64,000 nt of DNA from Lineus longissimus (lineage: Eukaryota; Nemertea; Pilidiophora; Heteronemertea; Lineidae): assembly GCF_910592395.1 (NCBI RefSeq), contig NC_088325.1, forward strand, positions 2,137,501 to 2,201,500, given 5' to 3'. Position numbers and translations under genes: made by a program. Below, piece after piece: positions 1-64,000 of the stretch (the stretch's first letter is position 1; each line of letters begins with the position of its first letter). The notes beneath the pieces are model-generated. The model was not told the origin of the DNA. It worked only from the letters and a program-made list of their open reading frames with translations, and did not search any database.

Positions 1-70
1 ACCACCACCAACACCACCACCAACACCACCACCAACACCACCACCAACACCACCAACACCACCAACATCA
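1..70. repeat. ACC/AAC-rich microsatellite in intron
   Basis: Units of the type accaccaac and accaac repeat from the first base of the window to about position 70. The tract is the 5' remnant of an intron of the CDON/BOC-like gene, because the next 100 bases lead into a clear splice acceptor (polypyrimidine tract then ag at 169-170). No coding potential is claimed for it. Confidence 0.8.
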
Positions 71-170
71 TCTTCTTCATCATTCAAAGCAACATGATTA
101 TATTTTCAGATCAAACTTCATCAAAATCTGAAATATCATACTTAGTATTTTCTCATCTTTCTCTTTACAG

Positions 171-3100
171 ATGAAATTCCAAAATTCATCAAAGAACCAG
201 AGTCAGTCATAGTGAAAGCGCGCGGGAAGGTCGTCCTCCGCTGCACTGTAGACTTACCAGCCGCGCGGATACGATGGAAATATAACGGCGACTTTATAGA
301 GACTAACGAAGACGAGGGCGTGATAATAAATGGCGGGACGTTACATATAAAATCTTTTAAACATTCGAAACGACATAAACCTCACGCGGGGAAATATCAG
401 TGTGTTGCTAATACTTCTATAGGTGCTGTGGCCAGTTTGGTGGCTGAAGTTCAAAAAGCAGGTAAGTTATATTTTATTGCTTAAGTAAAAAAAGTGGGTA
501 AATGTGACTCGCTCTACCAAAACTAGGCGCTTGTCGCATCTGAACTCGACAGGTTGATACGGACTTGTTGTTCATTTCCCTATTGTAGACCTTTTGTGAA
601 ATCTATTACAAACTGATTTGGTCACATTTCACAAAAGGTCTACAATAGGGAAATGAACAACAAGTCCGTATCAACCTGTCAAGTTCAGATGCGACAAGCG
701 CCTAGTTTTGGTAGAGCGGGTCACAAATGTGACCCGTTCTAGCAAAACCAGTCGCATGTCGCACATAAGATGAGCCTAGATGACACCTGGAGATGACAGA
801 AGAAATTGATGTCGTCAGATTTCACAAAAGGCAGACAATAGTGAAATGAACAAACGTCCGTCTCAACCTGCCAAGCTCAGAGCGACATCCGACTGGTTTT
901 GCTGGAACGGGTCACAAATTATATTTTATGGCTGAGTAAAAAAGCTTGGACCATTATATGCTTTATAATTGAGGGTTAAAGTAGAATCTGAAAGGGACTG
1001 ACAAATGCTGTCCTCTAATGAGAGGTGTCCTGATTAGAGAGGTAAATTTCAATGGGAATTACCTATTTAGAAAGTGCTATTGCCCTAATTACAACTGGCG
1101 CTAACGCAAGTGCTGCCACCTGGCATCTGGGGGTGGAACCAAACATCAAAATTTAGAGTAATTGAGAGAACTTACTGACTGAGACATTTACACTTAGCAA
1201 GTGCCAACTTCAGACTAGTCAAGTTCATTCTTGGACGATTGAAATGCAATCGGCCGATTCCAAAGTTCCTAATCTTGAGCACTTTCGGGATTTTCATCAA
1301 TCCAAGCGTCTTTTACAGGTCGTCAGGTTTGAAGAGGACGATGACAGACTAGTGAAATTTTAAAAGGAATATCCAATATGACTATCTCCTTGGAAAAGGC
1401 ACTTAACTCTTGTTCTTCCTCTCCAGATATCGATCGTTTTGATCGGAATCTTCCCGATATCATAGTAAACGCAACGAAGGGGAACGTGGCGCTGGTACCG
1501 TGTGTTCCACCAGAGTCGTCACCGAGCCCTATCTTGACGTTCGAGGTCAATTCCACAGTCATAGACAATGAATATTCAGGTAAGTGGGTCAAGGTCATCA
1601 CCAGAGGTAAAGGTCAATCAGTTCTCAAGATCAAGGTCGATCAATACTCAAAGTCAAGGTCACTACTTAAGGTCAAGGTTAATCAATACTCAAGATCGAG
1701 GTCAATGGTCACGGTCACTACTCCAGGTCAAGGTCAATCGATACTCAAGGTTAAGGTCAATCAATACTCAAGTCAAGGTCGATCTATACTCAAGAAGTCA
1801 AGGTCAAGGTCGGTCAATACTTGAGGTCAAGGTCAATCCCTTTGACTATCTGAGGGGATGTCTCGTGATCTTGGTTACGTCTGCAACTAGATATATAAAG
1901 CTTTTATTTGTTTGCTTGAGACTGAGAGGGTTAGCATCGTCGTCGATTGGTTGAGGCTGAATCTCGTAGATCTTCATGAATCAAAACTTTGGTACAAACA
2001 ATTCACATTCATCGCGCTATATGAAACGTCATTTCGATCTCATTTCGATTTTTGATCTTTTTCAGTTCGCCATAAAATCTTACCATCTGGTGCGTTACAA
2101 ATTGAGGATGCTCGACCCATTGACCAGGGCACGTACATCTGCCGAGCGGAGAATCCCATCACGGGAAAGTTACGAGGGGCATTTCAGAAAGTCACCCTCA
2201 GAATACTAAGTAAGTATAACCAAGAATTCACGAAGATTAGTCTTTGTTAACTCTTGGTATAATGCAATCAGTTTGGGATATCAGCTTGCCTGGGAAGTTA
2301 ACCTGTGAAGGACCGGAATCCTATCCAGGCAGAGTGATACCCCTAGTCGCTTGAGGCTAGGGAATCCAGGATAAGCTTTGGCCTGATGAGCCTTTCGCGG
2401 CTCCAGCAACAGCCCGGCAGACTATAATTTTAATCGAAACACTTGGTGTTGGCCGTATGTTAAAAGGGGTCCTGTGATTGAGCTATCTGTACTCATAATA
2501 TGAACATATTGGGTTTGATATCCTGCAGGATTGTTCTAATAGTTTGCAGTCAGTCTTATTTCGGACACGCTCCTTTCACCCCTTGGCAAATTCACTGGAC
2601 TTCGAATGCCTCAACCTTTGAATGAAATGTAAAATCAAGAGCCCTTTTACCTTGTGCCAAGGTTCCAGTCTGGACAATGAAAAGAACCCTGTAAATGTGG
2701 AATATTCGCAGTTTGTGATGGGCACATGGTATCATGGAGCCTCTCGGCCGCTTACCAGCCGAAACTGCCCTTGGTCAAAAAGGCCTCAGGTCAAAACCGC
2801 CCCCTGTGTGGTGCGCTTATCTATAATATTTTCCCTTTTTCAGATCCTGTCATCAACGCACCACCCAGGGTCATCCAGGCCCCCCCAAAGAAATCCGCAG
2901 CTCGAATAGGCAGCAACTTGACGCTAGAATGTGTGATGAATGGCGCGCCCGTACCGGTCGTAAACTGGATCAAATATGGCGACGTTTTACCCGAGGGGCG
3001 ATACGAACAGATGATGGGGAATCTTCTATTGGTGGATATTCGGTTGGAGGATGCGGGGACGTATATATGTCAGGCGGAGAATGGTCAGGGGATGCAGGCA

Positions 3101-6100
3101 ACAGGTGTTGCTGTGGTGGAGGTGTTAGGTAGGTTGCGGAGGAGTGTGCATGATTGCTGAATGTCAGAGTCTGAATATACTAGTCAGATGGAAATAGGTT
3201 CACAGCTTCTCTGGTGTGTCTCATGACAAAGAGTTGTACAAAGTGTGGACAGTGTTGCAAGCCCCAGAGCTTTGTGGTCAGGGTGGTGTCCTTTGGCCAG
3301 TATTCCATTCAATTTCTCATGAGGGAGCAGGGTCAGAGCCCCAGAGCTTTGTGATCACGTGGTGTCCTTTGACCAGTATTCCTCTCATTTTCTCATCAGG
3401 GAGCAGGATCAGAGCCCCAGAGCTTTGTGATCACGTGGTGTCCTTTGGCCGGTATACCTCATAAGGGAAAAGGATCAGAGCCCCAGAGCTTTGTGATCAC
3501 GTGGTGACCTTTGGCTAGTATTCCTCATAAGGGAGAAGGATCAGAACCCCAAAGGTTTTTGATCTCGTGGTGTCCTTTTGCCAGTATTCCTCATAAGGGA
3601 GCAGGATTAGAGCCCTAGAGCTTTGTGATCACGTGGTGTCCTTTGGCCAGTATTCCTCGTAAGGGAGCAGGATCAGAACCCGAGAGCTTTGTCACAGTGG
3701 TGTCCTTTGGCCGGTATACCTCTCCATAGTAATATAAAGAGAAATCTATGAGATCTAGAAGTGCTTCTGATACTTTTAAAATCATGACAACATTTTTCAA
3801 ATTTCTCTCCACAGAAATGCCAACCATCGACACGCCCCCTAGTGACCAAACAGTTACTGAGGGCGACACTGTTGTGTTTAACTGCCTAGCGACGGGGAAG
3901 CCAAAGGTTAAGACAAGTTGGTTGTACAACGGGCAGCCCGTGTTCAGGGATAGCGCCGTCTCGATAACAGGTAAGAGCTTGTCGATTGCGGAACTTGGTT
4001 GTAGTTTCTCAAGATCATTCCTAGTCTGTCTCTTGCCTTAAAGCGAATTTCGCACAAGCCATACAATGCCCTTAAGGTGCCTCAGTGGGTATCAAAGCTA
4101 CTGCATTTTCAACTCATATCCGAGTTTCTGAATGTAACCCTATTGTAGGCCCTCTGTCCACATGTCCATCAGGCCGAGTCTAGTTAACGGATCTGCGCCA
4201 CACTTTTAAACATGAAGTGAGAAGGTTCATTTTCACCGCCTAGAAAAAGTAGGCTGAATGGCTGGTTGTGTGAAATTCCCTTTAACGTGAATTTTGCACT
4301 GTCAGTGTTTGAGCCAACTTTTACATTTTCTTCGCCAACATAAACCCCCCCCTTCTTAATTCCTGTTCAAAACTCTGGCGTAGATCAGTTAGCTAGATTC
4401 AGCCTGCTGATCATGTGGACAAGACGGTTCTTTTCAGAAACTCGTGGATGGGAATTCCACAGTAATGACTCGATGCATCAGTTGTTTTGCTACCGACTGA
4501 GGCGTGGGAATGGAAGGACATTGGGTGACATGAATAAAGACTAGCAAATGCTTTTACTTCAATTTTGTACAGAGAGGCCAAGTGTAAATGTACATGGAGT
4601 TTTAGATAAAAGCATTTACTACTCTTTATTCATATCACCCATTGTATCACTCCTGCGAAATTCACTTTAACCAGCACTGTAGTTAAACAATCAAATAGTT
4701 TCCAATCCGTAGTTAGTCATTTAGAAAAGCAGTACCTGGTCCTGTCTCATAAACAGCTCATTAGTCATAATCATAATGACAGACAACTCCTTCCCTCTTT
4801 GGTTCCGCCATGTTATGTGTCAGAAAACCACAAGTAGAGAGACCTCTATTGGTGTATATCGATAGACTGGTCATTTGTGGCGTTTTTGCTTGTGACCTTG
4901 TGACGCACCACACACAGAATGAACCCTTGTTTGGCTTACTGGATGTATGTTTTGGTTGTACCAGGGAGACTATGGAACAATGCCACAAGTCTACAAGGGA
5001 AGAGTCCAATCGCAGCCTAATGATAACAAATACATTTTGTTGATTGATTAATTGACTGACTGATTGATTGATGAAGATTTTTCCCTTTCCTCTCTAACAT
5101 TCATTAACCATGTTCCCCTGTACAGTGGAACCTCCCTTAGCGGACACCTCTCTATTAAGGACAACCTCTCTATAAAGGACACCAGTTGTGGTCCCAAATT
5201 GGTTGTTTCCATTCAATTTGACCTCTCTTATCAGGATACCTCTCCAATAAGGACAGCACTTGTCAGTCCTGAAGGTGTCCTTAATAGAGAGGTTCTACTG
5301 TACTTATTTCTAACCCATTTCTTACGTGGTTATTTCCCTCACAGAACTTGGTCCAAGCAATGGTAAGAGTCGGTGTGGCTTGCGATGGTTGTGGGATGGC
5401 TTATGTACAAATATTACTCATTTTTTGTTGCCCAGTCAGATGTTGGTTTGCCTTAAGTCTGACAATGTCAACCTTTACTCTTACATTTGCTTTGTGACTC
5501 TGATGCGAGTGTGTTGTGGCTCAAGATGACTGTTTGGAAGTCCTTTTTTGTTACGCATGGCAACGGTATCTGTTAAGCATTCCAATTTAGCTCATTCCAA
5601 TTGTATTGCTTTTGAGAGCTCATTCTAATTGTATTGCTTTTGAGAGCTCATTCCAGTTGTATTGCTTTCAAGAGCTCATTCCAGTTGTATTGCTTTGAAG
5701 AGCTCATTCAAATTGTATTGCTTTTGAGAGCTCATTCCAGTTGTATTGCTTTCAAGAGCTCACTCCAATTGTATTGCTTTCAAGAGCTCACTCCAGTTGT
5801 ATTGCTTTTGAGAGCTCATTCCAATTGTATTGCTTTTGAGAGCTCATTCCAATTGTATTGCTTTTGAGAGCTCATTCCAATTGTATTGCTTTTGGTGGCT
5901 CATTTCAATTGTATTGCTTTTGAGAGCCCATTCCAATTGTATTGCTTTTGGGAGCTCATTTCAATTGTATTGCTTTCAAGAGATCATTCCAAATAAATTG
6001 CTTTCGGACATTTTTTCAATTGTATTGCTTTTGGGAGCTCATTCCAGTTGTATTGCTTTTGAGAGCTCATTCCAATTATATTGCTTTTGGGAGCTCATTC

Positions 6101-9100
6101 CAATTATATTGCTTTTGGGAGCTCATTTCAATTGTATTGCTTTTGAGAGCCCATTCCAATTGTATTGCTTTTGGGAGCTCATTTCAATTGTATTGCTTTC
6201 AAGAGCTCATTCCAAATGAATTGCTTTCGGACATTTTTTCAATTGTATTGCTTATGAGAGCTGTCTTAAATTACTGGGGGGGGGGGGGCTGTGTAGCAGT
6301 TGAACTATTTACATTGAAGTATTTCAAACTGTGCTAAAAATGGCCACCACTTTGGATGCCTGTTAGCTACATCAGAGATTGTTGGTTCAATTCATGGCCT
6401 CTTGATGGCGTTCTTGTGGGATGTAGAAGCCATTTTAAAAGCGTAGAGAGGCTGACAACAGAATTATCATCTGGGGTCTGCAGTTCCCACTGCTTTACAA
6501 TTGACCCTCCGACCTCATAACTAAATATTTCATATTGAAACAAAAATTTCTTCTAATCTCATCATATGACTTTTGTAATAATTGTCACAGATTAAGATGA
6601 CTATTCGATTATTTTCTGGGCATCTTGGCACAAATTGAGAATTTGCTCAATATCAATTTTTTCGTTTTCAGAGACGACCTTGACCTTACACCAAGTGAGC
6701 CTGAACCAAGCCGGCTTCTACCAGTGCATGGCTCAGAGCAGAATCGGCATGGCAACCGCCGCTGCCTGGCTACGCGTCAAGAAGCGCAAGACGCCCCTCC
6801 CGCCCGCTATCAAGGCGGAGTCTGACAAGGATGGCGCTACGGTCAAGCCGCAGGCAATCGCGCCGGATCATGAGCCGAATCATAGTGCTGGTAAGTTTAC
6901 TCCAGGGATGAACGTCCCTTTGTTTTGTTGAGGCCTTTTTACTTGCGAAGCAATTTTGGTGCAGGTTCTCCTGGATATGGGTATAAGTCCTTCGCATAAA
7001 ATTGTAGTTTCTGAACTTGTAGAAGATGCTAGTGTAATCCTTATGAAAATAACTGAGAGATCACAGCTCTTAGATAAAAACACAACTTGTTCTCTTCACA
7101 CTTGGACTCTGAATCCTTGAAATGACGCAAGTCACAAATCACAGCAAACCCACATGTTTGATTGTTGACAAATACCATATTTGGGTAATGACATCACCAA
7201 TCTAATTATAATATTGTAAACTGGCTTCTAATTGGCTTAATTACTTAATTACTAGTTTAACTGATAAATAAACACATATAGCTCATATATATTACACTAG
7301 CATCTAAGGATGTAAATTAGGTTTGCCTTTTCCTTGTGGCCTTCATCTAAATGGGGTCAGAGGTTAAAGGGAACTGGAACCGCCGAGCAATTTATTCTTT
7401 TTTTCGACTTTCACCGCCCGAGAAAGTCAAACTTCCAACTTCCTATTCGAGTTCAGATTTGTAGCTCCGCCCCCAGTGCCCGAGCATGCGCAGTTCAATT
7501 TGTTATTATTGAGAATCATGTGAGAATCACGTGAGTCATGCGATCTTTCATTCATGAGTTTTCGTAGTAAATTCCATAGTGGTGACGTCACTCAATGATT
7601 GACAGCTAGGCGCCATGTTTCATTCATGCCTCGTTCTGATCACCCGATACGCGGGAAATGAAAACGAGGTCATACGAACTGGCTTGGCGGTTCCAGTTCC
7701 CTTTAACGAGATCACTTTATCAATGCTGATTTTATTATTCCAGTCACTCGGCCGAGCATCAACATCGGGCCGTCCAACACCACCGTCTCCGAGGGTCAGA
7801 CGGTCACTCTTCTCTGCCTCACCGAGGACGCCGATGTCGTCTCCTGGCTAAAAGATGGCACCCCCATCGATTACGCCCTTAACGAACGCCATGAGGTGTC
7901 ATCCGCCGATTCACTCCAGATTGATAACGTACAGTTGACTGATTCGGGCGAGTACATGTGCTTGGCGTCCAATCAGCTTGGATTCAGCACGGCGAACGCC
8001 TTCGTCGAAGTGACAGGTTGGTGAATTTTCTAAAAGCGAATTTCGGTCGTGGTGTCTAGTGTGGAACTATTCAAGTGTAAGAATTAGAGGTGTGATCCTT
8101 TAATGAAATTGACCTTAAAGGAGGTCACGGTTTAATCTTGGATCCATCATAGATTCTGTGAATTTCGCTCGTGTTGTCTAGTGTGGAACTATTCAAGTGT
8201 AAGAATTAGAGGTGTGATCCTTTAATGAAATTGGCCTTAAAGGATGTCACGGTTTAATCTTGGATCCATCATAGATTCTGTAATGGGCCATCAAAGACTA
8301 TGATGGCCCATGGTAGACCCACCGATGGCCAATTGTAGATCTATTGATGGGGATTTCATCATAGATCTAACAACAGTGGGGTCCCATGTCAATGCAACCA
8401 AAACAGTAAATGATGAACTCATTTGAGTATCGAATATTGAAAAATGGATGCTGAGTAACATAACCCATTGAAATAAGCAGTTGTCATGGTAACAGCCGTA
8501 TTTCATCTCTCGCTATTTCCCTGCAGATTCCCTGGTCAATATCGGTATCCCAGACCTGATGCCAGGCCCTGTCTTTCCGCCCTTAAACCCAAAGGAGGAC
8601 AAATCAAACCCGACGTCCTCACCGACAGGAAACGCAACCTCGGACCCAGTTCAGCAGAATACGACAGATGGCTCAACAACGACTACAACAACATCGAAGA
8701 TGATCGAGAGAGTCATTTTAACGAATAACAGTGCAGCGAAACCGCAACTGCCAAAGAAACCGAGTGTTTTCGATACAGATTTGACGCATTTTGATTATAA
8801 TGAAAATACTGACGATATTATCCTTCTTACGACGCGTGCGCCGCCTGGCGGGGTGACGATGCCACCTTTTGGTAGTGACGGGCGACGTGGGAAGAATAAG
8901 AATAAGAAGAAGGACCGCGACCGCGACCGTGAGCGCGACCGTGAGAGGGAACGAGAGCGGGAACTTGAACGAGAGAGGGAACGAGAGCGCGGAAGGAATC
9001 GCGACCGTAAGAAGAAGAAGAATCGTTCAGGAGAAGGTGAAATTATTATTATTTGTGACAGATTTTTTGGGGTGATAGAGGTCTGCAAGTGACATTAACC

Positions 9101-12100
9101 CTCAGCAGTCTGGAGACTTGGACATTTGTTCGTTTATGATGGTCTCCTAATCTCTGAAAACTCTGAAAAGTTGTAGATCTGAAAACTTTCTGAAAACTTG
9201 TAGATGATGGTACTTTATCTCTGAAAGTGTCAACAGATGTGCTGCTCTTCGGCAGAATCTCAAAATATTCACCACAACTGACTATAAAGGCCATGTGTCA
9301 TGGCATTTAAACTCTATAATTGAATTTCTTAGAATTTCCAGAAACTGTCTTATAGAGTAGAACCTCTCTTTTAAGGACACCTTGGGGACTGAGTAGTGCT
9401 ATCCTTAATTGAGAGGTGTCCTGATTATAGAGATAACTTTTGATGGAAATGACCAATTTCGGACCAAATACAGTGTCCTTAATAGAGAGAGTGTCCTTAA
9501 TAGAGAGGATGTCCTTAATAGAGAGAGTGTCCTTAATAGAGAGGGTGTCCTCAATAGAGAGGGTGTCCTTAATAGAGAGGGTGTCCTTAATAGAGAGGGT
9601 GTCCTTAATAGAGAGGGTGTCCTCAATAGAGAGGTGTCCTTTAAGAGAGGTTCCACTATATTTACCTTCAAAATAACTTCAAATTTCAATTTTTCTATTT
9701 GCAGTACTGGTGCCGCCCTCTAAACCGAAAGTTACAAAGCTCTCCGACAATTCTGTCATGCTCAAGTGGTCAGTGTCGGATAACGAGGGATTACGCATCA
9801 GGTTTTTCCGCGTCCAATATCGGGAACTTTCGAACAGCAAGAAACGCGGCAGCTGGGAAACGATCGAAGATGACATATCTGCCGTCACGCGGCAATATGA
9901 AGTCGCCGGTCTGAAACCCGGCGCGACTTATAAATTCCGGATTGCAGCGGTGTATTCGAATAATGATAATAAGTTGGGGCCGAGTTCGGGCCGGTTTAAA
10001 TTGAGTGTTGAACCGACGCGGCGTCAGCATCCTCCCGTCGCTGGTCCGGTGATCGTGGAAGCTAAGAGTATGTCGCCATCGGATGTAGCTATAAGATGGA
10101 AGGTAAGGAATCGGCTGGGTTCTTCTTCTTCTTCAGCGTTCGCTCTGCACTTGGAGGGGTCATACTCCAGGGAGTATTCCTCCTCCATGGCGGTATGAGT
10201 GTTTTTACGTGCCACTGCGGTTAGGGTCCAATTTGGTTTATTGGCTGAGTGACTCTGTCTTCCGCCAGAGGTAGAGTCCATACAAGCTACTCATACTTCC
10301 CACTTGGTGGGGTCTTAGCATGCCACTATGGGTAGGCACCAGTTGGGTTTATCGGTCTGGTGACTCTGTCTTCAGCCAGAGGTAGAGTCCACGCAAGCTA
10401 CTCACGTTTCTCACTTGGTGGGGTCTTTGCGTGCCACTAGGGGTAGGCACCAGTTGGGTTTATTGGCTGAGTGACTCTGTCTTCGACCAGAGGTAGAGTC
10501 TATGCAAGCTACTCTTGTTTCTCACTTGGTGGGATCTTCTCTGACGAGAGGTAGAATCCACGCAAGCTACTCTTGTTTCTCACTTGGTAGGTTCTTCTCT
10601 GACCAGAGGTAGAGTCCACGCAAGCTACTCTTGTTTCTCACTTGGTGGGATCTTCTCTGACCAGAGGTAGAGTCCACACAAGCTACTCTTGTTTCTCACT
10701 TGGTGGGATCTTCTCTGACCAGAGGTAGAGTCCACGCAAGCTACTCTTGTTTCTCACTTGGTGGGATCTTCTCTGACCAGAGGTAGAGTCCACGCAAGCT
10801 ACTCTTGTTTCTCACTTGGTGGGATCTTCTCTGACCAGAGGTAGAGTCCACGCAAGCTACTCATGTTTCTCACTTGGTGGGGTCTTTCGCTTGCTCTGGC
10901 TTGGACACTTAATACAAGGAACCTCGGTTTTAAGTCTCATTCGAAGGAATGTAAAAGGCCAGGAATTTGATTTCCTGTGTAACATTACTATTTGTTAAAG
11001 TTAAAAGGCTTGTTAAAGTGATTTGTTAGCACACTATAACAGTTAAGAGACAAGAGGTCATCAAAGTAAAAAACACTTTAACGAAATTTGATATTTTGCT
11101 GATTTCAGTATCTGCCACTCGGGACGATAGCCGTGGAGGGTTTCTTTATCTTCTACAAGCCGTACGGTTCGCAGGAGGAATTCAAACGACAGGAAGTCTT
11201 CGGCGGGAATCTCGTTAATTACGTCCTTAACCGGTTGAGGCCAGATACTGAGTACGAGATCAAGATGCAGTGTTTCAATTCGGCCGGAGAGAGCGACTTC
11301 AGTAACACTGTCGTAAAGAGAACACTGGGTAAGAATACGGGTCTGCGGTTTCCTCCTACAAAGCACTAAACTATAGATTGTTCAGTAGTACCTCTGTATT
11401 AGAGACACCCTTGGGATTGCGAATTGGTGTCCTTTATAGAGAGGTGTCCTGATTATAGAGGTCAAACTGAATGAAAATGATCTATTTGGGACTGAAATCT
11501 GTGTCCTCAATATGAAAATTTCCCAAAGTATCGTTACTGTTTTTTTTGGTTCGGTTTTTCCACTGATGCTGAGGTTGTAGAATTGATTGTCTAGATCATC
11601 AGGGGCCTACTGAAATGTTTCGGGATAGACCAGGCCTATTGTAAGATCTAGGCTTAAGTGTCAGGTCGGATGAGGTTGGACCATAAACCCAAAATCGTCA
11701 ACTTGGAAAACTTTTAAAGATCAAACTCTTCTATTGACAGCATCATCTGGGAGTTCCGGTGCCTTCCCTGGCGAGACTGACTACTACCCCGGGGTCCCTG
11801 TTGACGAAAATCCCTTCATGAAGAAGCCGAATCGCAAAAATGTCCCGTACGACGCCAACACATTCGACGTTATCAACACATATGATAAAGATGGACAGGA
11901 AAAACCCGAGTTGACCCCGACGCAAACACAGGAAGAGGATCAGTTCGAGAGGAAAATGAATACGCAGTCGAGTTCGATGCTTTTGTATATGGTCCTCGGG
12001 ATCGTACTAGGGGTCATGATGTTGCTGCTCGTCATTTTCATGGTCATGTGCGGTTTGAAACAGCGACAGCAGCGTCGAATGATGGGTACGTTTAGAGCTA

Positions 12101-15100
12101 AAGGTAATTTGCCCGTGTCCAGAGTGCCGTTTCTGGTGGAGGCCAGAGAATGCTCTGGAACTCTTCCCTCACCTTGTCGTACTGCTTTATGCTTGCTTTC
12201 ATTGTGAATAATTTCCAAGTGTTCGTTTTCATGCATGCACCGTTCGCAATCCATGCTCTGCTTGGCCTTTATTAACCATTCAAGAAAGAATGTGTATCGG
12301 TGAGGGATGGAACCCACGCACCATGACTGATTGTCAACAGGCAGTCAAGCGCACCAGCCTCTTTAGTCAAGCGCACCAACCTCTCGAGTCAAGCACACCA
12401 ATCTATTGAGTCAAGCGCACCAACTTCTCAAGTCAAGCGCACCAACCTCTCGAGTCAAGCCTACCAACCTATTGAGCCAAGTGCACCAACCTCTAGAGTC
12501 AACCGTACCAACCTATTGAGTCAAGCGCACCAGCCTCTCGAGTCAAGCGCACCAACCTCTTGAGTCAAGTACACCAACTTCTTGAGTCAAGCGCTCCAAC
12601 CTCTTGAGTCAAGCGCACCAACCTCTTGAGTCAAGTACACCAACTTCTTGAGTCAAGCGCTCCAACCTCTTGAGTCAAGTACACCAACCTCTTGAGTCAA
12701 GTACACCAACTTCTTGAGTCAAGCGCTCCAACCTCTTGAGTCAAGTACACCAACCTATTGAGTCAAGTGCACCAACCTTTTAACCACAGGGCCTAGAAAC
12801 ATTACTGTGAAATGGTATCATTACCTTGCTGAAAGTGTCCAAGAGAAATCGGGCCGAAATCTCATAAGTCTGTTTTTCTTAAAAACGAGGATTTAACTCG
12901 GAAAATGCAATTGATAAATCGTAATTCTCTCTATTTCAGCTGAGCTCGATGCTAGTATGCGACATAAATTCCATGACCCTGCTCAACGTATCCACAACGA
13001 TAATATACGTAAAAAATACATGAATGGCGGATTCGCCCTGAACGGAATCTCGCATCAAAATGGCGGCGGGATTTACGCTAATGCTAACGGGAGTATACGA
13101 AATGGTTACCTCCCGAACCAACAGGGGAGCAAAGTGAATATTAGCGTTAATCCAATGACGCAGTTGGACCACCAGCATTATCCAGAGCAGAACGGGACAA
13201 TAAAGGTACATTTTGATTAGAGATTTTACCAGTGATCCTTTAATGAGGTTTTGTGTGTGTCACTTTAAGTTGTGACCTTATGTTACCTTGGAGATCATCT
13301 CAGAATTGTTTGATACATGAGAGGTTAAATTCTATCATTTTTTACCCAAGAATCGACTTCTTGGCTTGTGACGGGTTAATTTGACCCCAGGAGACCACAT
13401 TCAGGCTATTGAACTGAACCCCGTCATTATTTTCCCTTTATGCCGAAAATATTTATAACTTGTTAAAAAAATTGTTTTTATGATGGAAGATACAGGTGAA
13501 CCTCCCTTAGCAGGCACCTCTCTATTGAGGACAACCTCTCTATTGAGGACAACCTCTCTATTGAGGACACTAGTCTTGGTCCAAAATTGGTTGTTTCCAA
13601 TCAATTTGACCTCTCTAATCAGGACACCTCTCTGTCAAGGACAGAAAATGTCAGTCCCAAGGGTGTCCTTAATAGAGAGGTTCTATTGTACCTCCATATG
13701 AAGACTGAAACCATGAATCAGAAATTCAGGTTAATTTATGCAACCTTACACTGAATTATTAGTGTGTAACCTAATGGATTTTTACTCGTTCCATTTTCAG
13801 TCCAATGGGGAGCTTGCCCACAATCTGCAGGAGATCCTCATGAATGGGGATGTTATATATAATAGTCTCGAAAGGCAGAGCCACGGGCCACCAAGTTTCC
13901 ATGAAAGTCAAGGTAACTTATTGAAGCAATCGTCGGCACGAAAAAATTCCAGAGGCCACGCATGAAGTACTGTTTCATAAAGACAAAAACTGAATTTTAT
14001 CCATCAAACTTGGATGTTCAAGTCACTCATAAAGCATTCTTAGTTAAAAACCTAGAATTTTCAAGATTTTTGAAGCAATTGAAAAAAAACATGTGAAAAT
14101 TCAGAAGTACAAAAAGTGGATTAAAAATTGCTGGAATTTTCAGGGTTTTTTTTTTTTCGTTTCAAATGCGTTTTGAAAAAAAATTTCAGTTTTGTGACGT
14201 GTTTTGTCCTTCATGTATGTTTCTCACTGTTTGGTTGATTGTTACTGTGAGGTAAGGTAAGATGGTACAATTATAGTCTCTGTTCGCATTAAAGGGGTAC
14301 ACCGTTCGTTATTACTTGTGGTCCAGGTAAATAGAAATGCAGTTATACACAATGCCGTAGTGCAGTTATTGTGAATACGAAATTGTTGAAACTTTGTATT
14401 CATAGTATTTGTATATCTGTCTACAGAAAGGCAATGCTGAGCAATTGAAAATTTTCAAATTCAATTACAAATTCAAAATTTTTAAAGAACGGTGTACGCC
14501 TTTAATGTCTACTGCGATTAGTTTCCTCACTGTATTGGCTATAATTGTACGGGATATACATCAAGGTGATACAATGAAAGCCCTGTACAATTATAACACC
14601 TGTACATTATGTCTACTGCCAGTGGCTTGCTACTCTGCGCACAAGGCCTATAATTGTACAGGGGCTATAACTGTATCACTTTACCTTACATACTGTGAAC
14701 ACCCACTGGATTTTGGTGATGGTGACGGCAGAGCATGCAAGACTGATAGCTGAAGAAATTGGGAACAAATTTGATTAGTCTAAAAATCGTCACGCGTAAC
14801 ATTTTTATGGTTGTGTCCATCTTGTCAGCGAGTTAATTGTTGATCCTAGTGAAAATATCCATTTTGCTTGATGTATCTGTCTGCGTTTAGTGAACCTGAC
14901 TTATATACAGGGTTGCCCAGAAAAATGTCCCTTTGGACCAAAGTCACCCTAGACATTTTTCTGGATCACCCTGTAGATACTTGACTACCTATTGTCAACA
15001 GCAAATTTAGTTTAAGAATGGGGGTATTGGGTGCCTCACCAAACACAGCAAGGGGGCTAGTCATTGTTGGTAAAAAACTGATGCGTCTCGCTTGGTACCA

Positions 15101-16938
15101 CGTCAACCTCACTGTGACACTATGCACTGCTTTGTCACTTGCAGACCCTCACTATCAGGAGCTAATGAATTCAGACCCCCTGCTGGTTCCGCGGCAACAA
15201 GACGGTTCTGATACGGGTAATGGCCGCTTTAGTTTCAATGGCTTTTCCATTTATTCTCAGGCGGTTGGAATTTTTTGAAATTTTTTGCCGATTTCGGATC
15301 CGACTACAAAAATTGCATGTCTCGCATCAAAATTTGCATTGCATGAAAAATGTTTACATTTTCAAACGATTTTCGTTGAAAATATGAAAATTGCATGATC
15401 AGCGATTTCTAAAATATAGGAGAGGAAGTTGCCTGCTTGTTTGTCTGCACGATTCATTTATTTGTAAACAATAGTACGTCTGCTTTTATAATTGATGTTG
15501 ATTAGCTGAATTCAAAAACATTCAAACAATTAATGTTGACTGTTTTGATTGAAATGATCAATTAGGTGATTATTATCATTAATTAGTAATTAATTGCTCT
15601 TGCAGAGGATGTTCATAATGGCGTGCAGGCGCCGGAGTTCCAGTACACAACCGGACAGAACCACCACACAAGACAAAGCACCTTTAAACCGGAACCACCG
15701 GATCCAAGCCGGATTCCAAACCGCTCACACGAACAACTTAATCCAAATTACGACCCGTACGATAGTTGTCATAATATGGGGACGCAATATGGCGGCTCGT
15801 ATTCAAGGTCACATGACCAGATACCTAAATCGCCGTACGACTATACGCCGCGGTCGCAACAAGACTTTACGAATCATTCGCTGAATCATTCGTTGAATCA
15901 CTCAATGACACATCAAATGGCTCATTCGCCACATGACCACCAGGGCGGCGTTTATAGTAATAATTTATCGGAGCCGTCGCCGAAGGTTCGACAGAAACGG
16001 CGACGGCGAAGTCGGGATAAATCCAATATGAAGGATCAGTCAACGAATACAGATTACAGTAGTAATGGTAAGCGGTACAGAAGGGGTTAACGTGAATTTG
16101 CACTATCAGCTTTCATCTGCAGCAGACATCTCTATTAAGGACGACCTCTCTATTAAGGACAACCTCTCAATTAAGGACATACTCTCTATTAAGGACAACC
16201 TCTCTATTAAGGACACCCTCTCTATTAAGGACATACTCTCTATTAAGGACAACCTCACTATAAAGGACACCAGTTTTGGTCCCAAAGTGTTTGTTTCCAT
16301 TCGATTTTCCCTCTCTAATCAGGACACCTCTCTATTGAGGACATTTCTTGTCAATCCCGAGGGTTTCCTTAATAGAGAGGTTCTACTGTACATGTTTACC
16401 GCCCATGAAAATTTGCTTTCTCTTTCACTGTTCAAACTCTAACGCATATAAGTAAGCTAGATTCGGCCTACTAACATGTGGACAATAGGGTTCCGTTCAG
16501 AAGCTTGCACATGGGAATTCCATAGTAATGACTCAACGCATCAATTAATTTGATACCAATTGAGGTGTTAGCAAATCGAGAAGCATTGTGCTGCTCGTAC
16601 AAAATTCACTCAAGTTTTTGCCCGCAAAAAGTTAAGATTTTGCCCCAAAAAACGTATTCAATGACAAATGCCTTGGATATGAACCACAATGGGCTGGGTG
16701 CTGTCTTTCGAATGCTATTTTGAGCTATATTCCAGCTGAGTGCCAGACTCTTGGGCCTCTTGTTATCCAATGTCTAAAACTTCCGTTTTCTGTTTCAGAT
16801 GGTACTCTTGATAACCACAGTCTAACATATCGATCGCTAGACACGTTACGTCGCGAGGAGGCCTACCATCGCCGAAGTCCAGTTATATGTCCCGATATTC
16901 CCCAGGTGCACGATTACAGTGATTATAACTTCGACTAA
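171..16938 (+). CDS. CDON: CDON/BOC/Ihog-family Hedgehog co-receptor, 3' 16 exons (5' end outside window)
   Basis: Exons read from splice signals and frame: 171-461, 1427-1579, 2066-2209, 2844-3128, 3815-3970, 6672-6890, 7744-8016, 8527-9036, 9705-10102, 11109-11328, 11741-12085, 12940-13205, 13801-13912, 15145-15216, 15606-16067, 16799-16938 (stop TAA 16936-16938). With one base from the missing upstream exon this gives 1,348 codons without a break; every junction keeps phase. Domain order: five Ig domains, ~170-residue linker, two FN3 domains, one TM helix, ~370-residue cytoplasmic tail. The FN3 pair carries the family hallmarks PPVAGP between the domains and EIKMQCFNSAGESDFSN in the last one, which match FN3-2 and FN3-3 of vertebrate CDON/BOC. 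The family binds Hedgehog ligand and Patched at the plasma membrane and acts as a co-receptor. The signal peptide and any upstream exons lie before the window. Five Ig domains favour CDON over BOC, but an invertebrate gene may predate that split, so the symbol means family only. Confidence 0.88.
503..917. mobile_element. Two adjacent foldback MITEs in intron
   Basis: The first element (about 503-726) is an almost perfect palindrome with ~100-base arms around a short loop near 604-618. The second (about 727-917) has the same terminal motif (tgtgacycgytct then nagcaaaac/naccaaaac) but a diverged interior. They lie head to tail and share the end sequence gggtcacaaat. No transposase is present, so they are non-autonomous. 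Exact target-site duplications could not be fixed because the two abut. Confidence 0.75.
1580..1850 (+). repeat. Degenerate aggtcaaggtcaatcaatactca minisatellite
   Basis: About a dozen imperfect copies of a 20-24 base unit built from aaggtcaa and gtcaatactcaa follow directly after the splice donor at 1580. All frames stay open through it, but this is a result of the repeat, not of coding: the Ig2 domain resumes only after the acceptor at 2065. Confidence 0.8.
2210..2843 (+). other. Intron without recognised elements
   Basis: This intron joins the Ig2 and Ig3 exons. A segment around 2290-2440 has a SINE-like look (short inverted tract around gcctcaag/cctagggaa), but I cannot assign it to a family, and no coding segment is supported. 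Confidence 0.4.
3285..3720 (+). repeat. ~65-bp minisatellite in CDON/BOC-like intron
   Basis: Six to seven imperfect copies of a unit containing agccccagagctttgtgatc, then acgtggtgtcctttggcc and agtattcctc. The copies differ by small indels. The array ends about 100 bases before the acceptor of the exon at 3815. Confidence 0.85.
4515..4655. repeat. Foldback repeat in intron
   Basis: The stretch gggtgacatgaataaaga ... caaatgcttttac near 4523-4557 is repeated in reverse complement near 4610-4650. This gives an imperfect hairpin with ~40-base arms and a ~55-base loop, consistent with a small MITE or its remnant. Confidence 0.6.
5123..5300. mobile_element. pogo/mariner-style MITE, copy 1
   Basis: Ends are CAGTGGAACCTC and GGTTCTACTG (TIR), flanked by TA on both sides (5121-5122 and 5301-5302), the target duplication of the Tc1/mariner/pogo group. 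The interior contains the family motif ctctctattaaggacac in both orientations. It has no coding capacity. Confidence 0.78.
5590..6262 (+). repeat. ~26-bp minisatellite (gagctcattccaattgtattgctttt type)
   Basis: Roughly 25 copies of a unit built from gagctcattccaattgtat and tgctttt run from about 5590 to 6262, with higher-order repetition of a variant ending ggacattttttc (near 6010 and 6230). A run of 12 G follows at about 6278. Long open frames across the array reflect the repeat period, not a gene. Confidence 0.9.
7364..7706. mobile_element. MITE with TTAA flanks and 20-bp TIR
   Basis: The element begins TTAA then AGGGAACTGGAACCGCC and ends with the reverse complement then TTAA (7703-7706). 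TTAA duplications are typical of the piggyBac and Kolobok superfamilies; which one cannot be told without a transposase. It lies in the intron before the Ig5 exon. Confidence 0.75.
8035..8282 (+). repeat. Tandem duplication, ~121-bp unit
   Basis: The segment from gaatttcggtcgtggtgtct to catagattctgtgaatttcg occurs twice in direct tandem with only a few substitutions (e.g. aaattgacct versus aaattggcct). It is intronic and begins about 20 bases after the donor of the Ig5 exon. Confidence 0.85.
8527..9036 (+). other. CDON: Exon for Thr-rich and Arg-Asp/Arg-Glu repeat linker between Ig5 and FN3
   Basis: This 510-base phase 1-1 exon encodes 170 residues with no recognisable fold. It starts Pro/Asn-rich, has a run of Thr around base 8690, an acidic patch, then about 48 residues made almost only of K/N, RD and RE repeats (bases 8891-9030). 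In vertebrate CDON/BOC three FN3 domains follow the Ig set; here the domain corresponding to FN3-1 is not seen and this linker sits in its place. Introns on both sides were searched by eye for an FN3 exon without success. Confidence 0.8.
9354..9656. mobile_element. pogo/mariner-style MITE, copy 2, with internal minisatellite
   Basis: Degenerate ends (gagtagaacctctc and gagaggttccactata) enclose ten or so tandem copies of a ~17-18 base unit, gtgtccttaatagagagg, at 9472-9640. The array amplifies the subterminal motif of this MITE family, so the minisatellite grew out of the transposon. It is intronic, ~50 bases before the acceptor of the first FN3 exon. Confidence 0.78.
9705..11328 (+). other. 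CDON: Two FN3 domains (equivalents of CDON/BOC FN3-2 and FN3-3)
   Basis: Exon 9705-10102 encodes the first FN3 (W in MLKW, YEVAGLKPGATYKFRI) and the start of the second; exon 11109-11328 finishes the second (YVLNRLRPDTEYEIKMQCFN). The intron between them is phase 0 and splits the second FN3 after the RWK of its B strand, as expected for one domain coded by two exons. In vertebrates the last FN3 of CDON binds Sonic hedgehog; that is family knowledge, not tested here. Confidence 0.87.
10117..10955 (-). repeat. Antisense SINE whose body is expanded into a minisatellite
   Basis: The left end (ttcttcttcttcag then cgttcgctctgcacttgg) and right end (caaggaacctcggttttaag, near 10918) match, in reverse complement, the SINE at 24838-25240. 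Between them a 55-65 base segment with ggtagagtccacgcaagcta and ctcttgtttctcacttggtg is repeated about ten times (10205-10890). The element starts only ~15 bases after the splice donor at 10103. Confidence 0.82.
11385..11515. mobile_element. pogo/mariner-style MITE fragment, copy 3
   Basis: Contains the family motifs agtacctctgtattagagac, tatagagaggtgtcctgatt and gtcctcaat in the order seen in better copies, but the right end is lost. Located in the intron between the last FN3 exon and the TM exon. Confidence 0.65.
12340..12785 (+). repeat. ~20-bp minisatellite (gagtcaagcgcaccaacctc)
   Basis: About 20 copies of gagtcaagcgcaccaacctc with variants such as gtacaccaacttc fill the middle of the intron after the TM exon. 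Later copies form a ~60-base higher-order unit. No CRISPR-like spacers: the variation is point changes within the unit. Confidence 0.88.
13493..13688. mobile_element. pogo/mariner-style MITE, copy 4
   Basis: Flanked by TA (13491-13492 and 13689-13690); ends CAGGTGAACCTC and GAGGTTCTATTG. Three tandem ctctctattgaggacaac units lie inside. It sits ~110 bases before the acceptor of the exon at 13801. Confidence 0.78.
14289..14505. mobile_element. MITE with TTAA flanks (AGGGGTACACCGTTC ends)
   Basis: TTAA at 14289-14292 and 14502-14505 bracket inverted ends AGGGGTACACCGTTCGTT and AACGGTGTACGCCT. It contains a ~40-base stretch starting aaatagaaatgcagttatac that recurs near 20147, so parts of the family are dispersed in this locus. 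Confidence 0.7.
14908..14973. mobile_element. 66-bp mariner-like mini-MITE
   Basis: CAGGGTTGCCCAGAAAAATG at the left and its imperfect reverse complement at the right (catttttctggatcaccctg) are flanked by TA at 14906-14907 and 14974-14975. CAGGGTG-type ends and TA duplication fit the mariner group. It is hardly more than two TIRs. Confidence 0.65.
16120..16388. mobile_element. pogo/mariner-style MITE, copy 5, with internal minisatellite
   Basis: Eight tandem ctctctattaaggacaac/acc units (16130-16265) are followed by the usual right half and end GAGGTTCTACTG with TA at 16389-16390. The left TIR is damaged. It starts about 50 bases after the splice donor at 16068. Confidence 0.75.
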
Positions 16939-17700
16939 ACTCGTCTTGGGTTTCGAATAGTTTAAAATATATCGCCGAATTCGGGACATGTTGACACATT
17001 GTGGATAGTTTACTGAAGGAGTATCCCAAAGGTGGAACAATGCTATGTGGTAGCGCGACCGTGAGGTATTCCGTTACGTTTCACGATCGCAGGTGTTACC
17101 AAGGCTGCAATGCGGTAATGGTAATTGAACTTACCATGAGAAGTGTTGTTACCGTGATTGGTAATTTATTGGACCAGGGCTGCGGTGCGGTAATGGTAAT
17201 TGATCTTACCATGAGAAGTGCTGTTACCGTGAATGGTAATTATTGTTACCATGTTGACGATTGGGAAGTGTTGTTACCAAATATGGTAATAGACTGAGCA
17301 TGTCGGATTCTGTTTCAAGATATGGTAATGGATATTACCAGGAGGTTATCATTACCATATTTGTAGAAGGAAGGTACTTAGTAAGGATGTCACCAGACGT
17401 GGTCATGAAAATGAATACGAGGATGATGGTTAACAAAATTGGTGAGGAAAATTTTCGGAAATGTCCTTATGGAAAAATAAGCGCAAATTTTGCTTGGGGC
17501 ATTCTGAAAAAGCTGGAATGGAACAGAACGAAACAGAACGAAACGAAGGCATTGATGTGGTATACAAGCACTAGGTGGCTCTGGTTGCGACTGATGGTAG
17601 TTTCAGTGTTTACTTGTTGCCATGGCAATACGATGAGGCAGCTCGTGACTGACTTGAGACAACGTGTCCAGCTACAGCAGTAGATAAAGCCCGAAGATTT
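16939..17700 (+). other. Probable start of 3' UTR with ggtaat/attacc repeats
   Basis: Directly after the CDON/BOC stop, bases 17090-17360 hold two diverged copies of a ~75-base unit and many inverted ggtaat ... attacc motifs. A frame stays open across part of it, but nothing in it resembles a known protein and it lacks a splice context. A gttgccatggcaat motif lies near 17612. I cannot place the poly(A) site; candidate aataaa signals occur near 17897 and 19979. Confidence 0.4.
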
Positions 17701-18519
17701 TTAAATGCATTTTTTCTTCGGAAATGGAGTCAGCTGTGTACGTTTTGGTCAAAGTTTTAGGGTCACATTTTTCATGTAGCAGAGTTTTTCGGCTACAGAT
17801 GAGATTATTTCCATTTCACCCTAATTAGTGCCTTTCGAGATGTGGAGTATCCAATGTGAAGTGTGCATAATTTCTGGACTGGTTAGGGTGGAATTGAATA
17901 AAAAGCCAGCGATAATTTTTAGACAGAACAGGACGAAAGCAATATACGGCATAATATCTTCTGAGGGACCCTGTGATACTAGCCTGTCATACCTGCGACG
18001 ATCTGAATGGACTTGCCTGTAATTGAAAATGACTTATGATGGAACAGTCCACTTTGGCTTCAAAGGTATGATCAGGTGCAAATGAGCTACTTTTCTGAAA
18101 CCTGCTTGAACATTGTCCTGTGATGCTTTAAACCTGGCTTTCTTACGAGATTCTCGAACGACATTTGTTTTTAGGAAACGAAAAATTATCTTGATAATGT
18201 TGGTGTAGTGACAGGACGGACGTTCAAATAGGTGCCATGCATTGTTAGTAAATGCCTAAACATCGTCATAGCAACGATGTATTTATTTCATTTGTGAAAT
18301 ATTGAACAAACTTTGATGATATTTGTGCAGTTTGGAATTACTCATTTGCATAATTTATGCATAATATTGTCACATGACAGACCCGACTGGATCTTGTTTA
18401 CATGAGTGGTGCTGTGTGTACTTACCATTTTGTTTACAGAAAACGGACTGACGCATTAACTAATTGCTGTTGGTACCTGTTGCCATTTTTTTGGAACATT
18501 CTGTAATGTAGAAATCATT

Positions 18520-18925
18520 AGCAACCATTTTGTGCTGCTTGGTAACCGTTTGTGTTGCTTAGTAACCATTTATGTTGCTTGTGTTGCCTAGCAACCATTT
18601 GTGTTTGGCGACCAGTTTGTGTTACTTGGTAACCATATTTGTTGCCTGGCAACCATGTGTGTTTGGTAACCATTTTGTGTTGCTGGGTAACTTGGAGACT
18701 GGTAACAATTAAATGGGGCACATTAAAACGCTTCCAGGCATGGTAATCTTTTACAATGCCTTGTAACCATTTACCAAAACCGGTAACAATTTACCGTATT
18801 CCTGGTCACCAGTTACCATGGCTTGCTAGGATTCACCGCATGCCTAGTAACCAGCTACCATGCCTGGTAAGGATTTACCACATACCTGGCAACCAGTCAC
18901 ACCGCGCCCGGTAACCATTTGCAAC
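18520..18925 (+). promoter_or_regulatory. Array of RFX X-box-like motifs
   Basis: Motifs of the form GTTRCY-N(1-3)-RGYAAC recur: gttgcttagtaacc, gttgcctagcaacc, gttacttggtaacc, gttgcctggcaacc, gttgctgggtaac between about 18555 and 18695, with weaker ggtaacc half sites to 18925. A perfect gttgccatggcaac palindrome lies near 19370. X-boxes are bound by RFX factors; here they lie in the 3' flank of the CDON/BOC-like gene and are embedded in a degenerate accatttgtgttg repeat, so function is uncertain. Confidence 0.45.
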
Positions 18926-19589
18926 TTATCTTGTAACAATTCACTGAAAATCATCATCACAATTTGTTTTTGATATATGTATAAACAGAATTAGTGTACA
19001 TTGTTAAAGTCTTTTTTGAGCTTAGTGAACAAGGAATTGGAATAATTTACTGGACAGTAGAAAGATGTTACATTACTCTGATGTCACCTCTGTCAGACTT
19101 TCTGCTGTGTGACTCTTGTGAAGAAGTTATGATTAAAAAACTTATATTAGGGATATTTTGGGACGTACGAAAACACTAGGTTTTGTTCCTTCTTATGGTA
19201 TATATCTCCACTATCAGTTATTTTATTATAATTTCTTTTGAACAGCCCATTACTTAATTGTTAAAAAACCTCTAAAATACCATAAGACTGAGATTATCTA
19301 CAGAACGGTTTATTTTGAGCTCTGATACTTATATGTAAAATAATGGTTGTTTATGATCACATGACTTGTTGCCATGGCAACCAGACATCACTATGTGTTC
19401 AACTGTTCACTGCCTGTCAAAATAGTTTCTGGTCGTGAGAGTTTATGTAATGCAAAATATGCTAACTTTGCCTAATTTTCTCAAACCTCAATAATACGAT
19501 GCACACAGACAACCGAGTCAAAAACGACCGCCAAAGTTGTGGAGAATGGACATTTCTGATTGGTCAATCTAATCTGCGCATGCACAGTA

Positions 19590-19769
19590 CAGTAAAACCT
19601 CTCTATTAAGGACACCCTCCGGATGGACAAGTTCTGTCCTTTATAAAGAGGTGTCCTGATTAGAGAGGTCAAATTGAATGGAAACAACCAATCTGGGACC
19701 AAAACGAATTTCCTTAAGGAGTGGATGTCTTTATAAGAGAGGTGTCCACTAAAGAGAGGTTCCATTGTG
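19590..19769. mobile_element. pogo/mariner-style MITE, copy 6
   Basis: TA-flanked (19588-19589, 19770-19771) with ends CAGTAAAACCTCTC and AGAGGTTCCATTG. It carries the family interior without tandem expansion, so it is the best guide to the unexpanded form. Confidence 0.75.
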
Positions 19770-20484
19770 TACCTGCATTTTGGTCAAACTTCTCAGAAAG
19801 TCTCCAAAGTTTGGCTATGCAGCTGACGCAACCTGTCAGGAATTCGACCAATCAGATCAAGGACGTTTTCCGTGACGGCGACTGTTTCTCGTTTTTCGTC
19901 TGTGTGTGCACAATACGATGAATTTTTGTGATGGAACTACTTGATATGATGATTATAATCCATGGGATGCTCAGAAATAATAAACTCCATTTCAAGTCGA
20001 GGTCGGAGAAGGTCTCTGGACTGTCAGGCGCAGACGCGGAAGTACAAATCGGAACTGACTTAAAATTGCAATTGCTAATTGGGTGAAAAGAGTAGATATA
20101 TACTTATAAGGGTTACGTGGTTTGTAATGACTGGTTTTCTAGGAAAATAGAAATGCAGTTATACACAATGCCGTAGTGCAGTTATCATCTGTACACGTTC
20201 CATGTCGATTTCAAACTGAAAGGACCAGTATTGTATTGGATCGCTAGCTCAGTGAGTCCTGTATCCATGTCGTGAGGTCACTTTCTCCTTATAATATTGA
20301 GTACAGAAGCCATAGGCCTACTTTGACTGCAACTTGTGATGGAGCAATGTGTACAAAGTGGACGTATTTTAATTTATAAGTTTGTCTGAACGTGCAAATC
20401 GTCAAATTAAGTTTGTATATATTTTCATTTCTACTGTATGTTGTGAGGAGGTAGAAGGGGTGTCTATATCTGAAGGAACCAGCC

Positions 20485-20615
20485 TGGAACCGTTATGAGG
20501 GTTTCGTTCGGATTGTGGATTGTCGGATTTTGGAATGTGGGATTTTGGATTGTGGATTATGGATTGTGGATTGTGGAATGTAGAATGTGGAATGTGGAAT
20601 GTGTGTCCTCTTGCA
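20485..20615 (+). repeat. ggattttggattgtggaat minisatellite
   Basis: Short units ggattgt, ggatttt, ggaatgt repeat about fifteen times. The 5' surroundings (19900-20480) show nothing I can assign. A run of about 14 G follows near 20699. Confidence 0.75.
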
Positions 20616-21109
20616 AACAGGGCCCACAACATGACTCCTCCTTATGCATGAGGGATTAAATATATGTATCGATTGAGATGGCCTGATATTGTCAGGATGG
20701 GGGGGGGGGGGGGCTTAGCAACCATTTGTGAACCATTCTTGCAAAAGGATGCTGGGTGAATTTCTTGAAAATGACTTTTCGCTACTTGCTAATTCTGTAC
20801 AAATTTATCTTTAAAATGATGTATGATGCATGACAATGTTTTGAGGAACGGCCGAGAGATGTGGACTTCGAAATACAGGTTAACAAGCAACTTTAAGTAG
20901 AAAGTAGAAAGCAACTTTTATATTTTGGGTGTCAATGCAATCATTTTATTACAGAGCAATAAGTGGCTCCAACTGAAAATTAAAGCAATACATAGCTAAC
21001 ACATTATTTGGTCCGAGGAAACAGGTGCAGGTCTTAATAGCACAGCATTTTTCTACTGGGACAATTTCATAACGCGGGTGTTAGAAATCGTTAGAAATTG
21101 CCTGTCGAC

Positions 21110-21199
21110 TTAAAGGAGGAGTAGGGAAAGTTACTACTTGTCAGGTATAGTATATACAATAGTTACCGCTGGCAGTAATTTATGCCACTACTCCTTTAA
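21110..21199. mobile_element. 90-bp TTAA-flanked MITE
   Basis: TTAA (21110-21113) AGGAGGAGTAG ... CTACTCCT TTAA (21196-21199). Two diverged direct copies of a related sequence (cctttaaaggaggaat/caca type) follow at 21205-21420, so this neighbourhood is a nest of the same family. Confidence 0.65.
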
Positions 21200-22639
21200 A
21201 TACTTTAAAGGAGGAATAGTGTTGTTGCCTGGAAATTTCAACAGAGAATAAATTTTGCTTCTCATCCTTTAAGTGGAATTCCTGATAAGACTTCTTGCTC
21301 CTTTAAGTGGTTGCTTTAAAGGAGGAACAGTGTTATTCCTTGGCAGTTTCAACAGACAGTGACTTTTGTTACTCATCCTTTAAATGGAGTTCTCGATAAA
21401 CTTCTTGCTCCTTTAACTGGAATTCCAGGCTGGTTCCCTTGGATGAAGGCACACTCAATATTAAGAAATAAATGTGCAGAAAGACTGTATAAATCTGGCT
21501 CTTGGTGTAGATGTACAATTGTCCCATAACTGGAATATGTGTATAGTATCATTTTTGTAAAGTAAGTCGTCATATGAATCTCATTGGCAGTCGAACGAAC
21601 GGACGGACAACAATCCTGAACGGACAGACAGCAAAACTTATCAGATGTTTGTTGAATTCTGTAGGGAAAGTGACTTGAATCTAGAAGCAGGCTTTGTAGC
21701 AGACCTTAGGAGATTCCCGGGGATAATTTTCTAAACCAGTTTTGTGAAGGGCGTTAAGTGTTTTTGTCTGACAAACAGATAGACGTATGGACGGACAGAC
21801 GGCTGGTTTGTTTGTCCCTTTCGTGCCTCACATTTCACTTGTTGATGCAGTCACCCCTTGGTTGTGGAAATAGGTTTTTCCACAGACATTGATTCTCTCC
21901 TTGTTGGGTTAGTTCATTTTTGCCCTTGAGGGAGGTATTCTGATGTCACCAATGTTGTGTGTTCTGTGGCAGTGTGTGGTGCTGGGCAACGTTTTCCGAG
22001 AAAATAAGGGGAATAGTTAATTTTAATTTCCCAATTGGCAAAACATGAGAAGAAGTTGTTACATTGGATCAATTTTGTGGTGGAAATTAAGGAACTGTAA
22101 ACTCAGTCAGGAACCATCATGACTTTCAATGTTGTAGCACCTACATTGTCATTGATTATGACAGAGGTAGTGCTGCATTCAAGAAAGTCAAGATGGCATC
22201 TGACCGATTTTACAGTAATAATTCACAACATTTGAATAAATTCGGTAATTTGGAAGTTCAAAAATTGTAAACGTGCTAATACTTGGTAAATGGACTCTAC
22301 CGTCAATGGTCAAATTGATTATTTTACACGAAAAAGTTCACAGACCTTCCTTTGAAACCCCCCAAAGCATTAGAATGAAACAGTCCAGATCAATTGATTT
22401 CTGTAATATTGGACTGGTCCATTTTGGTGTTATAGGTAAACAAGTCTGTTTTTATCAATAATGAAATGTGTTCCCTGAAATGAGGAGAAAGTCGGTCAAA
22501 AATGTCATAATTTAACAAAGTCTCAAATAAATACAGCTGACGCTGCGTAAAAAATATGGTTTTCTTGTCCTGTCATGTTTGCTATTTCATCAAAGGGGGG
22601 TCGTGGTGCCAGTTCCTCCTACATGGATAACCCCCCCCC

Positions 22640-22830
22640 CTAGGAAAATGTGTCCCCTTTTCACCATTCACCTTGGTAAACTAACTAATTCACATGGTGA
22701 ATTGGGATGGTGAATATTTCACCATGGTCAACATGGGAAATTCTACATTCACCATGGTGAGCTGTCAACTCTGATTTCACCATGGGATAGGCCCTATGCT
22801 GAATATACCACGGTGAATTTGAGATCATGA
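22640..22830 (+). repeat. Cluster of ttcaccatggtgaa palindromes
   Basis: At least seven ttcacc/ggtgaa motifs, several as the perfect palindrome caccatggtg (e.g. near 22750), in under 200 bases. No gene overlaps. From 21420 to 22640 I see no element beyond ordinary AT-rich spacer. Confidence 0.65.
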
Positions 22831-23329
22831 AGGCCTAATGCTTCAGATGGGGCGTATTATCAGTTGCCAAATGCAGAGCTGACTCGGGGGGGGGGGGGGG
22901 GGGCAGTAGCGCCATGTGAAGCTGCTACAACCGTCGTATATCAATCAGCTAATGGACCCAGCAAATGGCATATCCCCTTGGGTATGGGTCCCGCAAGAAT
23001 AAAGCTGGTCAGAAATATGAGTTGCTCACGTAAGCCATACTTCTGATGAATCCCATCAGATGGCGCTGCGAGTGGTGCACCTTTTCGAGGTCTGAACCAA
23101 CAATGGCCAATTATGTTTAAATGACATCACATGGTGTCCCGATGACGCCGCAATGATGCAATGGATTTTGGGAGATGTTATTGGTGTCCCATGATTCATT
23201 GCATCGTTGAGCTTTATAACTCACACAACGTAGTGAGTGTAATGGTTACGTGTGTATATAAAGTGTAAACAAAATTCATATATCCATCATGTCCATCGAA
23301 TCTGAAAAAATTTGTGCAGACCCATGACA

Positions 23330-23640
23330 GTTCCGGTTCCGGTACAGTTTGTTGCATTCCATACGGGCCGCGCTTGCCGATCCTGCTTTCACGACGCACC
23401 GCAACCACAGTTACCATGATTCCCGTTGTTGACGCAATTATTTCATGACGTCATGAGCCATTGACCAATCACGCAAGTAGATTTATTCACACCGGCGCCA
23501 CTGTCTTAAAGTGTATCTAAAAATCGTCTGCTAGAACATACAGGACAACAACGTCGGCGGAGACAGTTGTGACATTTCATTGCAGACGAAGCAAACGTCC
23601 TCTTCTTCTCGATTTACGTACTTTACTTCAAAAAGTCAGT
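23330..23640 (+). promoter_or_regulatory. Candidate PTPMT1 promoter and 5' UTR exon
   Basis: A perfect cAMP-response-type palindrome tgacgtca lies at about 23443-23450, followed by attgaccaatcacg (CCAAT box in a good context) and a GC-richer segment with gacaacaacgtcggcggagac near 23550. It is ~1.8 kb upstream of the acceptor that opens the first coding exon of PTPMT1 at 25346, so it could be the promoter and a non-coding first exon. The splice donor is not clear. Confidence 0.35.
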
Positions 23641-23899
23641 TTAACACTACTGCACAATTATAGAGTGGTCTTAAAGTTCCATTTGGATAGAGATTTGACG
23701 GACTGATTTGGAAATTCATTCCAACCATGCAACTGTTTCAGAAATGAGAAAAAAGCTCCTGGGTGTCATGACATGCATTCAATTATTATTTACCACCAAG
23801 AGCTGCTTCTTCCAGCAGATATGAGACAGCTACCGGGGCGGGGACTATTTCTTTATGGGGCCTTATTGTTCAGCGTCTCCAAGGAATTCTATTTTTAGA

Positions 23900-24190
23900 G
23901 TCCAATGGGGGGGGGGGGGGGTTTGGGGGGGGGGCCTTCCCCCCAATGAACTGACTAAAACCTGTCACTTTCAGAGAACGGGGGAGGGGGTTTGGGGGAC
24001 TCATCCCCCAATGTACTGGCTATATATGTCAGAAGGACGGGGGTTTGGGGGGCTCCCCCATGTCAAACAGTTGTGTGAGTTCACTAGAGATTGCTCTTTA
24101 CATATTACCATATTCCGAAAAAAATACAATAAGATAGGACAATTTTTCCAGGGGACATTTTCTACTTTTACGCCACCGGCACAAGCTGCC
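23900..24190. repeat. G-tract/C-tract hairpin repeat plus truncated A-element end
   Basis: Three modules of gggtttgggggg followed by a short gap and ccccca (23915, 23985, 24035) form strong hairpins; the same module series recurs at 56985-57150. From about 24138 to 24176 the text ttttccaggggacattttct then acttttac, and a CCGG at 24174-24177, match the right end of insert A found at 30027-30190, so a decayed copy of A abuts it. Confidence 0.6.
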
Positions 24191-24837
24191 TTTGCGAAGA
24201 CAATTTGCCGCAAAAAAGAGAATGCAACCGTAGAATTAATTTATTAACGACGACCACGACGGACAAAATTGGTACTATGGGCACGTAGCAAATTCCCAAT
24301 TTACCCCATTCAGAAAACTGAAAAAAATTCTCTTATTGTCGACTATCAGCACATTTTCTTGCCGAGTACAAGATATTGTGACCATCTACATGTGAAAGAG
24401 AGGTACAGATAAACTATAGGTCACTGAAATATGTTCCATTGACTCTTCAATTTTCTGAAAATGGTGCATGAAAAGTGAAATCAGAATTTTTCATGTGTAA
24501 TTTCCACCTGGCGGGCTTATGTGGAACTAGAAATGTGTGTCCTTTTGACCGCCTTTGGGTGCTCTATCCGTGGAATTATGTAAATCCCTGTAGATGTAAC
24601 AAATGTGTATGTTTTCAAGGCACATGCAATTGGAAAGTTGTATTCTGGGTGTGCTATGTATACTAGGATTGGGGACTTTGTTCCATAGCGGGATCTTCAG
24701 CCCCTAACCCTAGTGCTACTGACTAGATAGACCACTCTTCTCTAGCTGCATGTATGTCCCCGAAGTTGACGTCGCACCACTCTCGGATGGCCATTTGGAA
24801 CCAAACCTAAATGTAAGCTCCATGAATGAAAGAGTAA

Positions 24838-25240
24838 GGAGCCTCATGGCCTAGTGGTTAACACTGCTGGCCACCACGCAATAGGGCCCGGGTTCGATCC
24901 CGGGAAGAACCCATGATCGTATGTCTGGATGAACCGGCGTGGCTTTCAAGGAACTAAAATTCCTGACTCACAATCCTTCGAATGAGACTCAAAACCGAGG
25001 TTCCTTGTACCTAGTGTCTATGCCAGGGCAAGCTAAGACCCCACCAAGTGAGAAACATGAGTAGCTTGCGTGGACTCTATCTCTCTCGCCAAAGTCGGAC
25101 CACTAGGCCAATAAACCCAATTGGCACCTAACCGTAGTGGCACGCAGGATACGCTCATCCCGCCTTGGAGGAGGATTACTCGTAGGAGAATGACCCCTCC
25201 AAGTGCAGAGCGAACGCTGAAGAAGAAGAAGAAGAAGAAA
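24838..25240 (+). mobile_element. Full-length tRNA-derived SINE with (gaa)n tail
   Basis: The head (24838-24912) has a box A-like tggcctagtggttaa and a box B gggttcgatccc and would fold as a degenerate tRNA. A ~300-base body follows, ending agagcgaacgctgaagaag and a (gaa) tail. The antisense relative at 10117 shares the body and tail. It lies just upstream of the first coding exon of PTPMT1. Confidence 0.85.
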
Positions 25241-25357
25241 GTGTGTGTTGTATGCAACAAGGCTGTCTTTGCTGGTTTGTTGTGGCTCAAAACAGCTTCC
25301 TCACTGACCTCAGACATATACAAAGTTGTATTATATTTATTTCAGATTAACCCTACG

Positions 25358-27563
25358 ATGAGCGGGTGGTTTCCGAAGGCGTTTTTCTTCCCCACACTAG
25401 CTTACAATGTCCTCATGGAGAAGCTCACGTCGCGAGCATGGTACTCTAGGATTGATGAGACTGTGCTACTCGGAGCCTTACCATTCAGAAGCATGACAGA
25501 CGAGGTAAAGTTTCAAAATCCTAATTTTGTGCTCACAAAATAAGATTCCATCTGCAAGGGCTTGCATTTTAACTTATTACTGCCAAAGTGCAGTAACTTA
25601 CCTGCTGCCCTGTTGCCCATTTCAAAGTCAGTATGAGGATATTGCATTTCAAAGTCAGTATGAGGATATTGCATTTCAAAGTCAGTATGAGGATATTGCT
25701 TTCATTGCAAAGTCAGTATGAGGATATTGCTTTCATTGCAAAGTCAGTATGAGGAAATTGCTTTCACTGCAAAGTCAGTATGAGGATATTGCTTTCACTG
25801 CAAAGTCAGTATTGCTTTTACAGCATAGTCAGTATGAGGATATTGCTCTCTGTGGTTCGTGTAAGTTTCTCATCTCATCGTTTCAGCTGGTGGAGAACGA
25901 GAATGTGAAAGGAGTCATTACAATGAATGAAGATTATGAAACGAGATATTTTGTTAATACTGCTGAGGTGAGTTACAGCAGTAGTTAAAACTGACATACT
26001 TCGTTTCCCTTTCTTATAGCTTGGATGAAGGTGTCCTTTCACCAACAACCACTGCTGCTACCATGGTTTTCGTCCACATTTTTGCTCCACCCCTTGTGAG
26101 GTTTGATGCATCAATACCTCCAGTCGGGTATCACAACATCTTAGCGTTGTGTGACAGTATTGATGTCTCTCTTTCCTGGGGAAATCAGGGATATGTTTGC
26201 TTCCCTGGTCCTACAGTAGGAGGACATGTCCAAGGATTGTGTGCAGGGCTGAATAAGCAAAGATTAACCTTTCACTTTCTCCGGATGGCTTGTCGAAAAG
26301 CACAGCATTCATGTTTTCCCTAACATTTATGTAAAGTATCTTTAAAAAATCTCTGTTAGCTGATCGGATTAAAACTTACCACGTAAGGGCTAACGACTCC
26401 ATGAAGGCTAGCTTGGATTTAAAAACCCTAGCTATGCTGACTAAGCATGTCCTTAAATCTGAATTTTTTACAGGAATGGGAAAAATTTGGTGTTCGCCAG
26501 CTGAGGTTGGATACAATGGATATGATAGCAGCACCATCGCAAGAAAACCTCACGCTGGGGGTGAGGTTCATCAATGAAATCAAAAAGACGACAGGGGGTT
26601 CGGTTTATGTCCACTGTAAAGCTGGCAGGACGAGAAGTGCTACAGTTGTCGCTTGTTATATTATGGAGGTACGTTGGGTCTAATTTTTTCTCGTTTTGAG
26701 TATGTCTCCTTCAGGTGGAAAGAATACTTTGCTGAAGGTGGTTCAATTTGTTCTTAATTATCAGGCGCCTACAGAGGCCCTCTTATTCATTTAAGTGTGG
26801 CCTCATAGACTAGTGGTTAACACTGCTTGCTACCATGCAATAGGGCCAGGGTTTGATCCCGGGGAGAACCCAGGATTGTGTAGGAGCTTCATAGCCTAGT
26901 GCTTAACACTGCTAGCTACCATGCAATAGGGCCCGGGTTTGATCCCGGGGAGAACTCAGGATTGTGTAGGGGCTTCATAGCCTAGTGCTTAACACTGCTA
27001 GCTATCACTCAATAGGGCCTGGGTTTGATCCCGGGGAGAACCCAGGATTGTGTAGGAGCTTCATAGCCTAGTAGTTAACACTGTCATGCAATAGGGCTCA
27101 CGTTCGATCTCGAGGAGAACCAAGGATGGAATGCTTGGATGAACGAGCCTGGCTTTCAAAGCACGAAAACTCCTGGCTTCTCTCTACACCTAAGTGTCTA
27201 TGCCAGGGCAAGTAAAAGATCCCACAAAGGTGGAGAGTAGTCTATAGTGGACTCCATACCTCCTGCAAAAATCTAATAGGGTTACGGGGCCGGTAATGGT
27301 ATGATATGATATGATCAGAAACTCTTCCGTAACTCAATTAGGTGCATTAACCAGTTCTTTACACATGCTTATCCTTTTCACTAGCTTACCCATGCTTATA
27401 AATGCTTATCCCTTTTCAGACGAGACGTTTAGATCCGGAAGCTGCCTTCGAATTTGTCCGTGATAAACGCCCTCATATTTGGATACGAGAAACCCAATGG
27501 GAAGCCATAAGGACTTATTACGCAAATTTATGCAAAAATCATCCGACTGGCTCGGCTGTATGA
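25358..27563 (+). CDS. PTPMT1: Phosphatidylglycerophosphatase / protein-tyrosine phosphatase mitochondrial 1
   Basis: Coding exons 25358-25504, 25887-25967, 26474-26668 and 27420-27563 (all phase 0) give 188 residues, close to the vertebrate length. PTPMT1 dephosphorylates phosphatidylglycerophosphate in the cardiolipin pathway at the mitochondrial inner membrane. Seen here: the N-terminal block WYSRIDETVLLGALPFRSM, the VITMNEDYETR loop, QLRLDTMDM, and the catalytic P-loop HCKAGRTRS (Cys-x5-Arg) in exon 3, all at the family's expected positions. The N-terminus (FPKAFFFPTLAYNVLMEKL) fits a mitochondrial targeting or anchor segment. The ATG is the first in frame after an acceptor at 25345, so a non-coding 5' exon is likely. 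Introns hold a 29-base minisatellite and SINE heads. It is complete and shows no defect. Confidence 0.95.
25615..25855 (+). repeat. ~29-bp minisatellite in PTPMT1 intron 1
   Basis: Eight or so copies of aaagtcagtatgaggatatt followed by gctttcattgc or gcatttc, ending ~30 bases before the acceptor at 25886. Confidence 0.88.
26798..27130 (+). mobile_element. Four tandem tRNA-like SINE heads in PTPMT1 intron 3
   Basis: Four ~75-90 base copies of the SINE head (cctagtggttaacactgc ... gggtttgatcccgggg and variants) lie head to tail, and the last continues into a shortened body to about 27260. Box A and B-like motifs are kept in most copies. They are repeats of a SINE head, not tRNA genes: the D and anticodon arms do not fold cleanly. 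Confidence 0.8.
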
Positions 27564-29130
27564 CAGATATTGTTGTTTAGGACTTGTGACTGTGTGCTTG
27601 TTTCAGATTGTGTCTCTACACAAACACTGGTTCCGACTCTGCCCACCCAGGCAGCCATTACTGAAATCTTGGAGTAATCACAGGCATTTGAAGATGCAAT
27701 AATCAATATTGCTGTTAAGGACTTGTGTGCTTGTTTCAGATTGTGTCTCTACACAAACACTGGTTCCGACTCTGCCCACCCAGGCAGCCATTACTGAAAT
27801 CTTGGAGTAATCACAGGCATTTGAAGATGCAATCTATATCATAATACTATAAGGCGGCTCGATAAAGTGCCATTTGGGGGTCGTGTTTCGTCTCGAAATT
27901 TTGCACGTTTGCAGGTGATATGTTATCCCGATGCAACGTTATGTTTATTTTCGGAAATTTACTTCAGCGGAGCAGTAATGAGGGATTTTTAATCGGACAC
28001 TGTCAATTCTCCTTACCACTCACAGATGTTTAGTTATGCAGGGGCTTAATCAATCACCTGCACTCCCTGTGGGGTTACTAACACTACCTGTTGAACGGCT
28101 TGCTGTAAGGGGATGATTGGAACAGCCTGTACCTGTTGACCTGCTGAACCCAGGTTAATGTTATTTTCAATCCACGATTGCAGGTCACCTGATCTTCAAG
28201 ATTTCACGGGGAAAGAAATTGTAAACAAACGCATGTGTGCAGTTCAAATGTGAACAAAAACGTATTTTTGGTACTTTTGGTTGCTGGACTTGAGTTTTCC
28301 CGCAGTAAGGAGCTGGGGTTAAATTGATGGTCTATTGTATATTGGTACTGTATTAGCCAGTGCTAGCCCTTGATTATGAAGGGATTTTGAAGAGGCACTC
28401 TGAACTTGGCATGGCCTTTTCAAGGAGCTGCTCATGGTGCTGAACTTTTAGCTTGCCTGTCGACTAAGTGCCTTGCCCGAGATCATGCTACATGTAGGAG
28501 GAGCACGCATTTTAAAGTTATAGTACATGTAGTGATAGTGCAATTGGTCCCAGCCATTTGGAAGCCGACATGTGAAGGCCTGTCTGGGTTCTCCTTCTCC
28601 GTATAAAAAGGGGCACATTGCTGACTAAGGAACGAGGCATATTGACATTGCCTCATCATCTCTATCATACCAATTGATATACTTTTTATGCACGCATACA
28701 GCACGCTACAGCTAGGTCCGAGTCTGTGGAAAAATGGTTGGTTTAATTTGTCTCTTCGCTATTGCTCCTTTTATATTGCATTAGATTTTCATTGTAATTC
28801 AATCTATTCAAGGTATAGCCCATTTGAACCTTCCTGCGCCACGGGTACAATGCTAGTAATCAATATTGCTGTTAAGGACTTGTGTGCTTGTTTCAGATTG
28901 TGTCTCCACACAAACACTGGTTCCGACTCTGCCCACCCAGGCAGCCATTACTGAAATCTTGGAGTAATCACAGGCATTTGAAGATGCAATAATCAATATT
29001 GCTGTAAAGGACTTGTGTGCTTGTTACAGATTGTGCCTCTCCACAAACACTGGTTCTGACTCTGCCAACACAGGCAGCCATTACTGAAATCCTGCTCCAA
29101 GAATCTTGAAGTAATCACAGGTGTTTGAAG
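27564..29130 (+). repeat. Four ~133-bp tandem copies of the PTPMT1 3' flank, split by a Helitron
   Basis: The unit (key text ttgtgtctctacacaaacac ... ggcagccattactgaaatct ... cacaggcatttgaagatgca) occurs at about 27564-27699, 27700-27832, 28857-28988 and 28989-29130. It starts right after the stop codon, so most or all is 3' UTR. The Helitron between copies 2 and 3 lets the empty site be read in copy 1/2 (gatgcaataatcaatattgc near 27689). Confidence 0.85.
27833..28856 (+). mobile_element. Non-autonomous Helitron, copy 1 (1,024 bp)
   Basis: Begins TCTATATCATAATAC and ends CACGGGTACAATGCTAG, inserted precisely between A (27832) and T (28857). TC...CTAG ends and insertion at A/T without duplication are Helitron hallmarks. 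The uninterrupted sister sequence around 27690-27715 is the matching empty site. The second copy at 58437-60082 has the same ends. No Rep/helicase coding sequence is present. Confidence 0.85.
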
Positions 29131-30022
29131 CAAAGTGCTTTTTTTGTGTACTTTTTTCGTTCTTAAAGTGACGCGTTATAATTGATGACGTGAACTCAAT
29201 GTAATCTCACTCCGATAGATGAACACTCATGCTAAGCCCGGCCTATCAGGTGGTCTGGATGTATAGTCGTAAGCAAAAATACAAGTCACTGGTTGCAAGT
29301 GAAAAGTTCTCGTTCTTTTTCCGCAACTCGATTACTTCTGCCTTCTTCCAGGCTACGTGGGGTTACCACGATTTGATTACAGGGACGTAGTCAAAGCCGA
29401 AACATTTCTAAAGCTTTCTCCAATCTAACTGTTTATTCACGCAAAGGCATCAGTATTAAATACAAATTTTCTAACTGCATGCAATTACAATATTATAAAT
29501 CTATTCGCATGCTATGAATTAGCAATTTGCCATGATCGGACAATTTGGACAGCAAATATCTTCCCTAACCCCATTAAAATTATAGTAAACTACGGAACAA
29601 ACAAAACGTATAAATCGACTGCTTCTCAATAGACAGTCTTTAGGCACAAAATCGCGCATCCCGACAAAAGTATTTCCGCTGAATGATACTAAATCATTCG
29701 ATACACCACGTTAACAATATAATAACTAATTCAGTTATTATCGGGTTATTATCCAATTACAAAGATTGCTGTCCAATAGTCCGATATCGCAGCATGCAGA
29801 AATAAGATTAAACTCGACGAAATTAAAGGGCCGATATTTTCTATATCCCGGGGGTATACTTTACATACGCCCCTTCTTAAAGTTAAAAGCTTCTTCTAAC
29901 TAAACAATCTGTTACCTCAAATCCCAGAACTCAAAATCTCACTGTATATATCGAAGAAAAACCCGCAGACGTGTTGCGAGATGAATTCTCCCGCACAAGA
30001 ATCCATCTCTCATTAAGTTGTT
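29131..30022. other. AT-rich spacer without recognised features
   Basis: No open coding segment with splice context, no clear tandem or inverted repeat. A single cccgggggtatac tract near 29848 is the only local peculiarity. Confidence 0.4.
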
Positions 30023-30026
30023 CCGG

Positions 30027-30190
30027 TGTAGAAGTTTAAAATGTCCTAGGATAAAATGTCCGGAAACAAAGGATTCTATTATGCGCTGAGCTATTGACAG
30101 CCATGGCCTCTATAGAACTATATGCCATAATCTGTTAGAATACAATAGGCCCGGACACTTTTTCCAGGGGGGACACTTTCTACTTTTACA
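30027..30190. mobile_element. Insert A, solitary copy (164 bp)
   Basis: TGTAGAAGTTTAAAATGTCC ... GGGGGGACACTTTCTACTTT TACA, flanked on both sides by CCGG (30023-30026, 30191-30194). The ends form an imperfect TIR (TGTARAAGT). It is the same family as the inserts at 32259 and 36540 but lies outside the tandem array. No coding capacity. Confidence 0.8.
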
Positions 30191-30429
30191 CCGGCCAATC
30201 AAGACAAGAAAAACCCAACTCTACACAATCTAATTTCGTATGCCCGAACGGCACATTATGCATACCCGTTAAAATTACTCTTACACTGGATAATATGTCA
30301 TGCAATACAATTCATGCGAAACAATTTCAATAAAACAAAACTACTCAATTCCTTAACCGTTTTGAATTTCGCCCATTGCGGTAACAGCAGTGCAGGCACC
30401 TCAATATCCTATGGGCCGTGAAAACCGCA

Positions 30430-30720
30430 AAAAATCTGTACATGTTTTTGTTAGCGGTCGTCGCTCGCGCAAACTTGTCTTGCATGTTTTTGTGAAAGAG
30501 GACGTCGGCGAACGCGGTCGTATATCAAAACAGACGTTGGGTGGCGCTCGCGCAAACTTCCCTCACATGTTTTTGTGAAAGAGGACGTCGGCGAACGCGG
30601 TCGTATATCAAAACAGACGTTGGGTGGCGCTCGCGCAAACTTCCCTCACATGTTTTTGTGAAAGAGGACGTCGGCGAACGCGGTCGTATAAAAAAACAGA
30701 CGTTGGGTGGCGCTCGAGAC
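30430..30720 (+). repeat. ~92-bp tandem repeat (gaaagaggacgtcggcgaac)
   Basis: Three full copies and a partial one of a CG-rich unit with gtcgtatatcaaaacagacg and ttgggtggcgctcgcgcaaa. The copies are nearly identical, suggesting recent amplification. Open frames through it are a by-product. Confidence 0.88.
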
Positions 30721-32258
30721 GGGTCATCCTATTTAGCGTTCAGTGGCGACCAGTGGCGTCCAACGCGAAATAATAGGGTGTATATGGTCGACGCCAGGCA
30801 AATTAAATGGTGGAACCGTTACCATTTCAAAACCAATATGAGTTTCCATCTGTTCAGTATAATAATCCCATAAATTTTCCAACCACTGCCAACAACTTGG
30901 CAATGTCCCGAAAGACGCAAAATACATAGTCCACTAAGATAGAACGTTGCTCCGGTTGTCCTTGACACAAAAGGGAGTAGGCTTCTCCAAGAGTCGATAC
31001 TACATAAGTTCCGTGTGTTATTTCTACCGTCGAAGTCGCTAGTGCTGGTGATGGACACTCGGCAGTCCTCACGCAATTCTTTTTCTCCTGTTAGGATCCC
31101 TCTAGGACAAAGTTTCTTCGAACGATCATACATCGGCCCGGTTCGACAGATTGTGGGCCGACTTCCAATGCACGTGCTCGGGAAGAATAGTCCTCCTGTT
31201 TCGGTATGGGAGCATCCAGTAAGTACGTACACACTGAGGGGGGGGGGGGTCTATGAAATCCGTACACTATGCGTACAGGGGGGGAGGGGGGGGGTTAATG
31301 GTCTTGCGTACGTACGCAACCCAAGAACCATTTTTTGAACAAATAAAAAATAAATAAATATTATCATAATAATCTTCTCCTCTTTCTTATTCTTATATGG
31401 ATAACCATACTTGTTCTTCACAAGATGTGTGAACTCATACGCTTCTGGGTTCGGATGTTACCCGACTACAATGTTTGAGCAATTTCCAGCGCCGTTTAAT
31501 TTCCCGGTAATGCGTGTCGCCGTCGGAGAAAAATTGCGCAGTCGACTTGCCAATACGACGCCAATCCGATTGTGGCGCCACAATGTAGCAAAATCAGGTA
31601 CTATGTCTGTTCGTCTGCTAGGGAATTCAAGGTTCTCTAGGCGTACGCTCGTACAGGGGGGGGGGGGGGGGGTATGAGGCAATGCCTGCAAGGTGCATAC
31701 AGGGGGGAAGGGGGGGTCTCAAAATTGGCATAGAATGAGTTAGTAGGTTACCTCCTGATGAGACAGTGAAAGAATGAGCTCACTTCCTCCTGGTGAATCA
31801 GTGTAAGAATGAGCTCACTTCCTCCTGATGAGACAGTGTAAGAATGAGCTCACTTCCTCCTGATGAGACAGTGTAAGAATGAGCTCACTTCCTCCTGGTG
31901 AATCAGTGTAAGAATGTGCTCAGTTCCTCCTGGTGAATTAGTGTAATAATATGCCGAGTTCTTCCTGACCAATTAGTGTTATAATGTGGTCAGTTCCTCT
32001 AGGTGAATCAGTGCTCGAATTAGTGTAATAATGAGCTAAGTTTCTCCTGTGAGTCAGTGTAATAATGTGCTTATTTCCCCCTGGTGAATCAGTTTAATGA
32101 TGTGCTGTCTTCCTCTTGTTAAATGAAAACTGGTGAATGGAGAGTGCACAGTTCCTCCCGGCGAATGAAAGAAGCCGTTCCTCAAGGAAGAATTGAAAAC
32201 GTCTGAGCCCTCCCTCATGCTTGTACTGTGACCTTCATCCTCACGAAATGCATTCCGG

Positions 32259-32420
32259 TGTAAAAGTAAAAGTGTCCCCCCTGGAAAAAGTGTCCGGCCC
32301 TATTGTATTCTGCAATATGGTTCTATAGAGACCCTGACAGTCAATAGCTCAGAGATTGAAGCGCATAATAGAATCCTTTGTTCCCGGACATTTTATCCTA
32401 GGACATTTTAAACTTCTACA
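32259..32420 (+). mobile_element. Insert A in array unit 1 (162 bp)
   Basis: TGTAAAAGTAAAAGTGTCCC ... AACTTCTACA between CCGG at 32255-32258 and CCGG at 32421-32424. Its whole length aligns with the reverse complement of the insert at 36540-36684 in the next unit, with the flanks outside CCGG keeping the same orientation. The empty site is at 38648-38651 in unit 3. Confidence 0.85.
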
Positions 32421-32497
32421 CCGGTTCGCCGATTCCACCAGTTACCGCTCGCTGTCATACAATCGCGCGATATCCTTGGCAAATAGAGGCTGCTTGA

Positions 32498-34562
32498 TAT
32501 GAGGCGCCATGTGGGACTTTAATTGTTTCCCTAAATTATTTCAAATAATGTCATTGTTTCAAACAAAAAATGAACAAATCAGAAATTATTTCATCCAATA
32601 AAGTACGTTTTAGAAACAATTATTTTGTATTCAAACCGGCGTTTTTATTTTTTAAACCATCGGTTTATTTTCAAACCAGGAAAACACACACAAATTGTTT
32701 CCATACCATAGTAGTTCTGCAAATCCATGGTTTGGAAACCATACCAAGTTGTCCTTTTTATTATTTCAAACCATGTGGATTCGCAAAGTCATTATTTCAA
32801 TGGTTTACAAACCACGAATATGTGCGTAAAACATTCTTTGCATCCCATGAAAAATTGTATACGCTACAAACTTGTGGTATGCATATAATTGTTTTACGCA
32901 GCCACGGGCGCCATGTGGGAATTAAATTATTTGACGAAATCATTTGAAATAAGCAAATTATATCGAAATAAATGAGTGAACGAAGTCAAGATTATTTCCA
33001 AACCATAAATTTGCTTATTCCAATTGTATTCAAACCATTTACTGTTCCTATCGATATTGTTTCAAACAATGAATTTGCTCTCTTTTGATTATATTCATCC
33101 AATCAAACAACGTAACTTTATTGTTTTCAAATAATACATTTTCTGAATATCCGTGGTTTCAAATAATCAAACTGTCTCGAAATGATGGTTTGTTAAATAA
33201 TCAAAATTAAAAAAGTCATGGTTTCTCAAACCAGGAAATTGTCCATTGCATTGGATGATAAACAATCACGCACAAAATCATTATTTCCAAACTATCACTT
33301 TAACAAACTAATTGTTTCAAATCATGAAAGTATGCACGAAATTATTTGTATACAATCTAATTGTACTCATCTAATGTTGATTATTTGCATCCCAGCAACG
33401 TTTTTTCAAACCATGAAAACGCGAACTCTAATTGTTTCCATCCAATCACTTCCAAAAGTCATTGTTTCCATCCAAGCAAAACTACGTTCATGGTATGCGC
33501 ACATGGTTTGCGCAGTAGACGGGTTTGAGTTTGAACTTAATAAAACCCGTCTATTGCGCAAACCATGTGCGCATACCATGAACGTAGTTTTGCTTGGATG
33601 GAAACAATGACTTTTGGAAGTGATTGGATGGAAACAATTAGAGTTCGCGTTTTCATGGTTTGAAAAAACATGCAAATAATCAACATTAGATGAGTACAAT
33701 TAGATTGTATACAAATAATTTCGTGCATACTTTTATGATTTGAAACAATTAGTTTGTTAAAGTGATAGTTTGGAAATAATGATTTTGTGCATGATTGTTT
33801 ATCATCCAATGCAATGGACAATTTCCTGGTTTGAGAAACCATGACTTTTTTAATTTTGATTATTTAACAAACCATCATTTCGAGACAGTTTGATTATTTG
33901 AAACCACGGATATTCAGAAAATGTATTATTTGAAAACAATAAAGTTACGTTGTTTGATTGGATGAATATAATCAAAAGAGAGCAAATTCATTGTTTGAAA
34001 CAATATCGATAGGAACAGTAAATGGTTTGAATACAATTGGAATAAGCAAATTTACGGTTTGGAAATAATCTTGACTTCGTTCACTCATTTATTTCGATAT
34101 AATTTGCTTATTTCAAATGATTTCGTCAAATAATTTAATTCCCACATGGCGCCCGTGGCTGCGTAAAACAATTATATGCATACCACAAGTTTGTAGCGTA
34201 TACAATTTTTCATGGGATGCAAAGAATGTTTTACGCACATATTCGTGGTTTGTAAACCATTGAAATAATGACTTTGCGAATCCACATGGTTTGAAATAAT
34301 AAAAAGGACAACTTGGTATGGTTTCCAAACCATGGATTTGCAGAACTACTATGGTATGGAAACAATTTGTGTGTGTTTTCCTGGTTTGAAAATAAACCGA
34401 TGGTTTAAAAAATAAAAATGCTGCTTTGAATACAAAATAATTGTTTCTAAAACGTACTTTATTGGATGAAATAATTTCTGATTTGTTCATTTTTTGTTTG
34501 AAACAATGACATTATTTGAAATAATTTAGGGAAACAATTAAAGTCTCACATGGCGCCTCATA
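32498..34562. mobile_element. 2,065-bp palindromic (foldback) transposon with 6-bp TSD
   Basis: Arms 32498-33526 (1,029 bases) and 33543-34562 (1,020 bases) are reverse complements, differing by one 9-base indel near 33393 and few substitutions, around a 16-base spacer. Ends are TATGAGGCGCCATGTG. GCTTGA at 32492-32497 is repeated at 34563-34568; the sister unit has the intact empty site ggctgcttgacgatctg near 36750. Each arm is packed with short motifs such as gaaacaat, caaaccat and attatttc. No transposase is encoded; the long open frames in the two arms mirror each other and are low complexity. Confidence 0.93.
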
Positions 34563-34652
34563 GCTTGACGATCTGAATAAAAGACAGTCTATAAACCGTG
34601 TCTGTTTTTGAGAATAATCGCACGGCCTATATCAATACTGGCCCGATGCCGG

Positions 34653-34824
34653 TGTAATGTTTTTGAGTGTTTCTGTTTTTGAGTGTTTCCCCTCATTGTT
34701 TGGGAACGCTCAAAAATAGATTGACAAGTTTTTCTGTGTATCCCCCCTATTGAAAAGTCATGGTCTCTCTAGCTGCCTATTGTTTGGAAACACTGACACA
34801 TGGGGAACAACCACAGATGTTACA
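34653..34824 (+). mobile_element. Insert B in array unit 2 (172 bp)
   Basis: TGTAATGTTTTTGAGTG ... CCACAGATGTTACA between CCGG 34649-34652 and 34825-34828. It is unrelated in sequence to insert A apart from the TGTA/TACA ends and CCGG flanks. It equals the reverse complement of the insert at 36845-37032, apart from one 16-base internal repeat unit and a single substitution. A diverged relative lies near 43724-43840. Confidence 0.85.
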
Positions 34825-35453
34825 CCGGCACCACCAAATAAACCTTCAGCACACACACATGATAGCCAGATAAGGACCATTATGTTTGCGAACGCATCTC
34901 CTATCATAACCATATTTCTGTCTAACAATGTGTGCATGCCCTACTGATTGTAAAGTACATGACATTAATTTATAAGCATTGTACCCATGGCGCAGGCAGG
35001 TGAGACAAGACCACAATTGATTTTCCAAGCCATTTCCAGTTATTTCAAATGCCCGCCATCAAATACTGCGTGGGGTTGTGAAACTGAAATTCGGATATGA
35101 TATACGGGTTAGTCTTGGGAGTAACTGGTGCGCTTTAAACTGGTGATTGACCACGGAAAATTTTTTTTAAATTGACAAGTTTGACACAAGTGGACATTTT
35201 TACCCATTTCGGCCATTTTCACTCCAAATTTGAACCCCCTCCCCCCTATGGCCAGGTTGTCAAAATTCAAAATTAATTTTTTTCCCAAACAATTTATTTA
35301 TATCTGTAGACTTGCCACAGCATATATTTTTTCAATACCTCTCCAAATATGTACTTGAGAGTTAAAAACATGCACTCGTCTAATTGATAGGCCTGGACCC
35401 TCCAACCTATGAATATTCATCAGTGGTCTTGTCTCCGGTTCAAATGGGCTATA

Positions 35454-35985
35454 AGGAGCATCCATTAAGTACGTACGCACTGAGGGGGGTCTATGAAATC
35501 CGTACACTATGCGTACAGGGGGAGGGGGGGGGTTAATGGTCTTGCGTACGTACGCAACCCAATAACCATTTTTTGAACAAATAAAAAATAAATAAATATT
35601 ATCATAATAATCTTCTCCTCTTTCTTATTCTTATATGGATAACCATACTTGTTCTTCACAAGATGTGTGAACTCATACGCTTCTGGGTTCGGATGTTACC
35701 CGACTACAATGTTTGAGCAATTTCCAGCGCCGTTTAATTTCCCGTAATGCGTGTCGCCTTCGGAGAAAAATTGCGCATACGACGCCAATCCGATTGTGGC
35801 GCCACAATGTAGCAAAATCAGGTACCATGTCTGTTCGTATGCAAGGGAATTCAAGGTTCTAAGGCGTACGCTCGTACAGGGGGAGGGGGGGGGGGTATGA
35901 GGCAATGCGTACAAGGTGCATACAGGGGGGAGGGGGGGTCTCAAAATTGGTATTTTCGTGCGTACGTACTTGATGGACGCTCCCT
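35454..35985. mobile_element. Element C in unit 2: 532-bp MITE with ~30-bp TIR
   Basis: AGGAGCATCCATTAAGTACG at the left and the reverse complement of AGGGAGCGTCCATCAAGTAC at the right; TA at both flanks (35452-35453, 35986-35987). The inside has paired G-rich tracts (cgtacagggggagg) next to each end. Same element at 37667-38198; a copy lacking its right end opens the array at 31206. Confidence 0.75.
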
Positions 35986-36539
35986 TAGTAGTGTGAGAAT
36001 GAGTTAGTAAGTTACCTCTCGGTGAGACAGTGAAAGAATGAGCTCACTTCCTCCTGGTGAATCAGTGCAAGAATGAGCTCACTTCCTCCTGGTGAATCAG
36101 TGCAAGAATGAGCTCACTTCCTCCTGGTGAATCAGTGAAAGAATGAGCTCACTTCCTCCTGGTGAATCAGTGCAAGAATGAGCTCACTTCCTCCTGGTGA
36201 ATTAGTGTAATAATATGCCGAGTTCTTCCTGACCAATTAGTGTTATAATGTGGTCAGTTCCTCTAGGTGAATCAGTGCGGGAATCAGTGTAATAATGTGC
36301 TCGAATTAGTGTAATAATGAGCTAAGTTTCTCCTGTGAGTCAGTGTATGTGCTTTTTTCCCCCTGGTGAATCAGTTTAATGATGTGCTGTCTTCCTCTTG
36401 TTAAATGAAACTGGTGAATGGAGAGTGCACAGTTCCTCCCGGCGAATGAAAGAAGCCGTTCCTCAAGGAAGAATTGAAAACGTCTGAGCCCTCCCTCATG
36501 CTTGTACTGTGACCTTAATCCTCACGAAATGCATGCCGG

Positions 36540-36684
36540 TGTAGAAGTTTAAAATGTCCTAGGATAAAATGTCCGGGAACAAAGGATTCTATTATGCGCT
36601 GAGCTATTGACGGTATGCCATAATCTGTCAGAATACAATAGGCCCGGACACTTTTTCTAGGGGGGGACACTTTTTACTTTTACA
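36540..36684 (-). mobile_element. Insert A in array unit 2, inverted orientation (145 bp)
   Basis: TGTAGAAGTTTAAAATGTCC ... TTTTTACTTTTACA between CCGG 36536-36539 and 36685-36688, at the same site of the unit as the insert at 32259 but reversed. About 20 interior bases are missing relative to unit 1. Confidence 0.85.
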
Positions 36685-36844
36685 CCGGTTCGCCAATTCC
36701 ACCAGTTACCGCTCGCTGTCATACAATCGCGCGATATCTTGGCAAATAGAGGCTGCTTGACGATCTGAATAAAAGACAGTCTATAAACCGTGTCTGTTTT
36801 TGAGAATAATCGCACGGCCTATATCAATACTGGCCCGATACCGG

Positions 36845-37032
36845 TGTAACATCTGTGGTTGTTCCCCATGTGTCAGTGTTTCCAAACAATAGGCAGCTAG
36901 AGAGACCACGACTTTTCAATAGGGGGGATACACAGAAAAACTTGTCAATCTATTTTTGAGCGTTCCCAAACAATGAGGGGAAACACTCAAAAACAGAAAC
37001 ACTCAAAAACAGAAACACTCAAAAACATTACA
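36845..37032 (-). mobile_element. Insert B in array unit 3, inverted orientation (188 bp)
   Basis: TGTAACATCTGTGG ... ACTCAAAAACATTACA between CCGG 36841-36844 and 37033-37036. Flanks (gatacc left, ggcaccaccaaat right) match unit 2 in direct orientation while the insert is reversed. In the last unit the site reads gatgcccaccacc (near 38797), i.e. no insert and a 2-base shortening. Confidence 0.85.
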
Positions 37033-37666
37033 CCGGCACCACCAAATAAACCTTCAGCACACACACATGATAGCCAGATGATAAGGACCATTATGTTTGC
37101 GAACGCATCTCGTATCATAACCATATTTCTGTCTAACAATGTGTACATGCCCTACTGATTGTAAAGTACATGACATTAATTTATAAGCATTGTACCCATG
37201 GCACAGGCAGGTGAGACAAGACCACAATTGATTTTCCAAGCCATTTCCAGTTATTTCAAATGCCCGCCATCAAATACTGCGTGGGGTTGTGAAACTGAAA
37301 TTCGGATATGATATACGGGTTAGTCTTGGGAGTAACTGGTGCGCTTTAAACTGGTGATTGACCACGGACATTTTTTTTTAAATTGACAAGTTTGACACAA
37401 GTGGACATTTTTACCCATTTCGGCCATTTTCACTCCAAATTTGAACCCCCCCCCCCCCCTATGGCCAGGTTGTCAAAATTCAAAATTAATTTTTTTCCCA
37501 AACAATTTATTTATATCTGTAGACTTGCCACAGCAAATATTTTTTCAATACCTCTCCAAATATGTACTTGAGAGTTAAAAACATGCACTCGTCTAATTGA
37601 TAGGCCTGGACCCTCCAACCTATGAATATTCATCAGTGGTCTTGTCTCCGGTTCAAATGGGCTATA

Positions 37667-38198
37667 AGGAGCATCCATTAAGTACGTACGCACTGAGGGG
37701 GGTCTATGAAATCCGTACACTATGCGTACAGGGGGAGGGGGGGGGTTAATTGTCTTGCGTACGTACGCAACCCAATAACCACTTTTTGAACAAATAAAAA
37801 ATAAATAAATATTATCATAATAATCTTCTCCTCTTTCTTATTCTTATATGGATAACCATACTTGTTCTTCACAAGATGTGTGAACTCATACGCTTCTGGG
37901 TTCGGATGTTACCCGACTACAATGTTTAGCAATTTCCAGCGCCGTTTAATTTCCCGTAATGCGTGTCGCCGTCGGAGAAAAATTGCGCATACGACGCCAA
38001 TCCGATTGTGGCGCCACAATGTAGCAAAATCATGTACCATGTCTGTTCGTCTGCTAGGGAATTCAAGGTTCTAAGGCGTACGCTCGTACAGGGGGAGGGG
38101 GGGGGGGGTATGAGGCAATGCGTACAAGGTGCATACAGGGGGGAGGGGGGGTCTCAAAATTGGCATTTTCGTGCGTACGTACTTGATGGACGCTCCCT
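37667..38198. mobile_element. Element C in unit 3
   Basis: Near-identical to the copy at 35454-35985, with the same TA flanks and TIR, so it was part of the unit before tandem duplication. Confidence 0.75.
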
Positions 38199-38974
38199 TA
38201 GTAGTGTGAGAATGAGTTAGTAAGTTACCTCTCGGTGAGACAGTGAAAGAATGAGCTCACTTCCTCCTGGTGAATCAGTGCAAGAATGAGCTCACTTCCT
38301 CCTGGTGAATTAGTGTAATAATATGCCGAGTTCTTCCTGACCAATTAGTGTTATAATGTGGTCAGTTCCTCTAGGTGAATCAGTGCGGGAATCAGTGTAA
38401 TAATGTGCTCGAATTAGTGTAATAATGAGCTAAGTTTCTCCTGTGAGTCAGTGTAATATGTGCTTATTTCCCCCTGGTGAATCAGTTTAATGATGTGCTG
38501 TCTTCCTCTTGTTAAATGAAAACTGGTGAATGGAGAGTGCACAGTTCCTCCCGGCGAATGAAAGAAGCCGTTCCTCAAGGAAGAATTGAAAACGTCTGAG
38601 CCCTCCCTCATGCTTGTACTGTGACCTGAATCCTCAAGAAATGCATGCCGGTTCGCCGATTCCACCAGTTACCGCTCGCTGTCATACAATCGCGCGATAT
38701 TTTGGCAAATGGCTGCTTGACGATCTGAATAAAAGACAGTCTATAAACCGTGTCTGTTTTTGAGAATAATCGCACGGCCTATATCAATACAGACCCGATG
38801 CCCACCACCAAATAAACCTTCAGCACACACACATGATAGCCAGATGATAAGGACTATTATGTTTGCGAACGCATCTCGTATCATAACCATATAACAATGT
38901 GTGCAATCGTGTGTAAGCCCTATTGATTGTCAAGTACATGGCATTAATTTATAAGCATTGTACCTTTTTTACCT

Positions 38975-39115
38975 AGTACATGTATAGCGATTTCCTGGTG
39001 CCTTTTTTTCCAGTGCCTTTTTTACCTAGTGCCTTTTTTACCCAGTGCCTTTTTTTCCTAGTGCCTTTTTTACCTAGTGCCTTTTTTTCCAGTGCCTTTT
39101 TTTCCAGTGCATTTA
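38975..39115 (+). repeat. tgccttttttacctag minisatellite
   Basis: Eight or nine units of agtgccttttttaccc/ttttcc lie directly after the end of the tandem array. Confidence 0.8.
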
Positions 39116-39295
39116 TTACCGTCTACCATGTATTATATGGTTGGCGAGGCCGACTTACTGGTGGGGAACAGCAGTCCTAATGTCTCCTCCTTTCATAGGA
39201 TGGACATATGCACGGTAGATCAGCATGATGATTGGCCAACATAAAGGAGTTTACCATACATGCATACACAAAGCAACTTCAGTCAAGAAACTCAC

Positions 39296-39457
39296 TTGAA
39301 TGTTGTCATATACGGTGACATCGGACGCTTGAGGCGAACTTCATTTTTCTCCCAGTATTGCTTCTGTTCCTCCACAGACTTCGGGTTCATTGAGATTGTC
39401 GCTGCTCGGAGCGTTAGTGAGGTGCTCTGACGCATCAAAGATGCACCCCGGGCTGCC
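39296..39457 (-). pseudogene. SDHC: Isolated SDHC-like exon (succinate dehydrogenase cytochrome b560 subunit)
   Basis: On the minus strand an acceptor (tttctattcaag) opens a 162-base phase 2-2 exon closed by a gtgagt donor. It encodes a basic, Ser/Thr-rich lead (like a mitochondrial presequence) and then YWEKNEVRLKRPMSPYMTTF, matching the N-terminal region of SDHC (RPLSPHITIY in vertebrates), just before the first membrane helix. SDHC anchors complex II in the inner membrane. I could not find the exons for the helices towards lower coordinates, where the 31-39 kb array lies, nor an initiating exon upstream. It may be a real exon of a gene with very long introns, or a duplicated orphan; the pseudogene label is provisional. 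Confidence 0.6.
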
Positions 39458-40133
39458 CTTGAATAGAAAGGTAATTTTGTTGATATTTTGATGGATTGAC
39501 TTACCTGGCCAAAACAAGCTGCGTAACTATGCACAGAGTAAATATTTGATTTTAAGACTTTTTAACTTTTTTTTAAAGAGAGATCACTACGAGACTGGTA
39601 TCAGTAAGGCTAAGGGTAAATGCTACACGGTGGTTTTACACCACGTCAAAAGAGCTGAATAACACTAAGACAACAGGTTTTCCAAGAGTGTGCATGGACA
39701 AACCCTTCTTTCATGTTGAACATCTCAGCAACTCTCAATATTACTAAGCTGAGAAGTGTCAAAGCCATAACTTCATTGAATATCTGAAATCTGGAAAACA
39801 AGTGAGTATTAGTTCAGCTTTAGAGTGGGGGGAGGGACGGGGGAAGGGCGACAGTCGGAACTGTTTGCTACTGACAGTACCTCATTGAAAATTTTGAGAT
39901 TGAAATTTTAAACTCTCATTTTCAAATGAATTTAAAAGTTTTCTACAGATGAAATGCATATCGATGGATTCGTCATAACTGTGGCTAGCTTTCTGTCTAG
40001 GTTTTATTTGATGTAATTGAACTAGCATATACCTGTGGCGCGGGCTGTTCGAGGTATAAACATCGTTAATTGAATGGTGAAACAGCGCCAGCACGTTGTT
40101 GACTATAGGGTGTGAATAGCTGGGCTTGGGTTA

Positions 40134-40278
40134 AGGAATTGAACCCGAGGCGGAGGACCTTGGTTGAGTTACCAAGACACTCGAGGGTGGAGCTAAAATA
40201 CAGTTTGGACGAAATTTTAGCTCCACCCGAGAGTGTCTTGGTAACTCAACCAAGGTCCGAAGCCGAGGGTTCAATTTC
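40134..40278. mobile_element. Foldback MITE (arms ~70 bp)
   Basis: Left arm aattgaacccgaggcgga ... ggtggagctaaaat is repeated inverted as attttagctccaccc ... gagggttcaattt around a 14-base loop near 40203-40216. Ends are weak and the TSD is unclear. Confidence 0.7.
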
Positions 40279-40279
40279 T

Positions 40280-41560
40280 ATTCTAAAATACCTCAAACTT
40301 AAAAAGATAGGCCACGAAAATAACTTGAATATGTGCGAATTTGGCAAATTCCATCCATCGCCGGCCCGGCCGGAGCGCCGGTAGCGCCGTTGTTTACATT
40401 ATGTTACGGCAACGTTACAGAAAATGAGACATGTTCATTTTGTACAGCGCGCATAGGAAGTCCGCATCGGCTCGCTCAAGTGATGCTAAAATCCGCGCAA
40501 ATGGGCTATTTGGAGCGTTTTTCTCGGCAAATAGTGTAGTGCTCATTAAAAAACTTAGGGTGGTTGATGCTTCCTTGGCTGATTTGTGTTTGAAGCAGTG
40601 TTTTGAGAGCCTCAAACTTCTGAAGTGAGCTGAAATTCCATTGACGTGACGTGTGCATGGTTTCCACATTTTAGTGCAACCCGAGGGAACTTAGGTAGAG
40701 CATCTTGGTTGCGTGTCCAAAACACTCCGCTCTCAGAACGAGGCTTATGCATTTTCCATTTAAAAGTTGACTTTACGGTACCAAGGTATTTTAGAATAAG
40801 CGGCCAAAATCTTGGATTTGTTTGAAACAAACCAAAGTGGCCCAACTTTCACTTGTGTTTTCTCACTAACGGTATGGTGCATTTAAAAACGGCAAGCAGC
40901 ATAAGAAAGAGTGAATTAGCAAGTTTAAGATGATGAATGTTTTATTGCAATTCAAAGAATAGTTATGTTTTTACAGCGATTTGAAAATTGTTGATTTATG
41001 AAAATTTCCATGCTGAGACAGGCCAGATAAGGGATTAGGCCTGTGATTCGGGTACCTACTATTAGGCTACTGTTGGTACATCATCTAAATTGGTTGCAGC
41101 TCTATCTTTTCTCTAGACACCCTCTATAATCAGCAACTTGCCATGATCATCAGCATGATGATAAGCAAGACAACAGGAATGAAAATAGGCCTTCGTACGG
41201 ACATGCAAGTATACACGCTATACATTTACAACGTATGCTGCAGAGAGAGATGGTGCATTGCTTAATGCTAGGCCTAGTGTATTTTGTACACAGAGAAATT
41301 AACAGAGGTCATTTCTTGGCCACTTTTTTCCTCGATAGGCTTGTTTTCGATAAAGAACAGCGAAGACACCATGCAAAACACGATCTTTACATCAAACACA
41401 TACAAAAAAACCTATTATCATGCTTTTCTAAATCAGAATATGCTCCAAAACGGAGTTTTTATCAATATTCGACTGCTTTTAAAATCGGACAGTAGTGATT
41501 ACGTAATAGGACTAGCGGTAGAAAATGGAACTAATTGTTATAGAATTGATAACATGCTAC
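40280..41560. other. Spacer; small GC-rich segment, otherwise no recognised feature
   Basis: A GC-rich stretch (cggcccggccggagcgcc) near 40360-40395 stands out from its AT-rich surroundings and could be promoter DNA. The open frames to 41560 show no similarity I recognise. Confidence 0.35.
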
Positions 41561-41565
41561 TGCCT

Positions 41566-42490
41566 TAAAATGTTTTGTCTATGCCGATGACATTACTTTG
41601 CTGAGTCTGACATCCACTGGCCTACAATATCTTATTGATCTTTGTGACTCGTATGCCAAAGAATGGCGATTTTCCTTCGGGATTAAAAAGTCAAAGTGTA
41701 TGGTGATCGGTAAATCAATACTTAAGAAAGACCCTGAATGGGCTATTTCTGGATGTGTGATGGAGAACTCGGACTCCTTGGACATATTAGGTGTGGCTTT
41801 CGAGAAAGTCGCCAGTGGACATAGACATGTTGAAAACCGCGCGCGTTCTTGTAGAAATGCCTACTTTAGTTTAAGTGGCTGTGGTATGTGTTATCCAGGT
41901 CTCTGGACTGGTGCGAAAGTGAAACTTGGGAGAGGGTGTGCTCTCCGTCACTATTTTATGGTGTGCACACAATTGATCTGAGTCGGGGCAATTTTCGGAA
42001 ACTGGAAAAGTTGCAGGGTTCCCTGATCAAACGATGCTTTGGTTTATCGAAATTTTGTCATCATAGCCCTCTATTAAGGGCATTAGATATTGACAACACG
42101 CGGAAGTAATCGAACAGAAGCAAATTGGACTTTTAAGAAGGATTCTCTCCATCGATTGTAAAGCACGAGGCGTCGTCATTGGCACGAGAAAAATTAAGGG
42201 TACCCTGTGTAACCGAGTGTTTAGTTCGTCGGACCTCTCTGCCGCCAATGTCCTGTTTGTAAATCCAGCATGCAGGCCTAGACGTATCACCAGGGAGGAG
42301 AATGGAATTGTCGATTCGGTAAAAACCTTATGTGCCAATCTAAACCGGAAAATCCATAAACTATTGAAGCTTTTACTTTCACCCTTTTGATCGCTTTTTT
42401 TTATTCGTTCTCTGTGTATGATTTTTATTGCATATTTGTGTTGTCTGCTCCTTATTTGGAGGTTTTTTACAATAAATTATAATTATAATT
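41566..42490 (+). mobile_element. 5'-truncated non-LTR retrotransposon (LINE) 3' end
   Basis: Reading starts at the RT catalytic motif FVYADDITL (41574-41600) and continues through thumb-like sequence (SYAKEWRFSF, LDILGVAF) with frame changes near 41960 and 42105 into a C-terminal region (QIGLLRRILSIDCKARG). It ends with aataaattataattataatt (42471-42490), a short-repeat 3' tail. Truncation at the 5' side is typical of LINE insertion by target-primed reverse transcription. Frameshifts make it dead; the clade is not assigned. Confidence 0.8.
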
Positions 42491-43091
42491 ATAACCAGCT
42501 AGAAGAGTCGTTGGGTCCGATAACCAGCTGGGGAGCGCCTCAGCGCCTCAAATCAGCGCCTCTAGTGTCAAGATTGGGATAAAAGCTGGTTACGATTAGA
42601 CAGTGGTGCCACTATCGGGGAAACCGGGCAAGTGGGTGTTCAAAAGTCATAACCGCTGGTTACGGCCGAGCACGTGGCAGAGACCGAGCTACCCTCATTG
42701 CGACCTATTTAGCATACGAATTGCAACAAAAGCAGTCATCAACATTCTTGATTACTTATGGCTGCAGCAGCAGGCAGTTCAGAAACTATAGGAGGCGAAA
42801 AAATGTCATCACGATCTGCAGAATACGCACGCTTGCATCCTGGTTGCCGATGAGTCAACTGAGGTTTTCCTCATAAAACAATAAGGAAGCGATAGCCTAT
42901 ACTGTTCGCTAATGACTACGGCCTATTTTTGTGTCAATATGCTCCTTCCAAACTGTAATCTCAAGCCTTCTAGAGAGGATATGAAATTATGAGATCTACT
43001 CTAGTTTCCTTCGATCTTAAAGGTAGACGGACAGTTTGTATTCATGAACCCAAGAAGCGACAGTATGATTCCATTGTACGTGAAGCCTAAT

Positions 43092-43363
43092 GGGACTGAA
43101 AGGGTGGATGTCGTCCTGGGTGCCGACAAATGGTACCCAGGTTCGAGATCGACTGGGCAATAAGCACCCTGGGTGCCATTACACTAGACAAACAGCACCC
43201 AGTGGCAGTACAGAAACCTCGTCCCTAAGATCCGTAAGCCAGGCAAAAAGAAGCTGGGTGCTATTTGTCCAGTGTAATGGCACCCCGGGTGCTTATTGTC
43301 CAGTCGATCTCGAACCTGGGTACCATTTATCGGCACCCAGGACGACATCCACCCTTTCAGCCC
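43092..43363. mobile_element. Foldback MITE with TAAT target duplication
   Basis: GGGACTGAAAGGGTGG at the left pairs with CCACCCTTTCAGCCC at the right; arms of ~110 bases around a ~60-base centre; TAAT at 43088-43091 and 43364-43367. It sits 250 bases upstream of the receptor gene start. Confidence 0.8.
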
Positions 43364-43614
43364 TAATGGGGCTCAGAACCAGCAGAGTGGTGCGGAGATT
43401 GGTGCAGCTGGGACAGACTGGACAAGGGTTGACCAGGACGACGAAAGTGACTTCGATGAGTATGAGGAGGGCTCCTTGAAATTTTGACGAGAGGCTGTCA
43501 TATTCCCTTTAACTCTGACGTTCACGAAGCCTATTAACGGAACAGTTGATATAAGGCCCAGCAATACTTGATATTCTTATTTATTAATAAATCCGTCTAA
43601 TGCAAATTTCCTCA

Positions 43615-46600
43615 ATGAAGTCATTTCACTTGTTAATCTTTCTGTTTGTGCCGTTTAAATTTGGTAAGTCTTTCTTGAATGCATTCTAACTGATTTCCTC
43701 ATCACCAAGACCCTGTGGTATGAACCTCGAGTGTTTCCTTTTTCCCCCCTTGTTTGAGAACGCTAAGAGACCAATTGACACCGTTTTCTCGGTTTCCCCC
43801 TTCGAAAAGCCATGGTCTCTTTAGCCGTCTATTGTATCCTTATGTGTATTCGTCAATTATACAACTATAATATTTGTCTGATCATGAAGTCAGCAATGGT
43901 CTTTTGTTTCAGTGGATTCAGGTCCAGAAAGAACGTTCAGTCTGTGCGCCCGCCAGAGAATCTCCGTACCGAAGGGAGTCGGTGTCCTAATCGTCGACCC
44001 AGTGAGAAACGACGAACTGTATTCCACGGATGTTTGGGTATACCAAGCATGCACCTATTGTTTTTGTGAAGTCCACTTTCAAACGACAACACAAGTCCGA
44101 ATAAGAAACATCCTCAACTCGTACTTAACGTATGACAAGATTAAGTTCATATGGGACAAAGCGATCTATTCCTTCGGACTGCAGTTGCACAGAGATGAGA
44201 CAAGGACTGCGAGGAATCGCTTCAAAGTGGAGTTCAAATCTGAAAATGCGGGTTACGGGTTCTTCAAGTTCAGATTAATAGGTAGGCTTCTTCAGAGAAA
44301 TGACAATCTCAGGAAAATCACTTCACCAGTCCTCATAATGTCGAATTCTGGCGCTTGCCATCGATCGATTGTTCTCTCTATGATCTGTTCCCTATGAGCA
44401 TATTGTGAGTGGTCGACTTCTGCCAAGTGCGACCAAAACGCAGGGAGTCCTGCGCTGCCCCGAGAGCAGATGTTTTTTTATTCATCTTCATTGTGTCCTC
44501 AAATGTCTCTGCATGTTCATAAACAATATGCCAACAACACACCAGATACAAAGGTCACAACCAACTGTTTCGGAGTTATCTTTCTGTAGACGTCCGTGAC
44601 TGACAAGACTGAAATATGTTACGAGAGTAGGCAATGATGATGCCTTCATTTACCTTACTCGGGCAAGAAAAGTCCCCGCCGTCATTTCTTCAACGTCTCT
44701 CCTTTCCCCTTAGCTTTAGACCGGGATTTGGAACTGAGTTGCAATATAGAAAGAACAACAATGTCCACCTCATCGACAACTACCATCACCACACCAACAC
44801 CAACAACTCCGGACAAAGGCACAACTAGCGTTGCATCGACGACGGAGGAAGGTATGTCACTTGGGAACCTTTCAACCGCAAAAGGGACGGTGGTGTCTTC
44901 TATATCTACCGAATCCATTGCAGTTGGTGAGGGGGAGAAGGCTAAGATCTCACCAAGCCACAGAAACCAGCAGTTGCCACGATTAGGTGGGCAATCCGAA
45001 AACCAATAAATGAAGTAAATGTTTTTTTGACTGAATAAAGCAGGCGACAAAGTCACAAAAGGTGTGATCGTGTTGCGTTAAAGATGTTGGAACTTCAGTT
45101 AAACTAAACTGTATCGGTTTCAATGAAACTATTTCTTCGATACGAAAAGGTCACATTCGCCATGAATTAAGTAGGCTGGTATTCGGCAGCGATCTTTCGA
45201 GAATCGTACAAAGAATAATTTCAACCTCATGTCTGATGTAGGCACTGAAGTGACAAAAATAAAGAAAGCTGTTCTTCTTGTTCAACAAGTCAAGCCTAAC
45301 CCTGCTGTAATAACCGCCCATGCAAAAGCTCTTAATACCGGTAATGCTAAGTACCCCATTAGAAGAGTTGCTGTCAGAAAGTGACACCAATCACAGAGAT
45401 TATTGACGTCAATGCCAAACACATGTAGTTCATGACTCCAACTGAGAAGTTAAAAAACCAAATGTACACATCCATCTCATAAATGTAGATCACAACAGTT
45501 GCTTCATTTTTAGGTCCACCCTCTGCACCTAGCATTCTCGAAGTAGTCAACTCATCTGCCGTAGCAGTGACCCTCAAATGGATCTCAGAATTCAATGGTG
45601 GATCGGAGCAGAGATTTTACATCCAATACAAGGAGTCTGCAGAAAACTGGGATGTTGCCCCGGAGGTTCCCGAAGGAGGAATAACTGATCCAGGTCTCAA
45701 GAAAGCCGTGTATCATAAGGTTATGGGTCTTGAGTCCAATGTCTCGTATATGTTTCGGGTGCACAGCAAGAACCTCATATCCCACCCAGGGACTCACACG
45801 AGTAACTTTAGCAACATATCATCAGGAAAAACACCAGGTTTGCGAATGTTTTATAGACTTTTATAGTCTCTCGATTTTTTTCAGCTGCTTAGTTCTCACC
45901 TGGATGAGCTGCATAATTTACCTCTTCGGGAATACCTCTAATGTACGGCATGGGTTTATCAATACTCTCAGCAGTACTTATAACATTTGAACCCGTCTTT
46001 AAATAACTAGGGCGAGGAGCTGAGATGCACCCCCACTGCCTTGGCGTCTAATGAGATAGGGAAATGATTGTTTTTGATTTTGCAACTTCGCCAAGTGATC
46101 GGACGTGCCGTCAACAGCGGCTGACCCCACAAGTAGGCAATTTCATTTCTCCGTAAATAGAGTTTCATCACCGGGGGTGCTGATTCAAAAAAGGCGTGCT
46201 CAATATAAAAAAGTTCTGACCATGCCTTACCCTCATTATATGCATGGCCTTTGTTCAAACCATTTCTTCTAAAATATTTGTTTATTCAATTTGCAGAGAA
46301 ACCCGAACTGTCCTTCATATGTGTGAATCGGATAAGTAAAAGAGTAACCGTGGACTGGGAACGAGTGACCGGAAAATATACAGGGCTAAAGATCAGATAC
46401 TGCCTGACCGGCACGGACGACTGCATGACTCACACCGTGCCTAAGCCAGAGGGAACCCATGCTACCTTTTTTGTTGATCCCGATAAGACATATTATTATT
46501 ATGTACTGGTCGAAGATGGTGATGATGTTGTATACAGGAGCAGGGTCTTCAATGATGAAGTTGATGACAAGATAAACATAGGTGAGTCGAGTAAGCTTTA

Positions 46601-47525
46601 GCTAACTATGGACAGATAAAAGCTCGACAGATCGAACATAGAAACGACGATTTTAATTACAACATGTACTGATCATCTATTCATTCATATAAACTGCATG
46701 CTGTCTGGCTAAAAAGGCTAAGTTTGAAAAAGATAAAATCCAAATTTTGTTTTTCTCTTTACAGGTGTTGCTGCTGTAGGCGGTCTGGTTGGAGCAGGCA
46801 TTGTAGCGATAACAGGCGTCATTCTGGCTGTTGTTCTATGGTAAGCTAATTTAATCAGATACGTGTCTGTTGGTGAAACGTCGGGTACTCAACATATTTC
46901 GCTGAAGTTGAAGGAGGGGTGGGGGTAATTTTTAACACTGGCTTCTTGATCGCATTAATATAAGCCATCAACGCATGAAGCAAGCTGATGAAATATTACA
47001 CAAATATTCCTTGAAATTCTTATCAAACGTTGATGGTTCATTGAGTTGGCTAATGAATAATATAGGAAAGATATTTGACATACAATGTGAAATTAACCTG
47101 CCATGCACTCGCGATGTTTTGATCTTGATCGCTGTTTGCGTGCAGTGACGAGATTCCCAACTTCTAAATCTTACCCTCTTTGATAAAACTATATTTACTT
47201 CTGTAGGAAACGTGGTCTGGTGCGATGGGGAAAGAGACACAGTCACCGACCAGCAAATGACAACGCTGATTACGACGATACCAGGGTTGAATTCACAACA
47301 CCCGAAAATCGCCCTGTACACACCTCCGCCAGCATTGGGACTGAGAACGTTAATGATGTATTTCACCCTGAACGCTCGCTTGGACAAAACCCCCCTGGGC
47401 GAACTTCAAGTCGTTTGAATGACAATATGGCAAACGAGCAAGAGTCACTATATGCGCATATAGATCCAGTAGAGCCAGTAACGCCTGGAGAGTATTTGGA
47501 CTTCAGACAACTAAGTTCGGAATAA
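43615..47525 (+). CDS. Single-pass receptor: signal peptide, CUB-like, Thr-rich stalk, two FN3-like, TM, tyrosine-motif tail
   Basis: Seven coding exons: 43615-43663, 43913-44281, 44714-44851, 45514-45837, 46297-46581, 46765-46840, 47207-47525 (stop 47523-47525) = 519 residues, all phases consistent. Exon 1 is a signal peptide (MKSFHLLIFLFVPF). Exon 2 encodes a beta-rich domain with four Cys and an ending RFKVEFKSENAGYGFFKF that resembles the last strands of CUB domains. Exon 3 is a short Thr/Ser/Pro stalk. Exon 4 is a clear FN3 (PPSAPSILEV, VTLKW); exon 5 an FN3-like domain with two Cys. Exon 6 is the TM helix (GVAAVGGLVGAGIVAITGVI). The tail has NADYDDT, ESLYAHI and GEYLDF. ESLYAHI fits the ITIM pattern (S/I/V/L)xYxx(I/V/L). 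I do not recognise an orthologue; an inhibitory or adaptor-binding surface receptor is inferred. Confidence 0.85.
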
Positions 47526-49200
47526 TAGAGTATCCTCATCCCAATAGGCGGCGCTGATTATGAATTGGATATAATGTACGTTGGAACGAAATATTAACGT
47601 TACAAAGAAATACCCTAGTAACAACCAGCGCCATGTCGCGGCGGCCGTGGCTTTGCTGGTACCCTATTAATACCTACCTAAACATTCTTGAAGGGACACC
47701 TATGTCGAGGTGCTTGTCTGTACTTTTGACAACATGGACGTACAGGTGGCGCCCGTATATAACATGATGTACTGTATTATTAATGTAAATGCGCATGAAG
47801 TTCAGTTTAAATTAGTTTATAATAATTGTTATTAATTTTCGCGCCTTTTATTCCGGATACGGAAATAGAAAGTCATCTGCGCATGCTCAGGACTGTTAAG
47901 AGTTTCTTTGCGTAAAAAGACAAATGTCATATTCCGAAAGTTTACAAAAGCAAAATTGAGGGAAACCAAAGAGGTAAATATCCTAAAACAAAGATATAAC
48001 GATGTATAAGAACCCCCCTCCCTATCTTAGATTGTCTTAATATGACATCACTTGCCCATAACTAAGTAAAACGTCGTTTTTAGTGCGATTGTTCTGAGCT
48101 GTCATTTGCAGCCATGTGGTTGTGCAGTAGCCTGCATGCATTTGTGTTGTTGTCTCAAAACGATAGATGGCGCTATATATTGTATACTATTCAAAAGTAA
48201 GTGAACTTATGTCTGTTTGTTCATTGTATCTTTCCAGATTTTACGCGTAGCATCTGCATTAATTGTATCCGTGAGAATTAAAAAGAAATAATAAGAGCCA
48301 TATGTTATGTAGAAGTTGCGTTGTCATGTCCTCGTTTCCTGACCTTGGTGTTTGAGTTTTGAAGTAAAGATCTGAAGCTCTGGCAGTCACAATTAACGTA
48401 GTATATAGGGAAGGTTGTGACCGTCAGTTACGTCAAGCCGGTTTCCGTTGATACTGGACTCCATCAAGGCCGCAACATTCCGCTGTAAACTTTAACAGAT
48501 AGATATTATTTTTGCCGCAAAAGAGTAATTACAGTATATCTTCTCAAATAAGGGGTTTTGTTATATATTTTTTTCATTTGAGTACTATGACCATGGAGGT
48601 ATACCTCCATGCTATGACTGAAGTAATGTGGTAGCGTACCTTGGGATGGATCAAAGTCGAGCTTCGTGACGCAACCGAAGTTCTCCACCAATCCAATCAA
48701 GGTATAGATATGAACGATATACATAGTCTGCATTATACGTATGTACACCTGAGAAGAGTCTAGTTGCCCTATTGGTGGTGAGGTGAACTATAGTAGACAC
48801 AATTTGTATGGAGTTTTAAGGATTTTAAGCGCTTCGTTGAAGGAGAACTTTCTTCTATTAGATTAACTTTTGAAAGTGTGGAAATTCAATTTAGACCCTA
48901 TTTAATTATGCGGACGAAAAGCAGAAAGACCAGATTGAATTCTGATCCAGTCTTAAATTTACCGGATAATATGTATTTTGCAAGTCCACTATAGTTTTCA
49001 CCAGATACCTGTAGTTAGAGTCTATGTCACGAATGTATGATGTATGGGCTCCTATTAATTTTTATTGTAAAATATGTCCCCTTGTATTTTTTTTCAAAAT
49101 TATCCTCTGAAAGCTTTGCGTTGGCCAAAATTTGATGGGTGAGGCTAGGTCAAGAGTGAGTCAAGGAAGTGTCATTGCGGCTATGTTTACGTGTCTATGA
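47526..49200 (+). other. 3' flank of receptor gene; spacer
   Basis: No second gene is seen. A perfect 20-base palindrome catggaggtatacctccatg lies at 48592-48611. The receptor's poly(A) site is not certain. Confidence 0.4.
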
Positions 49201-49645
49201 ATTGTAATCGTATTGTATGTAAACATATTTAACTTTGTATTATTCCTGTTAAGGGACAGGTAGGCTCTATGCAGGACACAAATAGGTACAGGTGAGGGGG
49301 TTTGAGCTGACTGCGGCATTGCCCCGCGCTTTGCAGTACGCTGCTGGCCCTATGATTGGTGGCGTATTGCGCATTGCCTCGGCGCAGTGCAGTACGCTGC
49401 CGGCCTTTTGATTGGTGGCGTATTCGTGGTGCTGTGGCGCAGTGGCGCATTGCAGTTCATTCCCTGTCTCCTGGTTGGTTGGGTCCTGGATATAAAACTG
49501 CCTCTCCCTTAGCAGCGGGAGTTCCATCTTAAGTTCGCTCTTGGATAATTAAAGTGTACGTATAACATCTTAATCTCGTGTGGATGTTCTTCCCTGTTTG
49601 ATCCCGGAGTTAGTCCCCAAGACTGAAACCCCCAGGAGATCAGTA

Positions 49646-50365
49646 ATGGAGCCCCCCCCCCCCCCCGATAACAATGACTATGTTTTCTGTGTGCAAGCCC
49701 GTAGCCCTACCAAGCCTAACATTTGCACTATAACCATTGAAAAGAAAGACAGATACACCAAGATTCCGATGATGGTCGACTCTGGAGCCTCTGTGAACGT
49801 CGTTGATGCTCAAACCTTTAAAGTCATCCGCCGTGTGAAGCCAAATCTACAACTCCAGCCTCCCGACACCAGCATATACACTTATGGTAGTAAAGACCCA
49901 ATGCCTTTGAAAGGGATATTCAAGACGACAGCCAGGTTCAAAGCTGAATCAAAGTTTTGCAATTTCTACGTAACAGAAGGTAACAGTGGAAATTTGATCG
50001 GGCGATCGACTGCCACAGCTCTGGGCATACTCCATATTGTGAACGAAGTCAAAAGTCACCCAAAGTTACCAGAAGGTCTCAGCGAGTTTGGCGACATGTT
50101 TGAAGGAATTGGTAAAATAAAGAACAGATCAGTAAAGCTTCATATCGATGAGTCTGTCAAGCCAAAACAGCAACCCCACAGGCGCATAGCGTTTCATATC
50201 AGGAAGGATATAGAGAAAGAAGTAGAAAGACTAGACGCTCAGGACATACTTGAGGACGTCGAGGGTCCGACACCCTGGATAAGCCCGATTGTAGTAGTCC
50301 CGAAGAAATCAGGAGGAATAAGAATGCGTGGACATGAGGGAAGCAAATTAAGCCATACAGCGTGA
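49646..50365 (+). pseudogene. Ty3/gypsy protease and start of RT (broken)
   Basis: Contains the retropepsin motif VDSGASVNVVD near residue 45 and the RT entry region (TPWISPIVVVPKKSGG). The frame is lost around 50325 by a small indel and terminates at 50365, while the RT frame also carries a stop at 50349-50351. The run of 14 C at 49651-49664 encodes a Pro stretch and is itself indel-prone. Confidence 0.8.
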
Positions 50366-50372
50366 AAGACAC

Positions 50373-51650
50373 TTGATGCCCACATTAGATGACTTGGTGA
50401 ATGATTTGAATGGTGCCACGGTGTTCAGCACACTAGATATGAGGAGTGCTTATCATCAATTGGAACTGGCCCATGAGAGCAGATACATCACAACTTTTTC
50501 CACACACCTTGGTTTGAAACGATACAAGAGACTGTTCTTTGGCATAAATGCTGCATCAGAAATTTTCCAGAATGCCATCGCTGAAATTTTGCATGGTCTA
50601 CCCGGCTGCAAGAATATATCAGATGACATCATCATATTTGGCAAGAATCGCAAGGAGCATGACAAGAACCTGAAAGCAGTACTGAAAGGACTTAAAGAAC
50701 ACGGTGTCGTCCTGAATTTACCGAAGTGTCACTTCTACAAGTCCCAAGTCAAGTTATATGGTCATATTTTTAACTCTGAAGGAATCTCACCTGATCCCAA
50801 GAATATACAGACGATCGTAGACGCCCCAGGCCCGCAAGACGCCAGTGGAGTCAAGTCCCTCTTAGGAATGGTGCAGTACCTCTCACGATTTATACCAGAC
50901 TATGCTCATATCACAGCCCCACTTCGTGAACTGACAAGACAAGACACCAAGTGGGAATGGACTGAAGAACACGACAAAGCCCTGATCGACTTGAAGGAAG
51001 CCCTTACAGGAGCCAAGGTCATGTCGTACTAAAATCCAGATCTTGATGTTGAAGTAGCCCTAGACGCCAGCCCCAAAGGATTAGGAGCAATGTTAACACA
51101 GCGAGGAAAAGTCATCAGTTATGGTAGCAAAATCCTCACCGATGTAGAGACGAGATACTCACAGACAGAACGTGAGATGCTAGCTGTAGTATGGTCCCTG
51201 GAGCATTTCCATCTATTTTTATATGGTTCCAGGTCATTCAAGATCTTCACAGACCATAAGCCTTTGATTGGTATTTTCAACAGCCGTAAGCCTGCCTCAG
51301 CCAGAATCGAGCGATGGAGATTACGACTCATGCCGTATAATTGTACCCTAGAGTATCGCCCTGGTAAAGACGACAAAAATGCAGCCGATTTTATGAGCCG
51401 ACACCCTGTAGCCAGCCCAGATGATCCAGACCACACCGATGATTATTTGTACATCAACTACCTGTGTACAAATGCTATCCCGAAGGCGATGACATTTGAT
51501 GAAGTTCAAGCCTGTACCAATGCTGATCCTGTACTGCAGAAAGTGAAGAAATCCATCGAAACTGGTAATTGGCCGAAACGTGATGACACCATGAGACCTT
51601 TCTACCTCCAGAGAGATCAATATTTGCTGTCCATAATGGTGCCATCATGA
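50373..51650 (+). pseudogene. Ty3/gypsy RT and RNase H (stop-interrupted)
   Basis: RT motifs: FSTLDMRSAYHQ and the catalytic ISDDIIIF, then LPKCHFY and a GYVQFLSRF-like LGMVQYLSRF. An in-frame TAA at 51030-51032 separates RT from RNase H, which continues in the same frame (ALDASPKGLGAML, TDHKPL, ending near 51650). The ISDD form instead of YVDD is seen in several invertebrate gypsy lineages. Confidence 0.85.
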
Positions 51651-52882
51651 GATGTTCCCGCCTAGTGATTCCGAAGACACTCCAGAAGAGAGCAGTTGAG
51701 TTGGCACACGTTGGTCACCAAGGTATAGTAAAGACGAAGAGCCTCTTACGTGAGAAGATATGGTTTCCTGGTATTGACGCCCTGGTCGAAGAAGAAGTCC
51801 GACAATGTTTACCCTGTCAAGCCGCCAGCAGCCGTGGAGCTGAAAAACCGGAGCTGCTGAAGATGACGCCACTCCCGAAGTCAGCATGGCAAGAAACGTC
51901 CATCGATTTCTTTGGCCCACTACCCGTGCCGACAGCTGATTACTTGATGGTACTCATTGATGATTACAGCCGGTTTCCCGAAATTGAGATTATAGCGTCT
52001 ACTGCAGCTAAGACCGTCATACCCAAACTTGATGCCATATTTTCAAGACAAGGTATACCAGAAGTCCTGAAGAGCGATAACGGTCCACCCTTCAATGGAA
52101 AAGACTTTACAAGATTTTCCTGCTACCTTGGTTTCAAGCACCGAAAGATCACTCCACTTTACCATCAAGCTAATGGTGAAGCCGAGAAGTTTATGCAGTC
52201 CATGGCTAAAACTGTCAGAGTTGCACACATCGCTGGTCAGAATTGGAAGCAAGAACTGCAGAAGTTTCTTCGCCAATATCGTGCCACTCCACATTCAACG
52301 ACTGGTGTATCGCCATTTGAAGCCCTTACTGGTAGAAAGATGAATACACAGCTGCCGCAGATCACAGCCTCTAGTCCAGCAGCCCGTAGTCCCGTGCCAG
52401 ATGCAGTCATCAGAAACAGAGACGATATCCAGAAAGCGAAGATGAAAGCGTATGCTGATAAGGGACGCCACGTTAAGGAAAGCAGTCTTTCAGAGGGTGA
52501 CGCAGTCTTGGTACGTCAACGAAGACAGAACAAGCTCTCCACTCCATTCAGCCCTGATCCCCTCCGTGTAACTGCCAGAGATGGTAATATGGTTACCGCA
52601 GAGCGTCCAAGTGGACAGAGAGTGACCAGGAATGTAACACATTTTAAGAGCATTCCACACAGACACATCATTCGTGAAGACGAGAAGGAAGAGCTGATTG
52701 ACGTCCCGGAGAACGAGGATACCGAAATGCTGGTCCCGCCACTTCCTGATGTTCCAACGCCAGATGTCGAGACTACCACTTCTAACGAGATCCCATATGC
52801 GACTCCAGTAGGCCTACGTCAATCAACCAGAGGACATTCACTGCCTGTTCGTTTCAAGGACTATGTTATGGTGTGTCGCTAA
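51647..52882 (+). pseudogene. Ty3/gypsy integrase
   Basis: 411 codons open. Zinc-binding HHCC (AHVGHQG ... CLPCQ), catalytic D,D,E core (SIDFFGPL, LKSDNGPPF, QANGEAEKF) and a Pro/acidic C-terminus. It is in a different frame from RNase H; a one-base shift near 51635-51650 breaks the polyprotein. The domain itself looks intact, so the element died recently or the breaks are few. Confidence 0.85.
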
Positions 52883-53465
52883 GAAATGCCCTAACATTTC
52901 TTATGAACTACATTGTATGACTCGAAGTGATCTCTTTATTAAGACAATTGTGAACTTAGTTTGGACATTATAGTTGAGCATGGTAATCAGTAATTTAATG
53001 CTCAACACAAAGACACTAAAGGACAATCATTGGACTACATACTTATTTTCGTCAAGGACAGTTAGTTATTCTTGGATTAGTTTATTCTCATATTAGTGGA
53101 TTATTCTAGTTCTAGTAATTCCGATGATTCTCTTCGTTCAGTTGGATAATAGGAAATAACGCATCGTAGTGCGCGTATAAGGATTTACCAGTGGTAAGGA
53201 TTCATTCGATTAGTTATTGTTCAGTAGAGCCGGGATTCTTAGATTTGAACCTAGCAGTCGAGGAAAATATTCAAGTTTTAAGCGCAACAGTTAAACTTGT
53301 TAATTTTAGTTTCAGAGCACTTTCTTATCAAGAAGAGGAGGGATGTAATGTTCATGTAGCATTGTTTCTGTAACACCCGATATATCCGTTGTTGTTATCG
53401 TATGTTAATAAACCGATTTTGACAGATCTGCGTTTCTACTAATATATGGGGCCATAAATATGACA

Positions 53466-53765
53466 GTAATAAACCTTGTTTTATTGAATAAATGGACATT
53501 TCTGTACAGAAACTTATATTTTATACGATTATGTGGTAAAAAACCAAGTTTCTTAGGTAAAAACCAGGTTTTTTAGCATAAAATGTTAGTTTCTGTTAAA
53601 AAACCTACTTTATTAGGAAAGAAAGTAAAAAAACTTGGTTTTATAAAAGAAACTCGGTTTATTAGCTAATAAACAAGGTTATTTTTAAAAAACCTATATT
53701 TTTTCCAAATAAACTTAGTTTATTAGGTAAAAAACCAGTTTTTAAAAAATAAATCTAGGTTTTTA
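53466..53765 (+). repeat. Degenerate aaaaacctagtttattaggt repeat
   Basis: AT-rich units of ~28-30 bases with aaaacc(a/t)ngtttnttagg in both orientations repeat about ten times. The alternating orientation would form many small hairpins. Confidence 0.65.
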
Positions 53766-53815
53766 GCTCACCTCTTAGCAGAGGTGAGCTTATCCCATAC
53801 CGTGGCGTCCGTCGT

Positions 53816-53898
<83 letters not shown>

Positions 53899-54835
53899 CG
53901 TCGTCCGTTAGCAGGGCACGTTTCGTAACTGTTAGAGCTATTGAGTTGAAACTTGGTACACATGTACCCTTATGTAATGACACCTGGGAGACCAAGTTTC
54001 GGTTCGATTCGTTTCATGGTTTGGCCACCAGGGGGCCAAACGTTAAAAGTGAAAATATGCAATATCTCCCTTAATAGTAGTCGGGAAATTTTGAAAAAAA
54101 TATGGTAGGTTCTTCTAGCAAAGGTGCATCATATATCCTCCGGGTTTTTGATTTGACCTCCTTTTCAAGGTCACAGAGGTCAAATGGTGTAAATTGGCCG
54201 TTAGGATGTAACGATGGCACGTTTCTAAACTGCAATGACTATTGATACCAAATTTGGTACACATTTACCCCTTAGTCAGGTGATCTCAGGGACCGAAGTT
54301 TGGTCCAATATGATTCACCACTTGACCACCAGGGGGCAAAATCCAAAAACCTTAAAAATGTGATTATTCCTTAACTTCTTGCCCGATTGCCACCAATTTG
54401 ATATCATGGGTACATCTAACCACCATACAGTATATGTCACACAGGTTTTTAATTTGACCTTCTTGTCAAGGTCACAGAGGTCAAATGGCGTAAATTCGCC
54501 GTCAGGCCGTAACTATGGCACGTTTCTTAACTGCAATGACTATTGATCACAAATTAAGTACACATGTACCCCTTGGTCAGGTGATCTCAGGTACCGAAGT
54601 TTGGTGCGATCTGATTTGCCGTTTGGCCTCCAGGGAGTGGGGCCAAATCCTAAATTCTTCAAAATGCCGTTATTCCTAGTAATGACTTGCCCGATTGGCA
54701 CCAATTTTATATCATAGGTACATCTAATTTTAACAACCATTCAATGTGTCACCCGGGTTTTCTTTGATTTGACCTACTTTTCAAGGTCACAGAGGTCGAA
54801 TGTACTGTAAATTGGCCATTTTGGGGAAATTGTAA
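53766..54835. mobile_element. (CGT)n-containing dispersed repeat with three ~300-bp internal units
   Basis: Starts agctcacctcttagcagagg (inverted agctcacctc/gaggtgagct) then cccataccgtggcgtccgtc and a (cgt) run of ~28 units (53815-53908). Three diverged direct units follow, each ending ggtcacagaggtcaaatgg-type text (54172, 54473, 54787). Related aggtgagctta-(CGT)n repeats are, to my knowledge, common in marine invertebrate genomes. Arg-rich frames on both strands are artefacts. Confidence 0.7.
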
Positions 54836-55246
54836 TTGCTTGGACCTACATCAAACCTAACACTACATGACACAAGACCATGCTCTTTATCCATCTTTCC
54901 TCCACATGGCCATTTTTTTAATTACTGGACACTCCGCTTGCCATAGACTGTACAGCATTTACATCATTTAGGCTTACAACACAGTGTGAGTGTGCAAAAT
55001 CTACAGACACTCACTGCCTTGCGTTTTGCCAAGGTATGGTGTTTTGATTTTTCTCTGTCTGCTTTCCAAGATGGTAGGAAGGTTTGGTACTATTATTAGG
55101 CCAGGCTGCTGCTCCATTTCTTCTGTACTGTTCGGATCAGGGGCCTCGCTCTCCACCGGCCCAGAATCCACCGGCGACTCGCAAGACTCGAAATCCATAC
55201 TACTATTCTCTCCATTTTCCATTTTCTCCTCTCACCAACTCACTAC
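54836..55246. other. Spacer left of the Mutator-like element
   Basis: No gene or repeat that I can support. Confidence 0.35.
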
Positions 55247-55255
55247 TATCGCTAT

Positions 55256-57346
55256 GGGTAGTTGTAAAACAAGAAACACAGAAACGAAACAGAAACACAG
55301 AAACACAGAAACGAAACGCAGAAACCAGTCTTGTGGCGAATTCTGGTCTGCAGACTCCATCTTGTTGCCATGGTTGTGGCCGCGAACGCGGGTGTAACTA
55401 AAACTGGTATTCAGTCGGAATGGAAGGAGGAATGCTCATTTCCCAATACCCCTTTTAGCCTCATCAACGTGTGCGCAGATTGGCAGCATCCGGCCTTGAT
55501 CGTGCCAATACACTACATGTATGTACTACACGGCGTAAATAGAAAATAGTCCTTCGAATAGCGAGTCCTGTTCTTTTGTACATTCCATGGCCTGTGCACG
55601 ACACTAGGCTGAACTTCCCTACTGCAACCTCATTAACATAAACAGATATTTAAAGGGACTATTTAAAGGCAGCAGCTGGGCAGGTAAGATTGAGTTACTC
55701 CAAGTCCAAGTCTAGTGCCCGCCCCCCCCCCCCCCCACTTTACTCTATTCTAGTCGCCAAAATTGGTCTCTCACGTCTCACATAACGTCGAAATGATTCA
55801 CCCATGTACTGGTACCGTACCTTGCATTTAGTGCTGCATCAGACGGGATTTGTAGGATGATCCTGATACTTCATTTTAATTGAACACTACAAGGCAAGAT
55901 GTTGCACTGCACCTTCATTTAAAATAACATGCTGTAGGAATCGAATCGAACCTACCAAAGTACTACACCACCACCTCAAAAGACTTCACCCATATCGTGC
56001 CGCCCCCTCCCCCCCCCCCCCCCCCAAGTTGCTCCATGTATCCCCTCAACAACTCTATTGCATTCCGGCTGGCCGCAACCCACCAACCTCAGATTTTAAG
56101 CCCCCCTTTAGGAGGGGCTCTTAAGATACACGTGTGTGCGGGAGTAGATAATGTAAATGAATGATGAGAAATAAAGAGAGTAACTATTGATTGTATATCC
56201 TACAAACAATTTTTTTTGGTATTTTTCTGAATTAACTCCGTTGAGTTTACCGATTTCTCCGCGATCTTCCGGTGGTGGTTGCTATCCCATTGCTTGAAAT
56301 TAATTTAAATTAATTTAAATCTTCATGGGAATTCGCTACATCATATGCCTAAGAAATTGGCCAATTATATTAATATTTTTATCAGAGAAATATCCGTCCT
56401 AAATAATGACAGAAAAGGGTGGTTTATTTCAATTTTGTGTCGACATGATCGAGGTCACGTGACATAAAAACAAAACAATCGCACACACCCGTCCAAAAAA
56501 GGCACTTTAAGAAAAACAAATACATTTTTCCAGCTTAAAACCACACTGACGACTAAGTTATATTGGTCTACTGCCCAAATCTGAAGTATCAAATTGAATC
56601 ACAAACTAGAACTAGCTCTATTTAGCTATAGTTGCGTGAAAAATTCGGGTGAGCGACGTACATTCTGTACCCTAGCGGCCAATAATTAAACTACTTTCAG
56701 CCGTCTGCTCCGGTCTCGTTAGGGAGTTTTTCCCAAATGTACGCGATGATGACGTGCCCCATTAACAGGACGTAACATCTATTTTAAAATGCGTTTCGAA
56801 AGTGAATGCATGAGGACAACCCATTTGTGTCGTACATCACTGGAAACGCCCGATTCCCGTGAATAAGGTCAATCACAATGTATTACATTACCAAAACAAA
56901 AATGTGTCGGAAGGAACTATATGGATGGTCCCATCGCACCCCCCCCCCCTCCAGCAGTATGACACAGAAGGGCTAGTTGACTGTCCAGGGGGGGGGGGGG
57001 GGTTTGGGGGGAGCTTCCCCCCAACGCACTGGTAAAAACCTATGTCGACGGAGGGGGGTTTGGGGGGTGTCCCCCATTGTAACAGCTGTAGTTGTTAGAG
57101 CTTGCACTTAACATATGCTCGTAGGGGGGTTCGGGGGAGCTCCCTCGACCTAAAGGGGGGCTCACTAAGTTCTTGACTTTACATATTACTTTTAAACGAC
57201 AATAACAACGGATTGGGCAAGGAAAGTATCGGCGTGCCGATTGATTCCAACTTTTATGAAAACCCGTTTGATTTTCGTTTCTGCGTTTCGTTTCTGCGTT
57301 TCTGTGTTTCTGTTTCGTTTCTGTGTTTCTTGTTTTACAACTACCC
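55256..57346. mobile_element. 2,091-bp Mutator-like non-autonomous element, 9-bp TSD
   Basis: GGGTAGTTGTAAAACAAGAA and a following tract of gaaac(ac)agaaac units (about 70 bases) at the left are repeated inverted at the right, ending CTACCC at 57346. TATCGCTAT occurs directly at 55247-55255 and 57347-57355: a 9-bp duplication, typical of Mutator-like elements. No transposase is seen inside; it carries poly-C tracts and a G-tract hairpin repeat also found at 23900. Confidence 0.85.
56985..57150. repeat. G-tract/C-tract hairpin modules inside the Mutator-like element
   Basis: gggtttggggggagcttccc, then gggtttggggggtgtccccc and ggttcgggggagctccctcg form three hairpin modules, homologous to those at 23900-24060, including the flanking tttacatattac text. 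A dispersed family is therefore carried by the larger element. Confidence 0.7.
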
Positions 57347-57924
57347 TATCGCTATTGACTGCGTAATGCGTAACATACACTAACATTCTTTCGCTATCAT
57401 TGCTAACTTCATTTACTAGAACACTGGCCTCTTTGTAGCCGATTATGTAACCCATAGTGGAAACACCTGACAGCGCCGCCCGGCAGCGAAATTTTTTTCT
57501 GCAGGATACTTCTGGCATAGTGTACATCTGAGCGCCAATCAGAATTCATGGCAAGCACGTGTCTTTGTTGACATCATCTTGCCACATGGCGCAATAATGT
57601 CAACAATGCCACGTGTTCTGATAATCTTGGAAAGAACAAGTTAGCAAATGGTTAGAGGAGTATATTAGCTAAAATATATTTATTTGCAGTATCTTAACAT
57701 GTATTTTCATTGTCGAGTGGACTGTATTTATTGGACTTGTCTGTTAAAGGCGCACTGTGCTCGGCAAAATAGCCGAGGTTGAATGTTTATCTGTCAACCG
57801 TGTAACTAGTTCTGCTGTATATGCATAGGTGGCGCCACCATTCAATTTTATTTTGTTTGCTTGTCAAATGTGTTTTATACAATGGCCCTTCAACAATGTT
57901 CAAACTACCAAAATCAACAGCAGA

Positions 57925-58090
57925 CATCGGATACACTGTCCCTTTAATAATTATCAACATTGGCAACACTGTCAGTGTCACTGCCCCTTAAAATTTCACA
58001 AATCGCGAGACATCGGATACACTGTCCCTTTAATAATTATCAACATTGGCAACACTGTCAGTGTCACTTCCCCTTAAAATTTCACAAATC
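57925..58090 (+). repeat. Tandem duplication, ~92-bp unit
   Basis: Two copies of acatcggatacactgtccct ... ttaaaatttcacaaatc with a single obvious difference (actgcccc / acttcccc). Confidence 0.88.
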
Positions 58091-58436
58091 AATGCATGCA
58101 CTGCAATGTAGCGATCAGATCAGCTGATGCCTCTTTTGTACGCATAATATCATCAATTTTACAATGAATCTGTGCAATTCATTCCTAAACACTACGACAC
58201 AAACCTTGAGTAGAGCATAATTGGGGTCAGACAATGAACTATTGTCACATTCACAGTTGAAGTGGCACTCGGCATGCGACTCGGTATCGTCCATTGTATT
58301 TGCATTATCATGCATAAATAAACAGTGTGACGTCAAAGATCGCGCCAACTGTGATTGGCTGTCAGATGTACACTGTGGCAGAAGTATCCTGCAGAAAAAA
58401 ATTTCGCCGCCCGGCATGATCCACGTGCTACTGGCA

Positions 58437-60082
58437 TCTATATCATAATACTATAAGGCGGCTCGCTAAAGTGCCATTTGGGGGTCGTGTTTCGTCTCGA
58501 AATTTTGCACGTTTGCAGGTGATATGTTATCCTGATGCAACGTCATGTTTATTTTCGGAAATTTACTTCAGCGGAGCAGTAATGAGGGATTTTTAATCGG
58601 ACACGGTCAATTCTCCTTATCACTCACGGAAGCCAAGCCATTGCTGTTCAGTTATGCAGAGGATTAATGAATCACCTGCACTCCCTGTGGGGTGACTAAC
58701 ACTACCTGTTGAACGGCTGGCTGTAGGGGGATGATTGGAACAGCCTGTACACGTGTTGACCTGCTGAACCAAGGTTAATGTTATTTTCAAGGCCAGGTCT
58801 ATTTGGCAAGCCGCTCGCCGAACAGGCATCTTTTTTTGTCCTGTTTGGAGAGCCGCTTGCCAAACAGCACTAAAAAGCCACCCTGTTCGGCCAGCCGGGC
58901 TTGCCAAACAGGGCAAAAATACTACCCTCTTTGGCGAGCCGGAAAGGTTACAACATGTTGGCCAATCAGAGAGCAGTGACGTCATTATTCGAATTTATAT
59001 GCGCATATTTAACAATGGCCGACTTCCCGCTCTCGATTCAATTTCTGTTACTAAACTCGGGTTTTGGTCAATAATCCATGGAGAAGCATGTACATGTACA
59101 TGACTGTATGGATTTACAAAAAAAAGTCATAAACGTGATTTAACTGATAAGCATGTTAAATGCATTAGTGTGCATTTCTAAAGGCGTTTCACTGTAACTA
59201 CAGTGTTGCTGACCGTGTTGCCACGAATGATAATGAGCTCCTGGATGGTTGAATATGCATGAGTTCGGCTCTCCATCTAGGGCAGAAAAAAGGCGCTGTT
59301 TGGTGAGCCGGGCTTGCCAAATAGTCACTTCCTATTTTCAATCCACGATTGTAGGTCACCTGATCTTCGAGATTTCGCGGGAAAGAAATTGTAAACAAAC
59401 GCATGTGTGCAGTTCAAATGTAAACAAAACTGTATTTTGATACTTTTGGTTGCTGGACTTGGGTTTTCCCGCAGTAAGGAGCTGGGGTCAAATTGATGGT
59501 CTATCGTATATTGGTACTGTATTAGCCAGAGCTAGCCTTTGATTATGAAGGGATTTTCAAATTAAGGTTACAATGGTATGTTTATGTGCTCACCACAGCT
59601 TTCAAAACTTGATGTATCTGAAGAGGCACTCTGAACTTGGCATGGCCTTATCAAGGAGCTGCTCACGGTGCTGAACTTCTAGCTTGCCTGTCGACTAAGT
59701 GCCTTGCCCGAGATCATGCTACATGTAGGAGGAGCACGCATTTTAAAGTTTTAGTAGTGATAGTGCAATTGGTCCGAGCCATTTGGAGGCCGACATGTGA
59801 AGGCCTATCTGGGTTCTCCTTCATCTCCGTATAAAAAGGGGCATATTGCTGACTAAGGAACGAGGTATATTCACATTGCCTCATCATCTCATTCGGACCA
59901 ATTGATTTACTTTTATATGCACGCATACAGCACGCCACAGGGTCCGAGTCTGTGGACAAATGGTTGGTTTAATTTGTCTCTTCGATATTGCTCCTTTGAT
60001 ATTGCATTATATTTTCATTGCAATTCAATCTATTCAAGGTATAGCCCATTTGAACCTGCCTGCGCCACGGGTACAATGCTAG
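58437..60082 (+). mobile_element. Non-autonomous Helitron, copy 2, carrying a nested element
   Basis: Same ends as copy 1 (TCTATATCATAATAC ... ACAATGCTAG), between A (58436) and T (60083). Apart from the nested insert at 58791-59332 and a ~60-base segment near 59560 absent from copy 1, the two align throughout. Confidence 0.85.
58791..59332. mobile_element. 542-bp Mutator-like MITE nested in the Helitron, 9-bp TSD
   Basis: TATTTTCAA at 58782-58790 and 59333-59341; Helitron copy 1 shows the single empty site (ttattttcaatccacg near 28161). The ends are inverted: ctatttggcaagccg-ctcgccgaacag versus ctatttggcaagcccggctcaccaaacag in reverse. Further ggcaagcc and agccggctt motifs lie inside. Different family from the element at 55256 but with the same TSD length. 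Confidence 0.83.
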
Positions 60083-60122
60083 TATTATTTATAACTCGTA
60101 GTAAATAAGGTTGAAAAAATAT

Positions 60123-60590
60123 GCAAATCTTCTTCTTCTTCTTCTCGTTCGCTCTAGACAGTCAAGTCCGATCTTCTGATGTATTCTATGGTGTTTCGCA
60201 GCTGTTGGAGGTCTCCATAGAGCTGGTCTTGTAGGCTGGTACCTTCTGGCCAGATGTCTTTTCTCAGAGCTGCCAATCTCGCACATCTTGTCAGGATGTG
60301 TGCCACGGTCATCGGTTCCGTGGCACATGGGCACAAGTCGTTGTCTCCGATCCGTAACTTTGTAAACAGGTGATGGCGTAACCTGCTGTGGCCGGTTCGC
60401 AGTCGGAATATGATGACCTGGCCTCTTCTGGTGAGTTTGTTGTAATTGTCATTAGCATTATATCCCTTGTGCTCTTCCTTCCACTTGGTCCAGTAGGCAG
60501 CTTTGATATTGGTTTTTGCCTCCTTATATGTTAGGGACAGGTCGCAATGTGCAAATGAGATGCCGTATATTGAAACCATGACGTCACTAA
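60123..60590 (-). mobile_element. LINE 3' end with (gaa)n tail
   Basis: On the minus strand an open stretch of 141 codons (60579 to 60154) ends the protein of a non-LTR retrotransposon: FRLRTGHSRLRHHL, a Cys/His-type DLCPC ... TVAHILTRC, LYGDLQQLRNT and a terminal EYIRRSDLTV. It is followed by agagcgaacg and a gaa tail (60145-60129). The upstream part is missing (5' truncated). Confidence 0.82.
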
Positions 60591-62440
60591 GCTTCCTGAC
60601 ATTTTTTCCTATACCTTAGAGGCATAGTCGATTAATATTCATACTAATTTATATTCATGACGTCATCCTCAATTTTCATTGGTTCTTCCAAATAAGGCTC
60701 GACGAATGAGCATCGATGATAAGTCTTCCGGCAACAAAAACACGTGCTTAGCGCACTGACAGTTCAGAAACATTTAGTACAGGGTAAACCATAATGAATG
60801 TAACAAAATGAATGTTTTGGATTGTATATTATGGTCCGTATATCATGGTCCATTGGTCCAGGGCCATTATGAGGGGGGAGAGCCACACCCCTCTTTTCCC
60901 AAATCTGCATGGAAAACATGAGGTCTCAGGGAGGAGGGGGGGGGGGGGGCAGTTCTCAGCCAACACTATCATTACAGGGCTTTGTACAGCCCTTCGAGTA
61001 TAATACGCGGGGGGGGGGGCAATTCAAAAGTAAAGTTCCTGTTTATAACATGATAGTCCTTGGTCAAAGTGTAAGGTCCCATGATGGGGAGCACTCCAGT
61101 TCCTATGTTGTTCACCAATATTCTTTGGGCCCTTTGTTCCAAGGCGAAGAACAAATATATACGACATATATATACGACCGTATGACCTCCTTCATTCGAT
61201 CTTTATCTTTAGAATACTCATGAACTTGAATAAGACCATGATATAAAGAAATATCATGATCCCAATAGGCCTGCCACTGAGGCTGAATGACAGGCTCTTC
61301 CGCCATTTTGAACTCCCGCGAAAAATGTGACAGATAAACAGTGCCATGTGTGTATCTATTTTTATAACTATGTCACGTGACTATGCCTCTAAGGTGCAGG
61401 AAAAAATGCCTACCGAGAACTGACCGAGTTACTGGTGGAGTTTCGAACCAACTTTTGCTCCTCAAAACTCCATTTATTACACTTTCTATAGTTTCAATTT
61501 TACACAAGTCTGCGGCTGTTTAACTTCTAAATTCCTTTTCTATCATTCGTACTGGTCGTAGACGACTGACCTGCAAAAACCATACGAGTACGAGTGGGTT
61601 ATATAGTCTCCCTTTAAAGGGGTGGCCGTTCGTTTGGGTGGGGTGGGTTGGGGGGGGGGGGGGAGGAGTTAGATTTATCACTCACTCTAACACATGTGCA
61701 TTGTTTCAACATACTGTTGTGTGAGAGACCCTTATTGGCGACTTTGTGTAACTTTATCTTGCCTACCTAGCTGTTGCCTATAGTTTCCCATTAAAGGGGG
61801 ACTATGTAGGAGCAGGGGGTCAAATTGGCCAACTTTAGCTGACTTATAAACAGAGTAAGGGCATTAGGTCTTATTTGATTCATCACTGAATGTATCCCTG
61901 TTACAGGCGTGACTAGGTTAGGACAAATTGTGAGTGGTGAGAGACTCACTGGCTACTTTGTGTAACTTTATGTTGCCTACCAAGATGCTGCCTATAGTGC
62001 CCCTTTAATGGACATGTCTCGAATCTTATGCATTCTTTAGGGAAGGTGAATCACTAGGCTTCCCAAGCCAACAAGCTTGGGAATTCTTCTTCTTATCTTC
62101 AATATTGTGATCATTATTATACATTATTACGATACATTGTATATAATCCTTACAGGCACCAACGCAGTATACCAACATGCCATCTATAATTGGTAGGTGT
62201 AACCACAACTCTCAAGTGTCTGTGGTCTGATGGTCTGTTTTGATATCGTCATTATGATCGCTCCGCCTGTTCGCGTGGTGGCGTGGTGGTCGCGTGGTGC
62301 CCGTGGTGGCGTGGTGCAAATACCGCCTGCCGTAAATCCGATTGTCTCAGCCAATATACGTCGATGGTTCATTCGACTAGTTGAGACCCGAGTTCATTCA
62401 GCTTTGGTCCTTCATATGTATCGCTCTTATATAATTGCAG
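60591..62440. other. Spacer with G runs; candidate promoter of downstream gene
   Basis: G runs of 9-12 at 60940, 61010 and 61650. A cgtggtggcg repeat lies at 62270-62315. From 61670 to 62030 two diverged copies of a ~180-base segment (ttgtgtaactttatcttgcc / ttatgttgcc) occur. No exon is supported before 62441. Confidence 0.4.
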
Positions 62441-62453
62441 TTTATAAACGAAA

Positions 62454-64000
62454 ATGACTACACTAACAAAAGAGCAAGATGAAGATGGTGAAGATGTGGA
62501 AAGCAACATAATTGAGGCCAATGAACATTGGGCTCTCGAAGATAGAACCTCACAGCAGGTAAAAGTTTTCTAGAATAATTAACAAACAGATAAAGAAAAA
62601 GGCATTTGCAAGATTGCTAAATAGCACAAAGAAAAAGTCAAATCCTATAACATCCAATAGATTCAAATACGTCGTCAACAATTCCGAATGCAGAAGAAGA
62701 AGGAAAATCACTAGCTGCAAGATTGCATGCCATAGGCTATTTTGGTATTGTAATCTGCAGCTCAAGCTACTACTTTTCTCAAGCTAAAAACAAACTCAAA
62801 TGAACATGACAATGGACAACTCCTCAGCTTGCTTTGACCTTTCAAAATGATAAATGACAGCTTATCTCACCAAGGAGAAATTATTCCTGTATGAAGACTT
62901 GACAGAGACAGGTTGGAAATTTGAGGGTCTTTTCAGTCATAAAAAAATCACCATCACCATTTGAGGATTTTTGGTAATAAATAGAAAGCGAGCCAAATGA
63001 TGGCATGAGTCTTTTATTTTAGGCTGAGCCATTATCGGTCAATGGAGATGGACACATTGATAAACTAGCTCGGCGCCCTGTTCCGAAGAAGGAGGACACC
63101 AGTACTGGTATGTAATCCACAAGTATTTAATAACCTGACTTCGTCAGTATTTTACAATTGTTTTTTATTATAAGATCACTGTTATCATCCTACGTACCTG
63201 TAAAATTAGGAGTGAATTACTTCTTTTAATCAAACATCACATATTGTAACTCTTCGACAGACTTCACAAGATAGCATTCAACCTTCGCAGCGGACAGAAA
63301 ATGGAGAAAACAGCTGGGTTTGTTATTTTGATTCAACATTATTTCTTTCAGGTCCGAGACCTTCTGATGTGCCCCCAACAGAGAACAGGGAGGATGATCA
63401 GCATGACCATAGTCCATGGGAGAAGAACTCACAGGATTCCGAATCGGATTGGGGTCACAGCATCACTCGTGAGCCTAGCACCAATAACAATCTCATTTCC
63501 GAAACCAAGGAAGCCCCAAATGATCATGACCTTGTAAATCAACATAAAGATTCACAAGATGGAAGCACACCTCAGGTAAATATATCATACCAAATCAATC
63601 TCTTGCTGTAAAATCACATGACCTATCTTAGTTCTTGAGGGCCACTAATGACTGTTACCACTTTTCTCAAGTTCGTAACAAAGCTAAATGCAAGTGAAAA
63701 AGGCAGGGGATGGCGGGCATTAGGTAAATATATCTCAACAGTCTTACTTCATGAGCGCATGTCCTAAGCTACATAGCACAGTTATGCACAGCTCCTGTTA
63801 CCACTTTCTCGAGCTTGTTAAGTTGAACTGCCGTTTAAATCGTACTTTTATCAAAGCATTCTATCATACATAAGTACTCGCCTGGACTTTGGTCAACATT
63901 TTCGCTCCACCTTCGTCGTTTTGGTAAGACAACCAATACCTCCAGCTCGGTATCAATTCCTTGAGCATAAACTGACAGATAGAGTGACCTTTATCATAAT
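62454..64000 (+). CDS. Hypothetical acidic disordered protein, first coding exons (3' end outside window)
   Basis: An acceptor (tataattgcag) precedes exon 62441-62558 with ATG at 62454; then 63023-63107 and 63352-63575, phases 0, 1, 0, all with good splice signals, giving 138 residues before the next intron. The sequence is hydrophilic, rich in D, E, N, Q, S and H (DEDGEDVESN, DDQHDHSPWEKNSQDSESDW) with no signal peptide, TM helix or known domain. It looks like a disordered N-terminus of a cytoplasmic or nuclear protein. Not recognised. The remaining sequence to 64000 is intron, with a repeat near 63895-63965 similar to one at 26080-26140. Confidence 0.6.

Follow-up and report, generated by a model that had tools for sequence, protein, structure and literature searches.

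Oppositely oriented CCGG-bounded inserts in sister repeat units of Lineus longissimus as probable independent landings of Ginger1-like mini-elements

Sister repeat units in the genome of the nemertean Lineus longissimus carry two unrelated inserts, A and B, each of which occupies the same point in two units in opposite orientations, raising the question of whether these inserts were turned around in place or arrived separately. We examined this arrangement in a window of 64,000 nucleotides (contig NC_088325.1, positions 2,137,501 to 2,201,500), whose numbering is used below, and compared the inserts with copies in the 391-Mb genome. We consider it highly likely that A and B are mini-elements of the Ginger1 kind which landed independently, in opposite orientation, at the favoured CCGG of sister units. 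The description of Ginger1 is reportedly due to Bao, Kapitonov and Jurka in 2010. The inserts would be short non-autonomous cut-and-paste DNA transposons (MITEs) moved by an integrase-type transposase of this kind. The enzyme would attach the TGTA...TACA ends at CCGG across a 4-nt staggered cut, favouring sites that fit a longer palindrome of about A-R-T-G-CCGG-C-A-Y-T, and would thereby leave the element flanked by CCGG on each side. Such a palindromic target would permit insertion in either orientation. The 2-kb unit would have been duplicated first; in each copy, the two CCGG with the highest preference would then have received different family members in separate events, their opposite orientation arising by chance.

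The array of sister units lies on the plus strand at 31190..38892 (outer limits approximate) and comprises the tail of unit 0, units 1 and 2, and the start of unit 3. Element A1 (32255..32424, plus strand) has its TGTA...TACA sequence at 32259-32420 and CCGG duplications at 32255-32258 and 32421-32424, and A2 (36540-36684; 36536..36688 with CCGG on both sides, minus strand) is a different A variant and reverse to A1. Element B1 (34653-34824; 34649..34828, minus strand) belongs to a 172-nt class with two 16-nt repeats, and B2 (36845-37032; 36841..37036, plus strand), reverse to B1, to a 188-nt class with three; both are bounded by CCGG on each side. An earlier note on this DNA had reported these coordinates, the shared insertion points and the opposed orientations, together with the TGTA...TACA ends and CCGG borders of all four copies, and each of these was correct on re-check. 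It had also described A and B as unalike inside, in agreement with the lack of any blastn match between them at E<=1. A third A-family copy, A3 (30023..30194, minus strand, CCGG on both sides), lies outside the 2-kb units and had been missed; it is the fifth of the five CCGGTGTA ends in the window, all of which are paired with a TACACCGG end. The termini of A (TGTAA and TGTAG) and of B (TGTAA at both ends) match TGTNR. In A these form part of an imperfect terminal inverted repeat of about 40 nt, which is degenerate (30-31 identities in 41-43 columns) and at the lower limit of a 40-270 bp range. A long terminal inverted repeat is absent from B, in which the ends share only TGTAA and the best inverted match found is internal and 9 nt long (AGTGTTTCC).

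Both insertion sites had been read as empty in a further unit. This holds for site A of unit 3, which has a single CCGG (38648..38651); site B of that unit (38797..38804, near 38800) is likewise empty, but its CCGG is reduced to CC (GATGCC--CACC). As the GG is missing, this is not a clean unoccupied site, an observation that counts against our explanation. Unit 1 alone also contains a foldback element (32498..34562) between sites A and B, unrelated to either insert and bracketed by a 6-nt duplication, GCTTGA (32492-32497 and 34563-34568), where units 2 and 3 are uninterrupted.

The treatment of A1 and A2 as a single flipped sequence did not survive alignment, since they differ by 7 substitutions in 142 aligned bases and by 6 indels (23 nt); the unit flanks compared alongside differ by 18 substitutions in 1473 (1.2%) and 6 indels. 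B1 and B2 agree at 171 of 172 aligned bases, differing by one substitution, a C-to-T at a CpG, and one 16-nt tandem copy. Queries with A1, B2 and B1 each returned dozens of copies at 95-100% identity (40 candidates scored for each), and A and B are both members of large dispersed families, whose copies are 145-236 nt long, non-coding and high in number. The earlier note had made its reading depend on further CCGG-bounded copies in the genome, and many were found. A1 differs by no substitution and one 1-nt indel from 20 copies elsewhere (18 distinct flanks), these being the A1-type loci read outside the window among 41 places matched (7 of 8 loci in one set and 13 from another set of regions). 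The best match to A2 elsewhere is at 92% among the matches listed, and A1 is absent among its 42 matches listed; against the copy at locus L003, A2 shows 1 substitution, with gaps that total 22 nt. B1 is identical at 180/180 positions to C20:12489332-12489511 and B2 at 196/196 to C10:2118543-2118738, each on another contig, and their length classes are the two commonest B classes among the site set. Since A1 and A2 differ and have closer copies elsewhere, and since B1 and B2 have perfect twins, each insert is probably a separate arrival. Judged by these alignments, A1 and A2 can confidently be assigned separate ancestry, and the same is supported, though more weakly, for B1 and B2.

These comparisons bear directly on site-specific inversion, one of the two readings offered in the earlier note. 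Under this model the inserts would be flipped in place, after unit duplication, by a recombinase that works on the CCGGTGTA/TACACCGG ends. Such a system would produce the same point and flanks with opposite orientation, as seen twice in the window and once between dispersed repeats, and the near identity of B1 and B2 is in keeping with it; taken alone, this pair could be one flipped element with one repeat-copy change and the C-to-T at a CpG. However, A1 and A2 are different variants, such that gene conversion would be needed as an extra step for A, and B1 and B2, each identical to a copy elsewhere, fall into different length classes. The third opposite-orientation pair, L021 and L043, lies on different contigs and again joins the 188 and 172 length classes, and all three such pairs found consist of different variants; for the two pairs in the window, other copies in the genome are at least as close as the partner. 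Among copies with a common host flank, 15 of 15 keep one orientation (four groups), with no substitutions among group members where these were compared. Moreover, A1, B1 and B2 together (A2 being left out of the sum) carry no private substitutions versus about 3.2 expected if they were older than unit duplication (P 0.04), and the insertions were probably later than that duplication. Unoccupied sites, too, require no inversion system. In-place inversion is therefore very unlikely overall; short of invoking gene conversion it is rejected for A, and for B it is disfavoured. An assembly artefact, in which mis-joined units give wrong insert orientations, might be suspected in tandem repeats with long palindromes, which are hard to assemble, but is scarcely credible for inserts that differ in sequence as well as direction and that are also opposed between dispersed repeats on two contigs. 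The evidence instead favours the alternative that the earlier note had set beside inversion, strict CCGG targeting with insertion either way.

The borders of the dispersed copies identify the target of independent landing. CCGG stands on both sides in 76 of 83 sites, a figure that is inflated by the use of queries with CCGG at their own ends, and CCGT on both sides in one. Sites of A, with A1 and A2 included, are CCGG/CCGG in 20 of 21 cases and CCGG/CCGT in the remaining one; those of B, with B1 and B2 included, are CCGG/CCGG in 56 of 62, CCGT/CCGT in one and altered on one side in five. The 83 sites were separated by exact 24-nt flanks, so that L037, which shares a host site with L025 and L029, and L084, which shares one with L039, still count as separate sites. 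Beyond the unit itself, unoccupied paralogues exist for five host repeats (L043, L067, L068, L076, L086), and all but one of these paralogues have a single CCGG at the insertion point; three host repeats (L030, L036, L066) have paralogues that lack an intact CCGG there, which counts against our explanation. Because unoccupied paralogues carry one CCGG, CCGG is the duplicated target.

This target is part of a wider preference. A model built from 64 sites, with the window copies excluded and with the same double-counting flaw as the 83-site set, was scored against 396 background CCGG; each site was read on both strands, so that the p-values treat its two halves as independent. Each unit of about 2 kb contains four CCGG, of which site B scored at the 99th-100th percentile, site A at the 98th in units 2 and 3 and the 76th in unit 1, and the remaining pair at the 14th and 38th. 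The preference thus reaches beyond CCGG, and the occupied sites A and B are the best of the four. Recurrent landing at these sites follows from their having the highest scores in the unit, and coincidence without a hot spot is unnecessary. Site A of unit 1 today has T for G adjoining CCGG, and its 76th percentile makes the case for a hot spot weaker there.

Alternatively, one element per site might have been inherited by both units, then cut out by the transposase and returned, or replaced by another copy, in reverse at the same CCGG. The palindromic target permits such a reversal, and chains of elements do re-use one CCGG, accounting for 8 copies, at six loci, in the set of 83 sites, so that loss of one member of a head-to-head pair is conceivable; the damaged site B of unit 3 could be an excision scar. 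We nevertheless regard excision with local re-insertion as improbable, since the A elements are different variants and would require replacement, no excision was observed, and fresh landing at a favoured site covers the same data in fewer steps. A related proposal of re-setting in place for B, and perhaps also for A, in which the transposase would over time change the occupant of one palindromic CCGG and its orientation while leaving the flanks intact, is a shade less probable again.

For independent landing, the mobilising enzyme would be that of Ginger1. A genome search with one A right-end pattern found no transposase-coding partner with these ends, which counts against this assignment, although the pattern excluded ordinary copies by a single position, allowing any base except C ahead of CCGGACA, and would miss a C-bearing or diverged-end partner. 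It gave 13 matches versus 0 for the control. One of these is A3, which has similar copies elsewhere in the genome; in the other 12, the sequence leading up to the right end is that of the short elements. Two of the 12, at loci L096 and L097, showed no left end within the 244 bases taken.

These results warn against taking a transposon shared at the 'same site' between two repeats, or between two genomes, as necessarily inherited. Elements with a narrow palindromic target can land independently at one base pair, which can mimic inversion and mislead phylogenies built on insertions. They also provide a measurable target rule, CCGG inside a longer palindrome, for abundant and apparently recent Ginger1-like mini-elements, whose families of near-identical copies are a starting point for tracing a coding partner. 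A combined-word literature search, Repbase aside, found no description of the A and B mini-families, its only match being PMC2836005.

Several known systems share part of this behaviour. The piggyBac elements likewise have a four-nucleotide target that is fixed and palindromic and hence allows insertion either way round, but this target is TTAA (passages of PMC7351741) and their termini are CC..GG (passages of PMC10045372). IS481EU elements end in TGT...ACA and some of their families make 4-nt duplications, but those described in passages of PMC10045372 are from parabasalid protists and often have 15-16 nt duplications, with no CCGG rule in those passages. Ginger2/TDD shares TGTNR ends, 4-5 nt duplications and an integrase-type enzyme, but in the passages of PMC2836005 it prefers AT-rich RTATAY, unlike the CCGG of A and B. 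The earlier note knew of no named family that behaves as these inserts do, yet Ginger1 is described in the same passages with 4-nt CCGG-specific duplications (CCGG 75%, CCGT/ACGG 24%), TGTNR ends and terminal inverted repeats of about 40-270 bp (PMC2836005). Its transposase is Gypsy-integrase-like, with YPYY, H2C2, DDE and GPY/F motifs and usually an OTU or Ulp1 domain, and its families occur in lancelet, hydra, sea-hare and aphid, with a few non-autonomous copies in lancelet (passages of PMC2836005). A and B resemble it in their 4-nt CCGG (rarely CCGT) duplication and TGTNR termini, and A may do so too in its imperfect, degenerate terminal inverted repeat of about 40 nt; they differ in being 145-236 nt, non-coding and high in copy, known here from short elements alone, and B in having no inverted repeat of 40-270 nt. 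A fits as a non-autonomous Ginger1, whereas B works like Ginger1 but is not filed as a member because it is without the long terminal inverted repeat. The behaviour of both is most likely ordinary for Ginger1-type transposons, of which the units offer an unusually clear example in that the same spot was hit more than once.

The ~2-kb sister units form an array in the window, and both inserts are present in unit 1 (A1, 32259-32420; B1, 34653-34824) and unit 2 (A2, 36540-36684; B2, 36845-37032), at the same points and in opposite orientation as the earlier note had observed, with neither in unit 3. All five occurrences of CCGGTGTA in the 64-kb window are matched with a TACACCGG, giving five elements, each confirmed to have 5' TGTA and 3' TACA ends with CCGG on both sides. 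The fifth, A3 (30023-30194), lies outside the array and is a third A variant; its right-end pattern matched 12 further places in the genome, mostly with the A3 interior. In A the terminal inverted repeat is imperfect and spans 41-43 columns; the B ends share TGTAA only, without a longer repeat. Partial matches at 24107-24174 (77% to A) and 43741-43835 (78% to B) are possibly old copies. Unit 1 alone carries a 2,065-nt foldback element (32498-34562; arms of 893 and 127 nt, 99% complementarity, ends TATGAGGCGCC) with a 6-nt duplication, GCTTGA. An 83-nt repeat occurs in three head-to-tail copies at 30462-30716. Immunoglobulin and fibronectin type III domains are encoded in exon-like frames at 2681-3157 and 9677-10195, which is indicative of animal DNA.

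Had A1 and A2 come from a single insert inherited by both units, their divergence should be similar to that of the unit flanks, where 1473 aligned bases contain 18 substitutions (1.2%), with 6 indels. A1 and A2 differ by 7 substitutions in 142 aligned bases and 6 indels, exceeding the flanks (Fisher p 0.004 and 0.0002). Compared with 20 copies read at other places, A1 had no substitution and a single 1-nt indel; these copies represent 18 distinct insertions, since three of them (L048-L050) share one flank. Among the 42 matches listed for A2, the top one elsewhere was 92% and A1 was absent; when aligned directly, A2 and one copy in L003 were separated by 1 substitution plus gaps totalling 22 nt, versus 7 substitutions for A1. 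Support for separate arrival is weaker for B, since B2 (188 nt, three 16-nt repeats; identical copy on contig C10) would become B1 (172 nt, two repeats; identical copy on C20) through a single slippage and a single CpG transition. Jointly, A1, B1 and B2 have 0 private substitutions versus ~3.2 expected for insertions older than the unit duplication (P 0.04), a sum leaving out A2, which has no near-identical copy.

Orientation elsewhere was evaluated by all-against-all comparison of the joined flanks of 93 copies. Host flank was shared within four groups (2, 3, 7 and 3 members), presumably duplicated together with the copy; orientation was uniform inside each group (15/15 copies), and every member had 0 substitutions relative to its group's first member, with short indels in the group of three B copies (187, 189 and 196 nt). 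The three opposite-orientation pairs are A1/A2, B1/B2 and L021/L043, the last on contigs C2 and C1 within sister members of a dispersed repeat. Each pair combines different variants; a change of orientation accompanies a change of element, as separate landings would predict. Site-specific inversion, one of two explanations initially proposed, is not borne out by these pairs or by the A1/A2 divergence; most probably, the inserts did not invert where they sit.

Searching the genome that contains the window (391,118,348 bases, 30 contigs) with A1, B1 and B2 gave at least 1792, 1438 and 1337 first-look candidates, respectively. Among the 40 scored matches listed for each query, spread over many contigs, identity was 98-100% for A1 (one exception, 85%), 99-100% for B1 and mostly 95-100% for B2; A and B are dispersed transposon families. 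The 172-nt and 188-nt B classes both recur often, at 33 and 19 of the 83 sites of A and B, and the 16-nt tandem repeat CACTCAAAAACAGAAA ranges from 1 to 6 counted units across copies (L009-L045). In seven regions (L039, L061, L064, L077, L080, L081, L084; contigs C2, C11, C10, C6, C4) one B copy occupies an identical position within a larger repeat, and another mobile or duplicated sequence seems to carry it along. Ends of the TGTAAAAGAAATGCAAGTCC type mark a third CCGG-bounded family, represented at L046:327-517 (191 nt including CCGG on both sides); L005, L018, L028 and L070 have similar ends.

CCGG is a target that is duplicated on insertion. Further CCGG-bounded copies are present: the 83 sites comprised 76 CCGG/CCGG, a share inflated by queries themselves ending in CCGG, one CCGT/CCGT and six with one side altered. 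A search for unoccupied paralogues, free of this bias (86 joined flanks, 32 spanning matches), identified copies of the L043, L067, L068, L076 and L086 host repeats with a single CCGG at the insertion point, one L086 paralogue having CCGA; three unoccupied copies lie within the window (23279-23402, 58835-58958, 59249-59335). CCGG was changed in the L036 and L066 paralogues, the L030 paralogue has an unclear gap and that of L074 matches at only 73%. Elements also occur in each other's CCGG, forming chains (8 copies at six loci).

Preference beyond CCGG was determined for 64 sites (of the 88 copies lying outside the window, 9 with duplicate flanks, 8 in chains and 7 non-CCGG/CCGG were removed) against 396 background CCGG: purine at -3 (p 9e-9), G with T avoided at -1 (p 1.5e-6), T at -2 (p 1e-4) and A at -4 (p 0.002). 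Each unit contains four CCGG once the inserts are taken out. The score of site B lies at the 99th-100th percentile, that of site A at the 98th (units 2 and 3) or the 76th (unit 1), and those of the remaining two at the 14th and 38th. The evidence favours the second explanation initially proposed, strict CCGG targeting with either-way insertion; the palindromic target allows either orientation, and it is unremarkable that two good sites per unit were filled twice. The window observation is sound and its explanation of a known kind; its remaining interest is as a clear example of how repeated landing at exactly one base position can be mistaken for inversion or for inheritance.

A genome search with one A right-end pattern did not find a transposase for A or B. 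The Gypsy-type LTR retrotransposon fragments at 50352-52879, whose consecutive frames encode reverse transcriptase, RNase H and integrase domains, were set aside as a partner because the integrase sits beside reverse transcriptase. No named family had been thought to behave in this way, but passages of the published description of Ginger1 transposons (PMC2836005) report the same CCGG duplication (CCGG 75%, CCGT/ACGG 24%) and TGTNR ends, together with inverted repeats of 40-270 bp and a transposase resembling an integrase; hosts named there are lancelet, hydra, sea hare and aphid, the lancelet also having a few non-autonomous copies. A matches Ginger1 in target and ends, with a marginal inverted repeat, and is probably a non-autonomous Ginger1. 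B matches in target and ends but not in the inverted repeat, and for this reason would be said only to work like Ginger1 rather than be filed as a member.
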